Assembly (NCBI RefSeq): GCF_017812015.1
Contig: NZ_JADQTN010000001.1
Coordinates: 1 to 64,000, forward strand
Length of the DNA stretch: 64,000 bases
Direction of reading: 5' to 3'
From: Pontixanthobacter sp. CEM42
GTDB lineage: Bacteria > Pseudomonadota > Alphaproteobacteria > Sphingomonadales > Sphingomonadaceae
In this document: positions 1 through 64,000 of the stretch, piece by piece
Position numbering within the stretch: the stretch's first letter is position 1
Layout of the letters: each line of letters begins with the position of its first letter
The notes under the pieces: generated by a model
Database searches by the model: none
Told to the model about the DNA's origin: nothing
What the model saw: only the letters and a program-made list of their open reading frames with translations
Position numbers and translations under genes: made by a program

Positions 1-16
1 CAGTTGTCGGTTGCGC

Positions 17-124
17 TTAGACAATCAAGGTTGGCGAAGCCGGGACAATGGCGGTGGCCATGGCAACAGCCGAGAGAGCAATTGCGAAAGCGGCGGCGAA
101 GAGGCGGTCAATGTTCAGGGTCAT
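17..124 (-). CDS. Small hydrophobic peptide, 35 aa
   Basis: The minus strand carries a short reading frame beginning MTLNIDRLFAAAF and ending PTLIV, with a GAAAGGAA ribosome site about 7 bases before the ATG. After a short polar head (residues 1-7) it is a continuous run of Ala, Ile, Leu, Val and Met, so it is either a single-pass membrane peptide or a bare signal-like peptide. A GCGGGA/TCCCGC hairpin lies at 152-166 in its upstream region. Similar tiny Ala-rich peptides are common hypothetical genes in sphingomonads. No function is recognised, and the call rests on the ribosome site and the hydrophobic pattern. Confidence 0.5.
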   Translation of the reverse strand: MTLNIDRLFAAAFAIALSAVAMATAIVPASPTLIV

Positions 125-518
125 GGTGTATTCCTTTCAGTGTGTTCGTTTGCGGGACGATCCCGCTTCGTGCCCAACCTCTGCAGGAGGTGTGCCAGTT
201 TTGAGAAATGGCTGAATTCAGGGGTTTTTGGGATTCGCCCGACCGAGACCCACCTGCGCTAATCCGAAAGGTTGGGGAATTTTCCCGATAGGTGGGATTG
301 ACGTTACAGCTTCCAGTTCATCCGCTCCTCGCTGGAAACTTATCAAAGCAGGCGGACCACTCACAGATTGGCTGGTAAAGGCAATCTACTTCCGTAACTG
401 GGGTGGGAAGCGGACAGTCTTGCGATCCCAAAAGAACCGCATACCGGTATAGCCACCTTCGCATTGACCGTTGCCGCGTTCGTCGCATAGAAAAGGCGCG
501 GGGCCTGGGGGATCTAAC
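125..518. other. Intergenic region with one copy of a dispersed repeat
   Basis: No convincing gene lies here; the short open frames overlap each other without ribosome sites. The stretch 401-415 reads GGGTGGGAAGCGGAC, the core of a repeat also seen at 1451, 13269 and 14857. A degenerate inverted partner (CCGCTCC ... GGCGGAC) lies at about 321-356. The region separates two divergently oriented genes and should hold both promoters, but no sigma-70 match is good enough to call. Confidence 0.4.
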
Positions 519-1295
519 ATGACAATTGAGACGACGTCAGGCGCGCGAACGGCAATCGAGAATACACGTTTCTTCGTAAAAATGGCCGCGATCATGACTG
601 CGGTCGTCGTATTGGGTTTCGTCATCAACTTGTTGATGGGCCGATCTAGCTTTGATGCTCCATGGCAATACCATTTACACGGTGTGCTTTTTATGAGCTG
701 GCTGGGGTTCTATCTTGTGCAACACATCACTGCTGCACGCGGCAATTTCGTTTTACACGCCCAGCTTGGCAAGGCGGCTTATCTCTTCATTCCGGCTATG
801 GTCGGTGCTGGCCTGCTGATAATGGTCACGGTTGCGCGAAGAAATGGAGGTCCGTTTTTCTTCAATGTCAGCGAATTCCTGATAAGCAATTCGGCATTGC
901 TACTGTGCTTTGGGGTGCTGTCCATATGGGCGTTGCGTGTCCAACGAAATATCGGGTGGCACAGAAGGTTGATGCTCTGCGCGATGGCCATCCTGACCGG
1001 TCCGGGTCTTGGTCGCCTGATACCTGCACCGATTCTGATCCCTTATGCCTGGTTCATCATAACCGCGGTGACCTGGGTATTTCCCTTGATCGGAATGGTC
1101 GTCGACAAGAGGGCGCGCGGGAAGGTCCATCCCGCCTACTACTGGGGATTGGGCCTGTATGTCGGGGCCTTCGCGGTCTCATTAGCAATCGCCTACTCGC
1201 CGATTGGCATGGGAATCACCGAGTGGGTTATAGAAGGCAGCAATGGCGCCAATCGCCCTATCGAAGCCTTCTTGCCACCGGGCTTTTCAATGTGA
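519..1295 (+). CDS. Multi-pass inner-membrane protein, unknown function
   Basis: This 258-residue protein has about seven hydrophobic segments, at roughly residues 20-42, 52-70, 85-105, 120-140, 152-170, 180-200 and 215-235, with short charged loops between them. It contains an HLHGVLF segment, and His residues recur near helix ends (QHITA, GWHRRL). The ATG at 519 is chosen over the in-frame codon at 471 because GGGGG lies 7 bases upstream and the extra N-terminal residues are polar and unlike the rest. The C-terminus ends in a short Pro-rich tail. It looks like a conserved hypothetical membrane protein of sphingomonads. Haem or quinone binding through the membrane His residues is only a guess. 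Confidence 0.7.
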   Translation: MTIETTSGARTAIENTRFFVKMAAIMTAVVVLGFVINLLMGRSSFDAPWQYHLHGVLFMSWLGFYLVQHITAARGNFVLHAQLGKAAYLFIPAMVGAGLLIMVTVARRNGGPFFFNVSEFLISNSALLLCFGVLSIWALRVQRNIGWHRRLMLCAMAILTGPGLGRLIPAPILIPYAWFIITAVTWVFPLIGMVVDKRARGKVHPAYYWGLGLYVGAFAVSLAIAYSPIGMGITEWVIEGSNGANRPIEAFLPPGFSM

Positions 1296-1450
1296 TTGTT
1301 TTTGAGACAGCAGCCTCTGGGATGCGAAGATCCAAAGTCTTTTTGTCTGTAGTTGGGTCGTTGCCCGTCAGGCCGCTCTTAGCGCTAAGCTACACCTAAC
1401 AGCCAGTCAGCTGCCAGAACGCGCTACATGGCCTCACAGTGGCTGCTCAT

Positions 1451-1465
1451 GGGGGTGGAAGCGGA
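1451..1465 (+). repeat. Dispersed intergenic repeat core
   Basis: GGGGGTGGAAGCGGA, followed by TGCTTCCA, which pairs with GGAAGCG to give a small stem. It lies in the 265-base gap between two convergent genes, where nothing else is recognisable. The same core occurs at 401 and, inverted, at 13269 and 14857. Confidence 0.5.
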
Positions 1466-1560
1466 TGCTTCCATTGAGCGCGTGCTGGCCGCAAACTGAA
1501 GCGGCACCCGCACGGCCAAGGGCCATTCAGCCGCGATCAGATGGGCATCGGTCGCGTCTC

Positions 1561-3774
1561 TTACACAGGTGTTACGACATATCCGTGGTCTAACGCGCCC
1601 CATTCACACTCGACTGTCTCAAGCGATCGCCAGAAGCCAAGGGGCAGGAAAAAATCCCTAGGGTCAGTTGCTATCCCATCGACCGTATTCGGCCGGATAT
1701 CAGGTGGCCCAAACAAACTTTGCAGTAAATCATCCGGTGGTAGATCCGCGGGCGCAAGCCAAGTTGGCTTTCCGTTGTGAAACCAAATGCGCACGTCGTC
1801 AGCCTTCTTGTTGACCAGAAGATACCAAAGAGGGGCATTGCCGGGCCCGTCTGACCAGCCCGCGGCTCCTGCAAGCACCTCTATCTCTTTCCATGCTTTC
1901 TTGACGTCGGAAGGCGGAGTGGTAGGATTAGGGCTTGAACCGATGGCCAACCCGTTATTGAGCCGGTAGATCTGGTACTTTAGCGGCACAAAGACTTTGA
2001 AAAGTCCGACCCGGCATCCGTGAGCAAGAACCTGCGTCAGCAATTCACCCCATTCAGAAGAGTCATTAAGCTTGTTTAACTCTGCTGCACCTGCAGAAAG
2101 GCGCTGCTCTGAAGTTAAGAACTTTGTCCTTGCGGCGCTTAGGGTTCGTTCCAGAATTTCGCATCTGTCGTTTATATTTTGTGCGAGTTCTGATTCTGCT
2201 GCATCAAACGGTTTCACGCCTGTCCAATTCTCGTCTCCCAATTCTCCGTCGATGGAGAGCTTTACAGTCGATGTGATCAAGTCCAGCCCGCTTTCGACAG
2301 AAGCTTTCGTAATTTCGGAAATTGACTCTCCAACTCCGGCAAAGGCAATCGACAGTCCAGCGCTTAAAAAATCAAAGAGAAAATCAAGAAAACCAAACGT
2401 TTGTTTCGGCGGGTCTTCTCCCTCAAGCACAACGTTCTTAACTTCAATCAAACTGGCAGTATTATAAGAATGTGCTCCCTTCACTGCACCCTTGGCCATG
2501 CCGATAACGCTATGAACGGTATGAACTGAGGCCAATTCCGTTCTTAGCGTGCTGACAACAGCTTTGATGTCTTTCAAGGAAAATTGTGAAGTAAGCTCTT
2601 GCCAAGTTGCGCTCGTGGATTGCGTGTTAGCGTTAAGATGACCCGACGCAGAATCGCCAGTTTTACCTTTGATGGTGTAGTACTTGCGAAAATCATAATC
2701 CGGAGCATCATAACACTTGCCAACAGCTTTGTTGAGTATGTCGTAGATTTCTTTTTGTGGGCCCACAAAGGGGGTGAACCCTTCTTGTGGGTTTGATACG
2801 ATCTTCAACCAAATTGAATCGTCTGCTGCCAAAGCCGAAACGCTTCCGGCTGAAGACCGCTCAAGATCAGTTGCGAAGTAACTGGTGCGTCCTTGATAAT
2901 CCAGCCCGACAATCCCGGTACCAACCAAGGGTGCAGTGTCTATGATCGCTCCAGGCCACGTTTCAGTATTGGGGAGGATCTGCCAGAATTGATTGTCCGA
3001 TAGATTTACCAACACCTCGCCAGAAGCTGATGTGCCGAATTGCACATTGTCCTTTCCCGTGATGGAGATTTGCTGAAGGTTCCCGTATATCCTTTCCCAC
3101 TGCGCCTCAGGCTTGGATCGAAACTGGTACATGTTGCCGGATATGTCAGCGCCCATGAGCAAGCTACCGTCCTGATTGCAGCCTATGGTTATGACTGGAC
3201 CGCCAAGCAAATCGCTCCATTGCTTGCCGTCCCATTTGCGTAAGGTGTTGTTGTTATCAATCGCATAGGCTCCAAAGACACCGCCAAGCAGAAAGGGAGC
3301 CAGAGATTTTGCTTCCCCGGGTATAAGAGAATACGTTCCGTTTGCGATGTGGATCTGGTAAATGGCGGATTGATGTATGCCCCAAATTCTCCCGCTGGTT
3401 GAATTATAGTATATTTGATCAAGCTTCAGATCGCACAGCTCTGTCCAATCGGCTCCGGTTGATTGTGAGTGATAATAGACCCCGCCATTTTGGTCTGCGC
3501 CGTAGACCCAACTACCTACCGCGTCGGCGGTGGTGATCGACACAAATTTCCGTTTTGTATTGATAGGACCAAAACGCTCCCATTGCCCTGGAAGTACAGT
3601 GGTTGGGCTTATACTCATGTTCCTGCTCCATTCTGGCCGGCCAAATTTGTCCGGATTTTGCATCAACCTCTCGGCAATCTCACTCTCATTTGTCGGGTCA
3701 ATATTGTACAATCTGGACAAGTTGACATCGAAATACTCTTTTCCGCACATCGCCTGATGGAAAATCTCGTTCAT
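1561..3774 (-). CDS. Tectonin-like beta-propeller protein with hydrophobic helical region
   Basis: A 737-residue protein without an obvious signal peptide. Residues ~60-325 contain repeated blades of tectonin type (Trp, then L/I-x-x-I, then a G/N-x-x-WG-like strand and IYQ or VYY), for example at 110-140, 176-216, 226-256 and 264-300. Residues ~395-505 are helical, with a strongly hydrophobic stretch at about 459-482, then an amphipathic Glu/Lys-rich helix pair at 520-575. The C-terminal ~130 residues are Trp-rich. Tectonin domains in other organisms bind glycans or lipids; joined to a hydrophobic helical region this recalls pore-forming or host-interaction proteins, but that is inference. 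The gene is visibly AT-richer than its neighbours, suggesting transfer. No clear ribosome site precedes ATG 3774, which overlaps the TGA of an upstream open frame. Confidence 0.65.
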   Translation of the reverse strand: MNEIFHQAMCGKEYFDVNLSRLYNIDPTNESEIAERLMQNPDKFGRPEWSRNMSISPTTVLPGQWERFGPINTKRKFVSITTADAVGSWVYGADQNGGVYYHSQSTGADWTELCDLKLDQIYYNSTSGRIWGIHQSAIYQIHIANGTYSLIPGEAKSLAPFLLGGVFGAYAIDNNNTLRKWDGKQWSDLLGGPVITIGCNQDGSLLMGADISGNMYQFRSKPEAQWERIYGNLQQISITGKDNVQFGTSASGEVLVNLSDNQFWQILPNTETWPGAIIDTAPLVGTGIVGLDYQGRTSYFATDLERSSAGSVSALAADDSIWLKIVSNPQEGFTPFVGPQKEIYDILNKAVGKCYDAPDYDFRKYYTIKGKTGDSASGHLNANTQSTSATWQELTSQFSLKDIKAVVSTLRTELASVHTVHSVIGMAKGAVKGAHSYNTASLIEVKNVVLEGEDPPKQTFGFLDFLFDFLSAGLSIAFAGVGESISEITKASVESGLDLITSTVKLSIDGELGDENWTGVKPFDAAESELAQNINDRCEILERTLSAARTKFLTSEQRLSAGAAELNKLNDSSEWGELLTQVLAHGCRVGLFKVFVPLKYQIYRLNNGLAIGSSPNPTTPPSDVKKAWKEIEVLAGAAGWSDGPGNAPLWYLLVNKKADDVRIWFHNGKPTWLAPADLPPDDLLQSLFGPPDIRPNTVDGIATDPRDFFLPLGFWRSLETVECEWGALDHGYVVTPV

Positions 3775-4085
3775 CGCTTGAGAAAATCAGACATGCCATG
3801 ATGGTGTATGTCTGCTATCTCCCTTCCTTGAAGACGCTCCGTGTTTGCTGTTCGAATGAGGAGCCGGCATTTTTCATCGTATTGAACTGTTCCTGTTGAT
3901 GCTTCTCAGCCTGTGTTTGCGGCCGGCATCAAACAATACTGCATCGGAAGGATACGTGATTCTGGCGAACGACACCGCAGTAGGAAAACCCTAACCATAA
4001 TGGCGGCGTAGTGTAATCGATTGTGAAACGCATTAATTCCAAGTGCAGGATAGCAAGAAGTAGTGGGCATCGCTGCCCGAGTTTT

Positions 4086-4175
4086 CCGTCCGCAATTGGG
4101 TCGTTAGCAGACTGTCTGCAATTGGTAGCGCATCGCTGAAAGCAGACTTTCTGCCAACGACCCAATTACGGACAT
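4086..4175. repeat. Long imperfect inverted repeat
   Basis: The arms are 4086-4110 (CCGTCCGCAATTGGGTCG...) and 4151-4175, which pair over about 25 bases with only a few mismatches. A perfect small palindrome GCAGACTGTCTGC lies at 4107-4119. The arms share the CCAATT...GGAC sequence of the dispersed repeat family. It sits in the 655-base gap 3775-4429, which has no complete gene, only fragmentary open frames at about 3771-3905. Confidence 0.65.
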
Positions 4176-4252
4176 TCAGTTATTGTCTGGACTTAGTGTG
4201 GGTTTGGCCGTGTTCTCCGAGGCCAAAGCAATCAACGCTTAAGACGGTAGAT

Positions 4253-4282
4253 TGCTCATCTATCTCGGGAAATAGATGAGCA
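4253..4282. repeat. Perfect 11-bp hairpin
   Basis: TGCTCATCTAT and ATAGATGAGCA pair perfectly around the 8-base loop CTCGGGAA. It lies immediately beyond the terminator at 4292-4325 as read on the minus strand. It has no T-run of its own and its role is unknown. Confidence 0.5.
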
Positions 4283-4291
4283 CTTGAGACC

Positions 4292-4325
4292 AAAAAAGGC
4301 CGTACCTCACAAATGAGGTACGGCC
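4292..4325 (-). terminator. Intrinsic terminator of the 4430-4738 gene
   Basis: GGCCGTACCTCA and TGAGGTACGGCC form a perfect 12-bp stem with loop CAAA. On the minus strand it is followed by six T residues (A run 4292-4297 on the plus strand). It lies about 105 bases past the end of the minus-strand gene ending at 4430. Confidence 0.85.
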
Positions 4326-4429
4326 AAGGTTACACCACGGTACTGGGCCGCATTGGTGCGTTCATTTGAGTGCGAGCCAATCGGGCATGTCGCAGGGATC
4401 AAGGACAACAGCCTGCACGCCGACAGGCG

Positions 4430-4738
4430 TTAGACCAACAGTCCGGCCAGCAGACCAAAGATTGACGCTATAATCATGGCGCTCAGAGACATCCATTTGT
4501 CCGCTTTTGCGGCATCACGAATGACTAGGAAATAGGCGGCGAGCCACGGCACCAGCGCAGCTGTGACTGCGATTCCAGCGATTTGCCCAACTTGGAAACC
4601 CTCATCAAATGGAGAGGCAATCGGCGAGATGTCAATCGAAGCAGCTTGAACAAATGCAACCAGCGCAGCGATCACGCTGCCAGCAGTTGTCATCGCTGCG
4701 ACCTTTCCGTGTTCCACATGCTCACTAGACTTTGGCAC
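4430..4738 (-). CDS. Small three-helix membrane protein
   Basis: A 102-residue protein with hydrophobic segments at about 15-35, 50-73 and 83-102, and a charged loop (RDAAKADKW) between the last two. The ATG follows an AGAGGA ribosome site by 9 bases. It lies downstream of the PKD autotransporter gene on the same strand, separated by about 96 bases containing a hairpin, and ends at a strong terminator, so the two may share a transcript. No family is recognised. An envelope role linked to the autotransporter is a guess from position only. Confidence 0.65.
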   Translation of the reverse strand: MPKSSEHVEHGKVAAMTTAGSVIAALVAFVQAASIDISPIASPFDEGFQVGQIAGIAVTAALVPWLAAYFLVIRDAAKADKWMSLSAMIIASIFGLLAGLLV

Positions 4739-4776
4739 TGTTGGTTCCTCTTATGTGTCAGGATGTTTGAGTTGGA

Positions 4777-4817
4777 CACGGTCTGATCGCCTTGCCTTTC
4801 CAGACAATCAGACCGTG
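4777..4817 (-). other. Hairpin between autotransporter and small membrane gene
   Basis: CACGGTCTGAT (4777-4787) and ATCAGACCGTG (4807-4817) pair perfectly around a 19-base loop. There is no T-run on either strand, so it is not a standard terminator; it could attenuate transcription or stabilise the 3' end of the autotransporter mRNA. Confidence 0.5.
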
Positions 4818-4834
4818 CGTAGAGAGTTTCTTGG

Positions 4835-7800
4835 TCAGAACCCGAATGAGATCGACGCGCGGATACCGGTGCTGCGGAAGTTGTCAGCGCCGATCCCATC
4901 GTGGAACGCGCCCAAGCTAGCTCTGAAGCCGCGTCCAGATAGCGCGTCGAGGCCGCCTTCGATTCGAGCTCTTAGCCCGTCATCAAGCACATTGTTGATG
5001 TTTGTACCGAAGGTGTAGATGCCTTCGACCTCACCAAAGGGCCGAAGTGTCCATCCACTATCGAGTTCAATAATGTGATGCACACGCGGACGGAAGCTGA
5101 TGTCGCCTTGGCCCACCGATTGTTCGGGAATGAGGACATTCAGACTATCGGTATAAGCCAGTTGCTTCTCGTCGAGATACCGGATCGTGACCTCTGGCCG
5201 GATCTGCGTGTCCCTGCCTAACTCGAACTGCCCAACAAGTGACCCACTATAATAACTGCGGCTTGTATCGAATTCATCGATATAGGTCCCCAATGGCGAT
5301 ACACGGTTGTTGGATTTGCCCCAACCGGCACGCACTTCCGCGAACAACTCGGGTGCTAGACGGACCATGGCATAGGGCCCGACCAGCCAGCCACTACCTT
5401 CCGCTTCACCAGCCTCCAGATCATCACGATCATTGAAGTCGTCAAACTCTGCCAGGGCGCCGAGCAAGAGATTGTTGCCAATCCGGTAGTCGGCACCAAC
5501 GTGGAATATCCGGAAATTGGCGCGCTGATTGCCAAGCCTTGCCTTTGTAAAGAAGGCCTCGCCCCAGATATCGAACGGAGCGCCTGCTCGATCCTGTGCG
5601 CCTGTTGCTGCCCTTGCCTGCGATAGGCTGGTCGAGGCACTGGCCTGTCCGCTACTAAGCGACATCGCAAATGGCAAAGCGCCCGAACCGGGGATTGGAA
5701 CACCATAGGCGGTGGCCGTCCCCGGTTGCGCCTTGGCTCCGTCGAGCCGGTCCAGCCTGCGTTGCAGATCAGGCTGGTGCGACATGATTAGCGCATTACG
5801 CCCGGTCAGGAAGTCGGCAATTGCCGTGCTTGCCGCTTCGCGCGAATTGACCGATGTGAACGTGCACACCAAATCTTCGCTGGGCGACAGTTCAAGGGCA
5901 ATTGACCGCGCAGACAGGTTTGCGACAGAATCGGCATCGTTGCACGAAATGTCAGTCACCGCATAACCTGATGCGGCTAGGTCGTTTACCGAGACCGTAT
6001 AGGAGCCGGCCGTCACGCTGCTTGCGCTGATTTGGCCTGCGCCATTCGCAGTATTCACAACGCCGTTCAACGCCGGGATTGATGATGTGAATGTGACCGG
6101 TGTGTCGCCGCCGATAACGCGCTGTACAATCGTTACCGTCCCCACAGCGCGAACGCTGATGGTAACGGTATCGGCCACCGAGTCTGCCTGACCGTCGCTC
6201 ACGATGAGGCTAAAGACCAAATCCTCATTGCCATTGACCAGGGGGGCAACAAATGTTGGGGAGGCGCCGCTCCCACCGGTCAATGACACTGGCGTACCTG
6301 ATATCTGGGTCCAAGTGTAAGTAAGAGTATCGTTTTCAGGATCGCTCGAAGCAGAACCATCCAACGTAACCGTCTGTCCGCTATCAATCGGGCCTTGATC
6401 AACGCCAGCATCCGCAATTGGAGGCGAGTTGGCAAGAATGGTGATCTGGACGTCGTCTTGCTGCGGACTGGGCGGCGCAAGTCGACTGCCTGGAGCACCC
6501 GATGCATTGTCGTCGACTGTTAGACGGAATGTCAGTATCTGATCGCTCGTGCTTCCGGCGGGCACCAGGAAAGTCGGATTTACGATATTCGAGTTGCTGA
6601 GAGTGACCGCAGGCCCGCCCGTCTGCACCCAACTATAGTTGATCGGATCGCCATCGGGATCGCTGGACCCGCTGCCATCAAGGGTAACGGTGGAATTGCC
6701 CGTCAATGTCTGATCTGGCCCGGCATCGGCCAGCGGCAGGTTGTTCGGCGGTATCGTGATTTGCACGGTCGCAAAGTCAGATTCGTCGAACACGTCAGTC
6801 ACGCGAACCTCAAATTCGAGCACCTGCGAACTCGTGCTGCGCGGTGGCGCGGTAAATGTCGGGTTGGTTGTGTTGGCACCTGTCAGCACAACGCTTGGCC
6901 CGGAAAGTTGCGTCCAGCCATAGATCAACGCATCGCCTTCAGGATCGCTGGAGCCAGTGGCGTCAAGCGTTACCGTCGAACCGCCAGCAACAGTCTGTGG
7001 CTGGCCTGCATCGGCGTTGGGGTCTTGATTGCGGTCAACTTCAATATTGACCGTATCTACAACAGTGACCGTGCCATCATTCACCTGCAGCTCGAAAGTG
7101 AGGTTTTGAAGACTGTTTGTCCGTGGTGGAGCCGTAAAGGTCGGAGTGAGAGTCGTATCATTGTTGATCGTGACGCTTGGACCAGCGGTCTGCACCCACT
7201 GGAATGTCAACGGATCATTGTCAGCATCGGTTGCTGTGCCGGTAAGCGAGACTGCAGATCCACCTGACACCGTTTGAGCCGGACCAGCATCGACAACAGG
7301 CACTGCGTTGGGGGGCGTCAGAGTGATGCGGACCGTATCACTGGCGGTTTCTAGCGCAGCATCAGTCACGTCCACCCGAAATTCGAAAGTGGTCGGACTA
7401 GTCAAAGCGGGAAATGCGATCGACGCATTCGCCTGATTGGCACTATTGATCGTAGCTTGAGGGCCAGCGATCTGAGTCCAAGCAAATGTTAGTGCATCGT
7501 TGTCTGCATCGCTTGAGCCGCTGGCATCTACTGGCAGAACGATCCCCGTCGAAGTAACCGGGTTGAGCGTCTGATCGGGACCTGCATTTGCAACAGGGGC
7601 CGTGTTTTGCGCAATGTCACGACAAGTCCCTCCTGCTGCGATCAGATCTGAACGTGAGATCTGTTCCGAAGCCAGCACCGCGCCAAGGTTGGAAGTGCTA
7701 GATAGCTGTGTCGTCTCCCATACTGATGCAAAGTAGTTGTCCCTGCCATTCGATGCAGGAATCCCGAAAGTAAATTGCTGGGTCGTGGCTGTCGCTCCAA

Positions 7801-8077
7801 CCGCTATAGTGTCTGTCGCTAGACTTCCTTGGATTGGTGCGTTGCTGTCGCGCAGTCCAACTACGTAGGCATCAACATTTGAGGCGTCGTTGATCGTACC
7901 TGTGACATTTGCGCGAACCCTTACGGCGCAAAGTCCAGTTACGGAGAAAACCGAGTCAATGGTGATCGAACTAGCCGTGGCCGCTTGAGCAGGCGCGCCG
8001 GCGATAGACGCTCCAACGACTGCACAGATGGCCATTGCTGATGTACGCAACAGCGGTGTTTTGAACGAATGACGCAT
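4835..8077 (-). CDS. PKD-repeat autotransporter adhesin-like protein
   Basis: A 1080-residue surface protein. A signal peptide ends near residue 32 (AQA|ATA). A unique domain (33-155) is followed by five PKD/cadherin-like repeats starting near 159, 258, 353, 448 and 553, each opening with (A/V)DAGPDQT-like sequence and carrying GSSDPDGD-like and FxWTQ-like strands. Residues ~650-760 form another beta domain ending in DLVCTFTSVN. From about 820 a C-terminal autotransporter barrel begins (FDIWGEAFF...) and ends in Phe (SISFGF). PKD domains extend and present, and the barrel anchors in the outer membrane. The gene follows a response-regulator gene and sensor-kinase gene on the same strand, with two ACCA-N6-TGGT inverted repeats just upstream. 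Adhesion is inferred; no binding domain is recognised. Confidence 0.85.
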   Translation of the reverse strand: MRHSFKTPLLRTSAMAICAVVGASIAGAPAQAATASSITIDSVFSVTGLCAVRVRANVTGTINDASNVDAYVVGLRDSNAPIQGSLATDTIAVGATATTQQFTFGIPASNGRDNYFASVWETTQLSSTSNLGAVLASEQISRSDLIAAGGTCRDIAQNTAPVANAGPDQTLNPVTSTGIVLPVDASGSSDADNDALTFAWTQIAGPQATINSANQANASIAFPALTSPTTFEFRVDVTDAALETASDTVRITLTPPNAVPVVDAGPAQTVSGGSAVSLTGTATDADNDPLTFQWVQTAGPSVTINNDTTLTPTFTAPPRTNSLQNLTFELQVNDGTVTVVDTVNIEVDRNQDPNADAGQPQTVAGGSTVTLDATGSSDPEGDALIYGWTQLSGPSVVLTGANTTNPTFTAPPRSTSSQVLEFEVRVTDVFDESDFATVQITIPPNNLPLADAGPDQTLTGNSTVTLDGSGSSDPDGDPINYSWVQTGGPAVTLSNSNIVNPTFLVPAGSTSDQILTFRLTVDDNASGAPGSRLAPPSPQQDDVQITILANSPPIADAGVDQGPIDSGQTVTLDGSASSDPENDTLTYTWTQISGTPVSLTGGSGASPTFVAPLVNGNEDLVFSLIVSDGQADSVADTVTISVRAVGTVTIVQRVIGGDTPVTFTSSIPALNGVVNTANGAGQISASSVTAGSYTVSVNDLAASGYAVTDISCNDADSVANLSARSIALELSPSEDLVCTFTSVNSREAASTAIADFLTGRNALIMSHQPDLQRRLDRLDGAKAQPGTATAYGVPIPGSGALPFAMSLSSGQASASTSLSQARAATGAQDRAGAPFDIWGEAFFTKARLGNQRANFRIFHVGADYRIGNNLLLGALAEFDDFNDRDDLEAGEAEGSGWLVGPYAMVRLAPELFAEVRAGWGKSNNRVSPLGTYIDEFDTSRSYYSGSLVGQFELGRDTQIRPEVTIRYLDEKQLAYTDSLNVLIPEQSVGQGDISFRPRVHHIIELDSGWTLRPFGEVEGIYTFGTNINNVLDDGLRARIEGGLDALSGRGFRASLGAFHDGIGADNFRSTGIRASISFGF

Positions 8078-8140
8078 TTCGAGACTCCCCGTGTGTGAAA
8101 CTTCGGGAATCCGATTGCGCGGATTGGGCGGTTCAATCTA

Positions 8141-8190
8141 ACCACAATGCTGGGTTAGTCGTCGCAGATTGCACCACATGTCTGGTGCAA
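8141..8190. promoter_or_regulatory. Paired inverted repeats upstream of the autotransporter
   Basis: Two sites of the form ACCA-N6-TGG(T/G): 8141-8154 (ACCA CAATGC TGGG, within TAACC...GGTTA) and 8169-8190 (TTGCACCA CATGTC TGGTGCAA). Their centres are 32 bases apart, about three helical turns. The same motif at the same spacing occurs upstream of the sensor kinase. The likely ligand is the NarL-type regulator encoded next door; this is inference. Confidence 0.55.
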
Positions 8191-8218
8191 CGCCGCAATT
8201 GGTTCATCGGGGCGAAAG

Positions 8219-8887
8219 CTAGAGCTTCAATTGGCCCGTTTTCAGCGCCTCATAAACGGCCTCGCTGCGCGAATGGACCGCCAGCTTGCCGTAGATCGAT
8301 TTAACGTAATTGTTGATCGTCAACGGGGCGATGCCCATCGCGCTGGCCGCTTCTTTATAAGTTAACCCGCGCGCGAACAGGTTGAGCAGCTCAACCTCGC
8401 GCTCCTTTAGCTCTGCATCTTCACCAGTTTCAGCAGCATCAACCAGCACGTCCTCGTTGCGTAGGCGCTCCAAGAGATAGACTGCAGCAGTCGCGCTGAC
8501 TGGTGAACCACCGGCCAATGTAACGTCCATACCATCAGTAATTTCATCGACGCTGCTGTCTTTCAGCAAATACCCGTCAGCGCCTGCACGGATAGCGTTT
8601 ACAACAGTTTGCCTGTCGCCGAAGGATGTGATGATCAGCACTTTGGAATCCAGCGCTTCCTTAATTTCGGGCACTAGATCGAGCCCGCTACCGTCCGGCA
8701 ACCCGATATCGACCAAGAACAGATCAGGCTTGAGTTTGAGCAAGTTGCGCGCGTCAGCCACAGAGGATGCAACTCCAGCAAGATCCAAGTTCACGACATT
8801 GGTTACGATCGTGATGAAGTGATCCAGCAGGTTGGGATCATCTTCAACAATCGCTACGCGCCTTGTCGGCTCGACACTATCAGTCAT
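8219..8887 (-). CDS. NarL/FixJ-family response regulator
   Basis: A 222-residue two-domain regulator. The receiver domain spans about 8-125, with the acidic pair EDD at 15-17, the phosphoacceptor Asp60 in LFLVDIGLPDG, Thr/Ser in LIITSFG, and Lys in YLLKDSS. A LuxR-type helix-turn-helix lies at about 158-218 (LKEREVELLNLFARGLTYKE, then a recognition helix with TINNYVKSIYGKL). It should be phosphorylated by the histidine kinase encoded 96 bases upstream on the same strand. The autotransporter gene lies 140 bases downstream. Target sites are probably the ACCA-N6-TGGT repeats near both genes. Confidence 0.93.
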   Translation of the reverse strand: MTDSVEPTRRVAIVEDDPNLLDHFITIVTNVVNLDLAGVASSVADARNLLKLKPDLFLVDIGLPDGSGLDLVPEIKEALDSKVLIITSFGDRQTVVNAIRAGADGYLLKDSSVDEITDGMDVTLAGGSPVSATAAVYLLERLRNEDVLVDAAETGEDAELKEREVELLNLFARGLTYKEAASAMGIAPLTINNYVKSIYGKLAVHSRSEAVYEALKTGQLKL

Positions 8888-8983
8888 TCTGGTTCATCCA
8901 ACAGCAATATTCCGAACGTGTCAGACCATCCAGTGCTGTCACGCTAGCCAGAAATGTGGGTCCGAGGTGTAGGGATAGTCTCA

Positions 8984-10909
8984 TTATTGCTCGACCAACG
9001 TCAGCACGACGGCGATGCCTGGCCTAGCCGGTTCGATATCAATTTCAGCACCGATTGCAGCCGCGCGAACGCGCATATTTTTCAAACCTCTCCCGGCGCT
9101 CTGCGCTTCGCCAGAGTCCATTTCGATGCCCTTACCGTTGTCGGCCACGACAATCCGTGTTGATGCCGGATCTGAAGGTTCCGACTCGATAGTCACAGAG
9201 ATAGCATCCCCGCCCGAATGTTTGAGCGCATTGGTGAGCGCCTCTTGCAAAATACGGAAAACCTGCAGAACCTCTCGCGGACTATAGTCCGGCAAATGCA
9301 CCGTCGGTTCCTTGGTCCAGGAAACGCTGAATCCAGCCTCCTGTGCACGAGGAACAATACGCTTCTTGTAGATCGCCAATGCTGAACGAAGCGATTCTCC
9401 GACCGAATCCATAGAATCGATCATGAGACGCATTTCATCAATTACTGACTGCAAACCATCAGCGTAGTCTGAATGCTTACCATTGCCGCGCTTGGCCATC
9501 ATCATCATAGACATCAGGTGGCTACCAAGCCCATCATGCATATCGCGCATGATCCGTTGTCGTTCTTCATCCAATGCTTGCTGGCGAACCAACCGCTTCT
9601 CCCTGCCATGCGCGACTGCCAATTCGCCGGTCCGCTCGTCCAGCTGAGATTGCAGCAGCGAATTTATCTGAGAAGAGGATCGGAAGAGGGTTACCCGACG
9701 GGCAAAGAAAGCGATTGCTATGCCGATGATCAAGAACGGTGTTGTGCGATTAGTATACCCCATGTTGAGCGCCTGCGTCATTTCGGTAATCGCTTGAAGC
9801 GCCAAGAGTGAGACCAGCAGCAATGCAATTGCTGCTTCCCAATAGCGGTCTTCCTTTAAATCCCGAAAGCTCCATACAAGGCGAATGGCCGTGGCGATGG
9901 CGAAGGCGATCCCGCAATAAAAAACGATCTCTCCAGCTTGGTCATAACCCGCACCATATGGAAGAAAATACAAGCAATAGAGTGTGCCCGCCAACGCAAT
10001 GGTGCCAGCTATAGCTGCAGCAGGCAGAGACCATCGATAGTAATCACGCGACCAAGAATCTGCCCATCCGAACCAGGCGAACTGGCTGAACAAACTTATA
10101 CTGAAGAAATAGGCGATCCTAGCCTGCCCGTCGAAAGGAGGATCGGACCAGATGTAGTAATGTGACGTCGCAACGAAGGAAGTGGCCAAAACAAATAGCC
10201 ATAGTGCGCCGCCTTCCCGGCCCGAGATCAGAAAGAATATGAGCGAGAATAGGGCCACCATCGCAATCGCAGCGATGAGCAAATAGGAATAACCATTGGA
10301 AAGAAACTCAGTCCGCTCCATGTTGCTCTTGATATGGAAATACTCGCCCAAGATCGGTTTGAAATAGTCGAAATAGGGTATCCCATCACGGACCATGATA
10401 AAGGTAACCTGATTGCGTCCCCGACTGACAACATCGCTTGGGATATGATATGTCTTGCGAAATAGGCTGTCATAAGTGTGATCAGGCGATTCCATTCGCC
10501 CTGAACCGGCAACAAATGTCCCATTTACGTAAATCTGTAAGTTGTCGGCACGGACATGCCCATCAATACCGAGACCGCTTTCTGGCACCGTATCGAGGTC
10601 AAACTGGTAGCGAAACGCCCGATATCCACGCTCACAACAATGCCACGCGGGCATTTCCTCAATCGATTCAAATTTGGCTTGCTCAACAGACGCATAGGTT
10701 GGCGCTTCGAGACCAGTTTCTTCGTATGAATATCCGTCAATTGTCTCGAATTCAGGGTTTGGCGTGCCGATCACCGCAGGCTTAACCAAAATCCAAAACA
10801 CCAATTGTACGAGCAAAACAGCAAGCGAGAGCCGCGCAAGATGCGGGATCCTGTACCAGCCACTGAAGAACTTGATCTTGCTCATCGCCCCTCGAACTGC
10901 CCGAATCAT
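8984..10909 (-). CDS. 7TM-type sensor histidine kinase (HisKA_3)
   Basis: A 641-residue membrane kinase. One transmembrane helix (25-45) leads to a periplasmic beta-rich domain (60-195), which has a Cys-Cys pair at 91-92. Six to seven helices follow at about 205-405 (7TMR-DISM-like layout), then a coiled coil and a HisKA_3 dimerisation domain with His458 in RDMHDGLGSHL. The ATPase domain carries the N box LQEALTNALKHSGG, the G1 box VADNGKGIE and the G2 box GRGLKNMRVRA. AAGGG 7 bases before ATG 10909 supports that start. It is the partner of the NarL-type regulator downstream. The sensed ligand is unknown; the periplasmic domain may resemble a carbohydrate-binding jelly-roll fold. Confidence 0.92.
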   Translation of the reverse strand: MIRAVRGAMSKIKFFSGWYRIPHLARLSLAVLLVQLVFWILVKPAVIGTPNPEFETIDGYSYEETGLEAPTYASVEQAKFESIEEMPAWHCCERGYRAFRYQFDLDTVPESGLGIDGHVRADNLQIYVNGTFVAGSGRMESPDHTYDSLFRKTYHIPSDVVSRGRNQVTFIMVRDGIPYFDYFKPILGEYFHIKSNMERTEFLSNGYSYLLIAAIAMVALFSLIFFLISGREGGALWLFVLATSFVATSHYYIWSDPPFDGQARIAYFFSISLFSQFAWFGWADSWSRDYYRWSLPAAAIAGTIALAGTLYCLYFLPYGAGYDQAGEIVFYCGIAFAIATAIRLVWSFRDLKEDRYWEAAIALLLVSLLALQAITEMTQALNMGYTNRTTPFLIIGIAIAFFARRVTLFRSSSQINSLLQSQLDERTGELAVAHGREKRLVRQQALDEERQRIMRDMHDGLGSHLMSMMMMAKRGNGKHSDYADGLQSVIDEMRLMIDSMDSVGESLRSALAIYKKRIVPRAQEAGFSVSWTKEPTVHLPDYSPREVLQVFRILQEALTNALKHSGGDAISVTIESEPSDPASTRIVVADNGKGIEMDSGEAQSAGRGLKNMRVRAAAIGAEIDIEPARPGIAVVLTLVEQ

Positions 10910-10938
10910 AAAGCGCCCTTAGCACCGGAATTATGTAG

Positions 10939-11050
10939 ACCACACTTATGGTCCCAACTTGCGCCCGTAACACCACATTTATGGTGCTACCGAGGGAAAT
11001 CCCGAGGTGTGCGATCAGCCATCACGAACCCATCCGCCCATACTTATGGG
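10939..11050. promoter_or_regulatory. Three ACCA-N6-TGGT operator-like repeats
   Basis: Inverted repeats at 10939-10952 (ACCA CACTTA TGGT), 10972-10985 (ACCA CATTTA TGGT) and 11037-11050 (CCCA TACTTA TGGG) lie in the gap between the divergent kinase and DUF3617 genes. Centres are 33 and 65 bases apart, keeping the sites on one face of the helix. The spacer (C/T)A(C/T)TTA is also conserved. The motif matches the pair before the autotransporter and suggests feedback control of the kinase-regulator operon. Confidence 0.6.
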
Positions 11051-11128
11051 ATTACCCTGATCGGCATCCCGCGCAAAGAGAGGCTGCGAGAAAAACCTCG
11101 CCAGAATTTTTGAGGGAACATTAAAGCA

Positions 11129-11611
11129 ATGCAAAAAATAGCAATTCCATTGGCCGCCTTGATCGGCTTGAGCGCATGCAGCGGAGCACCAGCTGACGAT
11201 GAAATTCTGCCAGGCAATTGGAAAATGTCAGCCGGCATGACCAATTTTGAGATACCTGGCGCCACCGAAGAGCAAGCTGCAATGTTCAAAGACATGGCCG
11301 GCGATATGATGTCACAAGAGCAATGCGTGTCGGCTAACGAGCGCAAATTCGATCCGGCGCAACTGGCTGATGCGTTCAAACAAGGCGGAGATTGCACTAT
11401 CGGCGAATTCGATCTCGCTGACGGACAAATTCTTGGCAATATGAGTTGCAAAACACCGGATGGTACAAGTTCTGATGTCGCTATCACCGGCACTCTTCAA
11501 CCTGACAATTTCTCCATGAGCGTAACGACGGAGATGGAGCAGGCTGCACTTCCGGGTGGTAAAGCGAATGTCACTATTGAAGTGAAAGGCGAGCGCCTCG
11601 GCGATTGCTAA
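11129..11611 (+). CDS. DUF3617-family lipoprotein
   Basis: A 160-residue secreted lipoprotein with lipobox GLSAC (Cys17). After a short linker it has the DUF3617 pattern: PGNWKM, then EEQAAMFKDMA, the QEQCVS strand and paired Cys residues (GDCTIGEF, NMSCKTPDG), ending in a beta strand set. Such proteins are abundant in sphingomonads and reside in the periplasm or at the outer membrane; their function is not known. It lies divergent from the sensor kinase across the operator-like repeats, so it may belong to the same regulon. No clear terminator follows. Confidence 0.85.
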   Translation: MQKIAIPLAALIGLSACSGAPADDEILPGNWKMSAGMTNFEIPGATEEQAAMFKDMAGDMMSQEQCVSANERKFDPAQLADAFKQGGDCTIGEFDLADGQILGNMSCKTPDGTSSDVAITGTLQPDNFSMSVTTEMEQAALPGGKANVTIEVKGERLGDC

Positions 11612-11672
11612 TTCACACTAACACTCATTGCAGGCGGGCAAGACGCGACGCGAACGGTCATTGGCCGGGACG

Positions 11673-12065
11673 ATGCAATTTGCTCGCCTGTTATGCGTTG
11701 GCATTACAAGGCTGTGCCGCCCCGGTCCTTGATCGGGTGCCTGTCCGGGTGGGCGGGGAAAAAATTATGACGCCTGCGCCGGCGTCGGCCGGATCACTTC
11801 TCTCCTGAATTCTGAGGCCAAGCGCAAAGTCTATGCCAAGCCAAAGCTAAGTGCGGCTATCACTGGTTATGTAGCTCCAGGCGATTTTGTATGGATGTGC
11901 GAAATGGCAGGCGATCGTGCATGGGTTGGCATTCTGTATTCGCAACGCATGGATGGCCGCATTCGTTGCGAAGTTTCAAGCCCTATTGCGCTAGCCCAGA
12001 ATTACAACGGACCCTGCTTCCAAGGGTGGGTGCCTGCGGAGACTGTTGTCCTCTTCGCAGGGTAA
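11673..12065 (+). pseudogene. Broken SH3-like domain lipoprotein gene
   Basis: From about 11733 to the TAA at 12063 a frame reads SGACPGGRGKNYDACAGVG and continues to GPCFQGWVPAETVVLFAG, an SH3-like fold with paired Cys and a GWV strand as in bacterial SH3_3-type proteins. This frame has no start codon and is closed upstream by TGA at 11730-11732. A lipoprotein-like start (LALQGCAAP) is visible in another frame at about 11690-11725, so one or two frameshifts separate signal and domain. A run GGGGAAAAAA at 11755-11764 is a possible slip point. It is either a genuine pseudogene or a sequencing error; the domain itself is intact. Its 3' end converges with the minus-strand gene starting at 13094. 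Confidence 0.55.
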
Positions 12066-12083
12066 AGGAGCGACCCGAAAGGG

Positions 12084-13094
12084 CTATTTCGGAATATTCT
12101 CGCATGCCATGCGCTTCGCCGCGTGAGAGGAGCGCCGCACACTTCCACCATCCTTGATCATCGTGAAATCGTAGAGATAGCACTTCCCAGATGTAGGATC
12201 TTCAACAGCGATCGCCGCGTCGCGAACTTGCCCGATCACACGGCCAAACTCGTTGCGTTTAGGTGCCCACCCACTGCGGATATGGATTTTGCGAATGGTG
12301 TAGGGGATACCGCTCGTCCCCCACGCACTACGAAACATATCCTCGATCTGACGGCTCTTCTGGATAGCCGCAGGCATTCTAACAGATCGCGCTTTTGCTA
12401 ACTCCTCGGTATCTTTACGTTTCGTGGCGTTTGCCCGTGATCCACCATATTTGGCCATCACAGCATCAACTTTGGCTTTGGCTGCCGCGTATTGCTGATT
12501 CTCAGGAAACAGATTGACCGCGCCATAGAGCATGACTTCGAGAACCAGCAGATCGTTATAGGTACGGTCTCCCGCACCATTTCCGCGATTGCCCTCCGCA
12601 AATGTTATTTGACGGTCAATCCAACGTTCTGTTGTCCGATTATCGTAGTGCAGCTTCATAACGTTTTGAAAGCTATCAAGCCGATCTTGTCGCAACGGGT
12701 TAAAGCGCCCGTCGATTGCCGCATCAACATAGCTACGGTATTCGGCAGCCGCTTCATCGACTTGCGGATTGTCTGCAGGCGAAGTCCAGTTGAAACTGAA
12801 ATCATTGAGCAGGACATTCTGCGTCGCATACAATTCTCGTTCTAGCTCCGCATTTGCTTCTCGTTCTTGCCTTGTTTCAGGCACTGTTGAACCAATGGGT
12901 GTCGTTCTTTCAGCGGACGGCAGGCGAACTTTAGGCTTCTTGATTTTCGGGAGCTTCGGGAATCCTTGAAGAGCTACAGATCCTACTTTTATGTCAGTGG
13001 CGCCAACTTCAGAACTGATTGCGCCAATTGGCAGCACTGCTCCCGATAACGTGGCGAGTGCGATGGCTTTCATTCGCATGGTGAGACTCCTCAA
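12084..13094 (-). CDS. Secreted protein of unknown function
   Basis: A 336-residue protein with an N-terminal signal peptide (MKAIALATLSGAVLPIGAIS region; Met1, Met6 and Met8 are all possible starts). A Lys/Pro-rich segment (PKLPKIKKPKVRLP) at about 46-60 follows. Residues ~75-230 are helical and charged (ETRQEREANAELEREL, WIDRQITFAEG). A C-terminal beta-rich domain contains WAPKRNEFGRVIGQVRDA and SGKCYLYDFTMIKDGG and paired Cys residues. No family is recognised. The basic linker suggests contact with peptidoglycan or nucleic acid, but this is a guess. Confidence 0.65.
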   Translation of the reverse strand: MRSLTMRMKAIALATLSGAVLPIGAISSEVGATDIKVGSVALQGFPKLPKIKKPKVRLPSAERTTPIGSTVPETRQEREANAELERELYATQNVLLNDFSFNWTSPADNPQVDEAAAEYRSYVDAAIDGRFNPLRQDRLDSFQNVMKLHYDNRTTERWIDRQITFAEGNRGNGAGDRTYNDLLVLEVMLYGAVNLFPENQQYAAAKAKVDAVMAKYGGSRANATKRKDTEELAKARSVRMPAAIQKSRQIEDMFRSAWGTSGIPYTIRKIHIRSGWAPKRNEFGRVIGQVRDAAIAVEDPTSGKCYLYDFTMIKDGGSVRRSSHAAKRMACENIPK

Positions 13095-13268
13095 GCGTCA
13101 ATTGCCAGAGCAGACTAGGTACCGCTCGCCTCATCGCGACCCAGAGATATGGTGCGCTATCGCCAGATCATTGCCGTATTGGCTCCTCTTGTTTGCCTCT
13201 TGATAGCCAGCACCCCTAGAAACTTGAATCGGCGCCCGAGAGTTCAAGCCCTCCACACAATCGTGAAC

Positions 13269-13298
13269 GTCTGCTTTCCACCCCAATTGCGGACATTC
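13269..13298 (-). repeat. Dispersed intergenic repeat copy
   Basis: On the plus strand GTCTGCTTTCCACCCC is followed by AATTGCGGACATTC, the reverse of the core at 401 and 1451 and similar to the arms at 4086-4175. It lies upstream of the protease gene and shows that the open frame extending back to 13149 is not coding. Confidence 0.55.
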
Positions 13299-13382
13299 AT
13301 TGAACGACGAGACGCAAATAGGGGCCTCCCACTTGCAGATTTGGGGAAAGTCCCACACCGTATGACAGCAAGGGGGAAGCTA

Positions 13383-14795
13383 ATGCGGAAAGTCTTGAAG
13401 CGGGTTGGGATAGCGCTTGGCGTGCTTACGATCGGCGCTCTGATGTATTTTTACCCCCTCATGAAGCAGTTCATCCGGTTTAATCCGATGGTCACCGCAG
13501 CGGCATCTAGCGAGCCCGCCGACAAGGCCGAAGCGCAACAACAAGATTTCGAATACCTCGCCCAAATCCTCGATTACGACCGGAGCTTCGCGCCGCCTGC
13601 TAGGGTGACATTCACCCAAAGACTAGAAACGTTGCGGCAAGAATCGTCTGCTCTTAGTGACGCACAGTTCTTCATGGCGACGCATGAGTTGATGGCCATC
13701 GCGGACAATGCCCATACCAGTTCCGACACTGTTTCAGCCTTCCGGCAATTCAACCGTTCTGGCTTGGATTTCTATAACTTCGCGGACGGCATGTACGTTG
13801 TCCGTGCTCACCGTTCGCATGAGGGCCTGCTTGGACGGAAACTGGTATCGATCGATGGCAACGATACAGAAAGCGTGCTTGCTAGCCTCGCGAAGTATAG
13901 CGGTGGACCTATAGCTCGGCGCAACCTCATTTCGTTGTATTTCGTGCGGTCGCCCGATTTGCTCCACGCTGCCGAATTGGCAAGCTCACCGACCTCGGTG
14001 ACATATGTACTTGAAGGTCCAAACGGTCAGCAAAGCGAGCACATGCTCGAAGCGCTTCCGTCAGCGGCCGAGACAGAGTTTGCTTATCGACATCCTTATC
14101 ATACGCTTCGTCCTGATCCGTTGACCGATGAGGATGGTGACTGGGTCCGCGTTCTAGGCGGTGAAGAAACGCCCGTGCCGATCACCTTTAGAGATGACGG
14201 CGACCTGGTATTGTCTACTCCGCTTGGAGATGGGCGGTATATCCGTGTGAATTACCTGCAGGAGTATCCGGACCAGCCCGTCGAAACTGAGCTGTTAGAA
14301 GCGCTCCAAGAAGTTCCTAATGGCGGATTTCCTTTCATTGTTGTCGATTTGCGCTGGAATCCGGGTGGCGATCTTGGCCACGCAATTCCCTTTGCGAAAC
14401 GCATTGGCGAAACGGTTGCCGCAAATGGTAAAGTCTATGTGATAACTGGCCCACAAACGTTTTCAGCTGCAATTGTGACTGCGGCGCTGATCAAACAATA
14501 TGCGCCGCAGCAAACGATGATCATTGGGGAGCCTATGGGTGATCGCCCGCAATTCTGGGCAGAACGCGGCCAGCCATTTATCCTGCCAAATTCCGGCTAT
14601 TATATCGGTTACGCCACGGGATTTCACGACTGGGAGCGACCATGTGGAAGCGAGATCGAATATTGCTTCCCCCCTGCCCAACGAGAGGCTGCCGAAATTG
14701 AGAGCTTGAGTCTGGACCAGCTAATCCAACCAACGTTTGCCGACTATGCGACCGGTAATGACCTAGTGCTGGATTGGGTTTTGGCACGGCATTGA
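13383..14795 (+). CDS. S41-like peptidase with N-terminal membrane anchor
   Basis: A 470-residue protein starting at ATG 13383, chosen because AAGGGGG precedes it by about 7 bases and a dispersed repeat occupies the upstream frame. A membrane helix (residues ~8-27) is followed by a periplasmic region. The C-terminal half carries S41-type signatures: FIVVDLRWNPGGD (strand and oxyanion region) and VITGPQTFSAAIVTAALIK, where Ser is the expected nucleophile, then IIGEPMGDRPQFW. No PDZ domain is evident between them. Tail-specific-type S41 proteases process exported proteins; the missing PDZ and the divergence make the substrate unknown. It is not clearly linked to neighbours. Confidence 0.75.
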   Translation: MRKVLKRVGIALGVLTIGALMYFYPLMKQFIRFNPMVTAAASSEPADKAEAQQQDFEYLAQILDYDRSFAPPARVTFTQRLETLRQESSALSDAQFFMATHELMAIADNAHTSSDTVSAFRQFNRSGLDFYNFADGMYVVRAHRSHEGLLGRKLVSIDGNDTESVLASLAKYSGGPIARRNLISLYFVRSPDLLHAAELASSPTSVTYVLEGPNGQQSEHMLEALPSAAETEFAYRHPYHTLRPDPLTDEDGDWVRVLGGEETPVPITFRDDGDLVLSTPLGDGRYIRVNYLQEYPDQPVETELLEALQEVPNGGFPFIVVDLRWNPGGDLGHAIPFAKRIGETVAANGKVYVITGPQTFSAAIVTAALIKQYAPQQTMIIGEPMGDRPQFWAERGQPFILPNSGYYIGYATGFHDWERPCGSEIEYCFPPAQREAAEIESLSLDQLIQPTFADYATGNDLVLDWVLARH

Positions 14796-15144
14796 TTGGC
14801 GTAGCCCCAAACCCAACTACATTAGATTCTCGAACCAAGATTGAGAGGATGTCGACGTCCGCTTCCACCCCCAAATTCCGGTCAAAAGCGTAGGTCAAGA
14901 ATTGGGCCGTAAGCGGAATGTCCGCTCTCAGCGATTGAACGTCGGCTCCGGCCTTCCGCTAAGGCCAAGTTTCCTGATAACCCGCCGTTTCGGTCGTAGT
15001 TCGGTCCGGCGTCGTATCGTCGGTTGCCCATCAGAAGTCGCTTGCGCCCTACCATCCAAATTTTTTTGAGCCGTTTTCGCTTCGCTTTGCGCCTTCTTAC
15101 TTGAGGGACCGTTTTTCACGGGCCTGCAAGCTGGAGAATGACGG
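14796..15144. other. Intergenic region with repeat copy before the giant autotransporter
   Basis: This 349-base gap holds an inverted copy of the dispersed repeat at 14857-14872 (GTCCGCTTCCACCCCC) and a related AAGCGGAATGTCCGCT at 14912-14927. A T-run at 15060-15068 has no convincing stem. No promoter match is clear enough to call; the short open frame on the minus strand (14928-15170) runs into the neighbouring gene and lacks a ribosome site. Confidence 0.4.
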
Positions 15145-18100
15145 ATGCTGGATCGTGCACTTTGGATCAAACAAACGGGGGCTTACCGGAACGCGCTGAA
15201 ACTTAGCACAGCTGCGGCGGCGCTCGGGACTGCGCTGGTGTTTGGATCAAGCGCGGCGCACGCGCAGCAGGTCGTTCCTGGCAATAGCCCAGAATGCCCT
15301 ATCGTTGTGATCGATGGCGAGCAGGTTGCTATCTGCGAAGGCGATCTTTCGGACGGCGTGACGGCATCTCCTGGCTCTCCTGATTACGATGAGATCATTA
15401 TCCGCGATACGACTGTGCCGATTGCCCCTCCGGGATATTTCGGCGTCGGATTGGTTGCCGATGATCGTGATCTCGATATCCGCATCGAGGAAGGCGTCGT
15501 CATCAATGTGTTCGACGATCCGAACATTGGCGGTGTTGCGCAGGGTATCATCGCGATTGCGCAGAATGGCTTCAATATTAACCTTGAAACGGCAGCCGAT
15601 ATCACCGCCGATGGGAATGGCTCCTTTGCGCTCGGGATTGAGGCTGTCTCTCAGGACGCGGGCGGAGAAGTCCTGGTTATCAATCGCGGCGACGTCGACG
15701 CTTTCACGACAGGCGACAGTGCGATTGCCGTACAAGCGCGTGGTGACACATTCGCCGCAGTTTCCAATCCGGGCGGCAATCTGACCGCACAATCCAATGG
15801 CACCGGCGAGCGCAGTACAGTCACGGCAGGCATTCTTGCGGTTGCCAACAATGGCACTTTCAGAATCCTGAACGATCTTGGCGATATCTCGGTCGAAACG
15901 GGTGCAGGCACATTCGATACGGATTTCAACGGAATCGCCGGAGCATTGGTCGGAAATGCGTTTAATTCCAGAGGCGGATCTTCCGTCTCGAACACCGGCA
16001 ATCTCACGGCGGTTGGTCCCCAGACACACGGCATTGTCGGCTTTGTTCAATCGATTGACGCGAGTTTGCCTGCCCAGCTCAATATCACCACTGGTAGCGC
16101 CAGCGCTGACGAAACCTCCATTTCGACCAATGGCATCGGCAGCTTCGGCATTTTGGCGCAGGGTGCTGGGGAAAATGTCATCATCGATGTCCTTAGCAAC
16201 AGCGCCATCGACATGACTGCAGTGGGCGGAACCTCGACAGGTATCTTTGCGCTCAATCAAGCCGAGGAAGGCAGCCTCACTGTCACCAACCGTGGCACAA
16301 TCACTGGCCGAGGCGACACGATGCGAGGGCTCGGCGCGACGACATTCGGCGCGCCTGTGGACGGCGACTATGTGTTCGACATCACCAATGAGGGCGACAT
16401 CACGCTCGATACCCCGAACGGCTTTGGCATCACCGCCTTCGCTACGCGCGATGATGATGTTGAGGCGGTGATCAACAATTCGGGCAATATCGACCTCAGC
16501 AGCACAACCAATCCCGGCTCCATCGGCATCAGCGCCAGCTTTGGCAACGCAGACCCCAATGCCGACCCAATGGCCGACGGTGACAGCAGCGTGGCAATCA
16601 CCAATAGCGGCGATATCACCATGGGCGCGGGCGTTGCGATCTTTGCGGCGGCGGACGACGTCATGCTGACGAACACCGGCACGATCACGGTTACACCGGA
16701 TGGTAGCGACGCGGTCTTAGTTGGCAGCACCGGAAGCGCGCAGACCGTTGATCTTGCGTTTAGCGGTGGAGACATACTTTCAGAAAGTACCATGCCAATT
16801 GTTGGTGGCTATGCTGTGCGTATCGCGGATGCAACCGAAGGATCCGATTACTCCGTGAGCCTCGACGACATGACGGTTCTTGGCTCGCTTGGGGTGGTCT
16901 CTTTTGGCGATTTGCAGGACAATACGGACATCTCGCTTACGGCAACCAATCTAATCTCGCGCGTTGCGGGCGACGGAACTCCCGCCATTCTCGTCTCGCA
17001 ATTCGGTGATCAAAGTGTGGCCGAATTCAGTTTCGACCGCGTTTCAATTGAAGACGGTGGAGGCGCATTTAATGCTAACATTGATCTCGCCGAAATTGGC
17101 GAAGGAAGCGCACTGGCCTTCAACATAAGTAATTCGGCGCTCTTTAGCGGCGGCGGAGACGATGTTGCTTCTTTGATGATTGGTGGGCTTGGAGGCGCGA
17201 ATTCGGCGTTAAACGTCAATATCCTGAATACGGGTTTCGGGTTTAGCGACGGGACATCACTGGAGATCGCCAAGTTTGCACAGGAAAGCTCTACAGCAGT
17301 CCTGACCATTGGCGGGGATTCGCTCTTCGACACCCGGCGCGATGATTCCAGCGGCATTGCGGTCGGAACCGCTGATTTGGGCCCAATCGACAACTTCTCA
17401 ACAACGATATCGATAAAGGACTCTCGGGTTTTCGCGATTGGCGAACGAACCACTGGCATCTTTGTCGACAGCAAGATGAATGGAGTCTCAAATTCGGACT
17501 TCGGCATCCTCATCAGTGGGGTCGAGATCAACACTGGCCCGCTCGCCTTAGATGGGGACGGCGAAAGCTCCCACGGAATCGAGATCATCGGGGCGCAGAA
17601 TGTCACGTTGGGTGATCGTGACAATTTCGCGGCAGGCGGGGCGTTTTCGACCGTTGTCATAGATGCGACCAAAGACATTATCGCCGCTGGCCTAAATTCC
17701 GATGCTATCCGCATAACCAATCAGGACCAAACTGCCGTCCGCGTTGCCGAGGGCGCAACCGTCTCCAGCGGCACAGGCGCTGGCGTGGCGATTAACCTGC
17801 TCGAAGCGTCCAACAATGCCGGACTGCTCGACGCGATCACCGATGAGGCGACAGTCACCAAGGCGCGGCTGGCGGACCGGGCAATGAACCTTATCACAAC
17901 CTACATCAACAGCTCTGGCACGCAGACCACGTCAGCGGTTGGTGGCGGTCAGGCGGGTGCCGATCCGTTCGCTGTCGACGCGTTCGATTTCACGCCTTTC
18001 AACCAATTGATGGAAATCGACAACGCGACCGTGGAATCCGTGAACGGGGCCGGCGCGATTGTCAGCGCTTCGCCGCTAGCGCTTGGCACCTCCAATGGAG

Positions 18101-21100
18101 CTATTGTGCGCACAGGCAGCGATGGTGCAGCGGTGATTTCAGCAGGCGAAGCCATCGCGCTGGTCGGCAGCGACACGAGCTTCAGCAGCATGGGCAACAA
18201 TGCCCCGCTATTCAGCGTGACCGAAGTGAACGCAGGCGATGGCACCGGGTTCTATGCCGATTTGACCGATATCATCGCGATGACCAGCGGCACGGGCAGT
18301 GATGCGATTGCGATGGGTGGCGGTGTCGCGAACAGCGTCGGCGTGCTGTTCTTGCGCGCAACCGATCTCGCCAATCCGAGCGTCGTTTCAACCACCGGCG
18401 ACGGATCGAGCGCGGTCAGCTTCGATGCTCCAGGCGCCTCGACATTCGCGGGCGCGATCAGCCGCAGCGAGATTTCGACCACAGGTGCGGCTGCGGCGGC
18501 GATCCTGCTGAATATGGACAGTACCAGCTCAACAAGTCTGGAGCTGCTCGACACGTTGGTCAGTACCACAGGCAATGGTAGCGATGTGGTGCGGCTAAAC
18601 GTGGGTGGCACCAGCGACTACACTTTCATCGTCGCTGACTCCGAATTGACCAGCGAAGGCGATGACAGCGTGCTTTTCCGCATAAACGGACGAGACGACA
18701 CCATGGTTGGTACTGTTGTGATGATCGGAGGCACGCTGGCTAGCCAGGGTGACAGTTCAGGAGGGATTCTGATCGAGAATGATCAGGCCACCGGTCAATC
18801 GGCAAACACCTTCTTCTTCGGCGAGAGCAGCATCACAACCGAGGGCGACAACGCTGGCGGCTTCGTCTTCGAACGGATTGCAGGCAGCGCAGACGGAGGC
18901 GGATTTAGTCTCGGGTCATTTACGCTGGACGCCGTTGCTATTGCGACAGGCGGCGCGAACAGCGATGCTTTTTTCGGCGGTTCGCTGCTGAGTGGCAGCG
19001 TCATAACTACAAATATTACGAACAGCAGTTTTGCGACGGGCGGAGATAACAGCCGCGCCTATTTCGCCGAAGCGCTGGGTGGCGGAAACGCAACTTCGCT
19101 GGTGATCTCTTCGAGTGATTTCAGCACCGAGGGCGCAAACAGCACGGCGGTCACCTTTAACGAAGGCAGCGTTTTCAGCGACATCGGTCCGGCGGCATCA
19201 TCGGTTTCCGCCTTCGATATCGATGGGAGCACGATCAGTACGCTAGGCGACAACAGCCGTGGGATCGATGTTGCGACGCTGGCTGGCGATCGTTCGACGA
19301 CCGTCATTTCGATGAGCGAGAACACGGTCACAACAGCTGGCGCGAATAGCGATGCCATCAGCATCGGAACGCAGGCAGCTATTGGCCGCGATGGCGCATC
19401 GCACACGGTTTCGATGGATTTCCTGACCCTGGAAACAGCAGGCGATGACAGTCGCGGTATCTATTTCGGTTCGCTTGTGAACGGCCTTATCGGTGTCGAT
19501 GCGTTCAATGGCGGTGTGACCGATGCAACGATCTTTACTGCTGACAATGTGATTGCGACCTCTGGCGCGCGTTCGCACGGGATGGAATATGCCACCATTG
19601 CCGGCGATCTCGAGGACGGTATCGTCGACATCGTGGCCGGCAACAGCACAATCCAAACGCGGGGCGATAATGCTATCGGGATGTTGTTTGGCGGTGTTGA
19701 GGGCAGTTTTATCGACAATGATGCGACCGCAGGGCGCCCTCAGCTCAGCATCACTTGGGCGCCGCTCTCGCTCGGCACCGAAGGTACTGGATCGCACGGT
19801 ATTCAGATCGGCGATCTGCCCGCTTTCGATGTCGCGGATAACGCCTCTATCACTCTCACACTGCTCACCCGCAGCATCACCACCACAGGCGATGGCGCAC
19901 ACGGAATTGTGATCGGCAGCGGCTGGGGCGATGCGGACTCAGATACCAACTTTCTTGATCCGGGCTCGAACCGTTTCACCTCCGTGTCTGTCGATGGCGC
20001 GATCGACGTTTCTGGCGCTGGATCTCACGGCATTGTTTCGGACAGCCTGATAAACGATTTCAGCATTGCCGAAACCGGCAGCATCACATCCGCTGATGGC
20101 TTTGCGATGAACTTCGCGGAAGTCGATGACGGGCAAACCGCCGTCAACCTTGGCGAGATCGACGGCGATGTGATCTTTGGCGGCGGCGACGACGTGTTCG
20201 ATAGCTCCGGCACTTTCACCGGCAATATCGACATGGGCGCTGGCGCGAACAGTATCTTCATCCGCACAGGAGGTCTGTTCAACTCGCTGGACACAATCCT
20301 GCTCGGCGCGGGCAATGCGATCACTATAGAGGGCGATCTGGCACCGGGCGAGGTCGGGCCGTTCCAAACCACCGCAATCGGCAGTGACCTGTTCTTCGAG
20401 TCGGATTCACGCTTCCTGATCGATATCGACGGGATGACTGCCGATATGGGCGCACCGGGCTTCTTCGTCTCTGACCGAGTGACGGTTGATGGCAATATCA
20501 CGATTGACGATGCGACTTTGGTGATCTCTTCGCTGACCGCTGAAGGCGATTTCGACCGTTCGGCGCAGTTCCTGATCCTCGATGCGGCAGGCACGCTGAC
20601 CGGCGAATTCGGCACTATTGATGCAGACTTGCCGTTCCTTGATCTGTCCGTGACCTATGAAGGCAGCCGCGCGATCCTCAATGCCGGGCGCCAAGGCCCG
20701 GTCGTACCGTTCGCCTCGCTTGGCCTCACGCCGAACCAGCGTGCTGTTGGCGCAAGTTTTGACGCGTTGGAGATGACCGCGACGGGTGATCTGGACGATG
20801 TGATCGAGCAACTGATTTTCGCCAGCATCGATCAGGCATTGACCGCTTTCGACACGGCTTCCGGCGAAATCTACGCCTCGCTACTCGCACAGGCTGGGAA
20901 TGACGGTCTGCGCCGCTCGCGCGAAACGCTTGCACGCGCTCGCAGCGCCGCCAATAGCGGCTGGGGCATCTGGGGCGGGCTCGCTGTCTCCGATGGTTCA
21001 ACCGATGGCGACGGTAACGGTGCGGCGGTAAGTCAGGACGATTTCGGGTTCGACTTCGGAATTGACTATGTCGGAGAGGATAACACATGGGCTGCCGGCC

Positions 21101-21786
21101 TTTCGACCGGCTGGCGCGATGGCAATCTGGATGTACCGGACCGGCTTAGCATGGCGGAATATAGCACGTGGTACCTAGCAGGCCACGCCCGTTACGGCAG
21201 CGGAGGGCAGGGTGTTACCGTCACCGCAGGCTTCGATTTCGCTGAAACCGATGCGGACGTGATCCGCACTCTGACTGTCAATGCGCTCACCCGCACTGTG
21301 CTAGGCAATGCTGATATCGACACGTTCTCGCTCGCAGGGGAAGCGCGCTATGGCGTTGCGGTGAGCGATGATTGGGCTGTCGGTCCAATTGCGTCGGTAA
21401 TTCACGCAAATAGCGATCTTGCTTTGGACAACGAGACCAATGCAGGCAGCGTGGCTTTGACTTCTGCGCAAGCTTCCGATGGACAGACGCGTTTCGGTGC
21501 CGGCCTGTTTGCCAATTTCCAAAGCGATAAAGCAGTGTTCGACCTGTCTGGCCAGTATGTTGAAGCCTCTTCAAACTCGGTCGGTGCAAGGCTTGCTTTT
21601 GCCGATGGCGGAAATGCACCTTTCACCGTCCTCGCCCCCGTGACTGACGGATCGGGTGTGCTGACATCCGCATCCGCGCAGATTGATCTTGGGTCTGGAC
21701 TAACGCTGGGTGCACAGGCTGATGCGCTGTTCGGCGGCGATGTTGAGGAAGTGAATGGTTCGGTAGTCCTAGGCTGGCGCTTCTGA
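15145..21786 (+). CDS. Giant autotransporter with repetitive beta-helix passenger
   Basis: A 2213-residue protein. The signal peptide is long (cleavage near residue 40, AAHAQ|Q), with a charged head resembling an extended signal. The passenger (41 to ~1930) is Asp/Asn/Gly/Thr-rich. Early turns carry NxGDI(T/D)-like motifs (NTGNLTA, NRGDVDAF, NSGDITMG). Later turns, about 1080-1635, repeat a (I/L)xTxG(D/A)(N/G)Sx(G/A)(I/F) motif at least fifteen times. From ~1935 an autotransporter barrel starts (GWGIWGGLAVSDG) and ends VVLGWRF with terminal Phe. Expected location is the outer membrane with the passenger outside. It heads a same-strand cluster with a 58-aa protein, an ECF sigma factor and a Ser/Thr kinase, which probably control it. 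Confidence 0.9.
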   Translation: MLDRALWIKQTGAYRNALKLSTAAAALGTALVFGSSAAHAQQVVPGNSPECPIVVIDGEQVAICEGDLSDGVTASPGSPDYDEIIIRDTTVPIAPPGYFGVGLVADDRDLDIRIEEGVVINVFDDPNIGGVAQGIIAIAQNGFNINLETAADITADGNGSFALGIEAVSQDAGGEVLVINRGDVDAFTTGDSAIAVQARGDTFAAVSNPGGNLTAQSNGTGERSTVTAGILAVANNGTFRILNDLGDISVETGAGTFDTDFNGIAGALVGNAFNSRGGSSVSNTGNLTAVGPQTHGIVGFVQSIDASLPAQLNITTGSASADETSISTNGIGSFGILAQGAGENVIIDVLSNSAIDMTAVGGTSTGIFALNQAEEGSLTVTNRGTITGRGDTMRGLGATTFGAPVDGDYVFDITNEGDITLDTPNGFGITAFATRDDDVEAVINNSGNIDLSSTTNPGSIGISASFGNADPNADPMADGDSSVAITNSGDITMGAGVAIFAAADDVMLTNTGTITVTPDGSDAVLVGSTGSAQTVDLAFSGGDILSESTMPIVGGYAVRIADATEGSDYSVSLDDMTVLGSLGVVSFGDLQDNTDISLTATNLISRVAGDGTPAILVSQFGDQSVAEFSFDRVSIEDGGGAFNANIDLAEIGEGSALAFNISNSALFSGGGDDVASLMIGGLGGANSALNVNILNTGFGFSDGTSLEIAKFAQESSTAVLTIGGDSLFDTRRDDSSGIAVGTADLGPIDNFSTTISIKDSRVFAIGERTTGIFVDSKMNGVSNSDFGILISGVEINTGPLALDGDGESSHGIEIIGAQNVTLGDRDNFAAGGAFSTVVIDATKDIIAAGLNSDAIRITNQDQTAVRVAEGATVSSGTGAGVAINLLEASNNAGLLDAITDEATVTKARLADRAMNLITTYINSSGTQTTSAVGGGQAGADPFAVDAFDFTPFNQLMEIDNATVESVNGAGAIVSASPLALGTSNGAIVRTGSDGAAVISAGEAIALVGSDTSFSSMGNNAPLFSVTEVNAGDGTGFYADLTDIIAMTSGTGSDAIAMGGGVANSVGVLFLRATDLANPSVVSTTGDGSSAVSFDAPGASTFAGAISRSEISTTGAAAAAILLNMDSTSSTSLELLDTLVSTTGNGSDVVRLNVGGTSDYTFIVADSELTSEGDDSVLFRINGRDDTMVGTVVMIGGTLASQGDSSGGILIENDQATGQSANTFFFGESSITTEGDNAGGFVFERIAGSADGGGFSLGSFTLDAVAIATGGANSDAFFGGSLLSGSVITTNITNSSFATGGDNSRAYFAEALGGGNATSLVISSSDFSTEGANSTAVTFNEGSVFSDIGPAASSVSAFDIDGSTISTLGDNSRGIDVATLAGDRSTTVISMSENTVTTAGANSDAISIGTQAAIGRDGASHTVSMDFLTLETAGDDSRGIYFGSLVNGLIGVDAFNGGVTDATIFTADNVIATSGARSHGMEYATIAGDLEDGIVDIVAGNSTIQTRGDNAIGMLFGGVEGSFIDNDATAGRPQLSITWAPLSLGTEGTGSHGIQIGDLPAFDVADNASITLTLLTRSITTTGDGAHGIVIGSGWGDADSDTNFLDPGSNRFTSVSVDGAIDVSGAGSHGIVSDSLINDFSIAETGSITSADGFAMNFAEVDDGQTAVNLGEIDGDVIFGGGDDVFDSSGTFTGNIDMGAGANSIFIRTGGLFNSLDTILLGAGNAITIEGDLAPGEVGPFQTTAIGSDLFFESDSRFLIDIDGMTADMGAPGFFVSDRVTVDGNITIDDATLVISSLTAEGDFDRSAQFLILDAAGTLTGEFGTIDADLPFLDLSVTYEGSRAILNAGRQGPVVPFASLGLTPNQRAVGASFDALEMTATGDLDDVIEQLIFASIDQALTAFDTASGEIYASLLAQAGNDGLRRSRETLARARSAANSGWGIWGGLAVSDGSTDGDGNGAAVSQDDFGFDFGIDYVGEDNTWAAGLSTGWRDGNLDVPDRLSMAEYSTWYLAGHARYGSGGQGVTVTAGFDFAETDADVIRTLTVNALTRTVLGNADIDTFSLAGEARYGVAVSDDWAVGPIASVIHANSDLALDNETNAGSVALTSAQASDGQTRFGAGLFANFQSDKAVFDLSGQYVEASSNSVGARLAFADGGNAPFTVLAPVTDGSGVLTSASAQIDLGSGLTLGAQADALFGGDVEEVNGSVVLGWRF

Positions 21787-21814
21787 AGTCGCGGCATTCC
21801 ATACGGAGCGCTAG

Positions 21815-21991
21815 ATGAAAGACCCTCTGAAACCGTACGCCGAACGCGAGGTGCTACAAATTCTCGAGGAAGCATTGGAGCAACCTGAAGCCGACCGTGC
21901 ACGTTGGCTCACGCAGAAGCTAAAGGAACGTGAGCTGATCGGGCAACGGGTCGAGGATTTGCTCAGCTTTGCCGAGCAGAAGTTGCTTTAG
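21815..21991 (+). CDS. Stand-alone kinase-N-terminus-like protein, 58 aa
   Basis: The frame starts MKDPLKPYAEREVL and ends FAEQKLL, with GGAG 7 bases upstream. It is all-helical and charged. The pattern EREVLQILEEALEQPEADRA matches the first 30 residues of the kinase at 22611 (EREALAVVEDALDHPPAERG), including the later LL-x-x-A/F region. So this is a free copy of the segment that precedes the kinase domain. It lies 28 bases after the autotransporter and just before the sigma factor gene. It might bind the sigma factor or compete with the kinase for it. Function is inferred only from similarity and position. Confidence 0.75.
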   Translation: MKDPLKPYAEREVLQILEEALEQPEADRARWLTQKLKERELIGQRVEDLLSFAEQKLL

Positions 21992-22015
21992 GCATTTCCA
22001 ACTCTTTCGTCGTGC

Positions 22016-22609
22016 TTGGAGAAACAACCAGGCTGTGGCTATTCTGTGGGCAGCAATCGATTCGGGGGGCATTTGGATTACAGCGCGCTCATGGCTGAAT
22101 GGCAGTCCGGCAATGCCACTGCCGGGGATTCAGTAATTCGTGATATTCATCGCGAATTGGTAGCCATTGCCGCTGCCAAATTGTCGCAGGAATCGCGCTC
22201 TTCACTGTCCACGGGTGATCTGATTAACGAAGCGATGATCAGGCTGTCCCGCCTCAAGCAGATGGAATTCAACAGCCGCGCACACATACTGGCGCTTGCA
22301 TCGCGCATTATGCGGCAAATCCTGGTTGACCAAGCCCGCCGCCGCAATGCTGACAAACGCTATCACACGCAAGTCACGTTGCAGACCAATATTGCCGAAT
22401 GGCAGATGCCGGTCGAATTGCTTGCGCTGGATATGCATCTAGAGGAGCTGCGAGCAATCGATCCGCAGCGTGCCGATATTGTCGAAATGCGGTTCTTTGG
22501 TGGAATGTCGCTAACCGATATCTCGACCGTGCTGGATATCTCTGTGGCTACGGTAAAACGGCGCTGGCAGGCCTCGCGTATTTGGCTGCATGACAGGCTA
22601 AGCAACTGA
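22016..22609 (+). CDS. ECF sigma factor, kinase-linked type
   Basis: Up to 197 residues. Sigma region 2 is at about 30-115 (TGDLINEAMIRL, SRAHILALASRIMRQILVDQ, ARRRNADKR) and region 4 at 135-195 (LEELRAIDPQRADIVEMRFF, GMSLTDISTVLDISVATVKR). This pattern is that of the ECF group found beside Ser/Thr kinases. In region 2.2 the usual acidic DAED is replaced by Ser65-Thr66-Gly-Asp (numbering from 22016). The first in-frame codon is TTG 22016, but no good ribosome site precedes it; GTG 22046 or TTG 22073 (after GGGGGG) are alternatives, so the start is uncertain. The kinase gene begins one base after its stop, indicating coupled translation. Confidence 0.88.
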   Translation: MEKQPGCGYSVGSNRFGGHLDYSALMAEWQSGNATAGDSVIRDIHRELVAIAAAKLSQESRSSLSTGDLINEAMIRLSRLKQMEFNSRAHILALASRIMRQILVDQARRRNADKRYHTQVTLQTNIAEWQMPVELLALDMHLEELRAIDPQRADIVEMRFFGGMSLTDISTVLDISVATVKRRWQASRIWLHDRLSN

Positions 22610-22610
22610 C

Positions 22611-24950
22611 ATGGATCGGCCTGATCCTGATATTGAACGCGAGGCATTGGCGGTGGTAGAGGACGCATTGGACCACCCGCCCGCCGAACGCGGCGACTAT
22701 GTGCGTCAACACCAAACACTAAGCGCTTCTGTAAAAGAACGCGCTATCCAACTATTGGCTAAAGAATCTTCAGGCGTTGGCGGTTTGATGACCGGTGGTG
22801 CTGGGCAGTGCGAGGACGAGGATGACGACCCCGATCGTATTGGCGGTTACCGTGTGCTGCGCCTGATAGGCCGGGGCGGTATGGGCAATGTCTATCTCGC
22901 CGAACGTGCAACGGACGATTTCGATCTTGTCGTTGCGATAAAGCTGATCAAACGGCGATTGATTACCGACGAGATGCTTGAGCGTTTCCGGCGCGAACGA
23001 CAGATATTGGCCGATCTCAACCATCCCAACATCGCGCGGCTTTTTGATGGCGGTGAGACCGAGGATGGTGTCCCCTACTTCGTGATGGAGTTTGTCGACG
23101 GAGCACCGCTTGATGGCTGGCTCAAATATACGAGCCCGTCTCTAGAAGACAGATTATCGGTATTTGAGCGCATTTGCAGGGCAGTTGAAGCGGCGCATCA
23201 GCGCTTGGTAATTCACCGCGATTTGACTCCGCCCAATATCCTTATTGCTGATGGCAGGACCGTAAAATTGATCGACTTCGGTATTGCGCGGCCGGACGAT
23301 GGCGTTGAAATTTCATCGACGGGATCGGCGTGGACTCCGGGTTTCGCAGCTCCCGAGCAGAAGGATGGTGGAGAAGCGACAACTCTGTCCGATGTTTACG
23401 GGTTAGGTAAGCTCCTCAGCCTGCTGATCGGCGAGGACGCTCCTGATGAGTTGACTGCCATCGCGCAAAAGGCCGCCTCGAACGACGTCCAGGCGCGCTA
23501 TTCTTCTGTTTCGGCGCTGGTCGAAGATATGCGAAACTACAAAGACTTGCGTCCAATATCGGCGGTCGCGGCTGGTCCGACTTATGTCGCACGGAAGTTT
23601 GTTCAACGACAACGGTTGGCCACAGCGGCGGCCACGGTAGTGGTCACTGCGACTCTCGCAACGCTAGTCTTCGTAACGCAAGCCTATCGGCAGACCGAGC
23701 TCGCACGCGCCGACGCCGAGGCAAATCTGGCGGATACACGCGCGCTCGCTGGCACAATGATGTTTGATGTCTTTGACGAAGTTAGCAATCGGCCCGGCAA
23801 TTCGCAGGCCCGATTGATGCTGGCCAAAAATGCACAAAGCCATCTCGAAGCACTGGCTGCCGATCCCGATGCATCATATGAGTCACGCCTAGCCGCAGGC
23901 CAGGGCTTCTATCGGCTTGCGGCCGCAACCGGTACGCTTGGAACCAGCAATCTCGGCGAAATGACCGAGGGCTTAGCGCTGTATGAGCAATCCGCAGAGA
24001 TACTAGAAGGCCTTTATCGTGAGCAACCAGTTGATCAAGTAAGGCTCTCTCTGGCGCGCACCCATGTCAGTCTCGCGAGGGACAAGCTGCTCGGTTACAT
24101 TGAATTCAAAGAGTCGCGGGCGCATGCCCAACGTGCACGCTCGCTATTAGAAGAGATCGAAACGCCCTCTTCAGAAGCGCTCGCGGAACTTGCACGCGCT
24201 TATCGCTATCTGGGTGACGTGCTGGCTTGCTGCTTGGGCCAAATCGAACAGGGGTATGAGGCCGCTTTAGAAGGTGTTGCCAAGGTCGAAGCCGCGACGA
24301 TAGCGCAACGGAACGCCCCGGCTGTCCGCAGGGCACTCAATGACCTGCGTAATATCGGTGCCGGGTTCGCCATCGTTTTCGACGGGGATGCCGCGGCGAT
24401 TACCCCCTTCAGGGATGTGCTTCGCGCTCAGCGCGAATTGGCGAATGAAACAAATCTACCCGAAGATCACCGGCTTGAAGCGACCATTGCAATGAATCTG
24501 GCTCGAACGCTCCTCAGGATGGGAAGGTCGAGAGAGGCGGAAGAGGTAATTGTGCCAACATATCGGCATGCTGTTTCAGCCTATCGAACCGATCCTGACG
24601 ATAACGATCTCCAACGCCGTTTGGCCGCGATCAGTATCGCGAGGGGGCAAACGATCGCTCATAGTGGTCGGCGCGAACAAGCGGAGGCATATATCGAGGA
24701 AGGCCTGAGGTTGGTGCGAGCAAGCGAACAAATTACAAGCCCGCGTACCCGGCCATCACTCTACTTCGCGAATCGCCTGCAGGAAGCCTCGGAAGCCTAC
24801 TGGGCAAACGACCAAATTGGTGAGGCATGCGCGTTGATAGACCAGTCCATTGCCCTCCTCCGCCGATATGCCGATCAATACGAGCTGCCAATGACCTCGC
24901 TGCGCTATCGTGTCGCGCCGATGGAAGATCGGCTCAGGAACTGTAACTGA
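22611..24950 (+). CDS. Membrane Ser/Thr protein kinase with helical repeat domain
   Basis: A 779-residue protein. Residues 1-55 are a helical N-terminus like the 58-aa neighbour. The kinase domain (about 78-330) has the glycine loop LIGRGGMGNVYLAE, VAIK Lys111, HRDLTPPN (Asp204 catalytic), DFG at 222-224 and the FAAPEQ activation-segment end. The usual Lys of HRDLKPxN is Thr206, an unusual change. A single transmembrane helix lies at ~335-357, followed by a ~420-residue periplasmic-side region of helical repeats of TPR type (ALYEQSAEILEGLYREQP, EAYIEEGLRLVRASE). Such kinases sense through the repeat region and phosphorylate the partner sigma factor. It is translationally coupled to the ECF gene. 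Confidence 0.9.
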   Translation: MDRPDPDIEREALAVVEDALDHPPAERGDYVRQHQTLSASVKERAIQLLAKESSGVGGLMTGGAGQCEDEDDDPDRIGGYRVLRLIGRGGMGNVYLAERATDDFDLVVAIKLIKRRLITDEMLERFRRERQILADLNHPNIARLFDGGETEDGVPYFVMEFVDGAPLDGWLKYTSPSLEDRLSVFERICRAVEAAHQRLVIHRDLTPPNILIADGRTVKLIDFGIARPDDGVEISSTGSAWTPGFAAPEQKDGGEATTLSDVYGLGKLLSLLIGEDAPDELTAIAQKAASNDVQARYSSVSALVEDMRNYKDLRPISAVAAGPTYVARKFVQRQRLATAAATVVVTATLATLVFVTQAYRQTELARADAEANLADTRALAGTMMFDVFDEVSNRPGNSQARLMLAKNAQSHLEALAADPDASYESRLAAGQGFYRLAAATGTLGTSNLGEMTEGLALYEQSAEILEGLYREQPVDQVRLSLARTHVSLARDKLLGYIEFKESRAHAQRARSLLEEIETPSSEALAELARAYRYLGDVLACCLGQIEQGYEAALEGVAKVEAATIAQRNAPAVRRALNDLRNIGAGFAIVFDGDAAAITPFRDVLRAQRELANETNLPEDHRLEATIAMNLARTLLRMGRSREAEEVIVPTYRHAVSAYRTDPDDNDLQRRLAAISIARGQTIAHSGRREQAEAYIEEGLRLVRASEQITSPRTRPSLYFANRLQEASEAYWANDQIGEACALIDQSIALLRRYADQYELPMTSLRYRVAPMEDRLRNCN

Positions 24951-24960
24951 AATGTTCAAA

Positions 24961-24980
24961 CGGCTGCTTCTCAGCAGCCG
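24961..24980 (+). terminator. Hairpin after the kinase gene
   Basis: CGGCTGCT and AGCAGCCG pair perfectly over 8 bp around TCTC, 10 bases after the kinase stop. The following ATTTGAAGACTTT is only weakly T-rich, so termination efficiency is uncertain. The rest of the gap to 25112 is without recognisable genes. Confidence 0.6.
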
Positions 24981-25112
24981 ATTTGAAGACTTTAACGTCC
25001 AATATTGGGGCGCAAAGCAGACACCAGTGGAAAGGCACGTCCTAGTTTCGACCGCAGTTTAATGGGTGCTGCTTTGGCATGGGAAATATACCGTTCGAAC
25101 AGGAGCGATTAT

Positions 25113-26051
25113 TCACCTAGAAGCTCTAAGAAGCTCCCGGATCGCAGATTGCCAGCCAGGTAGATGTGGTAAGCGATGAACCTTGGGGTCGCGGCGCTTG
25201 ATAAGTTCTGTCCTTCTAAGCTTGGTCAATTCTTCCCAGTTCTCTTCGAACAGATACATGGCATTACCGTATTCCAAATTCTCCAAGACCAGCAATTTAT
25301 CGCCGAATCTAGCTCCAAAATATCGAGCAAACTTTCCGTGGCCGACGATGAAGCCGTTGTGACTGAGCCTTTCTAATACTCGGAGCCTCTCGGAAGCTAC
25401 TTCGAGCTGCTCTGCTGTCGTCGCCTTACTTTCCGCTAGTTGGGCTATAACGCGGTCGGCGGAACCGGGTGGGATTAACTCCCAGTCCACGCTTTGCAGG
25501 TTGGCGAATTCTTCGTCGCTCATATCCGCACAGTAAACTTGAGACCGGCCAACAATTTCACGCAACAGTCGTAGATTGAACTGAAGGTTCTCTGCAAAGT
25601 CGACGTCTGTTCGATCTAGCGGTTGGTCGATCCGGAAACGGACGATCGCTCCATCTTTAAGCGGCTCAAGAATTGTGGCTGAAAGCGTAAGCATGCGTGC
25701 AGGATGATGATCGACTTGCCATGCTTCAACGGAGCGGGTGACGAGATGATGCCCGCTTCCATTCCAGTTTGGTGCCCAAGATGAGACATCACGCATCTCT
25801 TTGGGAAGGTCTTTTCGCTTCTCTTGCCAACCATCCAGATTGCGCTTCGCCCAAATTCCACATGCATGCGGCGGCGGAGCTGGCTCGGCTACTGCGAGCT
25901 TTCCGGAGTCTAATGTTAGCCCAGCTAGCTCGTATTTGGCAGCCTGGTCCTTTGTAATGGTTAGCACGGCGGCCACGACAATGCGGGTTCCATCGATGCG
26001 TTCCAGATCGCGCTGAATTGCTTTCGAAAGCTGTGCTCTTTTACGTGTCAT
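25113..26051 (-). CDS. Unknown protein, third gene of the methyltransferase operon
   Basis: A soluble 312-residue protein with no signal peptide or membrane helix. The N-terminus is basic (MTRKRAQLSKAIQRDLERID). The middle contains GHHLVTRSVEAW and VDHHPARML and a beta-rich section, then a helical Glu-rich segment (about 210-235). The C-terminus has FIVGHGKFARYFGARFGDK, ENLEYGNAMYLFEENWEEL and a basic tail with HRLPHLPGW. No family is recognised with confidence; the conserved-looking aromatic and His residues of the C-terminal part could be a recognition or catalytic module. Its start overlaps the stop of the DUF5681 gene by 4 bases (ATGA), so it is co-translated with it. Confidence 0.65.
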   Translation of the reverse strand: MTRKRAQLSKAIQRDLERIDGTRIVVAAVLTITKDQAAKYELAGLTLDSGKLAVAEPAPPPHACGIWAKRNLDGWQEKRKDLPKEMRDVSSWAPNWNGSGHHLVTRSVEAWQVDHHPARMLTLSATILEPLKDGAIVRFRIDQPLDRTDVDFAENLQFNLRLLREIVGRSQVYCADMSDEEFANLQSVDWELIPPGSADRVIAQLAESKATTAEQLEVASERLRVLERLSHNGFIVGHGKFARYFGARFGDKLLVLENLEYGNAMYLFEENWEELTKLRRTELIKRRDPKVHRLPHLPGWQSAIRELLRASR

Positions 26052-26827
26052 TTGTCTGCCTTTTCGCAGGGGGTAACGAGAATGCTGGGGTCAAATCTGT
26101 CATCTAACGGGCGGCGGTACCTGATAGGCAGTGGCTCATTGAGCTCATCATACCAATCGGTTGTGCGTTTCCAGTCTTCTGCCAGCGTTGAAGCAATTGG
26201 AATTGGAGGCTTAGCCCCCTTCAGACGTTTGTATCCGCTAGCCAGCAACGATACTTCGGCTTGCAATTCCGCGCGGTATTCGAGCATTCGATCCCAACGA
26301 GCTTTCTCTTCGTGAGTGATCGGTCCCGCATAAGTGACCGTCGCGCTAGCAAGATTAACTATGACGTCAGCCGGGTGGGGAAGGGGTGTGGGCTCAGGTC
26401 GGCCGTTCTTGCGGGCGTCTTCTATTGCTCGCTCCCAGCCAAATTTATACTCGCAGGCGGTATCAAACAGGCTCGTTCTTACGGCTCGCTCCTCCTCTTC
26501 GATCTCTCGAACGAGTTCAGCCATCGTAGCCTGAGCGAGACGATTGCCCTTCATAGCCGAAACGCCAAGCGAACGAAAAACTGCTTTGATTACGGGTAGC
26601 TCAACAAGTTCTTCGCCTTCCCGCACGGTAATCGTCCGGTAGGCTTCTTCGAGCAGCATCTGGTTGGCGGGTTGCGCAGAGGCATCTAGGCCAAAGCCGC
26701 GAGGTATCCTATTGCGTGCTCCCTTCGGACGGCCATTCGGGTTACCCGAGCTCCCTTTCTTGAATCTGGTTTTAGTCGGCGGCTTGCCATAACCGACAGA
26801 ATACTGGTCCTTCACATCGCTCATCAA
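26048..26827 (-). CDS. DUF5681-domain protein
   Basis: 259 residues. The N-terminus has the DUF5681 hallmark: YGKPPTKTRFKKGSSGNPNG followed by RPKGARNR, a basic Gly/Pro-rich segment (residues ~13-42) likely to contact nucleic acid. The rest is helical and charged, with EEAYRTITVREGEELVELP, a Glu run (EIEEEERA) and a conserved-looking DWKRTTDWYDEL near the C-terminus. The family is common in phage-like and mobile regions of alphaproteobacteria, but its role is not known. It sits between the ParB-methyltransferase gene and the 312-aa gene, overlapping each by 4 bases. Confidence 0.8.
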   Translation of the reverse strand: MMSDVKDQYSVGYGKPPTKTRFKKGSSGNPNGRPKGARNRIPRGFGLDASAQPANQMLLEEAYRTITVREGEELVELPVIKAVFRSLGVSAMKGNRLAQATMAELVREIEEEERAVRTSLFDTACEYKFGWERAIEDARKNGRPEPTPLPHPADVIVNLASATVTYAGPITHEEKARWDRMLEYRAELQAEVSLLASGYKRLKGAKPPIPIASTLAEDWKRTTDWYDELNEPLPIRYRRPLDDRFDPSILVTPCEKADK

Positions 26828-28152
26828 GCGGCTGCCTCACCCAGTTCGATCTGTAAGCGTTGATCGGCAACGTCAGTAAATTTGTCATCAGAGCCGGTAA
26901 GCAATGCGTGCTTGCCGGTGTATCCTTGCCAACGGCGAATAATCGTGTCGCAGTAAAGCGGGTCGTATTCAATCATGCGGGCACGGCGGCCCGTTTTCTC
27001 AGCTGCGATGAGCGTGCTGCCGGAGCCGCCAAAGCCATCGAGCACAATCTCTCCACGCCGAGAGCAGTCGCGGATCGCGTCGGCGATCAGCGCTACAGGC
27101 TTTACAGTTGGATGCATTGCCAGATCTTCGGATCGGTTTGCGCCGATCAAACTGATCCCCGCGTAGTCCCAGACATTGGTTCGGTAGCGGCCAGTCTCGC
27201 CAAGGCCGAAGCTGTTAGTATGCGGCGCGGTCCCTTGCTTGAACACAAATACGAGCTCGTGTTTGGAGCGGTAAAACGCACCCATGCCGCCATTGGTTTT
27301 GTTCCAGACGACAAGGTTTTTGAGTTCGGTGAAACTAGCTTCTCCGGCCTCGACCATTTCAGACATATGGCGCCAGTCCATACAGACATAGGCAATGGCA
27401 CCGTCGCGCATTACCCGTGCAATGTTACCGAGAGTATCGTTTAGGAATGTTACGAATTGGGGGCGGCTCATTTCGCCACTGGCAAATGCAAACTCACGGT
27501 GCTTGACCGAGCCAAGTCCGCAGACATTGCCGTCGATGGCGACGTTGTAGGGCGGATCGGTGAACACTAGATCCGCCTTCTCGTCACCCATAAGCAGATC
27601 CAAGGTGGCCGCATTACGAGTGTCCCCGCACAGTAAGCGGTGGCGTCCAAGTTGCCAGAGATCTCCCATGCGCGCGACAGGCTCGCCGGACGGCTCCGGA
27701 ATTTCATCCTCGGCGGCATCCGTACCATCGGGACTGGCCTCGCTGGCCTCATCAAGCGTGAAGTCGATTTCGGCCAGACTGAACCCGGTGATCTCCAAAT
27801 CGAAATCTAAGTCTATCAATCCCTGAAACTCAATTGCGAGGATATCGCGGTCCCAGCCAGCATTTAGAGCAAGCTTGTTGTCAGCGAGCACATAAGCGCG
27901 GCGTTCGACTTCGCTTAGGTGGGACAGCGCCAACGTTGGCACTGTTTTCATGCCGATCAGTTTTGCCGCTTCGACCCGGCCATGACCTGCGATAATTCCA
28001 CCGGAGTCAGAAACGAGAACAGGATTGGTAAACCCAAACCGCTCAATTGACGACGCGATCTGTTTGATCTGCTTCTTTGAATGGGTCCGCGCGTTTCGCG
28101 AACAGGGTTTGAGAGCAGTGACTTCCTGCTCGACCAGTTGTTGTGAAGACAT
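26824..28152 (-). CDS. ParB-domain DNA methyltransferase (DPPY type)
   Basis: 442 residues from ATG 28152, preferred over 28212 because GGGGCG precedes it and the longer frame runs into the promoter region. Residues 1-105 are a ParB/sulfiredoxin-like domain (NARTHSKKQIKQIASSIERF, IIAGHGRVEAAK, ADNKLALNAGWD). The catalytic domain has DPPY at about 199-202 (VFTDPPYNV) and, later, the AdoMet motif LDGFGGSGST near 365. The order DPPY before FxGxG is that of beta-class amino methyltransferases, so N6-adenine or N4-cytosine methylation is expected. No restriction enzyme lies nearby. Such ParB-methyltransferases are typical of phages and integrative elements. It leads a three-gene overlapping operon. 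Confidence 0.88.
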   Translation of the reverse strand: MSSQQLVEQEVTALKPCSRNARTHSKKQIKQIASSIERFGFTNPVLVSDSGGIIAGHGRVEAAKLIGMKTVPTLALSHLSEVERRAYVLADNKLALNAGWDRDILAIEFQGLIDLDFDLEITGFSLAEIDFTLDEASEASPDGTDAAEDEIPEPSGEPVARMGDLWQLGRHRLLCGDTRNAATLDLLMGDEKADLVFTDPPYNVAIDGNVCGLGSVKHREFAFASGEMSRPQFVTFLNDTLGNIARVMRDGAIAYVCMDWRHMSEMVEAGEASFTELKNLVVWNKTNGGMGAFYRSKHELVFVFKQGTAPHTNSFGLGETGRYRTNVWDYAGISLIGANRSEDLAMHPTVKPVALIADAIRDCSRRGEIVLDGFGGSGSTLIAAEKTGRRARMIEYDPLYCDTIIRRWQGYTGKHALLTGSDDKFTDVADQRLQIELGEAAA

Positions 28153-28199
28153 GTTGCGCCCCGTATCATTGACCGAAGTCGTATAACTAGAGTGAACGC

Positions 28200-28227
28200 T
28201 TGCAAAAATCAACCCAACCTATATGAT
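28200..28227 (+). promoter_or_regulatory. Promoter of the XRE-ImmA pair
   Basis: TTGCAA (28200-28205), 16-base spacer, then TATGAT (28222-28227), a reasonable sigma-70 match. AGTGAACG occurs at 28191-28198 and again at 28241-28248, one on each side of the promoter, 50 bases apart. These are candidate half-sites for the XRE repressor, which would also shut the divergent methyltransferase operon. Confidence 0.5.
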
Positions 28228-28256
28228 GGCGTAATTCCACAGTGAACGGACCTATC

Positions 28257-28589
28257 ATGAGCTTTGCAAAACGCCTCGCCCAATTGCGAATGGCAAAGGG
28301 CCTGTCCCTCCAGCAAGTTGCTGACAAAGTCGGCATTTCGAAAGCGCACGTTTGGAATCTAGAAAAAGGCCAGGCTGACAATCCATCGATGGAGCTGGTT
28401 CTTAAATTTGCTGAGTTGTTCCGCGTCCCTATTGCCGATCTCGTCGGCGAAAACCCGGATGCCGAAGATCATGAGCCGGAGATGGTTGCCATGTTCCGTG
28501 ATCTGAAAAAGCTTGAGCCGCGTGACCGTGATATTATTCGCGGATTGATGGAGCAACTCAATCAGAAGAGTAAGAAGGACCCAGATTGA
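28257..28589 (+). CDS. XRE-family transcriptional regulator
   Basis: A 110-residue repressor-like protein. A Cro/CI-type helix-turn-helix occupies residues ~3-60 (FAKRLAQLRMAKGLSLQQVA, VGISKAHVWNLEKGQADNPS). The C-terminal part is helical and charged, with LEPRDRDIIRGLMEQLNQ. ATG 28257 is used because the earlier GTG at 28242 has no ribosome site and lies close to the expected transcription start. It overlaps the following ImmA-like gene by 4 bases. XRE plus ImmA pairs control mobile elements: the protease cleaves the repressor after a signal. Here it probably controls the divergent methyltransferase operon. Confidence 0.88.
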   Translation: MSFAKRLAQLRMAKGLSLQQVADKVGISKAHVWNLEKGQADNPSMELVLKFAELFRVPIADLVGENPDAEDHEPEMVAMFRDLKKLEPRDRDIIRGLMEQLNQKSKKDPD

Positions 28590-29413
28590 CGATAAGTCGC
28601 CTCGATCTTGACTGCATTGGATCGCCCAATGCCTTGGCGGCCAGAATTCACGAGCTGGTTCTAGATATGCCTGATGTGGTTCCGCTCGAAAGGCTGTGCA
28701 ACAGGTTCGACATCGAAGCGATCACTGAAATTGATACGGGCGGCTTTGAAGCAGCGCTTATCATGGACGAGCTGAAGGCTAGTGGCAGTATCGTACTAGC
28801 CAAAGGCCGGCGTCCGGAACGGCGCAGGTTTTCAATTGCACACGAGCTTGGTCATTTTCTCATACCTAGTCACCGGCCGCATCCCGATCACCCGTTTGAA
28901 TGCTCGCTTAGCGATTTCCATCTTTTAGATGCGAAGGATCAAAACCGGCGGCGGCGTATCGAGGCTGAAGCGAACCGATTTGCGGCGAAATTGCTTATGC
29001 CGCCAAGCCGTGTGCGAAAAGTGATTGGCCAGTCTGGTTCATCACTTGAAAGCCTAGTTTCGACTGCGAAGGACCTTGGTGTGAGCAAAGAAGCTATGGC
29101 TCGGGCATGGGTTGATGCGCACCGTGAACCGGTTGCTGTGGTGATTTCGCGCAATAGCGAAGTCCAGCGCTTTTACAGAAGTGAAGATTTTCCTTGGATC
29201 AACGTCCGCAAAGGTCAGTCCCTTCCTAGCGGGTCGATAGCGGAGGAGCACAACGAAGCGCCGGGCGTCTATTCAGCCATTGAGGAAATAGAACCGGATA
29301 TCTGGTTCGATGAACGTAACGCTTCACAGGTTCTCGTATTGAGTGAGCAGGTTTTCGGTCAGCAGAACGGTTACGCAATGACCTTGCTCCAGGCAGAGTT
29401 AGACGAGGACTGA
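28586..29413 (+). CDS. ImmA/IrrE-type zinc metallopeptidase
   Basis: A 275-residue cytoplasmic protein. The zinc motif HELGH is at residues 86-90 (RRRFSIAHELGHFL), and the distal Glu lies in IEAEANRFAAKLLMP at about 130-140, as in ImmA/IrrE proteins. The C-terminal ~100 residues form a second domain with VAVVISRNSEVQRFYRS and VLVLSEQVFG. The start is TTG 28586, overlapping the TGA of the XRE gene, with AAGGA upstream; this arrangement implies coupled expression. It should cleave the partner XRE regulator to derepress it. No inducing signal is visible. Confidence 0.88.
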   Translation: MTISRLDLDCIGSPNALAARIHELVLDMPDVVPLERLCNRFDIEAITEIDTGGFEAALIMDELKASGSIVLAKGRRPERRRFSIAHELGHFLIPSHRPHPDHPFECSLSDFHLLDAKDQNRRRRIEAEANRFAAKLLMPPSRVRKVIGQSGSSLESLVSTAKDLGVSKEAMARAWVDAHREPVAVVISRNSEVQRFYRSEDFPWINVRKGQSLPSGSIAEEHNEAPGVYSAIEEIEPDIWFDERNASQVLVLSEQVFGQQNGYAMTLLQAELDED

Positions 29414-29441
29414 TTTGCCCGTTTAATTTCTTGCGTAAAGC

Positions 29442-29634
29442 TTCCCTGAAAGCGAGTTGGCGTTCCCTGTTAAGCTCAATTCCATTCCCTGTTCGATGAC
29501 GCCAAATTCCCTGTTATTTCGGCAGGGAAATTGAGTGCAAACCCGCGCATTTCTGCGGCTTACAGGGGTTGGTTTAGTGGTCAGCAACGCCGAAAAACAC
29601 CAATTTCCCTGTAAATTCCCTGTTAAACAGGGAA
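29442..29634. repeat. Cluster of TTCCCTG repeats
   Basis: TTCCCTG occurs at 29442, 29463, 29485 and 29507 in direct orientation, spaced 21, 22 and 22 bases. CAGGGAA follows at 29523, TTCCCTG at 29605 and 29616, and CAGGGAA at 29628. The last two form the palindrome TTCCCTGTT-A-AACAGGGAA (29616-29634). The gap 29414-29789 holds no gene. The spacing of two helical turns suggests protein binding, for instance a recombinase or replication/partition protein at the edge of an integrated element. Confidence 0.65.
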
Positions 29635-29789
29635 ATTGACCGGGAGACTGGTTAGGTCGCGACTGCGCCATTCACCACCTTTTCAATGACTTAGCGATAA
29701 AGACTGGTGCACGTCGCGGGTGCAGCTAGAAAATAGGTATCGCGGCCCTTTGATTCGAAAGGGTAACACCTTTTTCAGCCAAGCTTTCC

Positions 29790-30313
29790 CTAGATTATCT
29801 GATCACCAGATTTCTCGACAATGTGCAGAAAGCCGCAGGTTGCCTCTTCGCTCTTGAATCGAAGCTGCTTTGGCCGTGCTTGTTTGATGAACGGCCTGAC
29901 GAAAGCCGTCCAATTGTCGTTGCCCTCTAGTGAGCTTGCTAGTGCCCATGAAGCTTCGCCACGACCTTCGCCGTCAATCGTCCTGAAAACCTCTCTGAAC
30001 TCATTGGCCAATTGGCCTCGCCGCGCGGGATAGCGAGCCACGGGCTACGGAGTGCGTCAAACACTTCTGCTGAAAGCGGACTGCGATTATATACCAAGCC
30101 ATGCCATGCGGCCTCTGAGCCTAGGGCTAAGATCGAATTTCGGCAGAATGAAATCGCGCGACCAATTTTTGTAACGATTATTCGATCCAGCGTATGTGCA
30201 TGGTGGTCCTCCGAAGAGCAGAGAAGCTCGCATAAGATCGATGGGCTATTTTTTGTTCCGATGAAGTGTTCGATTGGCGTTGCTGCGCGAGCCGAATGTT
30301 TCGCGGCGCTCGG
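29790..30313 (-). pseudogene. Frameshifted unknown gene
   Basis: On the minus strand a 124-codon open frame from 30313 to 29942 (no start codon, preceded by TGA at 30314-30316) reads AATPIEHFIGTKNSPSIL, then HTLDRIIVTKIGRAISF, AAWHGLVYNRSPLSAEVF and PWLAIPRGEANWP. Near 30010 the protein-like sequence continues in another frame as LANEFREVFRTIDGEGRGE, NDNWTAFVRPFIKQARPKQL, ending VEKSGDQII at 29790. Both halves look like real protein and join naturally with one frameshift. The 5' end is missing or lies in a third frame toward 30414. No family is recognised. It may be decayed cargo of the adjacent island, or a sequencing error may have split an intact gene. Confidence 0.5.
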
Positions 30314-30517
30314 TCAGCAAGGTTCTGCGACATGCCGATGATGCCGGGGCCGATCATGTGGGCGCCCTTTGCCTTTGCCATTGGAGAATGGTGCCCCAGC
30401 AAACACCGCTTCACCAGTATGAATCGGTGCGGCCTGCACAGCTGCTATCTATAGGCACGTTTGGGATACATATCGAAACACGTGACAAACCTATCGCTTC
30501 CAGTGCAGGAGGCGCGG

Positions 30518-32452
30518 ATGATGCGTTTGGGAACATGCTATTATCCGGAACACTGGCCGCGGGATATGTGGCCAGATGACGCGCGCCGCATGGTCGAGGC
30601 TGGTCTGTCGCGGGTTCGGATTGGCGAATTTGCGTGGAGCCGGATCGAGCCTGAACCGGGCCGCTTTGAATGGGGTTGGTTGGACGATGCGATAGAGGTT
30701 CTGCATGCAGCAGGTCTCGGTGTTATCCTTGGCACACCGACTGCGACACCGCCCAAATGGCTGTGCGACCGGATGCCCGATATGTTTGCGGTTGATGCAG
30801 AGGGGAAGGTGCGCGGTTTCGGATCACGGCGGCACTATTGTTTCAGCCACTCGGGATATCGCGCAGAAGCTGCGCGTATTACCCAGGCCATGGCAGAGCG
30901 CTATGGCGAGCATCCCGCAATAGTCATGTGGCAAACCGATAATGAGTATGGATGCCACGATAGTGTCCATAGCTTCTCGGATAGCGCGCGTGACGCATTT
31001 CAGGTGTGGCTGGCGGATCGCTACGGATCGGTGGAGGCACTCAACGCAGCGTGGGGCAATGTTTTTTGGAGCATGGAGTATCGCAGCTTCGACGCAATCG
31101 AGCTACCGAACTTGACCGTGACCGAAGCCAACCCTTCGCATTGGCTGGCGTTCCGCAGATTCTCCTCAGATCAGGTCATCAGCTTCGACAAAGCCCAAGT
31201 CGAGATTATCCGCGAACTCTCTCCGGGCCGCGATGTAATGCACAACGCGATGGGTTTCTATCCCGACTATGATCATCACGATCTGGGCGAGCAGCTCGAT
31301 GTGGTGATGTGGGATAGCTACCCACTCGGGTTCCTTGAGACATTCAAGTTTAGCGAGGCGGACAAGCTGGCTTACGTCCGACAGGGGCATCCCGACATCG
31401 CGGCGTTCCACCACGATCTCTATCGCGGTTGCGGCAAGGATGGCCGCTGGGCTGTGATCGAGCAGCAGCCCGGACCGGTAAACTGGGCGCGCAACAATCC
31501 CGCGCCGCTACCCGGTATGGTCCGCTTGTGGACGCTGGAAGCGATGGCGCACGGGGCTGAACTGGTCAGCTATTTCCGCTGGCGGCAAGCGCCGTTTGCT
31601 CAGGAGCAAATGCATGCTGGATTGCTGCGGCCCGATAGCGAGGCCGCGCCCGGATTAGAGGAAGCGCAGCAGGTTGCGCCCGAGATTGAACAGCTTGGCG
31701 ATATCGGCTCGCCGGTCAAAGAAGTCGCGCTGGTGCTCAGCTACACCTCTGAATGGGTGACCGCTACGCAGCCACAGGGCGAAGGTCTGTCCGCGCTATG
31801 GGCGGCGTTTCATACTTATACTGCACTGCGAGCGCAGGGGCTGAATGTCGACATCGTCCCGCCGGCGGCATCGCTCGACGGCTATGCGCTGGTGGTGCTG
31901 CCTTGCGAGCCGATTGTGTCAGATGAGCTGGTTGAGAAATTGAAAGCATTCGATGACCAGATCATCATCGGCCCGCGCAGTGGTAGCAAGACTGACGATC
32001 TCACGATCCCGCCCAACCTTGCTCCGGGTAAACTGCAGGCACTGTTCGAGGGAAAGGTAACCCGCAGCGAAAGTCTGCGCGCGGGCACCGAACACCAAGG
32101 CGATGGTTGGGCTGTGCGCCGTTGGCTTGATCATCTCGAAACCGATGCCGAGGCTGAGTTAGTCGCGGCGGATGGAACTGTCGCATGCTGGAAGCAAGGC
32201 AACGTCCGCTACTGTGCGACGTGGCCCGAAGGCGATGTGATCGGCGAAATCACTGCTCGGGCAGCGGACGATGCTGGCTTGGCAAGGATCGCGCTTCCAG
32301 AGGGTACGCGGATGCGAAAATCGGGTAAGTTCACCTTCGTGTTCAACTATCGCAATGAAGCGCGCTCAGTGCCCAACACATTGAGCGGCGAGCCAGTGAT
32401 TGGCGAGCGAAGCCTATCGCCTGCCGAACTTGCGGTCTTCGCCCGGGACTAG
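30518..32452 (+). CDS. Family 42 beta-galactosidase
   Basis: 644 residues starting at ATG 30518, with a consensus AGGAGG 6 bases upstream; the frame back to 30461 is not needed. The N-terminal TIM barrel opens RLGTCYYPEHWP as in GH42, with WSRIEPEPGRFEW and the acid/base Glu143 in QTDNEYG. The nucleophile Glu lies in VIEQQPGPVNW near residue 315. A trimerisation domain (~385-590) and a small C-terminal beta domain follow. It hydrolyses beta-galactosides in the cytoplasm, since no signal peptide is present. No sugar transporter or regulator is adjacent, so it is a single-gene unit. Its stop overlaps by 4 bases that of the convergent YhhQ-like gene. Confidence 0.93.
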   Translation: MMRLGTCYYPEHWPRDMWPDDARRMVEAGLSRVRIGEFAWSRIEPEPGRFEWGWLDDAIEVLHAAGLGVILGTPTATPPKWLCDRMPDMFAVDAEGKVRGFGSRRHYCFSHSGYRAEAARITQAMAERYGEHPAIVMWQTDNEYGCHDSVHSFSDSARDAFQVWLADRYGSVEALNAAWGNVFWSMEYRSFDAIELPNLTVTEANPSHWLAFRRFSSDQVISFDKAQVEIIRELSPGRDVMHNAMGFYPDYDHHDLGEQLDVVMWDSYPLGFLETFKFSEADKLAYVRQGHPDIAAFHHDLYRGCGKDGRWAVIEQQPGPVNWARNNPAPLPGMVRLWTLEAMAHGAELVSYFRWRQAPFAQEQMHAGLLRPDSEAAPGLEEAQQVAPEIEQLGDIGSPVKEVALVLSYTSEWVTATQPQGEGLSALWAAFHTYTALRAQGLNVDIVPPAASLDGYALVVLPCEPIVSDELVEKLKAFDDQIIIGPRSGSKTDDLTIPPNLAPGKLQALFEGKVTRSESLRAGTEHQGDGWAVRRWLDHLETDAEAELVAADGTVACWKQGNVRYCATWPEGDVIGEITARAADDAGLARIALPEGTRMRKSGKFTFVFNYRNEARSVPNTLSGEPVIGERSLSPAELAVFARD

Positions 32453-33156
32453 GCCTCTTCGCGGTCGAGCCAACGCGCAAATTGTACGAAGCCGGTGATC
32501 AGGAATGGAACCAGCACCAGCGACAACACTACTTTCGCCAACATTTGGCCGATCAGAAGATCCTTGATCTCGAACTCGCCGTAGAATGCGAGCGTAATGA
32601 AGATCACCGAGTCGATCGCTTGGCTCAGTGCGGATGCAATCGCCCCGCGGATCATCAGGCTGATTGTGCCGTTCTGGCCATTGCCTCTCAGTTTGGAGAA
32701 TATCCAGATGTTAAGCAGCAACGAGACCAGATAGGCCGCCGGTCCGGCAAGCCAGACGCGCCACAACTGCGAGTGCACCTGTTCGAACGCAGACAGGTCT
32801 TCCGGTCTGAACTGGACCATCTCGGGCGACGCGGGCAGCGCCAGTACCAGTGTCATAAGGGCCGATGAAACGCCCAGCGGAATAAAGCCCCACCACACGA
32901 TCCGGTTGGCCAGTTTGTCTCCGTAGAGCTGCGCAACAGTGCTTGAGATCACCACCAGAATCAGGAACGCGAAGATTCCTGCCTCAACCGCCAGGTCGCT
33001 GGGCCAGAGCTGGACCTGCTTATAGGCCAATACGCCCGCAACCACGGTCATGCCGCCGTAAAGCAGCAGCATAAACAATAGCGCACGAGTGATAGGCGAA
33101 GTGCTGGTCGAAGTGCTGGTCGAAGTTCTGGGCGGGGTCGTGGCTGTATCAGTCAT
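32449..33156 (-). CDS. yhhQ: VUT-family transporter (queuosine precursor type)
   Basis: A 235-residue membrane protein of the VUT/YhhQ family with six helices. Hallmarks are AEAGIFAFLILVVISSTVAQ-like helix 2 (here starting VEAGIF), YGDKLANRIVWWG, and the late SQAIDSVIFITLAFYG segment. YhhQ imports 7-cyano-7-deazaguanine or related precursors for queuosine in tRNA. Residues 12-20 are a Thr-Ser dipeptide run (TSTSTSTST) encoded by a tandem repeat at about 33100-33125, prone to slippage. It is convergent with the beta-galactosidase gene, and the two stop codons share the palindrome CTAG. Confidence 0.88.
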   Translation of the reverse strand: MTDTATTPPRTSTSTSTSTSPITRALLFMLLLYGGMTVVAGVLAYKQVQLWPSDLAVEAGIFAFLILVVISSTVAQLYGDKLANRIVWWGFIPLGVSSALMTLVLALPASPEMVQFRPEDLSAFEQVHSQLWRVWLAGPAAYLVSLLLNIWIFSKLRGNGQNGTISLMIRGAIASALSQAIDSVIFITLAFYGEFEIKDLLIGQMLAKVVLSLVLVPFLITGFVQFARWLDREEA

Positions 33157-33304
33157 GATCGGTGATTATTGGCTGCAGCGTAAAAAGGGAAGCCACCTGT
33201 GACGGATCGCCTGTGGGTAGATGGTTTGACTGACGCGTCGCAAAAGGCGAAGGCTTCACCCGAAGATTCGGGCGAGGGGTCCCGATGAAATAGCGAAAGA
33301 GACT

Positions 33305-34648
33305 ATGCACCCGATCCTGACTAGCCTGCTAGGCATCGCCGCAATCCTTGGCATCGCGTTCCTGCTGTCGACCGGTAAGCGGCGTATCAAATTGCGCGTT
33401 GTCGGTGCCGCATTCGCATTGCAGGCGCTGATGGCATTGCTCGTATTGCGCACTCCGTGGGGCGTGCAGGCTATCTCGTTCCTTTCGGACGGTGTGATTG
33501 CTTTGCTCGACTATTCCAAAGTCGGCATCGAGGCGGTGTTCGGCAGCATGGATGACAACCCGTTCACTAACACTTTTGTTATCGCAGCGCTGCCGGTGAT
33601 TGTGTTCTTCGCGGCGATTGTGTCGATCCTTTATCACTGGGGCATCATGCAGCGGCTGGTCCGCTGGGTTGGCGGCGCGATTGGCTGGATCACCGGGATC
33701 AGCAAGGTCGAGGCACTGGGTAGCGCAGCCAATATCTTTGTTGGGCAGTCGGAAAGCCCGCTCGTCGTGCGTCCCTATCTAGCCGCTTTGACGCCTAGCA
33801 AGTTGTTCACGCTGATGGCTGTAGGCATGGCCGGTGTCGCGGGGACGATTCTGGCAGCTTATGCCAGCTTCATCGGATCGGATGCAGTGCCGTTCCTGCT
33901 CGCTGCGGCCTTTATGTCGGCGCCGGGCGGCATCCTGATGGCAAAGATCATTATGCCTGATGATGAGAGCGAACTCGCGCGTGACGCGGCTGAGTTGGCC
34001 GGTGTGGAGCCGGAGAAAATTGAATTGCCCGATGCGCGGATCAGCGCAGAAGGACCAGGCGCATTGGTCGAGGGCGGCAAGCCACATGAAGTCGAAGTGG
34101 CCGAAACATTCGAGGAGGGGCACCGTCCCGCCAATGTGATCGAGGCTGCGGCGCAAGGCACGCAGACCGGCGTTAAGCTCGCAGTCGCCGTTGGTGCGAT
34201 GGTGATGGTGTTTGTGGCGCTGGTTGCGCTGGCAAACGGCATTCTCGGCGGTGTCGGTGGATGGTTCGGTTACCCCGATGTCAGCTTCCAGCAATTGATC
34301 GGCTATGTCTTTGCTCCGGTGATGTTCCTGCTGGGCGTTCCTTGGGAGCAAAGCCAGATCGCAGGCGGATTGTTCGGCACAAAAATCGTGCTCAACGAGT
34401 TCGTTGCGTTCATCAATCTTGGCGCAATGGGGCCGGAAGTGCTTGGGGATCGCAGCCGTGCGATTGTCACTTTTGCGCTGTGCGGCTTTGCCAATTTCAG
34501 CTCGATTGCGATCCAGATGGCGGTGACGGGCGGTCTCGCGCCCAACCAACGTCCGGTCATTGCCAAGCTGGGTCTGCGCGCTTTGGCGGCAGGCTCGCTG
34601 GCCAATCTCATGAGTGCCGCTCTGGCGGGGCTATTTCTTCCGCTTTGA
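33305..34648 (+). CDS. nupC: Concentrative nucleoside transporter (CNT/NupC family)
   Basis: A 447-residue inner-membrane transporter. The CNT pattern is clear: an N-terminal gate helix pair, FIAALPVIVFFAAIVS-like segment, the substrate-site region with SAANIFVGQSESPLVVRPYL, and the C-terminal GTKIVLNEFVAFINL and FALCGFANFSSIAIQ. It uses an ion gradient to import nucleosides. A hydrophilic loop at about 215-275 is rich in Glu and Ala. It is followed 12 bases later by a GTG-started gene with a good ribosome site, so the two are likely co-transcribed. Confidence 0.92.
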   Translation: MHPILTSLLGIAAILGIAFLLSTGKRRIKLRVVGAAFALQALMALLVLRTPWGVQAISFLSDGVIALLDYSKVGIEAVFGSMDDNPFTNTFVIAALPVIVFFAAIVSILYHWGIMQRLVRWVGGAIGWITGISKVEALGSAANIFVGQSESPLVVRPYLAALTPSKLFTLMAVGMAGVAGTILAAYASFIGSDAVPFLLAAAFMSAPGGILMAKIIMPDDESELARDAAELAGVEPEKIELPDARISAEGPGALVEGGKPHEVEVAETFEEGHRPANVIEAAAQGTQTGVKLAVAVGAMVMVFVALVALANGILGGVGGWFGYPDVSFQQLIGYVFAPVMFLLGVPWEQSQIAGGLFGTKIVLNEFVAFINLGAMGPEVLGDRSRAIVTFALCGFANFSSIAIQMAVTGGLAPNQRPVIAKLGLRALAAGSLANLMSAALAGLFLPL

Positions 34649-34660
34649 GGAGATCGTCCA

Positions 34661-35530
34661 GTGTCTGCTTTGGTGATGGCTCTGTCTCTTGCTACCGCTC
34701 CGGCACCATGTGAGCCGCTGCCGGCCTGGGAAGACGTCGCGAACGAGGCGCACGGCAAATATCTGATTTTTGGTGAAGCGCACGGTTCTGCCGAAGCGCC
34801 GGACGCGGTGGCAGAATATGTGTGTGCGGTCGCCGAACAGGGTCCAGTGCTTCTTGCCATCGAGTTTTCTGCTGCAACCGATGATGGCTTCCAGCGCGCT
34901 TGGGCGGCGTCGCCCGGTGAGTTTCGTGAAGCCCTATTCGCGGAAATCCCTGAATGGGGTCAGAGGCAAGATGGTGTCGCAAGCGGCGCTATGCTGTCTA
35001 TGCTTGAGAGACTGCACGTTCTCAAATCGTCAGGTCGCGCAATCGATATCGTTGCATTTAACGGCGCCAAGAATGATGCTCAGCGTGCTGCCTTTGCAGA
35101 GCTGCCAGGTCAGGAATCGCATGAGGCCGCGCAGGCCGCGAATATCCGCGAAGCGGCCCAAATGCGCGCCTATCGGCACGTTGTCGTGCTCGTCGGCGGT
35201 CTGCATGCGCAAAAGTCTCCGACTACGGTTGGATCTCATGCGATCCGGCCCATGGCCATGCTGCTTGATCGAAAAGAGCAGGTGATCAGCTTGCGGATGA
35301 ATACCGCGGGAGGCGAGAGTTGGAGCTGCCAATTGCGCGAAGGGCTGGAAATCGATCCGAGCAAGCCCGTCACCGACGAGATGATTGATTGCAGAGCATA
35401 TAGTGAAGTCGCATCGCGGGAAGTGCTCGAGCGCGGCCTCTATCTTGATGATCGTCTCTACCCCGGAAGATATGACGGTGCCTTCGCACTAGGGCCAATC
35501 ACGGCCTCTGCGCCGGCTGCGATTGACTAA
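34661..35530 (+). CDS. ChaN/EreA-superfamily-like protein
   Basis: 289 residues from a GTG start with AGGAG 8 bases upstream. The N-terminus is hydrophobic and short, possibly a signal peptide (VMALSLATAPAPCEPLP). The motif YLIFGEAHGSAEAP resembles the first GExHG-type element of the ChaN/erythromycin-esterase-like superfamily. A later LLAIEFSAATD matches the second acidic element, and VVVLVGGLHAQKSP the third His strand. These proteins bind metals or haem, or act as hydrolases. Which applies here cannot be told. It follows the nucleoside transporter by 12 bases. The C-terminus carries three scattered Cys residues. Confidence 0.65.
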   Translation: MSALVMALSLATAPAPCEPLPAWEDVANEAHGKYLIFGEAHGSAEAPDAVAEYVCAVAEQGPVLLAIEFSAATDDGFQRAWAASPGEFREALFAEIPEWGQRQDGVASGAMLSMLERLHVLKSSGRAIDIVAFNGAKNDAQRAAFAELPGQESHEAAQAANIREAAQMRAYRHVVVLVGGLHAQKSPTTVGSHAIRPMAMLLDRKEQVISLRMNTAGGESWSCQLREGLEIDPSKPVTDEMIDCRAYSEVASREVLERGLYLDDRLYPGRYDGAFALGPITASAPAAID

Positions 35531-35582
35531 CCCAAAAGCGGGTTTATTGCGCGGCGCGGCCATATCGCGCTAGAAAGACAAC

Positions 35583-36500
35583 ATGACTGACATTGCATCC
35601 GTTTCGATTGCTCGCCCGCTGTCCGAAGTTGCAGAGGAGCTACGTTCCAGCTTTGCCGAGTATGGTTTCGCGGTGATCCGCGACCACGGTATCTCCGCCG
35701 ATCTGATCGCACGCGCCGAGAAGATGTCCAAGGTGTTCTTCGCTCTACCCGAAGATGTGAAGCGGGCGTACATCCTGAAAGATGGCGGCGGTGCGCGCGG
35801 TTACACGCCGTTCGGGACGGAGAAAGCCAAGGACGCGAAGGTCCATGATCTGAAAGAATTCTGGCATGTCGGGCGCGATTTGCCCGAGGGACATGAACTG
35901 TCCGAATTCATGGCGCCCAATATCTGGCCCAGCGAAGTCGATGGCTTTCGAGAGACGTTCGAAACGCTCTATGCCGCTTTTGAAGAAGCTGGCGGGCGCG
36001 TGCTGCGCGCAGTTGCTCTGGGCCTCGGGCTTGAAGAGGGGTTCTTCGACGCAACGGTTAAAGATGGCAACTCGGTGATGCGCTTGTTGCGGTATCCTCC
36101 ATTGGAGGGCGCAGAGGCCGAAGGCGCAATTCGCGCGGCCGCACATGGTGACATCAACACTATAACTCTGCTGCTGGGTGCAGAGGAAGCCGGGCTGGAA
36201 CTGCTCAAGGCTGATGGCGAATGGCTGGCGATTGATCCGCCAGAGGGAGCGCTGGTCGTCAATATCGGCGATATGCTCGACCGGCTAACCAATGGCCGGC
36301 TGGTGTCGACAACGCACCGTGTGGTGAATCCGAAAGGCGATGCAGCCTATCGCGCACGCTATTCGATGCCGTTCTTTCTGCATTTCCGGCCCGATTATGT
36401 GATCGAAACGCTACCGTCATGCGCAGACGACGACTCGCCTGAACCAATTTCGAGTCACGACTTCCTGTTGCAGCGACTCCGAGAGATCAATCTCGCCTGA
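35583..36500 (+). CDS. Isopenicillin-N-synthase-like 2OG-Fe(II) oxygenase
   Basis: A 305-residue cytoplasmic oxygenase. The N-terminal DIOX_N-like domain has EYGFAVIRDHGIS. The catalytic core carries the iron ligands His and Asp in AAHGDINTITLLL (about 187-189) and the distal His in VSTTHRVVNP (about 243). The 2-oxoglutarate-binding Arg-x-Ser is in ARYSMPFFLHF. These features fit the plant-type/IPNS-like family widespread in proteobacteria. The substrate is unknown. It stands alone, about 50 bases after the previous gene and before the long promoter region of the TonB receptor. Confidence 0.9.
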   Translation: MTDIASVSIARPLSEVAEELRSSFAEYGFAVIRDHGISADLIARAEKMSKVFFALPEDVKRAYILKDGGGARGYTPFGTEKAKDAKVHDLKEFWHVGRDLPEGHELSEFMAPNIWPSEVDGFRETFETLYAAFEEAGGRVLRAVALGLGLEEGFFDATVKDGNSVMRLLRYPPLEGAEAEGAIRAAAHGDINTITLLLGAEEAGLELLKADGEWLAIDPPEGALVVNIGDMLDRLTNGRLVSTTHRVVNPKGDAAYRARYSMPFFLHFRPDYVIETLPSCADDDSPEPISSHDFLLQRLREINLA

Positions 36501-36543
36501 TTCGGTCTAAAATTGCCACTGGTTACAAATGGAATCAGATTAG

Positions 36544-36610
36544 TTGACTCGTGTTGCAATGCAGCAACATGATAAATACTCATAAAAACAATGATTTAAC
36601 GTACAGCTAA
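36544..36610 (+). promoter_or_regulatory. AT-rich upstream region of the TonB receptor
   Basis: TTGACT (36544-36549) with CATGAT 18 bases downstream (36568-36573) gives a candidate promoter. An inverted repeat TGTTGC-N6-GCAACA (36552-36569) overlaps the spacer and could bind a regulator. The gap 36501-36757 is the most AT-rich intergenic stretch in the window and otherwise holds no gene. Confidence 0.4.
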
Positions 36611-36757
36611 CAGCCTGTGCATAAGAATCTGTGCACCCGTCATGATCCGGTCATAAAAACTCTTTTGCGCGTAATGTATCGCTTCTAACGGGCGCATATT
36701 GAATACGTTACTGCCGCTTTTCGTCACGTTCAGATCGTCAAATAGGGACTGTCTCTC

Positions 36758-39700
36758 ATGAAACTCAAATATCTCTTGGCTGCCAGTGTTGTCAGCCTCT
36801 CCGCAACGGCCATGGTGGCCGCTCCGGCTTCGGCTCAGCAGATTACTTCGGGCGTTGAAGGCCAAGTAACCGACGCTGACGGTGTTCCGCTTTCAGGTGC
36901 AACAGTTGTTGTTACCGACACGCGTACCGGCCAGACCCGTACGCTATCTTCGGACACAAACGGTACTTTCCGCGTATCGTCGCTGGTCCCTGGTGGTCCA
37001 TACACCATCACGGCAACCGCGGCTGGCTACGAAGGCCAAAGCGTTGAGGGTCAGTTCGTCACCGTTTCGGGTAACAGCGATTACACCTTCCAACTTTCGC
37101 CATCGACTGGTGATGACAGTGTCATCGTGGTTACTGGTGAGCGCGCCAATGTGCAGCAGCTCGCAGTTGGCCCGGGTTCGGCATTCAGCACCGAAACACT
37201 CGAGACCTTCCCAAGCCTTAGCCGTGACGTTCGTGACGTTATCCGACTTGACCCGCGCGTGAGCCTTGACCGCGCCAACGAAGTTGACCGGATTTCGTGC
37301 CTTGGCGGTAACGACCGTTCGAACACTTTCACCGTTGACGGTATCGTCCAAGCCGACGTTTTCGGCCTGAATGGCACTCCGTTCGCAGCGCGTAACGCTC
37401 TGCCACTGCCATTCGATGTAGTTCGCGAGACTTCGGTTGAATTCGCACCATTCGACGTCGAATATTCGGACTTCACTGGCTGTTTGGTCAACGTTGTTAC
37501 CAAGTCGGGTACTAACAAGTTCCACGGTAGCGCTTTCTATACGTTCCGTAGCGACGACCTTCGCGGCGATTCGCTGGACGGTGTTGCAGATGTTGTATCG
37601 CCATTCGAAGAAAAGCGTTGGGGTGCTACCCTTGGCGGACCGATCATTCCTGATCGCTTGTTCTTCCAGCTTGGTTACGAAGAAACCGATCTTGGCAATG
37701 CCAACGAGTTCGGCCCATTCGGCGGCGGTTTCGCCAACGAAGCGAACTTCGTGACCCAAGCTCAGTTCGATCGTTTTGCTGACATTGCCAACCGCGTTTA
37801 CGGTCAGGATGTTGGCGGTTACCCGATCACACTGCCTGAATCTTCGGTTCGCTACTTCGGTCGTCTCGATGCGTACATCAATGACGATCACCGTTTGGAA
37901 GCGACGTATCAGCGTCTTGAAGAAACCAATGTCGAGAGCGACACTGGCGGCCAGGAACTGACTGGTCTGAACAGCTTCGAAGACGAAGGTACCGTGTCAG
38001 ACTATTACTCGGTTCGTTTGTATTCGAACTGGAGCGACAAGGTTTCGACCGAACTGCGCCTCAGCCGTGCTGACGTTTCTGACGTTCAGGGCCCAGTTGG
38101 CTTCGGCGAAGCGCAATCGGGTGCTCCGACTGTTCGCTTGACTGTTGGTCTCGACAACGAAACGAACGGCCTGATCCCTAACGGTCAGAACGGCCGCCTC
38201 AGCACTGGCCCTGGCATCTTCCGTTCGGCCAACGCGCTGATCAGCCAAGTTGACCAAGCCAAGTTCCAAATGAACTATGACGGCGGTGCTCACCAACTGA
38301 AGATTGGCGCAGAGATCAACTCGCTCGACGTGTTCAACCTGTTTGCGATCAACGCAACCGGCACAATCTTCTTCCGTAACCTCGATGATTTCGAGAACGG
38401 CATTGTTGCATCGGGCGGCTTCTCCAGCGTCTTCGCTGGTGCTGACGATCTGGTAAATGGCGGTCTGGGTGGTGCTACTATCCGTGCCACACCAACGGGC
38501 GACATCAACGAAGCATCGGCTACCTTCAAGCGTCAGATCTATTCGGTTTACGCTCAGGACGAATGGCAGGCGACGGATCAACTGGGTATTACCGCAGGCC
38601 TTCGTGTCCAGTGGTTCGCCGGTGACGCACCGCGCGCTAACCCGACCTTCTTTAGCCGTTACGGTTTCACCAATCGCAACGGTTTCGGTCGCCTCGACCC
38701 AATTCTGCTGCCACGTCTGTCGGCAACCTATGAGTTTGATAACTCCGGTTTCCTCAGCAACTCGCGCCTAACTGGTGGTGTTGGCATCTTCTCTGGTGGT
38801 GATCCGGTCGTGTATTTCTCGAACGCGTTTTCCAACAACGGTTTCTCGACCGGTGAAGGCGATACGTTCGACGGACCATGTGCTGGTCTTCAGGATGCAA
38901 ACGGTAACTTCAGTGTTCTGAACGGTGGCCAGTTCACCGGCATTCCAGCCTGTGCGATTACTGCTGCTTCGGGTCAGGCCGCTGCTGGTCTGGCTGATAC
39001 ACAGTCAACCGATCCGAACTTCAAAGTTCCAACGGTTACTCGTGCAAACCTTGGCTTTGCATCGAATCTGGGCACTGATACCGGCTTCTTCAGCGACTGG
39101 CGTTTGAACCTCGATTATATCTATAGCCGCTTCAACAACACGCTGAACTTCGTCGATCTGTCGCAAACTCCGGACATTCGCACCAATAACGGTTTCACCG
39201 TTGACGGTCGTCCGATCTATGCCGCAATCGATCCGACAGCGAACGGCTGTAATGCAACACTGGCAGGTACTGGCGGCACACCGCCGACATACACCAACGT
39301 CACTGCGGCATGTTTCAGCACACGTCGTGATGATGAAATCCAGCTGACCAATGGCCCAAGCTATGACAGTCACGTTGCTTCGTTCTTGCTGTCGAAGAAC
39401 TTCGATGGTGGTATCTTCACTGACGGCGGTAGCGTGTTCATGCGCTTCGGTTATGCGTTCACCAACTCGAACAACAACCGGAACAATGGTTCGTCGACGG
39501 CTACATCAAGCTTCGATGTGACTGCAGCGTTTGATCGTCAGAATCCTGCGATTTCGACATCGAATAACGAAACCCGTCACAACATCACAGCGGCTGTTAG
39601 CTTCCGTGAAGAGTTCTTCGACGACTACTCCACCAACCTCGGTATCTTCTTCCGGGCCAGCGAAGGTCGGCCTTACAGCTTCACCTTCGACGGTGGTGGC

Positions 39701-40276
39701 GTCTTCAACGACAGCTCTTCGGGTAACGACAACGCTCTGGTCTATGTCCCAACGGGTCCGGGCGATGCAAACCTGACTGACTTCAGCGGTCAAGGCTTCT
39801 CGGCCACGCAAATCGCGGCACTGCAAGCCGCTCAGGACGCAGCGGTTAACTCGCTGACAAGCTATGTCGCTGCATCGGGTTGTGAATTCACGGCTGGTGC
39901 TTCGATTACGCGGAACACATGCCGTAATCCTTGGACATACGATTTGGATCTGCGCTTCAGCCAAGAACTGCCGTTCATCGGTAAGCTGACTGGCGTAGCT
40001 GACGATCGGATCGAACTGTTCGCGGACTTCGACAACTTCCTGAACTTCATCGATGACGGCGCCAACATTCGCCGTACTCGCGGTGACTTCGTCGATCTGG
40101 TTGATACCGGCGTTCGCGTGGACGATCCTGACAATCCAGGCAGCACGATTTCGGTTGGCGGCGTTGATAGCCAGGGTCGCTATGCGATCAGCGGTTTCAA
40201 CCCTGATGATCAATTCAACATCGGCACGACTTCGTCGATCTGGCGTATTCAGGTTGGTGTTCGTTACGAATTCTAA
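36758..40276 (+). CDS. Oar-like TonB-dependent receptor
   Basis: An 1172-residue outer-membrane protein. The signal peptide ends near residue 27 (ASAQ|Q). A carboxypeptidase-regulatory-like Ig domain follows (about 30-115: GQVTDADGVPLSGATVVVTD). A TonB-box-like stretch VIVVTGERA precedes the plug (SLSRDVRDVIRLDPRVS; RSNTFTVDGI). The barrel contains VNVVTKSGTNKFHGSAFY and ends WRIQVGVRYEF with terminal Phe. This layout is that of Oar/SusC-like TonB receptors that take up large substrates such as peptides or glycans. Codon choice differs from its neighbours, with frequent GTT, GGT and CGT, consistent with high expression. It ends at a strong terminator. The substrate is not inferable. Confidence 0.92.
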   Translation: MKLKYLLAASVVSLSATAMVAAPASAQQITSGVEGQVTDADGVPLSGATVVVTDTRTGQTRTLSSDTNGTFRVSSLVPGGPYTITATAAGYEGQSVEGQFVTVSGNSDYTFQLSPSTGDDSVIVVTGERANVQQLAVGPGSAFSTETLETFPSLSRDVRDVIRLDPRVSLDRANEVDRISCLGGNDRSNTFTVDGIVQADVFGLNGTPFAARNALPLPFDVVRETSVEFAPFDVEYSDFTGCLVNVVTKSGTNKFHGSAFYTFRSDDLRGDSLDGVADVVSPFEEKRWGATLGGPIIPDRLFFQLGYEETDLGNANEFGPFGGGFANEANFVTQAQFDRFADIANRVYGQDVGGYPITLPESSVRYFGRLDAYINDDHRLEATYQRLEETNVESDTGGQELTGLNSFEDEGTVSDYYSVRLYSNWSDKVSTELRLSRADVSDVQGPVGFGEAQSGAPTVRLTVGLDNETNGLIPNGQNGRLSTGPGIFRSANALISQVDQAKFQMNYDGGAHQLKIGAEINSLDVFNLFAINATGTIFFRNLDDFENGIVASGGFSSVFAGADDLVNGGLGGATIRATPTGDINEASATFKRQIYSVYAQDEWQATDQLGITAGLRVQWFAGDAPRANPTFFSRYGFTNRNGFGRLDPILLPRLSATYEFDNSGFLSNSRLTGGVGIFSGGDPVVYFSNAFSNNGFSTGEGDTFDGPCAGLQDANGNFSVLNGGQFTGIPACAITAASGQAAAGLADTQSTDPNFKVPTVTRANLGFASNLGTDTGFFSDWRLNLDYIYSRFNNTLNFVDLSQTPDIRTNNGFTVDGRPIYAAIDPTANGCNATLAGTGGTPPTYTNVTAACFSTRRDDEIQLTNGPSYDSHVASFLLSKNFDGGIFTDGGSVFMRFGYAFTNSNNNRNNGSSTATSSFDVTAAFDRQNPAISTSNNETRHNITAAVSFREEFFDDYSTNLGIFFRASEGRPYSFTFDGGGVFNDSSSGNDNALVYVPTGPGDANLTDFSGQGFSATQIAALQAAQDAAVNSLTSYVAASGCEFTAGASITRNTCRNPWTYDLDLRFSQELPFIGKLTGVADDRIELFADFDNFLNFIDDGANIRRTRGDFVDLVDTGVRVDDPDNPGSTISVGGVDSQGRYAISGFNPDDQFNIGTTSSIWRIQVGVRYEF

Positions 40277-40302
40277 TTCGTAGATCACTACCGAAACAGA
40301 AG

Positions 40303-40337
40303 CGGCGGCTCCTTAATGGGAGCCGCCGTTTTCGTTT
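40303..40337 (+). terminator. Terminator of the TonB receptor
   Basis: CGGCGGCTCC and GGAGCCGCCG form a perfect 10-bp stem around TTAATG, followed by TTTTCGTTT. The minus-strand kinase gene ends 8 bases further on, so the hairpin may serve both directions. Confidence 0.85.
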
Positions 40338-40344
40338 GTGCGGC

Positions 40345-43065
40345 CTACGCTGCTTCGAGCAGATCCTGCGCCAAGCGTTTTCGCTCCTCCATTGGGACGG
40401 CGGATTTGAGGCCGCGCTCTAACGCGCCAGCCTTCTTGCCCAAACCGTCTTCGCCAAACATACCGGCGGTCCCCGCCAGTTTGTGGACTGTTCGCGCGAG
40501 TTGCTCTGCGGTTTCACCCTCGAGCGCGTTTTCACGAAGAGCTTTGGATACTGCATCGACCGCTTCGGCACGGCGTTGCTGCCACCTTTCCTCGAGCGAG
40601 GGCGATGTGGCTTCAGAGGGCGTTTGGGTCGCAGTAGGCTTTTGAACGGCCTTTGCTGGCCCCGTGGTCGGGAGCCATTCCTGCAGCTTTCCGACTAGCT
40701 CCGAGAACTGCAACGGCTTGGACAGATGGCCCTGCATCCCGGCATTCTTCGCCGCGCGAACATCATCCTCAAAGGCGTTGGCGGTAAGCGCAATGATTGG
40801 CAGTTCTTCGGCATCAATACCCAAACTGCGCAGAGTGCCGGTCGCGGTATAGCCATCGCATTCGGGCATCTGCACATCCATCAACACCAGGTCGAACGGT
40901 GTACCGCCAGCCTTGGCCGCCATCACTGCGGCAACTGCTTGCTGTCCGTCTCCGGCTATCTCGACCGCTTGGCCGCAGCGTTCCAGCATCGTTGTGACGA
41001 GGATCCGGTTGATGTCATGATCTTCGGCCAGCAATATCCGCGCGCCGGCTATCAGATTGGATGGGTCAGCAACTCTCTCCGCTGCCGCTGGGTTGGTTTC
41101 GGGGTTATCGGGTAGGATCAGCGGGATACTCAGTGTAAAGCATGAACCTACCCCCGGTTTGCTTTGCGCTGTCAATGCGCCGCCCAGCAGTTCGGCCAAA
41201 CGCCTGCTGATCGATAGGCCAAGACCTGTCCCCCCGAATTTGCGCGACGTTGCGTTGTCGGCCTGCTCGAATGGATTAAAAATCGCTTCCAACCGATCTT
41301 GCTCGATCCCGATGCCGCTGTCGGCGACTCTGATCAAAACCATATCGCCTTGCACTTTCGCGCTGAGTTTGATCGTGCCTTCGCGCGTAAATTTCACTGC
41401 ATTGCCAAGCAGATTCAGAACGATCTGCCGCAGGCGCAGATTATCGCTGATCAGTGCAGGGGGAACGTCCGGGTCAATCTCCTCGATCATTTTTATACGC
41501 TTCTGCTCTGCATTGGCTGAATGCAGCGTCAGGCAATTGCTCATGAGCGGCTGCAGTTCGACTTGTTCTTCGGTCACCGCAACTTGCCCGGCTTCGATTT
41601 TCGAGATGTCGAGAATGTCATTGAGCAACCGCATCATGCTGTTGCCCGATTCCTGTACCAATTCCGCATGGCGGCGTTGTTCGTCGGGTAGATCGGATTG
41701 GAGCAGCAATTCCACAAACCCCAAGACACCATTCATCGGCGTGCGGATCTCGTGGCTCATATTGGCGAGGAATTGTGACTTGGCGACAGCGGCATTCTCT
41801 GCGTGTCGCCGCGCGCGGACCAGTTTCTTCTCAAGTTGCACTCTCTCGCTTACATCGCGGCAGGAGACGATGATCGTGTCAGGCGCGCCGGTTTGGCCAT
41901 CACGCACCAGGACGCAATCAGCTTCGATATAGACGGGCGCGCCGGTTGGGTCGTTGAGAACCCGGCGATAGGTCAGCCTCTCTTTATCCGACAAGCCCGA
42001 GACTAACCGTGTCTGAACTGCGGCGATATCGTCCTGCGCTTCCGGGTGGACATCGATTGTCGCACCTTTGCCAAGGAACGCTGCCGGACCCTGTCCCAGA
42101 ACTTCGCGCACAGATGCCGACGCGTATGTGCAAACGCCGCTCAGATTGTAGCGCATGACGGCATCGGACATATTATCGGCGAGGATTGCGAGTTGTTCTT
42201 CCCGTAGCTCCAATTGCTGGTAGGTTTTCTTCTCCTGTGCGACGGCTGCAGCCACTGGCAGGCCAATTGCAAAGCCGGTCGCAAGAAATGCCTCAAGCAC
42301 AAGCAATTGCGCGTCGAGTGAGCCAGTATGCAAGGTCACGGGGCCGCTTCCCATCGCGGTGAACCAGGTCGCCGTCACAGTGATCTGAACAAAGGCCAGA
42401 GCGGTGCCGAGACTGCCGAGGCGGAATGCCTGAATTACCAAGACAGGCGCGATCATGAACAGCAGCGGAAACTGACTCTGCCAAAACACACCAACGGTTA
42501 CGAGAAACCCGCCAAAGGTAAGCCCGATCCATTCGAGCCGATGACGCGGGACCGGTGTCAGGTCACCGCGCAAATAATCGATCAGGATCAAAGTGGTTGG
42601 AGCGATGATCATCATCCCCATGGCGTCAGCAAGGTACCAGTCCAGCATCGGGCGCAGCGTGTCGACACCCATCAGCAGCAAAGTGACCGATGCGATTGTC
42701 GAGGACAGCAGCGGTGCAATCCCGGCTGCCACGGCGACAAACCGCATCAGGTCGCGCATATTCTCCATATCCAACCGCCCGCCGCCGGTTTTGCGTAACA
42801 TCCAAAGAATGAGGTAAATCTCAGCACAATTGGCCAGCGAGAAGCCGATCGCAGGGATGTTGGTTGCTCCTGCCAGATAGTTTCCCAGCAGGCTGCCCGC
42901 GAACAACGCGCCGATAAAGACCGGTTCGTAAGGTGGGCGAAGTCGGAGCAGGGCAGCAACGGCCAAGGCATTGGGTAGCCAGACGGCCGCGAACCGCCCT
43001 TCGCCTTTGGTCAGCGTGACGCCGCCATAAGCCAATGCCGCATACGTCAGAACGGTCAGTACCAA
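40345..43065 (-). CDS. MASE1 hybrid sensor kinase with receiver and HPt
   Basis: A 906-residue multidomain protein. A MASE1 membrane sensor (about 1-285, eight helices, VWLPNALAVAALLRL) is followed by a PAS domain (295-420, NMSDAVMRYNLSGVCTYAS). The HisKA domain has His near 437 (NMSHEIRTPMNGVLGF), then an ATPase domain (NLLGNAVKFT, VADSGIGI, GGTGLGLSIS). A receiver domain has Asp near 727 (LVLMDVQMPECDG) and an HPt domain has His near 861 (TVHKLAGTAGMFG). It can pass phosphate internally to an unknown partner. The first in-frame start is TTG 43065, which lacks a good ribosome site; hydrophobic sequence continues upstream without ATG or GTG, so the start is doubtful. Confidence 0.9.
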   Translation of the reverse strand: MVLTVLTYAALAYGGVTLTKGEGRFAAVWLPNALAVAALLRLRPPYEPVFIGALFAGSLLGNYLAGATNIPAIGFSLANCAEIYLILWMLRKTGGGRLDMENMRDLMRFVAVAAGIAPLLSSTIASVTLLLMGVDTLRPMLDWYLADAMGMMIIAPTTLILIDYLRGDLTPVPRHRLEWIGLTFGGFLVTVGVFWQSQFPLLFMIAPVLVIQAFRLGSLGTALAFVQITVTATWFTAMGSGPVTLHTGSLDAQLLVLEAFLATGFAIGLPVAAAVAQEKKTYQQLELREEQLAILADNMSDAVMRYNLSGVCTYASASVREVLGQGPAAFLGKGATIDVHPEAQDDIAAVQTRLVSGLSDKERLTYRRVLNDPTGAPVYIEADCVLVRDGQTGAPDTIIVSCRDVSERVQLEKKLVRARRHAENAAVAKSQFLANMSHEIRTPMNGVLGFVELLLQSDLPDEQRRHAELVQESGNSMMRLLNDILDISKIEAGQVAVTEEQVELQPLMSNCLTLHSANAEQKRIKMIEEIDPDVPPALISDNLRLRQIVLNLLGNAVKFTREGTIKLSAKVQGDMVLIRVADSGIGIEQDRLEAIFNPFEQADNATSRKFGGTGLGLSISRRLAELLGGALTAQSKPGVGSCFTLSIPLILPDNPETNPAAAERVADPSNLIAGARILLAEDHDINRILVTTMLERCGQAVEIAGDGQQAVAAVMAAKAGGTPFDLVLMDVQMPECDGYTATGTLRSLGIDAEELPIIALTANAFEDDVRAAKNAGMQGHLSKPLQFSELVGKLQEWLPTTGPAKAVQKPTATQTPSEATSPSLEERWQQRRAEAVDAVSKALRENALEGETAEQLARTVHKLAGTAGMFGEDGLGKKAGALERGLKSAVPMEERKRLAQDLLEAA

Positions 43066-43240
43066 TGCCAGGATTAACCATGGCGCTGTTAAGGCTGCGA
43101 CGCCGTGTGTCGGCTGCGTATCCGCTGTTTCTGCCTAATTTACCGTGAACATTGGTTTCCCCCTTTGCGGGGGCTATAGTCATCAGAGCATCAAACCATG
43201 CGTAACCGGCGCATAAGGGTTTTTACGAACGGGACTTGGA

Positions 43241-43969
43241 ATGGCGCAAGGCGGCAAATATTCGACCATCCGGCGCAAGCCGAAGGTGAGCACGATTGTC
43301 ATTATCGTGCTGCTGCATATCATCGCTATCTATGGTCTGGCGCGGGCATTCGCCCCGGGTGCGGTTCAGAACGTCGAGCGTGAAATTGTCTCCGCATTTA
43401 CTGTCACGGTGACCGCACCAGAGGAGGATATTCCGCCGGAGAACGAGCAAGCCCCTGATGAAGGCGCCGCTGGTGATCCGGGTAAGAAGGCTACGCCCAA
43501 ACCCGATAGCCAGCCGGAAACGATTATAAAACGGGACAAACCGACCCCTAAGGCGTCATCGACCGGCACTGCGAACACATCCGGTGCCAAGGAGAGTGGC
43601 GATGGAACCGGCGCTGCTGGACAGGGTGTCGGTACGGGCAGCGGACGCGATGGAAGCGGGCAGGGCGGTGTCGCGGTCAGTAAACCAATCCACATTTCTG
43701 GCGCAATCAACAGTGCGCGCGACTATCCAGTGCCCGAAGGTGGCCGGCAAGCGCGCAATGGCACGCGTGTGGTCGTGAAAGTCACAGTCGGTACCGATGG
43801 AAGAGCACGCAATTGCAGCATTTTCCGCCGGAGCCCCGATGCGGAAGCTGATAGTATCACCTGCCGCTTGGTAGTGGATCGCTTGCGCTTCAAACCGGCG
43901 ATGGATGCCAATGGAACACCGGTTGCGGCTCCGTTTTATTGGCAACAGAAGTGGTTTATCGCGCAGTAA
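43241..43969 (+). CDS. TonB-like energy transducer
   Basis: A 242-residue protein with the TonB layout: a short basic cytoplasmic head, a membrane helix at about 17-37 (VSTIVIIVLLHIIAIYGLAR), and a Pro/Glu/Lys-rich periplasmic spacer (60-115). A Gly/Ser-rich stretch (115-150) follows, then a C-terminal domain (about 155-242) with YPVPEGGRQARNGTRVVVKV, VGTDGRARNCSI and RLRFKPAMDANG. It should couple proton-motive force to outer-membrane receptors such as the one at 36758. No exbB or exbD is adjacent. Paired Cys residues in the C-terminal domain (CSIF, CRLV) may form a disulfide. Confidence 0.85.
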   Translation: MAQGGKYSTIRRKPKVSTIVIIVLLHIIAIYGLARAFAPGAVQNVEREIVSAFTVTVTAPEEDIPPENEQAPDEGAAGDPGKKATPKPDSQPETIIKRDKPTPKASSTGTANTSGAKESGDGTGAAGQGVGTGSGRDGSGQGGVAVSKPIHISGAINSARDYPVPEGGRQARNGTRVVVKVTVGTDGRARNCSIFRRSPDAEADSITCRLVVDRLRFKPAMDANGTPVAAPFYWQQKWFIAQ

Positions 43970-44035
43970 CGGTAACGCGATGGCAAGGCGTTGCGACTAA
44001 GGAAAGGCACGACAGCTTAGAAAGGCGGTAGAGCA

Positions 44036-45064
44036 GTGATCCATCCGGTAATCCTATGTGGCGGCAGCGGCACACGCTTGTGGCCGCTCAGCCGCGTGGA
44101 CAAGCCGAAGCCATTTCTGCCGTTGGTTGGAAAACGCAGCCTGTTTGAGCAAACGCTCGATCGTTGCGTCAACGAGGTGATTTTTGCCGCACCGACGATT
44201 GTGACTGTTGAGAAGCATCTTGATCACGTTGAGGGACAGCTTGGCGAAGCAGCTGGCGCGTCGATCATTGTTGAGCCGATGGGCAAGAACACAGCGCCTG
44301 CGATTGCGCTTGCGGCGCTGCGCCTGCCCGAGGACGCGATTATGCTGGTGTGCCCCAGCGATCACTACATCAAAGACACAGCGGCATTTGTGAGTGCCGC
44401 CGAGACAGCTTCCGCCTTGGCTGATCAGGGTTTCTTGGTTTCCTTCGGGATCAAAGCGACCTCTCCTGAAACGGGGTATGGCTATATCAAACGCGGCGAG
44501 GAACTCGGTGTTGGCTTTGCCGTGGAACGCTTTGTTGAGAAGCCTGATCTTGCCACGGCCCAGAGCTTCCTCGCGGATGGTTCATACAGTTGGAATGGTG
44601 GTATTTTCGCATTCAAGGCAGAAGTGTTTCTGACAGAGCTTGCCAATCACTGTCCGCAGATGATGGACGCTCTGCGCGCGAGCGTCGAAGCGGGCAGCAA
44701 AGACGGACAGCGTTTTCACCCTGATGCCAGCAGCTTCGCGCAGATCGAGAGTGATTCCATTGACTATGCCGTGATGGAAACGACCGAGCGTGCCGCGATG
44801 GTGCCGGTCAGCATGGGTTGGTCCGATATCGGCAATTGGGATGCACTGCGTGAGGCGCAGAACGGTGACGCATTAGGCAATAGTATCAAGGGGCAGGCGG
44901 AACTGGTCGATTGCACCAATGTCATGATCCATAGCGATGGTCCGCGTGTTTCGGTGGTTGGGCTCGACGATGTGATCATCGTTGTCGATGGTAACGATGT
45001 GCTGGTGACAACCGCTGCCGGCACACAGAAAGTCGGTACCCTCAAAGGCGCAAAGTCGCAGTGA
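44036..45064 (+). CDS. manC: Mannose-1-phosphate guanylyltransferase
   Basis: 342 residues from GTG 44036. It makes GDP-mannose from mannose 1-phosphate and GTP. The nucleotidyltransferase signature ILCGGSGTRLWPLSRVDKPK lies at residues 6-25. FVEKPDLATAQSFL and the SWNGGIFAF element mark the sugar-binding half, and GWSDIGNWDAL is family-typical. The long family form ends in a cupin isomerase domain; this one stops after a short beta-helix end, and the isomerase is supplied by the next gene, whose GTG overlaps this TGA (GTGA). The pair provides GDP-mannose for polysaccharide or glycoconjugate synthesis. Confidence 0.93.
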   Translation: MIHPVILCGGSGTRLWPLSRVDKPKPFLPLVGKRSLFEQTLDRCVNEVIFAAPTIVTVEKHLDHVEGQLGEAAGASIIVEPMGKNTAPAIALAALRLPEDAIMLVCPSDHYIKDTAAFVSAAETASALADQGFLVSFGIKATSPETGYGYIKRGEELGVGFAVERFVEKPDLATAQSFLADGSYSWNGGIFAFKAEVFLTELANHCPQMMDALRASVEAGSKDGQRFHPDASSFAQIESDSIDYAVMETTERAAMVPVSMGWSDIGNWDALREAQNGDALGNSIKGQAELVDCTNVMIHSDGPRVSVVGLDDVIIVVDGNDVLVTTAAGTQKVGTLKGAKSQ

Positions 45065-45879
45065 GTTCAGGCGGCCTCCTGCCGACCACTATGGTCGAGA
45101 AGGTCTGGGGCCGCACCAGCCTGCCTGCACCATTCGCAGCGCCGGATGGTAAGCGGATTGGCGAGATATGGTTCGATCCCGCGCCGCCATGCGAGGGCTT
45201 GCTCGCCAAATATTTGTTCACCAGTGAAAAGCTGTCAGTGCAGGTCCATCCCTCCGACGCCGACGCTCCGGCAGGGATGCGCGGTAAGGAAGAGTGCTGG
45301 CTGGTGCTCGATGCTGACGAAGATGCGCGGCTCGCCATTGGTTTCAAGGAACCGATTGATACGGAAACCATGCGCGTCGCTGCGCTAGATGGTTCGATTG
45401 AGCATATGCTTGATTGGCATTCGGCAAAGCGCGGCGATTTCTTCTATCTGCCGGCTGGTACAGTCCACGCGATTGGTCCGGGATTGAGCTTGGTCGAGAT
45501 CCAGCAGAACAGCGACATTACGTACCGTCTGTTCGACTATGGCCGCCCGCGCGACCTTCATTTGGATCGGGCGTTGGCGGTTGCTGAAGGTGCGCCGCAT
45601 GATCCAGCTTTACGGCGTGTAATTAATCTAGAGCAGACAGCCGAGCTGGTTGATGGCCCGCATTTCCAGCTCGACTATATTGTCGGCGTACCGACTGACG
45701 ATCTGCTCGCCAGATATGACGGTGCATCGCTTGTGATGCCGCTCGAAGGTGCGGTGAAAGCGGAGGGCACGGAAATCGCAGCGGGTGAATGCGGGATCGT
45801 ATGCACGCTTGCGGAGGCAGTATTTTCGGACCAAGGGGCAACGCTGATCGCTCAATCCCTAAACCTACCTCCGGAATAG
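45061..45879 (+). CDS. manA: Class I mannose-6-phosphate isomerase
   Basis: A 272-residue cupin enzyme converting fructose 6-phosphate to mannose 6-phosphate. Zinc-site motifs are SVQVHPSDADAPAG and GKEECWLVLDAD, then the conserved YLPAGTVHAIGPGLSLVEIQ and DITYRLFDYGRP. It is shorter than classical type I enzymes because the helical insert is reduced, as in Bacillus-type ManA. The GTG start lies inside the end of manC, so translation is coupled. Phosphomannomutase is not in this window. Confidence 0.9.
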   Translation: MSSGGLLPTTMVEKVWGRTSLPAPFAAPDGKRIGEIWFDPAPPCEGLLAKYLFTSEKLSVQVHPSDADAPAGMRGKEECWLVLDADEDARLAIGFKEPIDTETMRVAALDGSIEHMLDWHSAKRGDFFYLPAGTVHAIGPGLSLVEIQQNSDITYRLFDYGRPRDLHLDRALAVAEGAPHDPALRRVINLEQTAELVDGPHFQLDYIVGVPTDDLLARYDGASLVMPLEGAVKAEGTEIAAGECGIVCTLAEAVFSDQGATLIAQSLNLPPE

Positions 45880-45884
45880 CCCGC

Positions 45885-46325
45885 ATGATCGTCGAAACCA
45901 TCCAGCTCTCGTTGACGCCCGTCTTTGCGCTCGTCGCGATTGCCAGTATCCTGAATTTTCTGACAACGCGTTTGGGCAGAGTCGTTGACCGTTCCCGACT
46001 GCTACAAGAATTACATGGCAAGACGAGCGGCGCAGAGCATGACATCGTCGTCTGTGAAATCCGTGCCACAGCAAAGCGTATCGAGCTGACCAACCGTGCA
46101 ATATTGTTCTTGGTGCTAAGCGGCTTATCCATCGGCGCAACAGTCGTGGTGTTGTTCGTCGCGGGGCTAACCGGATTGGATTTGGACTATCTCGCGGCGG
46201 GTGCGTTCATTCTGGCGATTGGATTGCTTGTGGCAGGACTGATTCTGTTCCTGCTCGAAACACGCGAAGCCTCTGCGGCGCTGCGAATTCCCGAAACCTA
46301 TCTCGAACTCGACCGGAAGATTTAG
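45885..46325 (+). CDS. DUF2721 membrane protein
   Basis: 146 residues from ATG 45885 (the longer frame from 45789 overlaps the isomerase gene). The first helix ETIQLSLTPVFALVAIASIL and the following NFLTTRLGRVVDRSRLL are the DUF2721 hallmark. Two more helices lie at about 75-100 and 105-130. Function of the family is unknown. It follows the isomerase by 5 bases and is likely the last gene of that operon. Its stop overlaps by 4 bases the stop of the convergent gene 46322-46633. Confidence 0.85.
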   Translation: MIVETIQLSLTPVFALVAIASILNFLTTRLGRVVDRSRLLQELHGKTSGAEHDIVVCEIRATAKRIELTNRAILFLVLSGLSIGATVVVLFVAGLTGLDLDYLAAGAFILAIGLLVAGLILFLLETREASAALRIPETYLELDRKI

Positions 46326-46633
46326 TCTTCCGAAGGGGCCTCTAGCATTTTTTGACCCTGCTGGCGGATCGCGCCGGCGATGATCGGTTCGACAAAGCTG
46401 AGCGCTATCGGCAGTGCGATTTCGAACACGACCTGATTGTCTTCGATATTGACCATTCCGGCCAAATCGTTGCCCATCGCGTTTACATTGATGCTCATCC
46501 GGTCATCAGCAGGCCAACCGGTGGTTACCGTCGCCATGCCGCCGGGAATGTGATCGGCGATCTCATGGCTACGCTCTTTCAGACGACGCGTAACCTCTGC
46601 CTGAGGCAGATCGTGTGGAATGGCGACGCGCAT
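46322..46633 (-). CDS. Polyhydroxyalkanoic acid system-type protein
   Basis: A 103-residue soluble protein of the PHA_gran_rgn type: VAIPHDLPQAEVTRRLKERS at the start, then a basket of beta strands with TTGWPADDRMSINVNAMG and VEDN-like NIEDNQVVFEIALP, ending in an amphipathic helix EPIIAGAIRQQGQKML. Members occur near PHA genes, but no PHA synthase is seen here. Its start overlaps the stop of the upstream membrane gene (TGATG), making it the last of a three-gene coupled operon with TelA. A role in binding membrane or granule surfaces is inferred. Confidence 0.8.
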   Translation of the reverse strand: MRVAIPHDLPQAEVTRRLKERSHEIADHIPGGMATVTTGWPADDRMSINVNAMGNDLAGMVNIEDNQVVFEIALPIALSFVEPIIAGAIRQQGQKMLEAPSED

Positions 46634-47388
46634 CAGTTTTTCTCCGTACCGGAATCTGGGGAGGTATCGGCGTCTTCGCCATATTTATATTCGAGATAGC
46701 GGGTCTTGATCGCCAGATCATCGAGCGAACCTTCGGCCAATTGCCGGGTTACGCTGTCGATTTCCTTGCTGATCTTGCCAAGGCTTTCGGTCACCTGCTC
46801 GTCCGGTGTAGCGCCAGCGCGTTTTTCGCCGCGGAGGTGGCTTGGAATCTTGCGATAGGAGTCGACCGTCTCAGGCAAAATATCGCCGACGAGCTTGCGG
46901 ACTTGCTCCGCCGCCGGGTGCTTCTGGTCAATCGTCTCGAGCTGCAAGCCCAACGAGTCGAGTTGCACACCCATATCTTCGACGATCTTGACCGCTGGCG
47001 GAGGCAGAGCTGGACGCTGATGCTCCAACCACAGCTCGGTCTTGCCGACCATATCGCGCACGTCGCCTTTGGTCAGATCTGCACGTTCCGGCACCTTGAC
47101 CTTCTGCACTGAAACCACGCCGATTACCGCCGCGATAGTGAGAATAGTGAGCATTACACCCCAGAACCCAATCCCGTTGAGAATGGCTCCAGCGACGCCC
47201 GCAGCGATGAACACACCAACCACACCGATAGCGATCTGGATGAGCTTCTTGACCATCAGGCTCGATTTGATGTCGGCAGACCGTTGCCCGATCGACTCAA
47301 GCCGGTGCCTGCCGCCAGCGCGATTGTCGTCGCGCACTCGGCGGGCCTCTTCGATCAGCCGGTCACTGTCATTCGTCAGATCGCTCAT
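46633..47388 (-). CDS. Membrane protein partner of TelA (XpaC-like)
   Basis: A 251-residue protein. A charged N-terminus (SDRLIEEARRVRDD) precedes two membrane helices at about 45-70 and 73-92. The remaining cytoplasmic part is helical (VRDMVGKTELWLEHQRP, LDSLGLQLETIDQKHPAAEQ), with an ILPETVDSYRKIP segment typical of proteins encoded beside telA in many bacteria (XpaC-like). It is coupled to telA (TAATG overlap) and to the gene downstream. Function is unknown; it probably anchors TelA at the membrane. Confidence 0.7.
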   Translation of the reverse strand: MSDLTNDSDRLIEEARRVRDDNRAGGRHRLESIGQRSADIKSSLMVKKLIQIAIGVVGVFIAAGVAGAILNGIGFWGVMLTILTIAAVIGVVSVQKVKVPERADLTKGDVRDMVGKTELWLEHQRPALPPPAVKIVEDMGVQLDSLGLQLETIDQKHPAAEQVRKLVGDILPETVDSYRKIPSHLRGEKRAGATPDEQVTESLGKISKEIDSVTRQLAEGSLDDLAIKTRYLEYKYGEDADTSPDSGTEKN

Positions 47389-48596
47389 TAGTCTTCGACA
47401 GTCAGCAAATTGGACTCGGACACTTGCTGAGACGCTTTGTTCTGCCCTTCAGCGCGAGCGATATAGCCTTTCGACTTTTCGACTTCGCTAGAGAGCGTTT
47501 CGACCGTTTGCTTCATCGAATCCAACGCGCGGACTTTGAACGTGTCGACTTCGTCCATCGTGTCATAGATATTCTGGAAGGCGCGCTGCAGTGTTTCCAG
47601 CGGGATGGTGCTAGCGGCTGCTTGCTCGTGGATTTGGCCGGTTTGCTCGCGCAGCAGCGTCGATGTGCTGTCGATAATGCCAGCTGTGGTTTCGTTAAGC
47701 GCAGTGATCTGCCCCAGAACCAACCGTTGATTGGTCATCGCTTCGGACACGGTCACCGCTGTACGTAGCGCGCCAACGGTAGTGGTGCTTGCGCGATCAA
47801 CGCCTTTGACCAGTTCGACATTGTTCTTTTTGACCAGATCAAGCGCAAGATAGCCCTGTACCGAAACCGCCATCTGCGTGAGTAGGTCTTGCGTCCGTTG
47901 GCGGACATAGAACAGCGCCGTTTCGCGCACTGCCTTGGCTTTTGCCGGATCGGTTGAATCGAGCTCGACCGCTTTCTCTTCCAGCTTTCCGTCGAGGGTC
48001 TTGGAGATATGAATCATCTGCTCCAGATCACCCATTGCTTCCCACAATTTCTGCCGTTCGACATCAATTGCGGCATTATCCATCAGCAACTCATCCTTGC
48101 CGTTGCCAAGCTTGGAGAGGATTTCCTGAATGTGGGTCTGCGCGCTTTGATAGCTGCGGAAGTAGTTGGTGAGCTTGTTACCCCACGGGATAATCCCGAA
48201 AATCTTGCGCGTTCCGGTCAGCTTGCCGCGTTTGCCCGGATCGAGGTCTTCGACGACATTGCGCAATTCCTGCAGGTTCGCGCCCACACCCTCATCCTTG
48301 TCCATCGCGCGGATCGGACGGTCTAGGAACCGGTTGGACATACCCGCCGCTGCGGCGATTTCCTTGCGACCCATATTGGTCAGTTGATCGACCTTCTTGC
48401 CGAATTCGGGCGAATTGGCGTCTTCGTTGATCAAATCCATCACGAAGGAATCGACCTTGGTCGCGAGCTTCGATTGCACTTCGTCGGATACCGGGACCAG
48501 ACCTGCCGCATTGGCCGGTTTTACCTCTGGCACCGGATCGGGCGCAGTTAGTTCAAGATCGAGGTCTGTAGCGGTTTTAGTCTCGGTTGCGCTCAT
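47388..48596 (-). CDS. telA: TelA-family toxic anion resistance protein
   Basis: A 402-residue, almost wholly alpha-helical cytoplasmic protein. It matches the TelA family with FFRSYQ-like NYFRSYQSAQTHIQEILSKL, VERQKLWEAMGDLEQMIH, and the core VDRASTTTVGALRTAVTVSE followed by ITALNETTAGIIDSTSTLL. Members are linked to tellurite, envelope-stress and antibiotic tolerance, but the mechanism is unclear. It heads an operon with a membrane partner and a PHA-type small protein. It is divergent from the DUF389 gene across 190 bases. Confidence 0.9.
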   Translation of the reverse strand: MSATETKTATDLDLELTAPDPVPEVKPANAAGLVPVSDEVQSKLATKVDSFVMDLINEDANSPEFGKKVDQLTNMGRKEIAAAAGMSNRFLDRPIRAMDKDEGVGANLQELRNVVEDLDPGKRGKLTGTRKIFGIIPWGNKLTNYFRSYQSAQTHIQEILSKLGNGKDELLMDNAAIDVERQKLWEAMGDLEQMIHISKTLDGKLEEKAVELDSTDPAKAKAVRETALFYVRQRTQDLLTQMAVSVQGYLALDLVKKNNVELVKGVDRASTTTVGALRTAVTVSEAMTNQRLVLGQITALNETTAGIIDSTSTLLREQTGQIHEQAAASTIPLETLQRAFQNIYDTMDEVDTFKVRALDSMKQTVETLSSEVEKSKGYIARAEGQNKASQQVSESNLLTVED

Positions 48597-48788
48597 GGTT
48601 TGCGTCCGGCTCCTGAATTGTCCGCCCTCTATGGTTGTCGGGACGGCGATGAACTTACTACTGTATTAAGGTCATAAGACACGAAGTTCAAGATTTGTGC
48701 CTGAAACACCTCGGTACGTCTACGCTTTCGTTCGTGCGGCGTCCGGTCTAAGCTGCAATTACTCAAACATTTGAAGGAATGCCCGCAT

Positions 48789-50309
48789 ATGGCGAGCCAG
48801 CCACCGGTCCCAAGTACCAAGACCAACGATTTGCAATTCGCGCGCGTCATTTTGAGCTTCCGCAAATGGTGGCGCGACGATGTGGTGGGCACGGTCGACC
48901 AGCATGCAGTGATCGAAAAGCGCCGCGCGGAATGCGTGATGTCCGCGCGCTATATGTTTATGACCGCGATGTCGGGCGGGATCGCGATCCTTGGTCTGCT
49001 GTTGTCCTCTCCGGCGGTTGTGATCGGCGCGATGCTTCTGTCCCCACTCATGGACCCGATTATGGGTCTAGGTTTCGCGCTGGCTATCGGTGACTACAAG
49101 TGGCTCCGCCGATCTGCCAAGTCGCTCGCTTGGGGTTCGATATTGGCGATCGGCCTATGTGCGTTGGTCGTATTCTTATCTCCGATCCAAGACATCACCT
49201 CAGAAATCGCTTCGCGCACACGGCCTAACCTGTTCGATCTGCTGGTCGCGGTGTTCTCGGCTTTGGCGGGCGCATATGCGATGATCCGCGGCCGTGAAGG
49301 TACGATTGTCGGCGTGGCGATTGCGACGGCTTTGATGCCGCCATTGGCGGTAGTCGGCTTCGGTCTGGCGACCGGCAACTGGACTGTCTTTTCTGGGGCG
49401 CTGCTGCTCTATGTGACCAACCTGATGGCGATTGCCCTGATCGCAGCTCTCATGGCGCGTATTTACGGATTCCGCACAAGGCTGTCGGACAAGCAAACGC
49501 TGTTTCAGAATTTCGCGATCGTTGCAGTCTTCGTTGCTTTGGCGGTGCCTCTCGGACTGTCCTTGCGGCAAATTGCCTGGGAGGCGAATTCGGAGCGGCA
49601 AATCCGTAACGAACTATCGGCCAATTTTGGTTCTGCAGCGCGTCTGTCACAGCCTGAGGTGAGCTTCAGTGGGGATGCGATCAACGTCACTGCAGATGTG
49701 TGGACGCCGCAATTCAAAGCGGATGCCGAGACCAAAGCTGAGGAGCACCTGACCCAAGCGCTTGGCAGACCAGTCGATGTTGAGTTGAAGCAGCTGCTGG
49801 TTCGCGACGAGAAGGGTGCAGAACAAGCGCAGCTCGCCTCGGCGCAAGAAGAAGAGGAAGCTGCCGCGTCTGAGCGTGCCGAAGAGCTAGCATCGCGCTT
49901 GGCCTTGATGGCCGGCGTCGAAGAAAGCGAAGTTATGGTCGACCGCCAGCGCCGCCGCGCGATGGTAAAAGCGACCGAGCTCGATGGCGCGCCGCTCGCG
50001 ACCTATTTCGATTTGGAAAAGCGTATCGCGGCAACCGAGCCTGAATGGCGTGTTGAATTGATCCCGCCGGCGAAAGCACTGCCGGCAATCGCATTCGAGG
50101 ATGGTGAACCAACCGAAGCTGGCAGCAGAGCGCTTGCACTGATCGCATGGTCATCGGGCAGAGTGGGAGCACCAGTGGTGCTGTCAGGCCCGCCTGCCGC
50201 TGTCGAACGGGCGCAGAAAGAGCTCGTCGCTGCCGGTGTTCCTCTGGTCGCGACCGAAATCGCCCGCGGCCCGAATGTCACCGCAAAATGGGGCAGTGTG
50301 GAGCGTTAA
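48789..50309 (+). CDS. DUF389 membrane protein
   Basis: 506 residues from ATG 48789; the frame opening at TTG 48771 adds only six residues. Six or more helices at about 45-240 carry the DUF389 signatures MTAMSGGIAILGLLLSSPAV, VIGAMLLSPLMDPIMGLGFA and ATALMPPLAVVGFGLATGNW. The C-terminal ~270 residues are cytoplasmic or periplasmic, with a Glu/Ala-rich coiled coil (QEEEEAAASERAEEL, about 345-365) and a small alpha/beta domain. The family role is unknown. It stands alone between divergent telA and convergent acyl-AMP ligase genes. Confidence 0.88.
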   Translation: MASQPPVPSTKTNDLQFARVILSFRKWWRDDVVGTVDQHAVIEKRRAECVMSARYMFMTAMSGGIAILGLLLSSPAVVIGAMLLSPLMDPIMGLGFALAIGDYKWLRRSAKSLAWGSILAIGLCALVVFLSPIQDITSEIASRTRPNLFDLLVAVFSALAGAYAMIRGREGTIVGVAIATALMPPLAVVGFGLATGNWTVFSGALLLYVTNLMAIALIAALMARIYGFRTRLSDKQTLFQNFAIVAVFVALAVPLGLSLRQIAWEANSERQIRNELSANFGSAARLSQPEVSFSGDAINVTADVWTPQFKADAETKAEEHLTQALGRPVDVELKQLLVRDEKGAEQAQLASAQEEEEAAASERAEELASRLALMAGVEESEVMVDRQRRRAMVKATELDGAPLATYFDLEKRIAATEPEWRVELIPPAKALPAIAFEDGEPTEAGSRALALIAWSSGRVGAPVVLSGPPAAVERAQKELVAAGVPLVATEIARGPNVTAKWGSVER

Positions 50310-50328
50310 GCTCCCAATTCTCAGAGTC

Positions 50329-52077
50329 TTAAGCTGCTTCCAAAATCTCGAATGGTTGGATTTCGCCGCTGAGGTAAAGTTTCTTTGCCTTGGCGCGGGA
50401 TAGTTTGCCCGAGCTGGTACGTGGCAATGTGCGTGGCGGGACCAATTCGACTACGCAATTCATGCCGGTGATCGAGCGGACTTTGTCGCGGATCGTCTCG
50501 TGCAATTTGGCACGTTCTTCGGGGTCGATCACGCGGCAATGGACCAGTACAGCGGGGGCTTCCTCACCGCCTTCGGTTTCTACGCTAAACGCGGCGATGT
50601 CGCCATGGTTGAAGCCGGGTAATTGCTCGACCGCCCATTCGATATCTTGCGGCCAGTGGTTCTTGCCGTTGATGATAATCATGTCCTTGGCGCGGCCGAC
50701 AATGAACAGATACTCATCGGCCATGTAGCCCATGTCACCTGTGTCGAGCCAACCATCGACGAGGCACTCATTGGTGGCCTCTTCATTGCGGAAGTAAGAG
50801 TGCATCACGCTGGTGCCACGACACCAAACTTTGCCTATCTGGTGGTCGCCTTTGGAATTTCCATCTTCGCCGCGAATTTCCATTTCCATACCAGGGATGG
50901 CTTTGCCGCAATTGACGATGGCGCGGTAGCGGGCAGGGCGCGACAAATCGCCGCGTGTGCCCGACAGGCGCTCTTCTTCGACCAATTCGACACGGATACC
51001 TTCGCGTGGCGGCATAACGGTGACCGCCAGCGTTGCTTCGGCCAGGCCGTAGCTTGGAGTGAAGGCGTTGGCCTTGAACCCGGCATCCGCGAAAGCGTTG
51101 ACGAAATTTTGCATCACATCTGGCCGGATCATATCCGCGCCATTGCCGGCGGTGCGCCAGCGCGAAAGGTCAAAGCGGTCTGCTACATTGCTCTGGCTCG
51201 AAATGCGGCGCGCGCAGATATCGTAGCCGAATGTCGGGGAATAGCTGAGCGTATTGCCTCCGTTGCGGCTGATCAGTGTCAGCCATGCCAGCGGACGCCG
51301 GGCGAAATGCTCGGTCTTGATGTAATCGATCGACGCTTGGTTCGCGATGACCGACAGGAAGCAACCGACCAGCCCCATGTCATGGTACCACGGAAGCCAG
51401 CTGACGACGCGGTCATTCTCGCGGAAATCCATCGAGATTGCGTGACCTGCCAGATTGTCGAGCAATGCGCGGTGCGTGACCGCCACGCCGGTCGGGAAGC
51501 GGGTCGAGCCGCTGGAATATTGAAGGTAGCAAATGTCATCCGGATCAATCACCGGCATTTCTGCTTCGGGAGCATCGCGGGTTGCGAAATCTTCCCACGC
51601 GATTCCTTCACAGCCTTGGCGATCAGCGGCGGCAGCACCCATTTCGGCTATTTCGCCGGGAAAGATAAGTGCCTTTGGATCGCTACTGGCGAGTTGGACT
51701 GCCAATTGGTCGACATAGCTTTCCTTGCCGCCAAACCCTGTCGGCAGGGGCAGCGGAACAGGCCATGCGCCGATATACACCGCGCCGCAGAACAACGCCG
51801 CAAACTCTGGGCAAGTCTCGGCGATCAGCGCGATCCGGTCGCCCTTGCCTAAGCCCGATGCAAGCAGACGGCGCGCAGCCATCAACGCATCGTCGCGCAT
51901 TTCGGCATAGGTATACACGCGGTCCAGTTCGGCGCGCATATCGTGGAAGTTCAGCCCTTTTTCGCTGCGTGCAGCGTAGTCTACCGCTTCGGTGAAGGTC
52001 GAGAAGTCAGACCTCCGGCGCGGTAGTGGACAATCATTCGGTGTAGGCGCTTTGGGCGCCGCTCCTGCGTCGGTCAT
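50329..52077 (-). CDS. Fatty acyl-AMP ligase
   Basis: A 582-residue adenylating enzyme of the ANL superfamily. The P-loop-like motif is YLQYSSGSTRFPTGVAVTH and the A5 region is TPSYGLAEATLAV. The TGD motif reads GWLDTGDMGYMADEYLFIVG, and the C-terminal catalytic Lys region is RTSSGKLSRAKAKKLY. FAAL members make acyl-adenylates and pass them to carrier proteins of lipid or polyketide assembly rather than to CoA; the large N-terminal domain and the loop between the two domains fit that class. No polyketide synthase or carrier protein is adjacent, so the product is unknown. The start is 128 bases from the divergent recX gene. Confidence 0.9.
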   Translation of the reverse strand: MTDAGAAPKAPTPNDCPLPRRRSDFSTFTEAVDYAARSEKGLNFHDMRAELDRVYTYAEMRDDALMAARRLLASGLGKGDRIALIAETCPEFAALFCGAVYIGAWPVPLPLPTGFGGKESYVDQLAVQLASSDPKALIFPGEIAEMGAAAADRQGCEGIAWEDFATRDAPEAEMPVIDPDDICYLQYSSGSTRFPTGVAVTHRALLDNLAGHAISMDFRENDRVVSWLPWYHDMGLVGCFLSVIANQASIDYIKTEHFARRPLAWLTLISRNGGNTLSYSPTFGYDICARRISSQSNVADRFDLSRWRTAGNGADMIRPDVMQNFVNAFADAGFKANAFTPSYGLAEATLAVTVMPPREGIRVELVEEERLSGTRGDLSRPARYRAIVNCGKAIPGMEMEIRGEDGNSKGDHQIGKVWCRGTSVMHSYFRNEEATNECLVDGWLDTGDMGYMADEYLFIVGRAKDMIIINGKNHWPQDIEWAVEQLPGFNHGDIAAFSVETEGGEEAPAVLVHCRVIDPEERAKLHETIRDKVRSITGMNCVVELVPPRTLPRTSSGKLSRAKAKKLYLSGEIQPFEILEAA

Positions 52078-52205
52078 ATAGTTTGCTAAAACCCGTCCGT
52101 TACGCGCTGATCAAGCGCTTCCATGCAGTCCTGTGTGTGCGTTATTACCTGTCGCACAGCTGTAATCTTTCCCATTTGAGGCCAACTGTGGCACGAATAA
52201 GGCCA

Positions 52206-52790
52206 ATGCGCGACAATAGGCAGCCAAGAAAGCGGGAAAAGCGACCGCCTAAACCGCTCGATTCCGCGCGTTTGCAGGAATTGGCGCTGGCTTATGTAGC
52301 GCGATATTCCACCAGCACGTCAAAGCTCGAGGCGTATTTGAACCGCAAATTGCGCGAAAAGGGCTGGGATGATGAGGGCGAACCCGACGTCAAAGCGATC
52401 AGCGCGCGCTATGTTGAGCTCGGTTACATCGACGATGCTGCCTATGCGAAGATGAAAGTGGGTGGGCTGCTCAATCGTGGATATGGCGCACGGCGTGTGT
52501 CGCAAGCGCTGTATGCCGCCGGGATAGACGAGCATATTCGCGAGGATGTCGCGCCGGACGAGTTTAAGAAGCGCGAAGCACTGCAAACTATGGCGCGCAA
52601 GCGGCGCTTCGGCCCGTATTTCGTGCCGAAATTTAACGGTGACGAGCTGGAGCGCGATCGGCGTGAGAAACAGATCGCCGCATTACTGCGCGCAGGCCAT
52701 GGATTTGATTTGGTTCGTGCGGTAATGAACGCGAAAGATGCTGACGCCGTCGAGGAATGGGTGGCCGAAGCCCGTGAAGAGGAATTTTAG
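52206..52790 (+). CDS. recX: RecX regulatory protein
   Basis: About 194 residues. The three-helix repeats of RecX are visible: RLQELALAYVARYSTSTSKL, then AISARYVELGYIDDAAYAKM and NRGYGARRVSQALYAAGI, and a basic third unit (KRRFGPYF). RecX limits RecA filament growth. GTG 52188 is an alternative start, with GAGG 6-7 bases upstream, giving six more residues; ATG 52206 has a closer AAGG. The next gene starts one base after the stop (TAG-G-ATG), so a conserved operon runs from recX through the DUF2155 gene. Confidence 0.87.
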   Translation: MRDNRQPRKREKRPPKPLDSARLQELALAYVARYSTSTSKLEAYLNRKLREKGWDDEGEPDVKAISARYVELGYIDDAAYAKMKVGGLLNRGYGARRVSQALYAAGIDEHIREDVAPDEFKKREALQTMARKRRFGPYFVPKFNGDELERDRREKQIAALLRAGHGFDLVRAVMNAKDADAVEEWVAEAREEEF

Positions 52791-52791
52791 G

Positions 52792-53280
52792 ATGTTGCTA
52801 CGAACTCTGGTGATTGTCGCTGCACTCGGCCTTGCCGCTTGCACACCGCAAAACGCGACGGCACCTGCCGCGGTTGAGCCGGTTGCTCAATATCATTCGG
52901 CTTCGGGTCTGGATGTCGTTCCGCTGACCGTGATGAGCGGTGACAAAACACACAAATTCCAAGTCGAGGTCGCACGGACCGGAAATGACCAAGCGCTGGG
53001 CCTGATGCATCGCACAGAGCTGGGTCCGAACGAAGGGATGATCTTCCCTCGCAGTCCCGCTCGCCCGGCAAGTTTCTGGATGAAGAACACGGTGATCTCG
53101 CTCGATATCATTTTTGTCGGCGCTGACGGTCGGATACTGAATATTGGTGCAAACGCGGTGCCGCTTTCGCTTGATCCAGTGGCATCGATTGGTCCGACTG
53201 CGTTGGTCTTCGAAATACCCGGTGGCCGCGCAGCGGAGCTGGGGATTAAAGCCGGCGATTTGGTCGAATGGGAACAATAG
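52792..53280 (+). CDS. DUF192-family lipoprotein
   Basis: A 162-residue protein with lipobox LGLAAC (Cys17). The mature domain is a DUF192 beta-barrel: VEVARTGNDQALGLMHRTEL, GPNEGMIFPRSPARPASFWM and KNTVISLDIIFVGADGRI, ending in EIPGGRAAELGIKAGDLVEW. AGAGGA 9 bases upstream supports the start. The function of the family is not established. It is encoded directly after recX and before the complex I accessory subunit gene. Confidence 0.88.
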   Translation: MLLRTLVIVAALGLAACTPQNATAPAAVEPVAQYHSASGLDVVPLTVMSGDKTHKFQVEVARTGNDQALGLMHRTELGPNEGMIFPRSPARPASFWMKNTVISLDIIFVGADGRILNIGANAVPLSLDPVASIGPTALVFEIPGGRAAELGIKAGDLVEWEQ

Positions 53281-53396
53281 CCGGACAATCCGGCAAGTGA
53301 ATGGTTTCGCGCTTGGCCGCACAGCACGAATCGGCTAACCGCGCGGCAGCGAATTTGTGCCGGGGATTTACGCCGGTTTCGGCAAGAGGTTTTGTG

Positions 53397-53795
53397 ATGG
53401 CTTTTCTCGGTAAGATTTTCACTTGGTGGAATGGTGCGACAATCGGCACGCTGCTGAACAGCTGGCGTACCGGTGAGAAGGTCGGCACTGACGCGCAGGG
53501 CAACACCTACTACCGCGCCAAAAAGACCAAGGAAGGCGCGCGTGAACGCCGCTGGGTCATCTATGAAGGTGCCAACGATGCCAGCCGGATTCCGGTTGAG
53601 TGGCACGGTTGGATGCATGGATCGTTCGACGACGTGCCCGAAAGCAACCTTCCTCCGGCAAAAATTTGGGAAGTGGATTACACACCCAACGCGACCGGTA
53701 CTGCGGATGCTTATCGCCCAGCAGGTGCATTGGAACGCGGCGGCAAGCGCGCGAAGGCAACCGGCGATTATGAAGCGTGGGCGCCGGATAGCTGA
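53397..53795 (+). CDS. NDUFA12-type complex I accessory subunit
   Basis: A 132-residue protein from ATG 53397 (AGAGG 7 bases before). It matches the B17.2/NDUFA12 family: FTWWNGATIGTLLNSWRTGE, VGTDAQGNTYYRAKKTKEGA, RRWVIYEGANDASRIPVEWH, WMHGSFDD. The protein attaches to the peripheral arm of NADH:quinone oxidoreductase in alphaproteobacteria and mitochondria. It is separate from the nuo operon, as usual in this class, and lies 2 bases before the DUF2155 gene. The upstream in-frame extension to 53301 has no ribosome site. Confidence 0.92.
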   Translation: MAFLGKIFTWWNGATIGTLLNSWRTGEKVGTDAQGNTYYRAKKTKEGARERRWVIYEGANDASRIPVEWHGWMHGSFDDVPESNLPPAKIWEVDYTPNATGTADAYRPAGALERGGKRAKATGDYEAWAPDS

Positions 53796-53797
53796 AC

Positions 53798-54340
53798 ATG
53801 ATTAGGCCGGTTCTCGCTTTGATTTCGGCGTTTGCGCTGGTGTCGTGTGGCGACAATGCGCAAATTGCGCCAGCAGCCGAAGAGACCGAAATTCCTGAGG
53901 AGTTGCAGGGCGGTGCCGTTGGTGCACCCGCCGATGGTGTGGAGCAGATTGGCACACCGATGGCTGAGCGCGTTGCGACTATTGGCGTACTCAACAAGCG
54001 CAACAATGTCTCGCAAGATCTGGAAATGAAGCCCGGTGAAGCGCGGCGGTTGGGGGACGTGATTATCCGTTTATCCGCCTGCGAGCGCACGCCGCCTTGG
54101 GAAATGCCGCGCCAGACCGGCGCCTTTGTGCAGGTTTTGGTAGAGAATAAAGAAGAAGAGGATAGCTGGCTGCGGATATTCTCCGGTTGGTTGTTCAAAG
54201 AGTCGCCGTCACTCAATGTGGTAGAACACCCGATCTATGACGTTTGGGTCAAAGATTGCGCAATGAGCTTCCCGGGCGGCAATGCGCCAGCACCTTCTGC
54301 ATCCGAACCAACATCGGAGCCTGAAGCCAACGAAGCATAG
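53798..54340 (+). CDS. DUF2155 lipoprotein
   Basis: A 180-residue protein with lipobox FALVSC (Cys17), then an acidic linker. The DUF2155 core begins ATIGVLNKRNNVSQDLEMKP and has GDVIIRLSACERTPPWEMP, FVQVLVENK and LFKESPSLNVVEHPIYDVWV, with two Cys that may pair. The tail after about residue 160 is a Pro/Ser/Glu-rich extension (APAPSASEPTSE). The gene pairs with the NDUFA12 gene in many alphaproteobacteria. Its last 106 bases are overlapped on the opposite strand by the 3' end of aat. Confidence 0.88.
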   Translation: MIRPVLALISAFALVSCGDNAQIAPAAEETEIPEELQGGAVGAPADGVEQIGTPMAERVATIGVLNKRNNVSQDLEMKPGEARRLGDVIIRLSACERTPPWEMPRQTGAFVQVLVENKEEEDSWLRIFSGWLFKESPSLNVVEHPIYDVWVKDCAMSFPGGNAPAPSASEPTSEPEANEA

Positions 54341-54954
54341 GCTTCTGGCAGCGTCATCGCGGCATCGCCGCGTGCGTCCTCGATCATTTTGACATAATCC
54401 GCTTGTGCCATTGCCACTGCGCCAAGCGAGGCAAGGTGGTCGGTCATGAATTGGCAATCGAGCACTTTAAAACCCGCATGACGCAGCATTGCGACCAGCC
54501 ATACCAGCGCGACTTTGGATGCATTGTCGGCGCGGCTGAACATGCTTTCGCCGCAAAAGACCTGATCAAAGCTCACGCCGTAAAGCCCGCCTACCAACTT
54601 GCCATCTAGCCAGCATTCGACCGATTGGGCGTGACCTAGATCGTTTAGCGCAGCGTAACTTGCGGCGATGCGGTGGCTGATCCAGCTTTCGGGATGATCG
54701 GGCCGCGGCTGCGCGCACGCCTCCACCACTTCAGCAAAGGCGGTGTCGCAGGTCACGCGGAACCGGTCCTGCCGAACTGCTTTGCGCAGTGATTTGCTCA
54801 TAGTGAATGCTTCGAGCGGAAACACTGCTCTCTCTCGCGGTTCGACCCAGAAAATCTCCGGATCATCGCGGCTATCGGCCATCGGGAAAATCCCGCTGCG
54901 ATAGGCCAGCAGTAGCATCTCTGACGGGATCAAGGGTGGGGCAGGCGCGTGCAT
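54235..54954 (-). CDS. aat: Leucyl/phenylalanyl-tRNA-protein transferase
   Basis: 239 residues from ATG 54954 (longer starts to 55020 lack family sequence). It attaches Leu or Phe to proteins with N-terminal Arg or Lys, marking them for ClpAP. Motifs: AYRSGIFPMADSRDDPEIFW, WVEPRERAVFPL, HPESWISHRI, GLYGVSFDQVFCGESMFS and DCQFMTDHLASLGA. The enzyme normally ends soon after that; here ~30 extra low-complexity residues (SDVGSDAEGAG...) are encoded opposite the end of the DUF2155 gene. This suggests the original stop was lost and translation now runs into the neighbour's antisense strand. Confidence 0.92.
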   Translation of the reverse strand: MHAPAPPLIPSEMLLLAYRSGIFPMADSRDDPEIFWVEPRERAVFPLEAFTMSKSLRKAVRQDRFRVTCDTAFAEVVEACAQPRPDHPESWISHRIAASYAALNDLGHAQSVECWLDGKLVGGLYGVSFDQVFCGESMFSRADNASKVALVWLVAMLRHAGFKVLDCQFMTDHLASLGAVAMAQADYVKMIEDARGDAAMTLPEAYASLASGSDVGSDAEGAGALPPGKLIAQSLTQTS

Positions 54955-55072
54955 TGCGGCGAACTCTAACGCGGGTGGGGCTGAGCGGCCAGCGCTACGT
55001 GCGCTCTCAATGTGGGCCAAGATTCAGCATTGCTTTGGAACCGACATCGCATTAGAGGCGCTGCTTGCCTGC

Positions 55073-55148
55073 AGGGGCGTAGCTCAGTTGGTAGAGCGTC
55101 GGTCTCCAAAACCGAAGGTCCAGAGTTCGAGTCTCTGTGCCCCTGCCA
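55073..55148 (+). tRNA. trnW: tRNA-Trp (anticodon CCA)
   Basis: A complete cloverleaf: acceptor AGGGGCG pairs with TGCCCCT, D arm GCTCAGTTGGTAGAGC, anticodon stem CGGTC-TCCAAAA-CCG region with CCA anticodon, T arm CAGAGTTCGAGTCTCTG, then G and encoded CCA. tRNA-Trp classically precedes secE-nusG; here a small gene and a symporter gene lie between. Confidence 0.97.
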
Positions 55149-55384
55149 GGTCCGTTAGGGCCGAAATCCAAGAAGCCAGACCATTTGGGTCTACTTCAAG
55201 GCATCAGGCGATTTTCCCGCAATTCCATATCTGATTGCCGCCTATGCGTGCGTGCCCATCGCGACAGCGCGTTCACCCATATGGCGAGTTTTCTGAACAT
55301 TTGGCAACATCTGCGTTCAGCGAACGCCAAGTCAGGCCGTGCTTAAGCAACGATAGAACGACACGCAGATGAAGGAGAATCATC

Positions 55385-55534
55385 ATGTCCGCACTGTCAT
55401 ATCGTAGCAGTCGCCCCGACCAATGGGCCCAGCCGCGTCCGTATAGCGATGCCTCGCACCGTTACATGAAGCACGGCGCAGTCCTGCCAATGGATCAACC
55501 CGGCTTTCTAGCGCGACTACTCGGCCTGCGCTGA
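55385..55534 (+). CDS. Small basic protein, 49 aa
   Basis: The frame starts MSALSYRSSRPDQWAQPRPY and ends FLARLLGLR. A strong AAGGAGA ribosome site lies 7 bases before the ATG, and a terminator follows 19 bases after the stop, so it is a compact transcription unit. It is rich in Arg, Pro, Ser and Tyr, with a short amphipathic helix (GFLARLLGL) at the C-terminus. No family is recognised. Expression level may be high given the ribosome site. Confidence 0.75.
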   Translation: MSALSYRSSRPDQWAQPRPYSDASHRYMKHGAVLPMDQPGFLARLLGLR

Positions 55535-55552
55535 TATCACCCCTTCGTCACG

Positions 55553-55585
55553 AAAAAGGGCCAGTCTCGCGACCGGCCCTTTTTT
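55553..55585. terminator. Bidirectional terminator
   Basis: GGGCC-A-GTC and GAC-C-GGCCC pair around TCGC, flanked by A5 on the left and T6 on the right. It serves the 49-aa gene on the plus strand and the symporter gene (ending 55605) on the minus strand. Confidence 0.88.
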
Positions 55586-55604
55586 GTTGGGTGGTTTCGA
55601 AACC

Positions 55605-57122
55605 TCAATACTCGTTGGGTTCTTCCGGTGTGTCAGCGAGATGGTCTTCACCAGCGTCCTTCTGGCCTTGTGCCAGCTTGAACACCACGCCCGAGAGTAA
55701 CGCCAGCGCCAGCAAGTTTGGCAGTGCCATCGCGGCGTTCGAAATATCGCCAAGACGCCACACCAATGTCAGGTCCTGATAGCTACCGATATAGATCGCC
55801 ACGCACCACAGAACCCGCCACGCCATATGCAGAATCTTTTCACCGCCGCGTGTCGAGCCGGGAATACGGTCATAAATGAACGTAATCGCGCGCTCGCCGT
55901 AATAGGACCACGTCAGCAGGGTCGTGAAGACGAACAGGATCAGCGCGATACTAGCGATCAGCGTCCCGATCGGGATTGAGCCGATCTCGACCGGGAATGC
56001 TGCACCGAACGCACCCGATGTCATGGCAAAGCCCTGCAAGTCCGAATTCCATGCATGAGCGACCGATTCACCGCCGCCGGTGAAATCACCTTGCACAGTC
56101 AGGATCACCAACGCAGTCATTGTACAGATTACAATAGTGTCGATGAAGGTACCCAGCATGGCCATGCGGCCCTGTTGCTCAGGATCATTGGTTTGAGCCA
56201 CAGCGTGGGCAATAGCAGTCGAGCCCTGACCCGCCTCGTTGGAGAACAAGCCGCGGGCAACACCTGCACGGATCGCGAGGATAATCGCCGCACCGATAAA
56301 GCCGCCGGTTGCGGCTTGCGGATTGAATGCACCATGGAAGATCAGACCGAATGTTGCGGGCAGATCACCGAAGTTCAGGATCAGTGCGATAATCGCCATC
56401 ACGATATAGGCGGCCGCCATAAACGGAACGACCTTCTCGGCGACTTTACCGATCGATTTGATCCCGCCGATGATCACGATGAAGACGAGTACAGCGACGA
56501 TCAGGCCGCCGATATATTCTTCAATACCGAACAGTTCGTTCAGGCCGTCTGCGACCGCGTTCGCCTGGATCGAGTTGCCCGTGACCAGCGCGGAGAACAG
56601 CGTGCCGAGGCAGAACAGAATTGCGAGCCATGTCCATTTCGGACCAAGGCCCATCATGATGTAGGTCATCGGGCCGCCGCGATACACACCATCGCTGGTC
56701 TTCTCACGATAGCGGATCGCCAGAGAACCTTCGGCAAAGGCGAGCGCCATACCGAATAGAGCGGTGATCCACATCCAGAAAATCGCACCCGGGCCGCCGA
56801 GCGCAATCGCGGTTGCGACACCGGCTAGGTTACCTGTACCGACCTGTCCCGAAAGGGCAGTTGATAGAGCGGCAAATGGCGAAATCTCACCATCACCAGA
56901 GCCTTTGCGGCTGGCAAACAGGCCTTTGAAAGCGCTGCCAAGTTTGCGGATCGGATAGAATTTCAGACCGACCATGATCCACAGGCCAATGCCCAGCAGG
57001 ATTATGGTCATGGGCGGGAAGGGTAGAACCTCCGCCCCGTTCCATGTGCCGACCCAAATAAAGTCGGATATGTTGGTGACGCGGTCAATCAGACTCATCG
57101 ACCCGGTTTCAGTAGCGGCCAT
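55605..57122 (-). CDS. Sodium:alanine symporter (AGCS family)
   Basis: 505 residues from ATG 57122, with GGGGGAG 9 bases upstream (an extra six residues from 57140 are unlikely). About ten helices carry the AGCS signatures ALSGQVGTGNLAGVATAIAL, GGPGAIFWMWITALFGMA, GVYRGGPMTYIM and ARGLFSNEAGQGSTAIAHA. It imports alanine or glycine with sodium. The C-terminus is acidic and cytoplasmic. It is divergent from secE across a ~290-base gap that holds the promoters of both but no gene. Confidence 0.93.
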   Translation of the reverse strand: MAATETGSMSLIDRVTNISDFIWVGTWNGAEVLPFPPMTIILLGIGLWIMVGLKFYPIRKLGSAFKGLFASRKGSGDGEISPFAALSTALSGQVGTGNLAGVATAIALGGPGAIFWMWITALFGMALAFAEGSLAIRYREKTSDGVYRGGPMTYIMMGLGPKWTWLAILFCLGTLFSALVTGNSIQANAVADGLNELFGIEEYIGGLIVAVLVFIVIIGGIKSIGKVAEKVVPFMAAAYIVMAIIALILNFGDLPATFGLIFHGAFNPQAATGGFIGAAIILAIRAGVARGLFSNEAGQGSTAIAHAVAQTNDPEQQGRMAMLGTFIDTIVICTMTALVILTVQGDFTGGGESVAHAWNSDLQGFAMTSGAFGAAFPVEIGSIPIGTLIASIALILFVFTTLLTWSYYGERAITFIYDRIPGSTRGGEKILHMAWRVLWCVAIYIGSYQDLTLVWRLGDISNAAMALPNLLALALLSGVVFKLAQGQKDAGEDHLADTPEEPNEY

Positions 57123-57410
57123 TATCTGGCTCCCCCTCATGCAAATTTGCAGTAATATCCCTCAAGGCTTTAGCCCTAAGCGGCGCACGCTAGTGCGGTC
57201 TGCGCAGCATGGCTAGAGCAAAAACCGCGTGAAATAGCGCCCATATCTCTGGCCGCATCTCTATCTTGCTTTTGCAACCACTCGCGCCTAGACGAATCGC
57301 GTCTTCCGACATTTGTTGGTGTTACAGCCCCTCCCAGACTTGAACTGGGGCGGCGATATCCCCATTCCGGAAGAGACTAGATTTTAGATTGAGTAGCGAA
57401 AGCAGGCATC

Positions 57411-57617
57411 ATGGCCGAAAAAGAGAAGAAGACCTCACCAGCGGAATTTTTCCGTCAGGTGCAGACGGAAACCAGCAAGGTTGTCTGGCCCACGCGGCAG
57501 GAAACCATCACAACCGCGATCTTCGTTGGTATTATGATGGTGATTCTCTCGCTGTTCTTCCTTGGCATCGACACCGTGTTCGGTTCGGTGGTGACGTGGC
57601 TGCTTAGCCTCGCTTGA
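57411..57617 (+). CDS. secE: Preprotein translocase subunit SecE
   Basis: A 68-residue single-helix SecE: SPAEFFRQVQTETSKVVWPT with RQETITTAIF, the conserved amphipathic helix and hinge, then the membrane helix (about 38-60). It clamps the SecY channel in the inner membrane. It is followed after 65 bases by nusG, as in nearly all bacteria. Confidence 0.96.
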   Translation: MAEKEKKTSPAEFFRQVQTETSKVVWPTRQETITTAIFVGIMMVILSLFFLGIDTVFGSVVTWLLSLA

Positions 57618-57682
57618 TTTGAGCGCTTAATTTTGGGTCGGTACGCCGGCTGCACACATAATTTTCTGACAGGACGTAATTG

Positions 57683-58219
57683 ATGGCTCGCTGGTATATC
57701 ATCCACGCTTATTCGGGTTTCGAGAACAAGGTTCGCGATGCGATCATTTCTGAAGCCGAACGCCTTGGCCTGTCCGACGGTGTCGAAGAAGTCGAAGTGC
57801 CGACAGAAACGATCACCGAGGTAAAGCGCGGCAAAAAGGTTCAGACCGAGCGCAAATTTATGCCGGGCTATGTCCTCGCTAAGCTGCAAATGACCGATGA
57901 TGTCTATCACTTGGTCAAGAACACGCCGAAAGTCACCGGCTTTCTGGGCGCGAACAACAAGCCACAGCCAATTTCCGAAGCCGAAGCGGCTCGCTATTTC
58001 GGCGGTGTCGAAGAAGCCAAGTCTGCTCCGAAAAAGCAGATCCATGTCGATTACGAAATCGGCGATTCGGTCAAAGTGCTCGACGGTCCATTCGCCAGCT
58101 TCAACGGCGTGGTCGAGGAACTGGACTTTGACAAAGCCAAGGTCAAAGTCAGCGTGTCGATCTTTGGCCGCGCGACTCCGGTCGAGCTGGAATTCGAACA
58201 GGTCGAACTGTCGAAGTAA
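57683..58219 (+). CDS. nusG: Transcription termination/antitermination factor NusG
   Basis: 178 residues from ATG 57683 with an AGGA site upstream. The NGN domain (1-~115) has ARWYIIHAYSGFENKVRDAI and RKFMPGYVLAKLQMTD; the KOW domain (about 125-178) has VDYEIGDSVKVLDGPFASFN and SIFGRATPVELEFEQVEL. It binds RNA polymerase and Rho or S10. A terminator 24 bases later ends the secE-nusG unit, so rplK is transcribed separately. Confidence 0.97.
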   Translation: MARWYIIHAYSGFENKVRDAIISEAERLGLSDGVEEVEVPTETITEVKRGKKVQTERKFMPGYVLAKLQMTDDVYHLVKNTPKVTGFLGANNKPQPISEAEAARYFGGVEEAKSAPKKQIHVDYEIGDSVKVLDGPFASFNGVVEELDFDKAKVKVSVSIFGRATPVELEFEQVELSK

Positions 58220-58242
58220 GGCTGGCGTTACCGCAAACGATC

Positions 58243-58275
58243 AAAAGGGCTTCGGTGCGAACCGGGGCCCTTTTT
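58243..58275 (+). terminator. Terminator after nusG
   Basis: AAAAGGGC ... GCCCTTTTT, with an inner TTCGG/CCGG-type stem around TGCGA, followed by five T residues. It lies 24 bases after the nusG stop. Confidence 0.88.
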
Positions 58276-58305
58276 CGTTCGGGACGTTTCGTTGAGTTGA
58301 TTTGC

Positions 58306-59136
58306 TCAAAGTGGCCAGAATGGCTCGCCAGCGCGGGCCTGCATGAACAGAAACGTGGCGAGCGCGATCTGTACCGCAGTTACGCCTAGCACTACGGCCA
58401 GTCCATTCCAGCGGAAGCGGTCTGCGATCCATCCGGCAAAGGGGATGGTCTGGATCATATGCATACTGACGAAGTGCGCGGGACGTAGATCGCCATATTC
58501 TCTGGACCAGCCAAAGAACGGCACGACCTCACCGCCTCCTGTCAATGGCGCTCCGACATAGCGGCTGGTGCTCGACATGTAGAAGCCGAAGATCACGGTC
58601 GTGATAAAGGCGGTGGTCAGCCCGACAATCGAACCCAGCCATAGGCCGCGTCGTGATCGGTCGGCTTTGCGCCAAATCTGCCAGGCGATCGCCACTGCGA
58701 TTGTCATCAGTAAGACTGCACCCAGTCCCATCAGTCCGTACATTGCCTGTTCGAATGGGCCGTCAAAATTGAAATGGGAACGGACGCCGCGTGCGGCCTG
58801 TGTGTTGAGATATACAAACTCGAACACCAGCCCAAGGCCGGCAAGATATGCGAATATCTTCAGCAACGGTCCTGTGCGGGTCTCACGCGGTACTTGCTGG
58901 GCCAAGATCGCCAGCGTCACAAAATGCACCACGAAAGAGATGTTGAACTTCTGCGGCTTGGTCCACACCGAAGCGCTGTCGAGGATGCGCGAGTCCATGA
59001 TCCAAGCTGGCAGAAACACCAGAAATGCCGCGCCCATGAACAGCGCGAAGGACAGTAGCAGCCTGGTCAGCGGATCATTGTCCAACTGACGCATGAGCGG
59101 CATCCACATTACGGGAGTGTTCGTATCGCGGCTCAT
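58306..59136 (-). CDS. Seven-helix membrane protein, unknown function
   Basis: A 276-residue protein with hydrophobic segments at about 25-45, 65-80, 90-110, 130-155, 165-185, 218-235 and 245-265. Motifs SVWTKPQKFNISFVVHFVTL, VYLNTQAARGVRSHFN and PAHFVSMHMIQTIPFAGWI contain several membrane-embedded His. It overlaps the upstream ABA4-like gene by 4 bases (ATGA), so the two are coupled. The family is not named with confidence; His placement hints at a cofactor-binding membrane protein. Confidence 0.75.
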   Translation of the reverse strand: MSRDTNTPVMWMPLMRQLDNDPLTRLLLSFALFMGAAFLVFLPAWIMDSRILDSASVWTKPQKFNISFVVHFVTLAILAQQVPRETRTGPLLKIFAYLAGLGLVFEFVYLNTQAARGVRSHFNFDGPFEQAMYGLMGLGAVLLMTIAVAIAWQIWRKADRSRRGLWLGSIVGLTTAFITTVIFGFYMSSTSRYVGAPLTGGGEVVPFFGWSREYGDLRPAHFVSMHMIQTIPFAGWIADRFRWNGLAVVLGVTAVQIALATFLFMQARAGEPFWPL

Positions 59137-59603
59137 TGATGCAGGCCCTCGGCTGGCGTGTTGTCACTTTGCTGGGCCGAGCGGAAATAGCCCACACGCA
59201 TGACCATAAACAGCGCCAGACCAAGTGGTCCGGCCATGAATGTCGCCAACAGGATTGGTGCTTGGAGGAGACGGCTTATGCCGACCTTGTCCGCCTGCAC
59301 AGCGATCCAGCCGCCAATGAACAGATCGAACGCCAGATAATGCACCCAACCGGCAAGCAGTGCCCAGTCATTGGAAAGTAGTGTTTTGACTTCCGCGAGA
59401 GAGCCAAATCCGCCGCCCTCGACAGTCAAGATGTAAGACATTGCGAGGCCCGAATAGAGCAGGCTCAGCCCGAGTGGGATCACATAGCGTGGCACAAACA
59501 GCAGAGCAGGCCATCGGCGCGGGAGGAAGATAAGAATAACCCAGCCAAGCATCGCCGCTTGCCCGGCCCAACCGAAAAGCTGTTCAGGCACCATTGTCGT
59601 CAT
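59133..59603 (-). CDS. ABA4-like (DUF4281) membrane protein
   Basis: A 156-residue four-helix membrane protein with WVHYLAFDLFIGGWIAVQAD and APILLATFMAGPLGLALFMV, the ABA4-like signature. In plants ABA4 acts in neoxanthin formation; bacterial members have no assigned role. Sphingomonads make carotenoids, but no carotenoid gene is adjacent. Met4 is an alternative start. It forms an overlapping pair with the seven-helix gene downstream. Confidence 0.85.
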   Translation of the reverse strand: MTTMVPEQLFGWAGQAAMLGWVILIFLPRRWPALLFVPRYVIPLGLSLLYSGLAMSYILTVEGGGFGSLAEVKTLLSNDWALLAGWVHYLAFDLFIGGWIAVQADKVGISRLLQAPILLATFMAGPLGLALFMVMRVGYFRSAQQSDNTPAEGLHQ

Positions 59604-59698
59604 TTCCCCCTCGAGTTTGGCGAGGGTAGGAACAGGTGTTCGCGTTGTCTAGCGATCCTTGCGGTGCCGCGATATCGGGAACGGCGCAATACGTCCTC

Positions 59699-60118
59699 TC
59701 AAAGACCTTTTGAAACGCAGGCAGCGTCAATCACTTTGAACCAAGCGGTCTTATAGCGCGGTACTTTCCATTTCAGTTCGGTCATTTGCCACTCGCGCTC
59801 GAGTTTGCCGTCCTTGTCATAGCTCTTCCACGCCAGAGTGGCTTGGCGAACGTAGAGACGCGCTCCTTCAGAATGTTCGGTTTCGGTTGTGCCGCAAAGC
59901 GCAGCAATCATATGTTCGCTGCGGTTGCCGCTGACATTGCTGATTTTGACGGGGATGATCAGAGCGTCTGCCGTCATGCCCTCCAGTCGCTGGCTTTTCA
60001 CCGTGTCGAGATCAACTGTATAGGTGGCTCTGTTTATGGTCGTCTCGAATGTGCCAGCAAAGCTGGCAGTCGGCGTAACGATCAACGCTATGCCGGTGAG
60101 TAGTGAGAGTCTCCGCAT
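59699..60118 (-). CDS. Secreted beta-rich protein, unknown function
   Basis: 139 residues from ATG 60118 (AAGGGGC upstream; the longer frame from 60169 puts polar residues before the signal peptide). Signal peptide about 1-21 (TPTASFA|G). The mature part has ATYTVDLDTVKSQRLEG, VKISNVSGNRSEHMIAALCG and REWQMTELKWKVPRYKTAWF, with two Cys that may pair. Not a recognised family. Confidence 0.7.
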   Translation of the reverse strand: MRRLSLLTGIALIVTPTASFAGTFETTINRATYTVDLDTVKSQRLEGMTADALIIPVKISNVSGNRSEHMIAALCGTTETEHSEGARLYVRQATLAWKSYDKDGKLEREWQMTELKWKVPRYKTAWFKVIDAACVSKGL

Positions 60119-60197
60119 TTCTTGCCCCTTCTTTCGCGCGAAATCTAGGCGGATAAAGGTGGAAGTCAATTAACAGCCGAAGTTTGGATAGAAGGCA

Positions 60198-60872
60198 CTA
60201 ACTTGCCTTGCGCTTCCGTTTCGCTTTTCCGCCGCCGCGCATCTTTTCCAGTTCAGCGTCTACCGAGGCTTCGCGCTGCATTGAGGCGATTTCGGCTTCG
60301 ACCGAGGCATTCGACTTGGCGGTTGCGGGCTGATCGCCGAGCGAGTGATCAACGCGGCGTTCCAGATTGGCGATGCGGTCCATGCGCTTGTCGGTCGTGC
60401 TGTCCTTCGCAGCGATGGACGATCCGGAACTCCGACCGGCCGCGTCGTGCGCTTCTTGCTCGCGCAATTGTGCGTTTGTTTCGTCCAACTTGGCTTTCAG
60501 CGCTTCCAATGCGCTTTCAGCGTCGGCAATGTCATCGCCAAGTTTTGCTGCTTCGACCTTCTGCTCTTCGGCCTGTTGCTTAGTATCCTCACGCGCGAGT
60601 AGTGCAGAGCGGGCAAGGTCTTCGCGATCATGATCCATCGCGACTTTGGCTTTATCCGACCAGCTTTTCGCATCATCTGCCAGCTTCTTCGCAGTTGCTG
60701 CGGCGCGGTCTTTTTCGCGGGTCAGCTTGGCAATCTCACCATGAAGCGAAATATCCGCCTCTTCGATTTCCTTGCGCAGCAGCCGCAGCATCTTCACCGG
60801 GTTCGAGGCCTTCTCCACCATCGTGGTGACATTGCTCGATACCAATTCTCTGACTTGAACGACAATCCGCAT
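60198..60872 (-). CDS. pspA: PspA/IM30-family protein
   Basis: A 224-residue helical coiled-coil protein. The start VRELVSSNVTTMVEKASNPV and KMLRLLRKEIEEADISLHGE matches PspA, followed by long heptad stretches (TREKDRAAATAKKLADDAKS, KVEAAKLGDDIADAESALEA) and a basic tail (GGGKAKRKRKAS). PspA coats stressed inner membrane. No pspB, pspC or pspF gene is adjacent. The gene is divergent from rplK. Confidence 0.88.
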   Translation of the reverse strand: MRIVVQVRELVSSNVTTMVEKASNPVKMLRLLRKEIEEADISLHGEIAKLTREKDRAAATAKKLADDAKSWSDKAKVAMDHDREDLARSALLAREDTKQQAEEQKVEAAKLGDDIADAESALEALKAKLDETNAQLREQEAHDAAGRSSGSSIAAKDSTTDKRMDRIANLERRVDHSLGDQPATAKSNASVEAEIASMQREASVDAELEKMRGGGKAKRKRKAS

Positions 60873-61055
60873 GATATTTCAGTCCCTAAACTTCGGAATA
60901 TCCGAAAGAATTAGGCACCGTGTATTAAATTTGGGTGATTGAGGCAACGGACGGCTTTTACTTGCATTTCCCCCGCAAAACGCTATCAGCGCGCCTTCCC
61001 GAAAGGGAACTCGTGCGGGAGACGGATTTATCCGTTGTTTGACCGCTTAACATGA

Positions 61056-61081
61056 TCCTTCGACACGCTCAGGACGAGCGG
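61056..61081. repeat. REP-like intergenic element
   Basis: TCCTTCGACACGCTCAGGAC followed by GAGCGG, an imperfect palindrome (TCCT ... AGGA) of a type that recurs between genes in sphingomonad genomes. It lies upstream of rplK in the 240-base gap after pspA. Only one copy is seen here. Confidence 0.4.
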
Positions 61082-61112
61082 GCGGGGGAGACAGTGTGAA
61101 AGGAGGCCTCTC

Positions 61113-61541
61113 ATGGCCAAGAAGATTGACGGCTATATTAAGCTGCAAGTGCCCGCGGGTACTGCAAACCCATCACCACCGATCGGCCCTGCATTGGGTC
61201 AGCGCGGCGTGAACATCATGGAATTCTGTAAGGCGTTTAACGCGGCGACACAGGACCTTGAAAAGAACGCTCCGATCCCGACGACTATCACAGTCTATGC
61301 GGACCGTTCGTTCAGCTTCACATTCAAAAGCCCGCCAGCGAGCTACATGATCAAGAAAGCTGCCAAGCTGAAGAAGGGTTCTAGCGAGCCGGGCAAAGTT
61401 GTTGGCGGCACTATCAAGCGCAGCGCGGTTAAAGAAATCGCCGAAGCCAAGATGGCTGACCTCAACGCAAACGATATCGATCAGGCTATGAAAATCATCG
61501 AAGGCTCCGTGCGTTCGATGGGCCTTGAAGTGGAGGGCTGA
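61113..61541 (+). CDS. rplK: Ribosomal protein L11
   Basis: 142 residues, family length. Signatures: [56 protein letters not shown] and [19 protein letters not shown]. It binds the GTPase-associated region of 23S rRNA. GGAGG precedes the ATG. It forms an operon with rplA, which starts 4 bases after the stop. Confidence 0.98.
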
Positions 61542-61545
61542 ACCG

Positions 61546-62241
61546 ATGGCTAAACTGACAAAAGCACAAAAAGTCCGCGCCGAAATGGACCGCGAAAAAC
61601 TCTATGGTGTTGACGATGCAATCGCGACATTGCGTGAGCACGCCAGCAAGAAATTCGACGAAACTGTCGAACTCGCCATCAATCTTGGTGTTGACCCACG
61701 CCACGCAGACCAAATGGTTCGCGGCATGGTCGCTCTGCCATCGGGCACGGGTAAAGACGTCAAAGTTGCTGTGTTCGCACGCGGCGACAATGCCGACAAA
61801 GCCACTGCTGCTGGTGCTGATAAAGTTGGCGCAGAAGATCTGATGGAAGACATGCAGGCCGGTAACCTCGACTATGACCGCGTGATTGCTACGCCGGACA
61901 TGATGGGTGTTGTGGGCCGTCTCGGTAAGGTTCTGGGTCCCAAAGGCCTGATGCCAAACCCGAAGTTGGGCACTGTCACTCCTAACGTGGAACAAGCCGT
62001 GAAGGACGCCAAAGGCGGCCAGGTTGAATTCCGCGTCGAGAAGAACGGCATCGTTCACACCGGCATCGGAAAAATGTCGTTCAAGGACGGCGATATCAAA
62101 ACCAACTTCGAAGCGCTGACTCAGGCTATCGTGAAAGCGAAGCCATCGGGTTCGAAGGGCAAATATGTGAAGAAGGTCTCGCTGACCTCGACCATGGGCC
62201 CAGGTCTAAAAATCGACCTCGCGGAGATCGAAGGCGCGTAA
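61546..62241 (+). CDS. rplA: Ribosomal protein L1
   Basis: 231 residues from ATG 61546, with GGAGG 7 bases upstream. Signatures: [50 protein letters not shown] and the closing [14 protein letters not shown]. It forms the L1 stalk and, in most bacteria, represses its own operon by binding the rplK leader. A terminator follows; rplJ and rplL do not follow, so the usual string is broken here. Confidence 0.98.
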
Positions 62242-62276
62242 GTCTACGCTGTCCTACAAGGCAAGAATTTGAGAAG

Positions 62277-62305
62277 GGCCGTGGGAGAAATCCTGCGGCC
62301 TTTTT
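62277..62305 (+). terminator. Terminator after rplA
   Basis: GGCCGTGGGA and TCCTGCGGCC pair (two wobble pairs) around GAAA, followed by TTTTT, 35 bases after the stop of rplA. Confidence 0.87.
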
Positions 62306-62332
62306 CCGTGCCGCCCAACTGGAGTGTTACAC

Positions 62333-62677
62333 ATGTCTGATGTTGAAATCGCTGATGATGAGGTGACAATCCGGCTCGCAAAGAACGAAGCCTACTTTCT
62401 GAAAATCTTTCTGCTGCATGCGAAATTCTCTGACGGGCCGCGAGCCGAGATTTTTCAGCACTCGCTAATCAACTTCTTGATTGGAGAACTGGATAACGTC
62501 GAAGGCTTTGGAGACAAATTTGTTGGAAGGGATATCAGCGAGGGCACATCTGTAAGTCAGCAAATGTTGGACATTTATGAGGACGTCAAAGCGAGATCGG
62601 GCGACGGCGATTTTGCCAGCAATTTGGAGAAGGCAATCTTTCCATATCGCTGGGAGACAAAGCGACCGAGTGATTAG
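62333..62677 (+). CDS. Small acidic protein, unknown function
   Basis: 114 residues from ATG 62333 (GTG 62324 gives three more). It is soluble and helical, with DDEVTIRLAKNEAYFLKIFL, NFLIGELDNVEGFGDKF and DGDFASNLEKAIFPYRWETK. It is AT-richer than the adjacent ribosomal genes. Its 3' end overlaps that of the convergent acetyltransferase gene by 4 bases. No family is recognised. Confidence 0.65.
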   Translation: MSDVEIADDEVTIRLAKNEAYFLKIFLLHAKFSDGPRAEIFQHSLINFLIGELDNVEGFGDKFVGRDISEGTSVSQQMLDIYEDVKARSGDGDFASNLEKAIFPYRWETKRPSD

Positions 62678-63588
62678 CTACGAAGGAGATTGCGTACTTT
62701 CGCCAACGCCCCAGTCCGCTCGGCCAAACTCTTCGCACCGGCAATACTCTTATCAAACGCATCTACCGATTTGAGCAGCATTGTGTTGGCTACCTGTCCC
62801 TTCAGCAGGAAGAAAGAGCATGCTTCCACACTGTCCGTTCCGAACATGGCTTTATGCGCGCCTTCGCCTTCGGTGAAATCGAAATAGCGATAACGTTCTT
62901 CGGCGAAGAGGCGGTCTAGGGCTTCTAATTGCAGAACGGTGCCGGGGGATAGCCGGGCATGGTCGGGATCGTAGCCGAGGAAGGCGTAGCTGATTGTGGC
63001 CCCGTCGATGGGCAGATAGAGATAGCTTACCGGCTTACCATCGGCGCACAGCAGATAGGCGCGGACATTGTCATCGCCGGCCAGGCGCTTGCGCTCGGCA
63101 TGGGCTTCGTCACTTTCGGGCAGGCCTGCGTCGAGCGATTTTGCCTGATAGGTGCGCCGCGACAAAGGCAGAGCGAGCTCGCGAAATGCGTCCATCTCGT
63201 CCGGCGTGCGGTATTCGCGGAACTCGACATCGCCGCCGATATCTTTGACCAGTTTGCGATGCTTGCGGCGCAAGGTCGAGCGTGTCTTTGAAGAGAAGCG
63301 GCCCATATAATCGTCAAAGCTGCCGCTCATATCGATATAGTGGCGGCGATAGGTCTGGATACCGCCCGCGACCATATCGGGATGGTCGCGCAATATTTGC
63401 GGCACCGCTTCGGCGGGCGCAGAAAGGATACGATAGCCGTCCTGATCGCCTGCAAGCTCTGGAAGTGAAACATCTACGCCATCAATCACTTCGGGCAGCG
63501 TCAGTGAAACATTTACCAGGGCCTTGGGCACCGAGAGTAGCACTTTCGATCCGACCACGAATTTGATGGGGGTCATATCGCTCATCAT
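62674..63588 (-). CDS. GNAT-type acetyltransferase (CelD/FemAB-like)
   Basis: A 304-residue protein. The N-terminal half is variable. The second GNAT unit shows SFDDYMGRFSSKTRSTLRRK and LVKDIGG, then ADGKPVSYLYLPIDGATISY, FLGYDPDHARLSPGTVLQLE and RYFDFTEGEGAHKAMFGTD, typical of acetyltransf_6 proteins linked to exopolysaccharide or cellulose clusters. It likely acylates a sugar or aminoacyl chain in the cytoplasm. The start overlaps the upstream deacetylase-like gene (ATGA), suggesting one exopolysaccharide operon that continues beyond the window. Confidence 0.82.
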   Translation of the reverse strand: MMSDMTPIKFVVGSKVLLSVPKALVNVSLTLPEVIDGVDVSLPELAGDQDGYRILSAPAEAVPQILRDHPDMVAGGIQTYRRHYIDMSGSFDDYMGRFSSKTRSTLRRKHRKLVKDIGGDVEFREYRTPDEMDAFRELALPLSRRTYQAKSLDAGLPESDEAHAERKRLAGDDNVRAYLLCADGKPVSYLYLPIDGATISYAFLGYDPDHARLSPGTVLQLEALDRLFAEERYRYFDFTEGEGAHKAMFGTDSVEACSFFLLKGQVANTMLLKSVDAFDKSIAGAKSLAERTGALAKVRNLLRS

Positions 63589-64000
63589 CCGTTCCCGTAG
63601 AGCGTGTTGGACAAAGCTTGTTCAGCCATTCGCAGGCCCGAGCGGACTTCGCTCAAGGGCAGTGGTTTGGCCGCCAAATTACCGTCAAGCGGAACAGGCG
63701 GATTGTCGGCGTAACTGGCCGATGTCACGCCAACCATCTTTGCCAGACCTTCGCAGAATCTGTCGAACCGATTCTTGACGATCCGGTTGATTGTGCTGCG
63801 ATCACGGCTGAGCAATTCGAAACTATGCGATACGATGGTGAAGCTAGGCACATCTTGCGAGCGCGCATGGCGTAAGGCGGCGAGCATCTCCCACGCAGAC
63901 AGCGCAGTGATCTGCGCATGGCGCAAGGTGCCGCCGAAACTGTCGATGCAACCCACCGGCACTTGCACGATCCCTTCGTGGACAAGTGGGTGGCGGTCTT
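63585..64000 (-). CDS. Polysaccharide deacetylase-like protein (partial)
   Basis: The C-terminal ~138 residues of a gene whose start lies past the window edge; the frame is open to base 64000. Visible motifs are HPLVHEGIVQVPVGCIDSFG, then WEMLAALRHARSQDVPSFTI and VSHSFELLSRDRSTINRIVK, resembling the C-terminal part of polysaccharide deacetylase-like proteins of exopolysaccharide clusters (VSHSFEL as the late His strand). The assignment is tentative because the catalytic front half is missing. It is coupled to the acetyltransferase gene. Confidence 0.6.
   Translation of the reverse strand, partial: DRHPLVHEGIVQVPVGCIDSFGGTLRHAQITALSAWEMLAALRHARSQDVPSFTIVSHSFELLSRDRSTINRIVKNRFDRFCEGLAKMVGVTSASYADNPPVPLDGNLAAKPLPLSEVRSGLRMAEQALSNTLYGNG

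Follow-up and report, generated by a model that had tools for sequence, protein, structure and literature searches.

A giant autotransporter in Pontixanthobacter sp. CEM42 is probably switched on by a sigma factor and the membrane kinase paired with it, all encoded in one cassette of the 64,000-nucleotide stretch analysed here (hereafter, the window). We put at roughly three in four the probability that the cassette forms a dedicated signal-to-surface circuit, running from the kinase to the sigma factor, to a predicted promoter and to the autotransporter operon, with a tuning loop through a 58-aa protein, S58. In the mechanism that we propose from the sequence, the periplasmic helical-repeat domain of the kinase would sense an envelope or contact signal, and the kinase would phosphorylate the ECF sigma factor, whose gene ends one base before its own. 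Once active, the sigma factor would bind the element TGANCC..TT...CGCC, 78 bases ahead of the autotransporter gene, and transcribe a putative operon of autotransporter, S58, sigma factor, and kinase, closing a positive loop whose output would be a giant adhesin-like protein on the cell surface. The features are as follows.

15067..15095, + strand: promoter predicted for the cognate sigma factor, TGAGCC-GTTTT...TGCGCCTT (position weight matrix, PWM)
15145..21786, + strand: giant type Va autotransporter, 2213 aa (EstA profile match and AlphaFold model; orthologue in genome G004)
20959..21783, + strand: C-terminal translocator barrel, about aa 1939-2213, with a helix before it (in the folded fragment, AlphaFold strands at 440-713; EstA match)
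21815..21991, + strand: S58, 58 aa, a stand-alone protein homologous to the N-terminal segment of the kinase (HMM match, pN/pS, orthologues)
22073..22609, + strand: ECF sigma factor, TIGR02999, 178 aa from TTG 22073 (TIGR02999 score; start by relatives)
22611..24950, + strand: Hanks-type membrane kinase, 779 aa (PF00069, 2.4e-34; PknS as best PDB match)
22611..22760, + strand: N-terminal module of the kinase, three helices, aa 1-50 (shares homology with S58 and the PknS N-terminal segment)
22848..23570, + strand: kinase catalytic domain, about aa 80-320 (PF00069 over aa 80-280)
23619..23675, + strand: predicted transmembrane helix, aa 337-355 (hydropathy maximum)
23688..24947, + strand: periplasmic all-helical TPR-like domain, aa 360-779 (AlphaFold helices; PF13424 just under cut-off)

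Gene content of the cassette

As a preliminary description of this DNA had it, four open reading frames (ORFs) sit together on the + strand, and the sigma gene stops a single base short of the kinase start at 22611; all four are intact. No terminator-like sites were found on the + strand between 21786 and 24950; over positions 14800-25300, the terminator scan gave 3 matches (9.5 in shuffled sequences) and a standard sigma-70 promoter scan gave 4 (5.0 in shuffled sequences). One weak terminator match lies at 15092-15107, just past the promoter-like element. A second promoter was not found before the sigma gene, so that transcription of the sigma factor would depend on read-through. Directly downstream of the cassette, the window carries a phage-like block.

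The 2213-aa protein is a classical autotransporter, its barrel recognised by a sequence-profile match and the topology of a structural model. It matched no family in Pfam or NCBIfam at E<=1, and its profile matches the autotransporter esterase EstA (PDB 3kvn) with an E-value of 1.2e-7. The AlphaFold model of the C-terminus (mean pLDDT 67.5; barrel at least 79 in 20 of 28 ten-residue blocks) shows one helix and, after it, twelve long strands and two short ones. Together with a signal peptide (about aa 1-41, read from the sequence) and a beta passenger that is acidic and rich in G/S/T (pI of the mature protein about 4.05), this gives the single-chain type Va architecture with a helix and a 12-strand C-terminal barrel, the barrel being modelled at moderate confidence, and the original label of autotransporter is upheld. 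The orthologue in G004 is 68% identical. The protein resembles EstA-type classical autotransporters in its C-terminal barrel with a preceding helix, and it differs from them in a very large and repetitive passenger that lacks a Pfam match and in being, apparently, under dedicated phospho-sigma regulation.

Judged by its sequence features, the kinase is of the Hanks type and crosses the membrane once; among solved structures, its nearest relative is PknS of Xanthomonas citri (9EED; E 9.6e-69, best PDB match of a profile of 13 kinases). The Hanks motifs GRGGMG, VAIK, HRDLTPPN, DFG, and APE are all readable; within HRDLTPPN, Thr replaces the usual Lys of HRDxK in 13 of 13 aligned kinases, in which Cys740 and Cys778 are also invariant. 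The membrane kinase had been described as carrying a helical-repeat sensor, and the helices of the AlphaFold model (20 of 24 ten-residue blocks across aa 461-700 exceed a pLDDT of 90) bear out the repeat architecture of the periplasmic domain, with sensing as its predicted role.

The sigma factor and the possible position of its switch

Against TIGR02999 (cut-off 126) the sigma factor reaches 159 bits, confirming its designation as an ECF factor, and it is the only TIGR02999 sigma factor above cut-off in its own genome. Translation most likely begins at TTG 22073, because close relatives start with MDH or LDH there and GGGGGG stands just before it; the mechanically called ORF begins at 22016. 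The gene lies beside a Hanks kinase gene, and no anti-sigma ORF was recognised in the cassette, which is the arrangement of ECF factors linked to Ser-Thr kinases.

Two published ECF43 systems offer the nearest comparisons. EcfK/PknS of Xanthomonas citri, in which PknS directly phosphorylates EcfK, likewise pairs an ECF sigma factor with a Hanks kinase that has an N-terminal extension, one membrane helix, and a periplasmic TPR region (PMC13147305, available text); the match of our kinase profile to PknS includes the N-terminal segment, and the fourth position in region 2.2 is acidic in both sigma factors. The same text gives the type VI secretion system as the EcfK target and places Thr51 of EcfK where the sigma factor here has Gly, and the available portion does not mention a free copy of the N-terminal segment such as S58 here. 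In EcfP/PknT of Vibrio parahaemolyticus, a neighbouring kinase activates the sigma factor without an anti-sigma factor, as we predict here, whereas EcfP carries STTA with the second Thr phosphorylated and serves a polymyxin-response regulon (PMC8999054 and PMC8103513, available text), compared with STGD and, by prediction, one giant surface protein here. On the STGD motif we rejected a copy of the EcfP switch; the preliminary description had named the Vibrio pair as an example of kinase-activated ECF factors.

Region 2.2 reads STGD (T47, D49) and the linker VTLQT (T102, T105). The ECF43 phospho-threonine column, marked in the alignment by QPTE or QATE in 4 of 53 sigma factors, is therefore occupied by Gly here, with Thr one residue earlier; Thr at this third position of the DAED-equivalent motif occurs in 88% of ECF43 members, according to the available text of PMC13147305. 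One linker column holds T or E in 51 of the 53 and may correspond to the EcfK T106 site, where Ser/Thr or Asp/Glu would be expected in kinase-linked factors of the ECF43 type. The Gly and the linker column taken together suggest that the phospho-switch may have moved within the sigma factor from region 2.2 to the linker, in which case phosphorylation would probably fall on T102/T105, and perhaps also on T47, and not on the canonical region 2.2 Thr.

It is also conceivable, though improbable, that the sigma factor drives the autotransporter while the kinase acts mainly on other substrates, with sigma activity set by amount through autoregulation because D49 in region 2.2 already gives a negative charge. 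STGD does retain the last acidic residue of DAED, Thr is missing from this motif in a few relatives (APGD, SPGD, or EPED), and one locus (L090) keeps the sigma factor and both elements with no kinase domain seen in 20.5 kb. Yet in 41 of 43 family places the sigma gene has a kinase ORF next to it (of the two exceptions, one is truncated by a contig end), and both the near-constant T or E in the linker and the published direct phosphorylation of EcfK speak for a kinase that would act on its neighbour.

S58, a free copy of the kinase N-terminus

S58 had been described as a free copy of the kinase N-terminus, and its homology to that segment is clear: a profile built from 51 distinct kinase N-termini picks it up with an E-value of 1.2e-9 (among the ORFs searched), while Pfam and NCBIfam gave no match. 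Orthologues occur in G004, L082, and L083; S58 was not seen in L085, L091, or L162, and is known from a single sub-clade. Comparison with three orthologues gave pN/pS ratios of 0.23, 0.33, and 0.40, and the range over six pairs was 0.23-0.41, with synonymous sites close to saturation. S58 is thus under purifying selection, and these ratios disfavour junk.

That S58 is a decaying, functionless leftover of a duplicated kinase gene seems unlikely to us. Such an origin would fit a locus where an S58-like reading frame shifts midway (L084), the loss of S58 from several loci, and L085, where two sigma/kinase pairs flank one autotransporter so that pairs can evidently duplicate. However, the pN/pS values argue against decay, GGAG stands six bases ahead of the S58 ATG, and between the window and G004 S58 is better conserved than the kinase N-terminus (pN 0.17 vs 0.25). 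Within the proposed circuit, S58 would most likely act as a competitor of the kinase for binding to the sigma factor, or as a bridge between the two, and so tune the loop. The preliminary description called it an adaptor, a name that describes a putative role.

The promoter-like element and the cassette in Sphingomonadales

The preliminary description had advised looking for a promoter before 15145, and a promoter-like element common to non-orthologous loci is found there: TGANCC..TT...CGC at a fixed spacing of 20 nt from TGA to CGC, 78 nt ahead of the autotransporter ATG. Under a PWM of 24 sites at non-orthologous loci (close orthologues excluded) it scores 30.7 bits, compared with 11.0 for the next best site on either strand of the 64 kb and 25.2 for the highest of 300 Markov-1 sequences of that length. 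When each of 11 autotransporter loci (five of them mutual close orthologues) was left out in turn, its site ranked top in 8 and second in 2, behind another site of the same locus, and was missed in 1. The element also precedes autotransporters distant from the sigma gene in two relatives (G007 and G313), which fits control in trans, and it is present at loci with a different giant protein.

Other loci fit less well. Nine have a site of at least 12 bits away from giant-protein genes; scores of 12-16 bits are near the chance maximum. Seven autotransporter homologues lack a good element (G208, G118, two in G015, G429, G398, and G325), though the sigma factor is present in G015 and G429, and G331 has an autotransporter piece and the element, yet no sigma factor at E<=1e-25. 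In its own genome, the short pattern gave 19 exact matches (9 for the backward control) and the longer pattern 103 with up to two mismatches (79 for the control); on these counts we do not claim a wider regulon. Exact matches to the longer pattern occur at two places. The second, C1:1871055, runs into the beginning of one ORF and stands 195 bases ahead of another.

At 15 loci across Sphingomonadales, window included, such an autotransporter is found within 2 kb of the sigma/kinase pair, in varying orientation: 10 of 43 examined family sigma places (window included) and 5 further contig loci. A lack of conserved synteny had been named as a refutation of the proposed arrangement, which comes through this check: the pair-autotransporter synteny is kept across relatives. 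The sigma factor was located at 44 places, spread over 40 of the 397 family genomes, and the autotransporter in 18 of the 397, with both in 13 (Fisher p 9e-11, a value that ignores phylogeny and assumes that both searches sampled the same 397 genomes). None of the searched giant proteins appeared at 28 of the 43 places in the stretch examined, some of which end at contig ends, so a tie between the pair and such targets is not universal; some other pairs adjoin other kinds of giant envelope protein. The control of a dedicated giant surface protein that was first suggested is, as a prediction, supported by the conserved link between pair and autotransporter. The scheme is also wider than one cassette, with other giants beside some pairs and unlinked autotransporters behind the element in two relatives. 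It is very unlikely that the genes are neighbours by chance, through a small shared island, and that the element belongs to another regulator: this reading has the phage-like block in its favour, and against it the recurrence of the association in differing orders and orientations and the elements ahead of unlinked autotransporters and at loci with a different giant.

In the available texts, the outputs under kinase-activated ECF factors are a type VI secretion system and polymyxin resistance, and the predicted target of the circuit proposed here is a single giant surface protein. With the promoter readable from sequence, signal, kinase, sigma factor, and output become testable by one reporter; the stand-alone copy gives a handle on the unexplained N-terminal segment of PknS-type kinases, and the natural variation (linker Thr vs Glu; STGD vs QPTE) is a means to locate the activating phosphate in these sigma factors. 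More tentatively, and with the odds against it, one phospho-sigma design may serve in Sphingomonadales as a plug-in controller for interchangeable giants (the autotransporter, a LamG/LEPR-XLL giant that has an adaptor and a TolC of its own, or a third giant type), with its switch moved to the linker and with S58, as the released sigma-docking module of the kinase, acting as a feedback competitor, which would constitute a new type of ECF regulator.

Conservation of the gene cassette

The four cassette genes lay where the preliminary description had placed them, in a 3.08 Mb genome (two contigs) with one over-cut-off TIGR02999 sigma factor. The genes and the block directly 3' of the kinase, which looks like phage-type or mobile DNA, are as follows.

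15145-21786, + strand, autotransporter (2213 aa)
21815-21991, + strand, S58, a 58-aa protein homologous to the kinase N-terminal segment
22073-22609, + strand, sigma factor (178 aa, with TTG 22073 as the most likely start)
22611-24950, + strand, kinase
25113-29413, phage-like block: a 312-aa ORF (no Pfam match), DUF5681, and ParB-N plus N6/N4 DNA methylase, in that order; then, on the opposite strand, an HTH regulator and an M78 (ImmA-like) peptidase

We preferred this sigma factor start because close relatives begin MDH or LDH there. The best named matches of the sigma factor in the database search were Sphingomonadales (Parasphingopyxis, uncultured Erythrobacter, Sphingopyxis, Aurantiacibacter and Novosphingobium among them).

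Searching the family genomes with the sigma factor (E ≤ 1e-25) revealed 44 places in 40 of 397 genomes, and we examined 43 of these, leaving out the one in G032 as its contig was too short. The autotransporter adjoined the sigma/kinase pair at 10 of the 43 (G000, i.e., the window; G004, G313, G427, G275, G209, G100, G251, G378 and G327), with G247 as one extra, weak case; a LamG giant with an adaptor and TolC stood beside the pair at two (G377, G180), a third giant type at another two (G349, G176), and none of these three payload types was found at 28. Within a wider set of loci (80 kept out of 174 matched; for L097-L161, a range dominated by Acidobacteria, Planctomycetes and Balneolaceae, the screen was by BLAST only), BLAST placed the autotransporter at six (L082, L083, L084, L085, L091 and L096). 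Because L082 is the G313 locus, five of these are further loci, bringing pair and autotransporter together at 15 loci, window included; this part of the grouping proposed from the window is conserved in related genomes. The LamG giant occurred at three more of the 80 (L087, L088, L090; L089 is the G377 locus). Gene order was variable: the autotransporter can precede the pair in the same orientation, follow it (L166) or diverge from it (L163, L172, L178, L191, L192 and L096); roughly 1.6 kb separates it from the sigma ORF at L172, and at L085 one autotransporter is flanked by two pairs. At E ≤ 1e-10 the autotransporter was present in 18 of the 397 genomes, 13 of which carry the sigma factor (Fisher p 9e-11, for related, non-independent genomes and assuming an identical 397 for both counts). 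In a sigma factor tree (FastTree, topology only), the clade of the window holds carriers of all three payloads and a member with no payload (L168), and autotransporter carriers also appear outside it.

Payload proteins, kinase and S58

The 2213-aa protein matched no family in Pfam or NCBIfam. When its final 714 residues were combined with six relatives in a profile, this matched the EstA autotransporter (3kvn; E 1.2e-7) and also an extracellular serine protease, at the end of the chain (8e7f; E 2.6e-12). The AlphaFold model of the C-terminal fragment (mean pLDDT 67.5) displays a beta passenger, a helix at 409-434 (fragment numbering), and twelve long and two short strands. At the second payload loci (L087 7342-20501, L089 [= L164], L165, L088 and L090), a LamG/PPC giant with a LEPR-XLL start, an HlyD-like adaptor and TolC surround a sigma/kinase pair of the same type, with promoter-like elements present; domain searches of the giant covered L087 and L090. 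The third payload (L086 3784-10328; L169 850-7389) is a protein of 1291-1529 aa with no Pfam match, an element upstream, and as neighbors on its two sides a 300-317-aa protein and, in our reading, a barrel-like partner. In G007, of the same genus, an element precedes an operon-like run (L037 3054-12318) of a protein that we read as zinc-ribbon-like, a second kinase, sigma factor and kinase, and the autotransporter lies on a different contig.

According to the predictions, the kinase begins with a module of three helices, continues with a Hanks domain, crosses the membrane with a helix at 337-355 and ends in a periplasmic domain that is helical throughout (AlphaFold mean pLDDT 78.5). The catalytic loop has the sequence HRDLTPPN, whose Thr is shared by 13 of 13 aligned kinases. 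The top PDB match to the profile of these 13 was 9EED, which is PknS of Xanthomonas citri (PMC13147305), and the match extends over the PknS N-terminal segment, described in that paper as kept across Xanthomonadaceae homologues and possibly functional. The view of S58 as a free copy of the kinase N-terminus was supported as to homology: a profile built from the N-terminal segments of 51 distinct kinases matched it at E 1.2e-9 and also recovered counterparts in G004 (3.5e-9), L082 (2.2e-9) and L083 (1.7e-5). Across six pairs, S58 pN/pS was 0.23-0.41, a rough ratio with synonymous sites near saturation. L084 has an S58-like stretch with a frame change midway; no such stretch was found between autotransporter and sigma gene in three forward frames at L085 and L091, and none was recognised at L162. 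L090 (a Novosphingobium MAG) is the reverse case: a 62-aa kinase N-terminus remains after the sigma gene (10530-10718) and the kinase domain was not found in 20.5 kb (tblastn with the window kinase, best E 1.4), which could reflect either a deletion or faulty assembly.

A promoter-like element upstream of the payloads

The DNA upstream of the closest autotransporter orthologues contains a conserved block. Before 15145, where the preliminary description had suggested seeking the promoter, lies a promoter-like element, TGANCC..TT...CGC (20 bases between TGA and CGC), that recurs ahead of the autotransporter at loci of other order and orientation. In a leave-one-out trial of 11 loci, the site ranked top at eight, second behind another same-locus site at two, and was missed at one (L178). 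The result is flattering for five of these 11 loci, as the window, L031, L082, L083 and L084 are close orthologues. Scanning 45 untrained loci with the 11 sites gave a best match of ≥12 bits at 19 and none at 26. Ten of the 19 precede a payload or its operon: the autotransporter at L172, L198 and L091 (ORF interrupted), the adaptor-TolC-sigma-kinase operon at L087, L088, L089 and L090, the LamG giant at L165, and the third type at L086 and L169. The other nine lie elsewhere (L168, L037, L093, L035, L185, L176, L167, L181 and L187). A second, weaker site (11.7-20.3 bits) precedes the LamG giant itself at L087, L088, L164 (= L089) and L090.

With a 24-site matrix drawn outside the close orthologues, and not fully blind as some sites were picked by earlier scans, the window site scored 30.7 bits, the next best within the 64 kb 11.0, and the chance maximum over 300 random 64-kb sequences 25.2. 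The element also stands directly upstream of unlinked autotransporters in G007 (27.9 bits) and G313 (32.5 bits), which are on another contig and at least ~75 kb from the sigma gene (distances to contig ends). Autotransporter pieces on separate contigs carry it in G427 (24.5 bits; possibly the first half of the gene beside its sigma factor) and G342 (15.9 bits), and the G331 piece does so (22.5 bits), yet that genome has no sigma factor over threshold. Seven homologues lack a good site (G208, G118, two in G015, G429, G398 and G325), although a variant with a low score (2.8 bits) stands 31 bases ahead of the ORF of one G015 copy; this count omits a tandem second copy in G251 and a back-half piece from contig 99 of G378. 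The full pattern matched exactly at two places in the window's own genome. At many loci GAGG or TGAGG is kept ~10-14 bases after CGC (about 15103-15107 in the window), perhaps marking the transcript start.

The putative sigma factor switch and its relation to known systems

In ECF43 factors, two papers describe phosphorylation of a region 2.2 Thr, within STTA in Vibrio parahaemolyticus EcfP and QATE in EcfK, the partner of PknS (PMC8999054, PMC13147305). QPTE or QATE occurs in 4 of 53 aligned sigma factors (a set that includes the window's), and the largest type, STGD (18/53, the window's among them), has Gly in the phospho column, Thr one residue earlier and Asp after; L090 has SIGD instead. 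At one linker column 30 of the 53 have T and 21 have E, and three columns further T is found in 43. Such alternation of T and E is compatible with a phosphorylated site or a residue that mimics one, as reported for EcfK T106 (PMC13147305); the correspondence with T106 is putative, EcfK having been outside the alignment. The same source reports that EcfK T51A remained active (PMC13147305). Because the linker exchange fits, STGD has no phospho-column Thr and T51A is active, we tentatively place the switch of the window sigma factor at T102/T105.

The literature searched, covering subscription journals in part and with the original EcfP paper outside it, yielded no paper joining ECF43 and an autotransporter, and wider searches returned nothing nearer among the matches listed. 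A kinase-activated ECF sigma factor is an already known kind; judged from sequence, the present system would be set apart from it by its target, its free N-terminal module and its altered switch.
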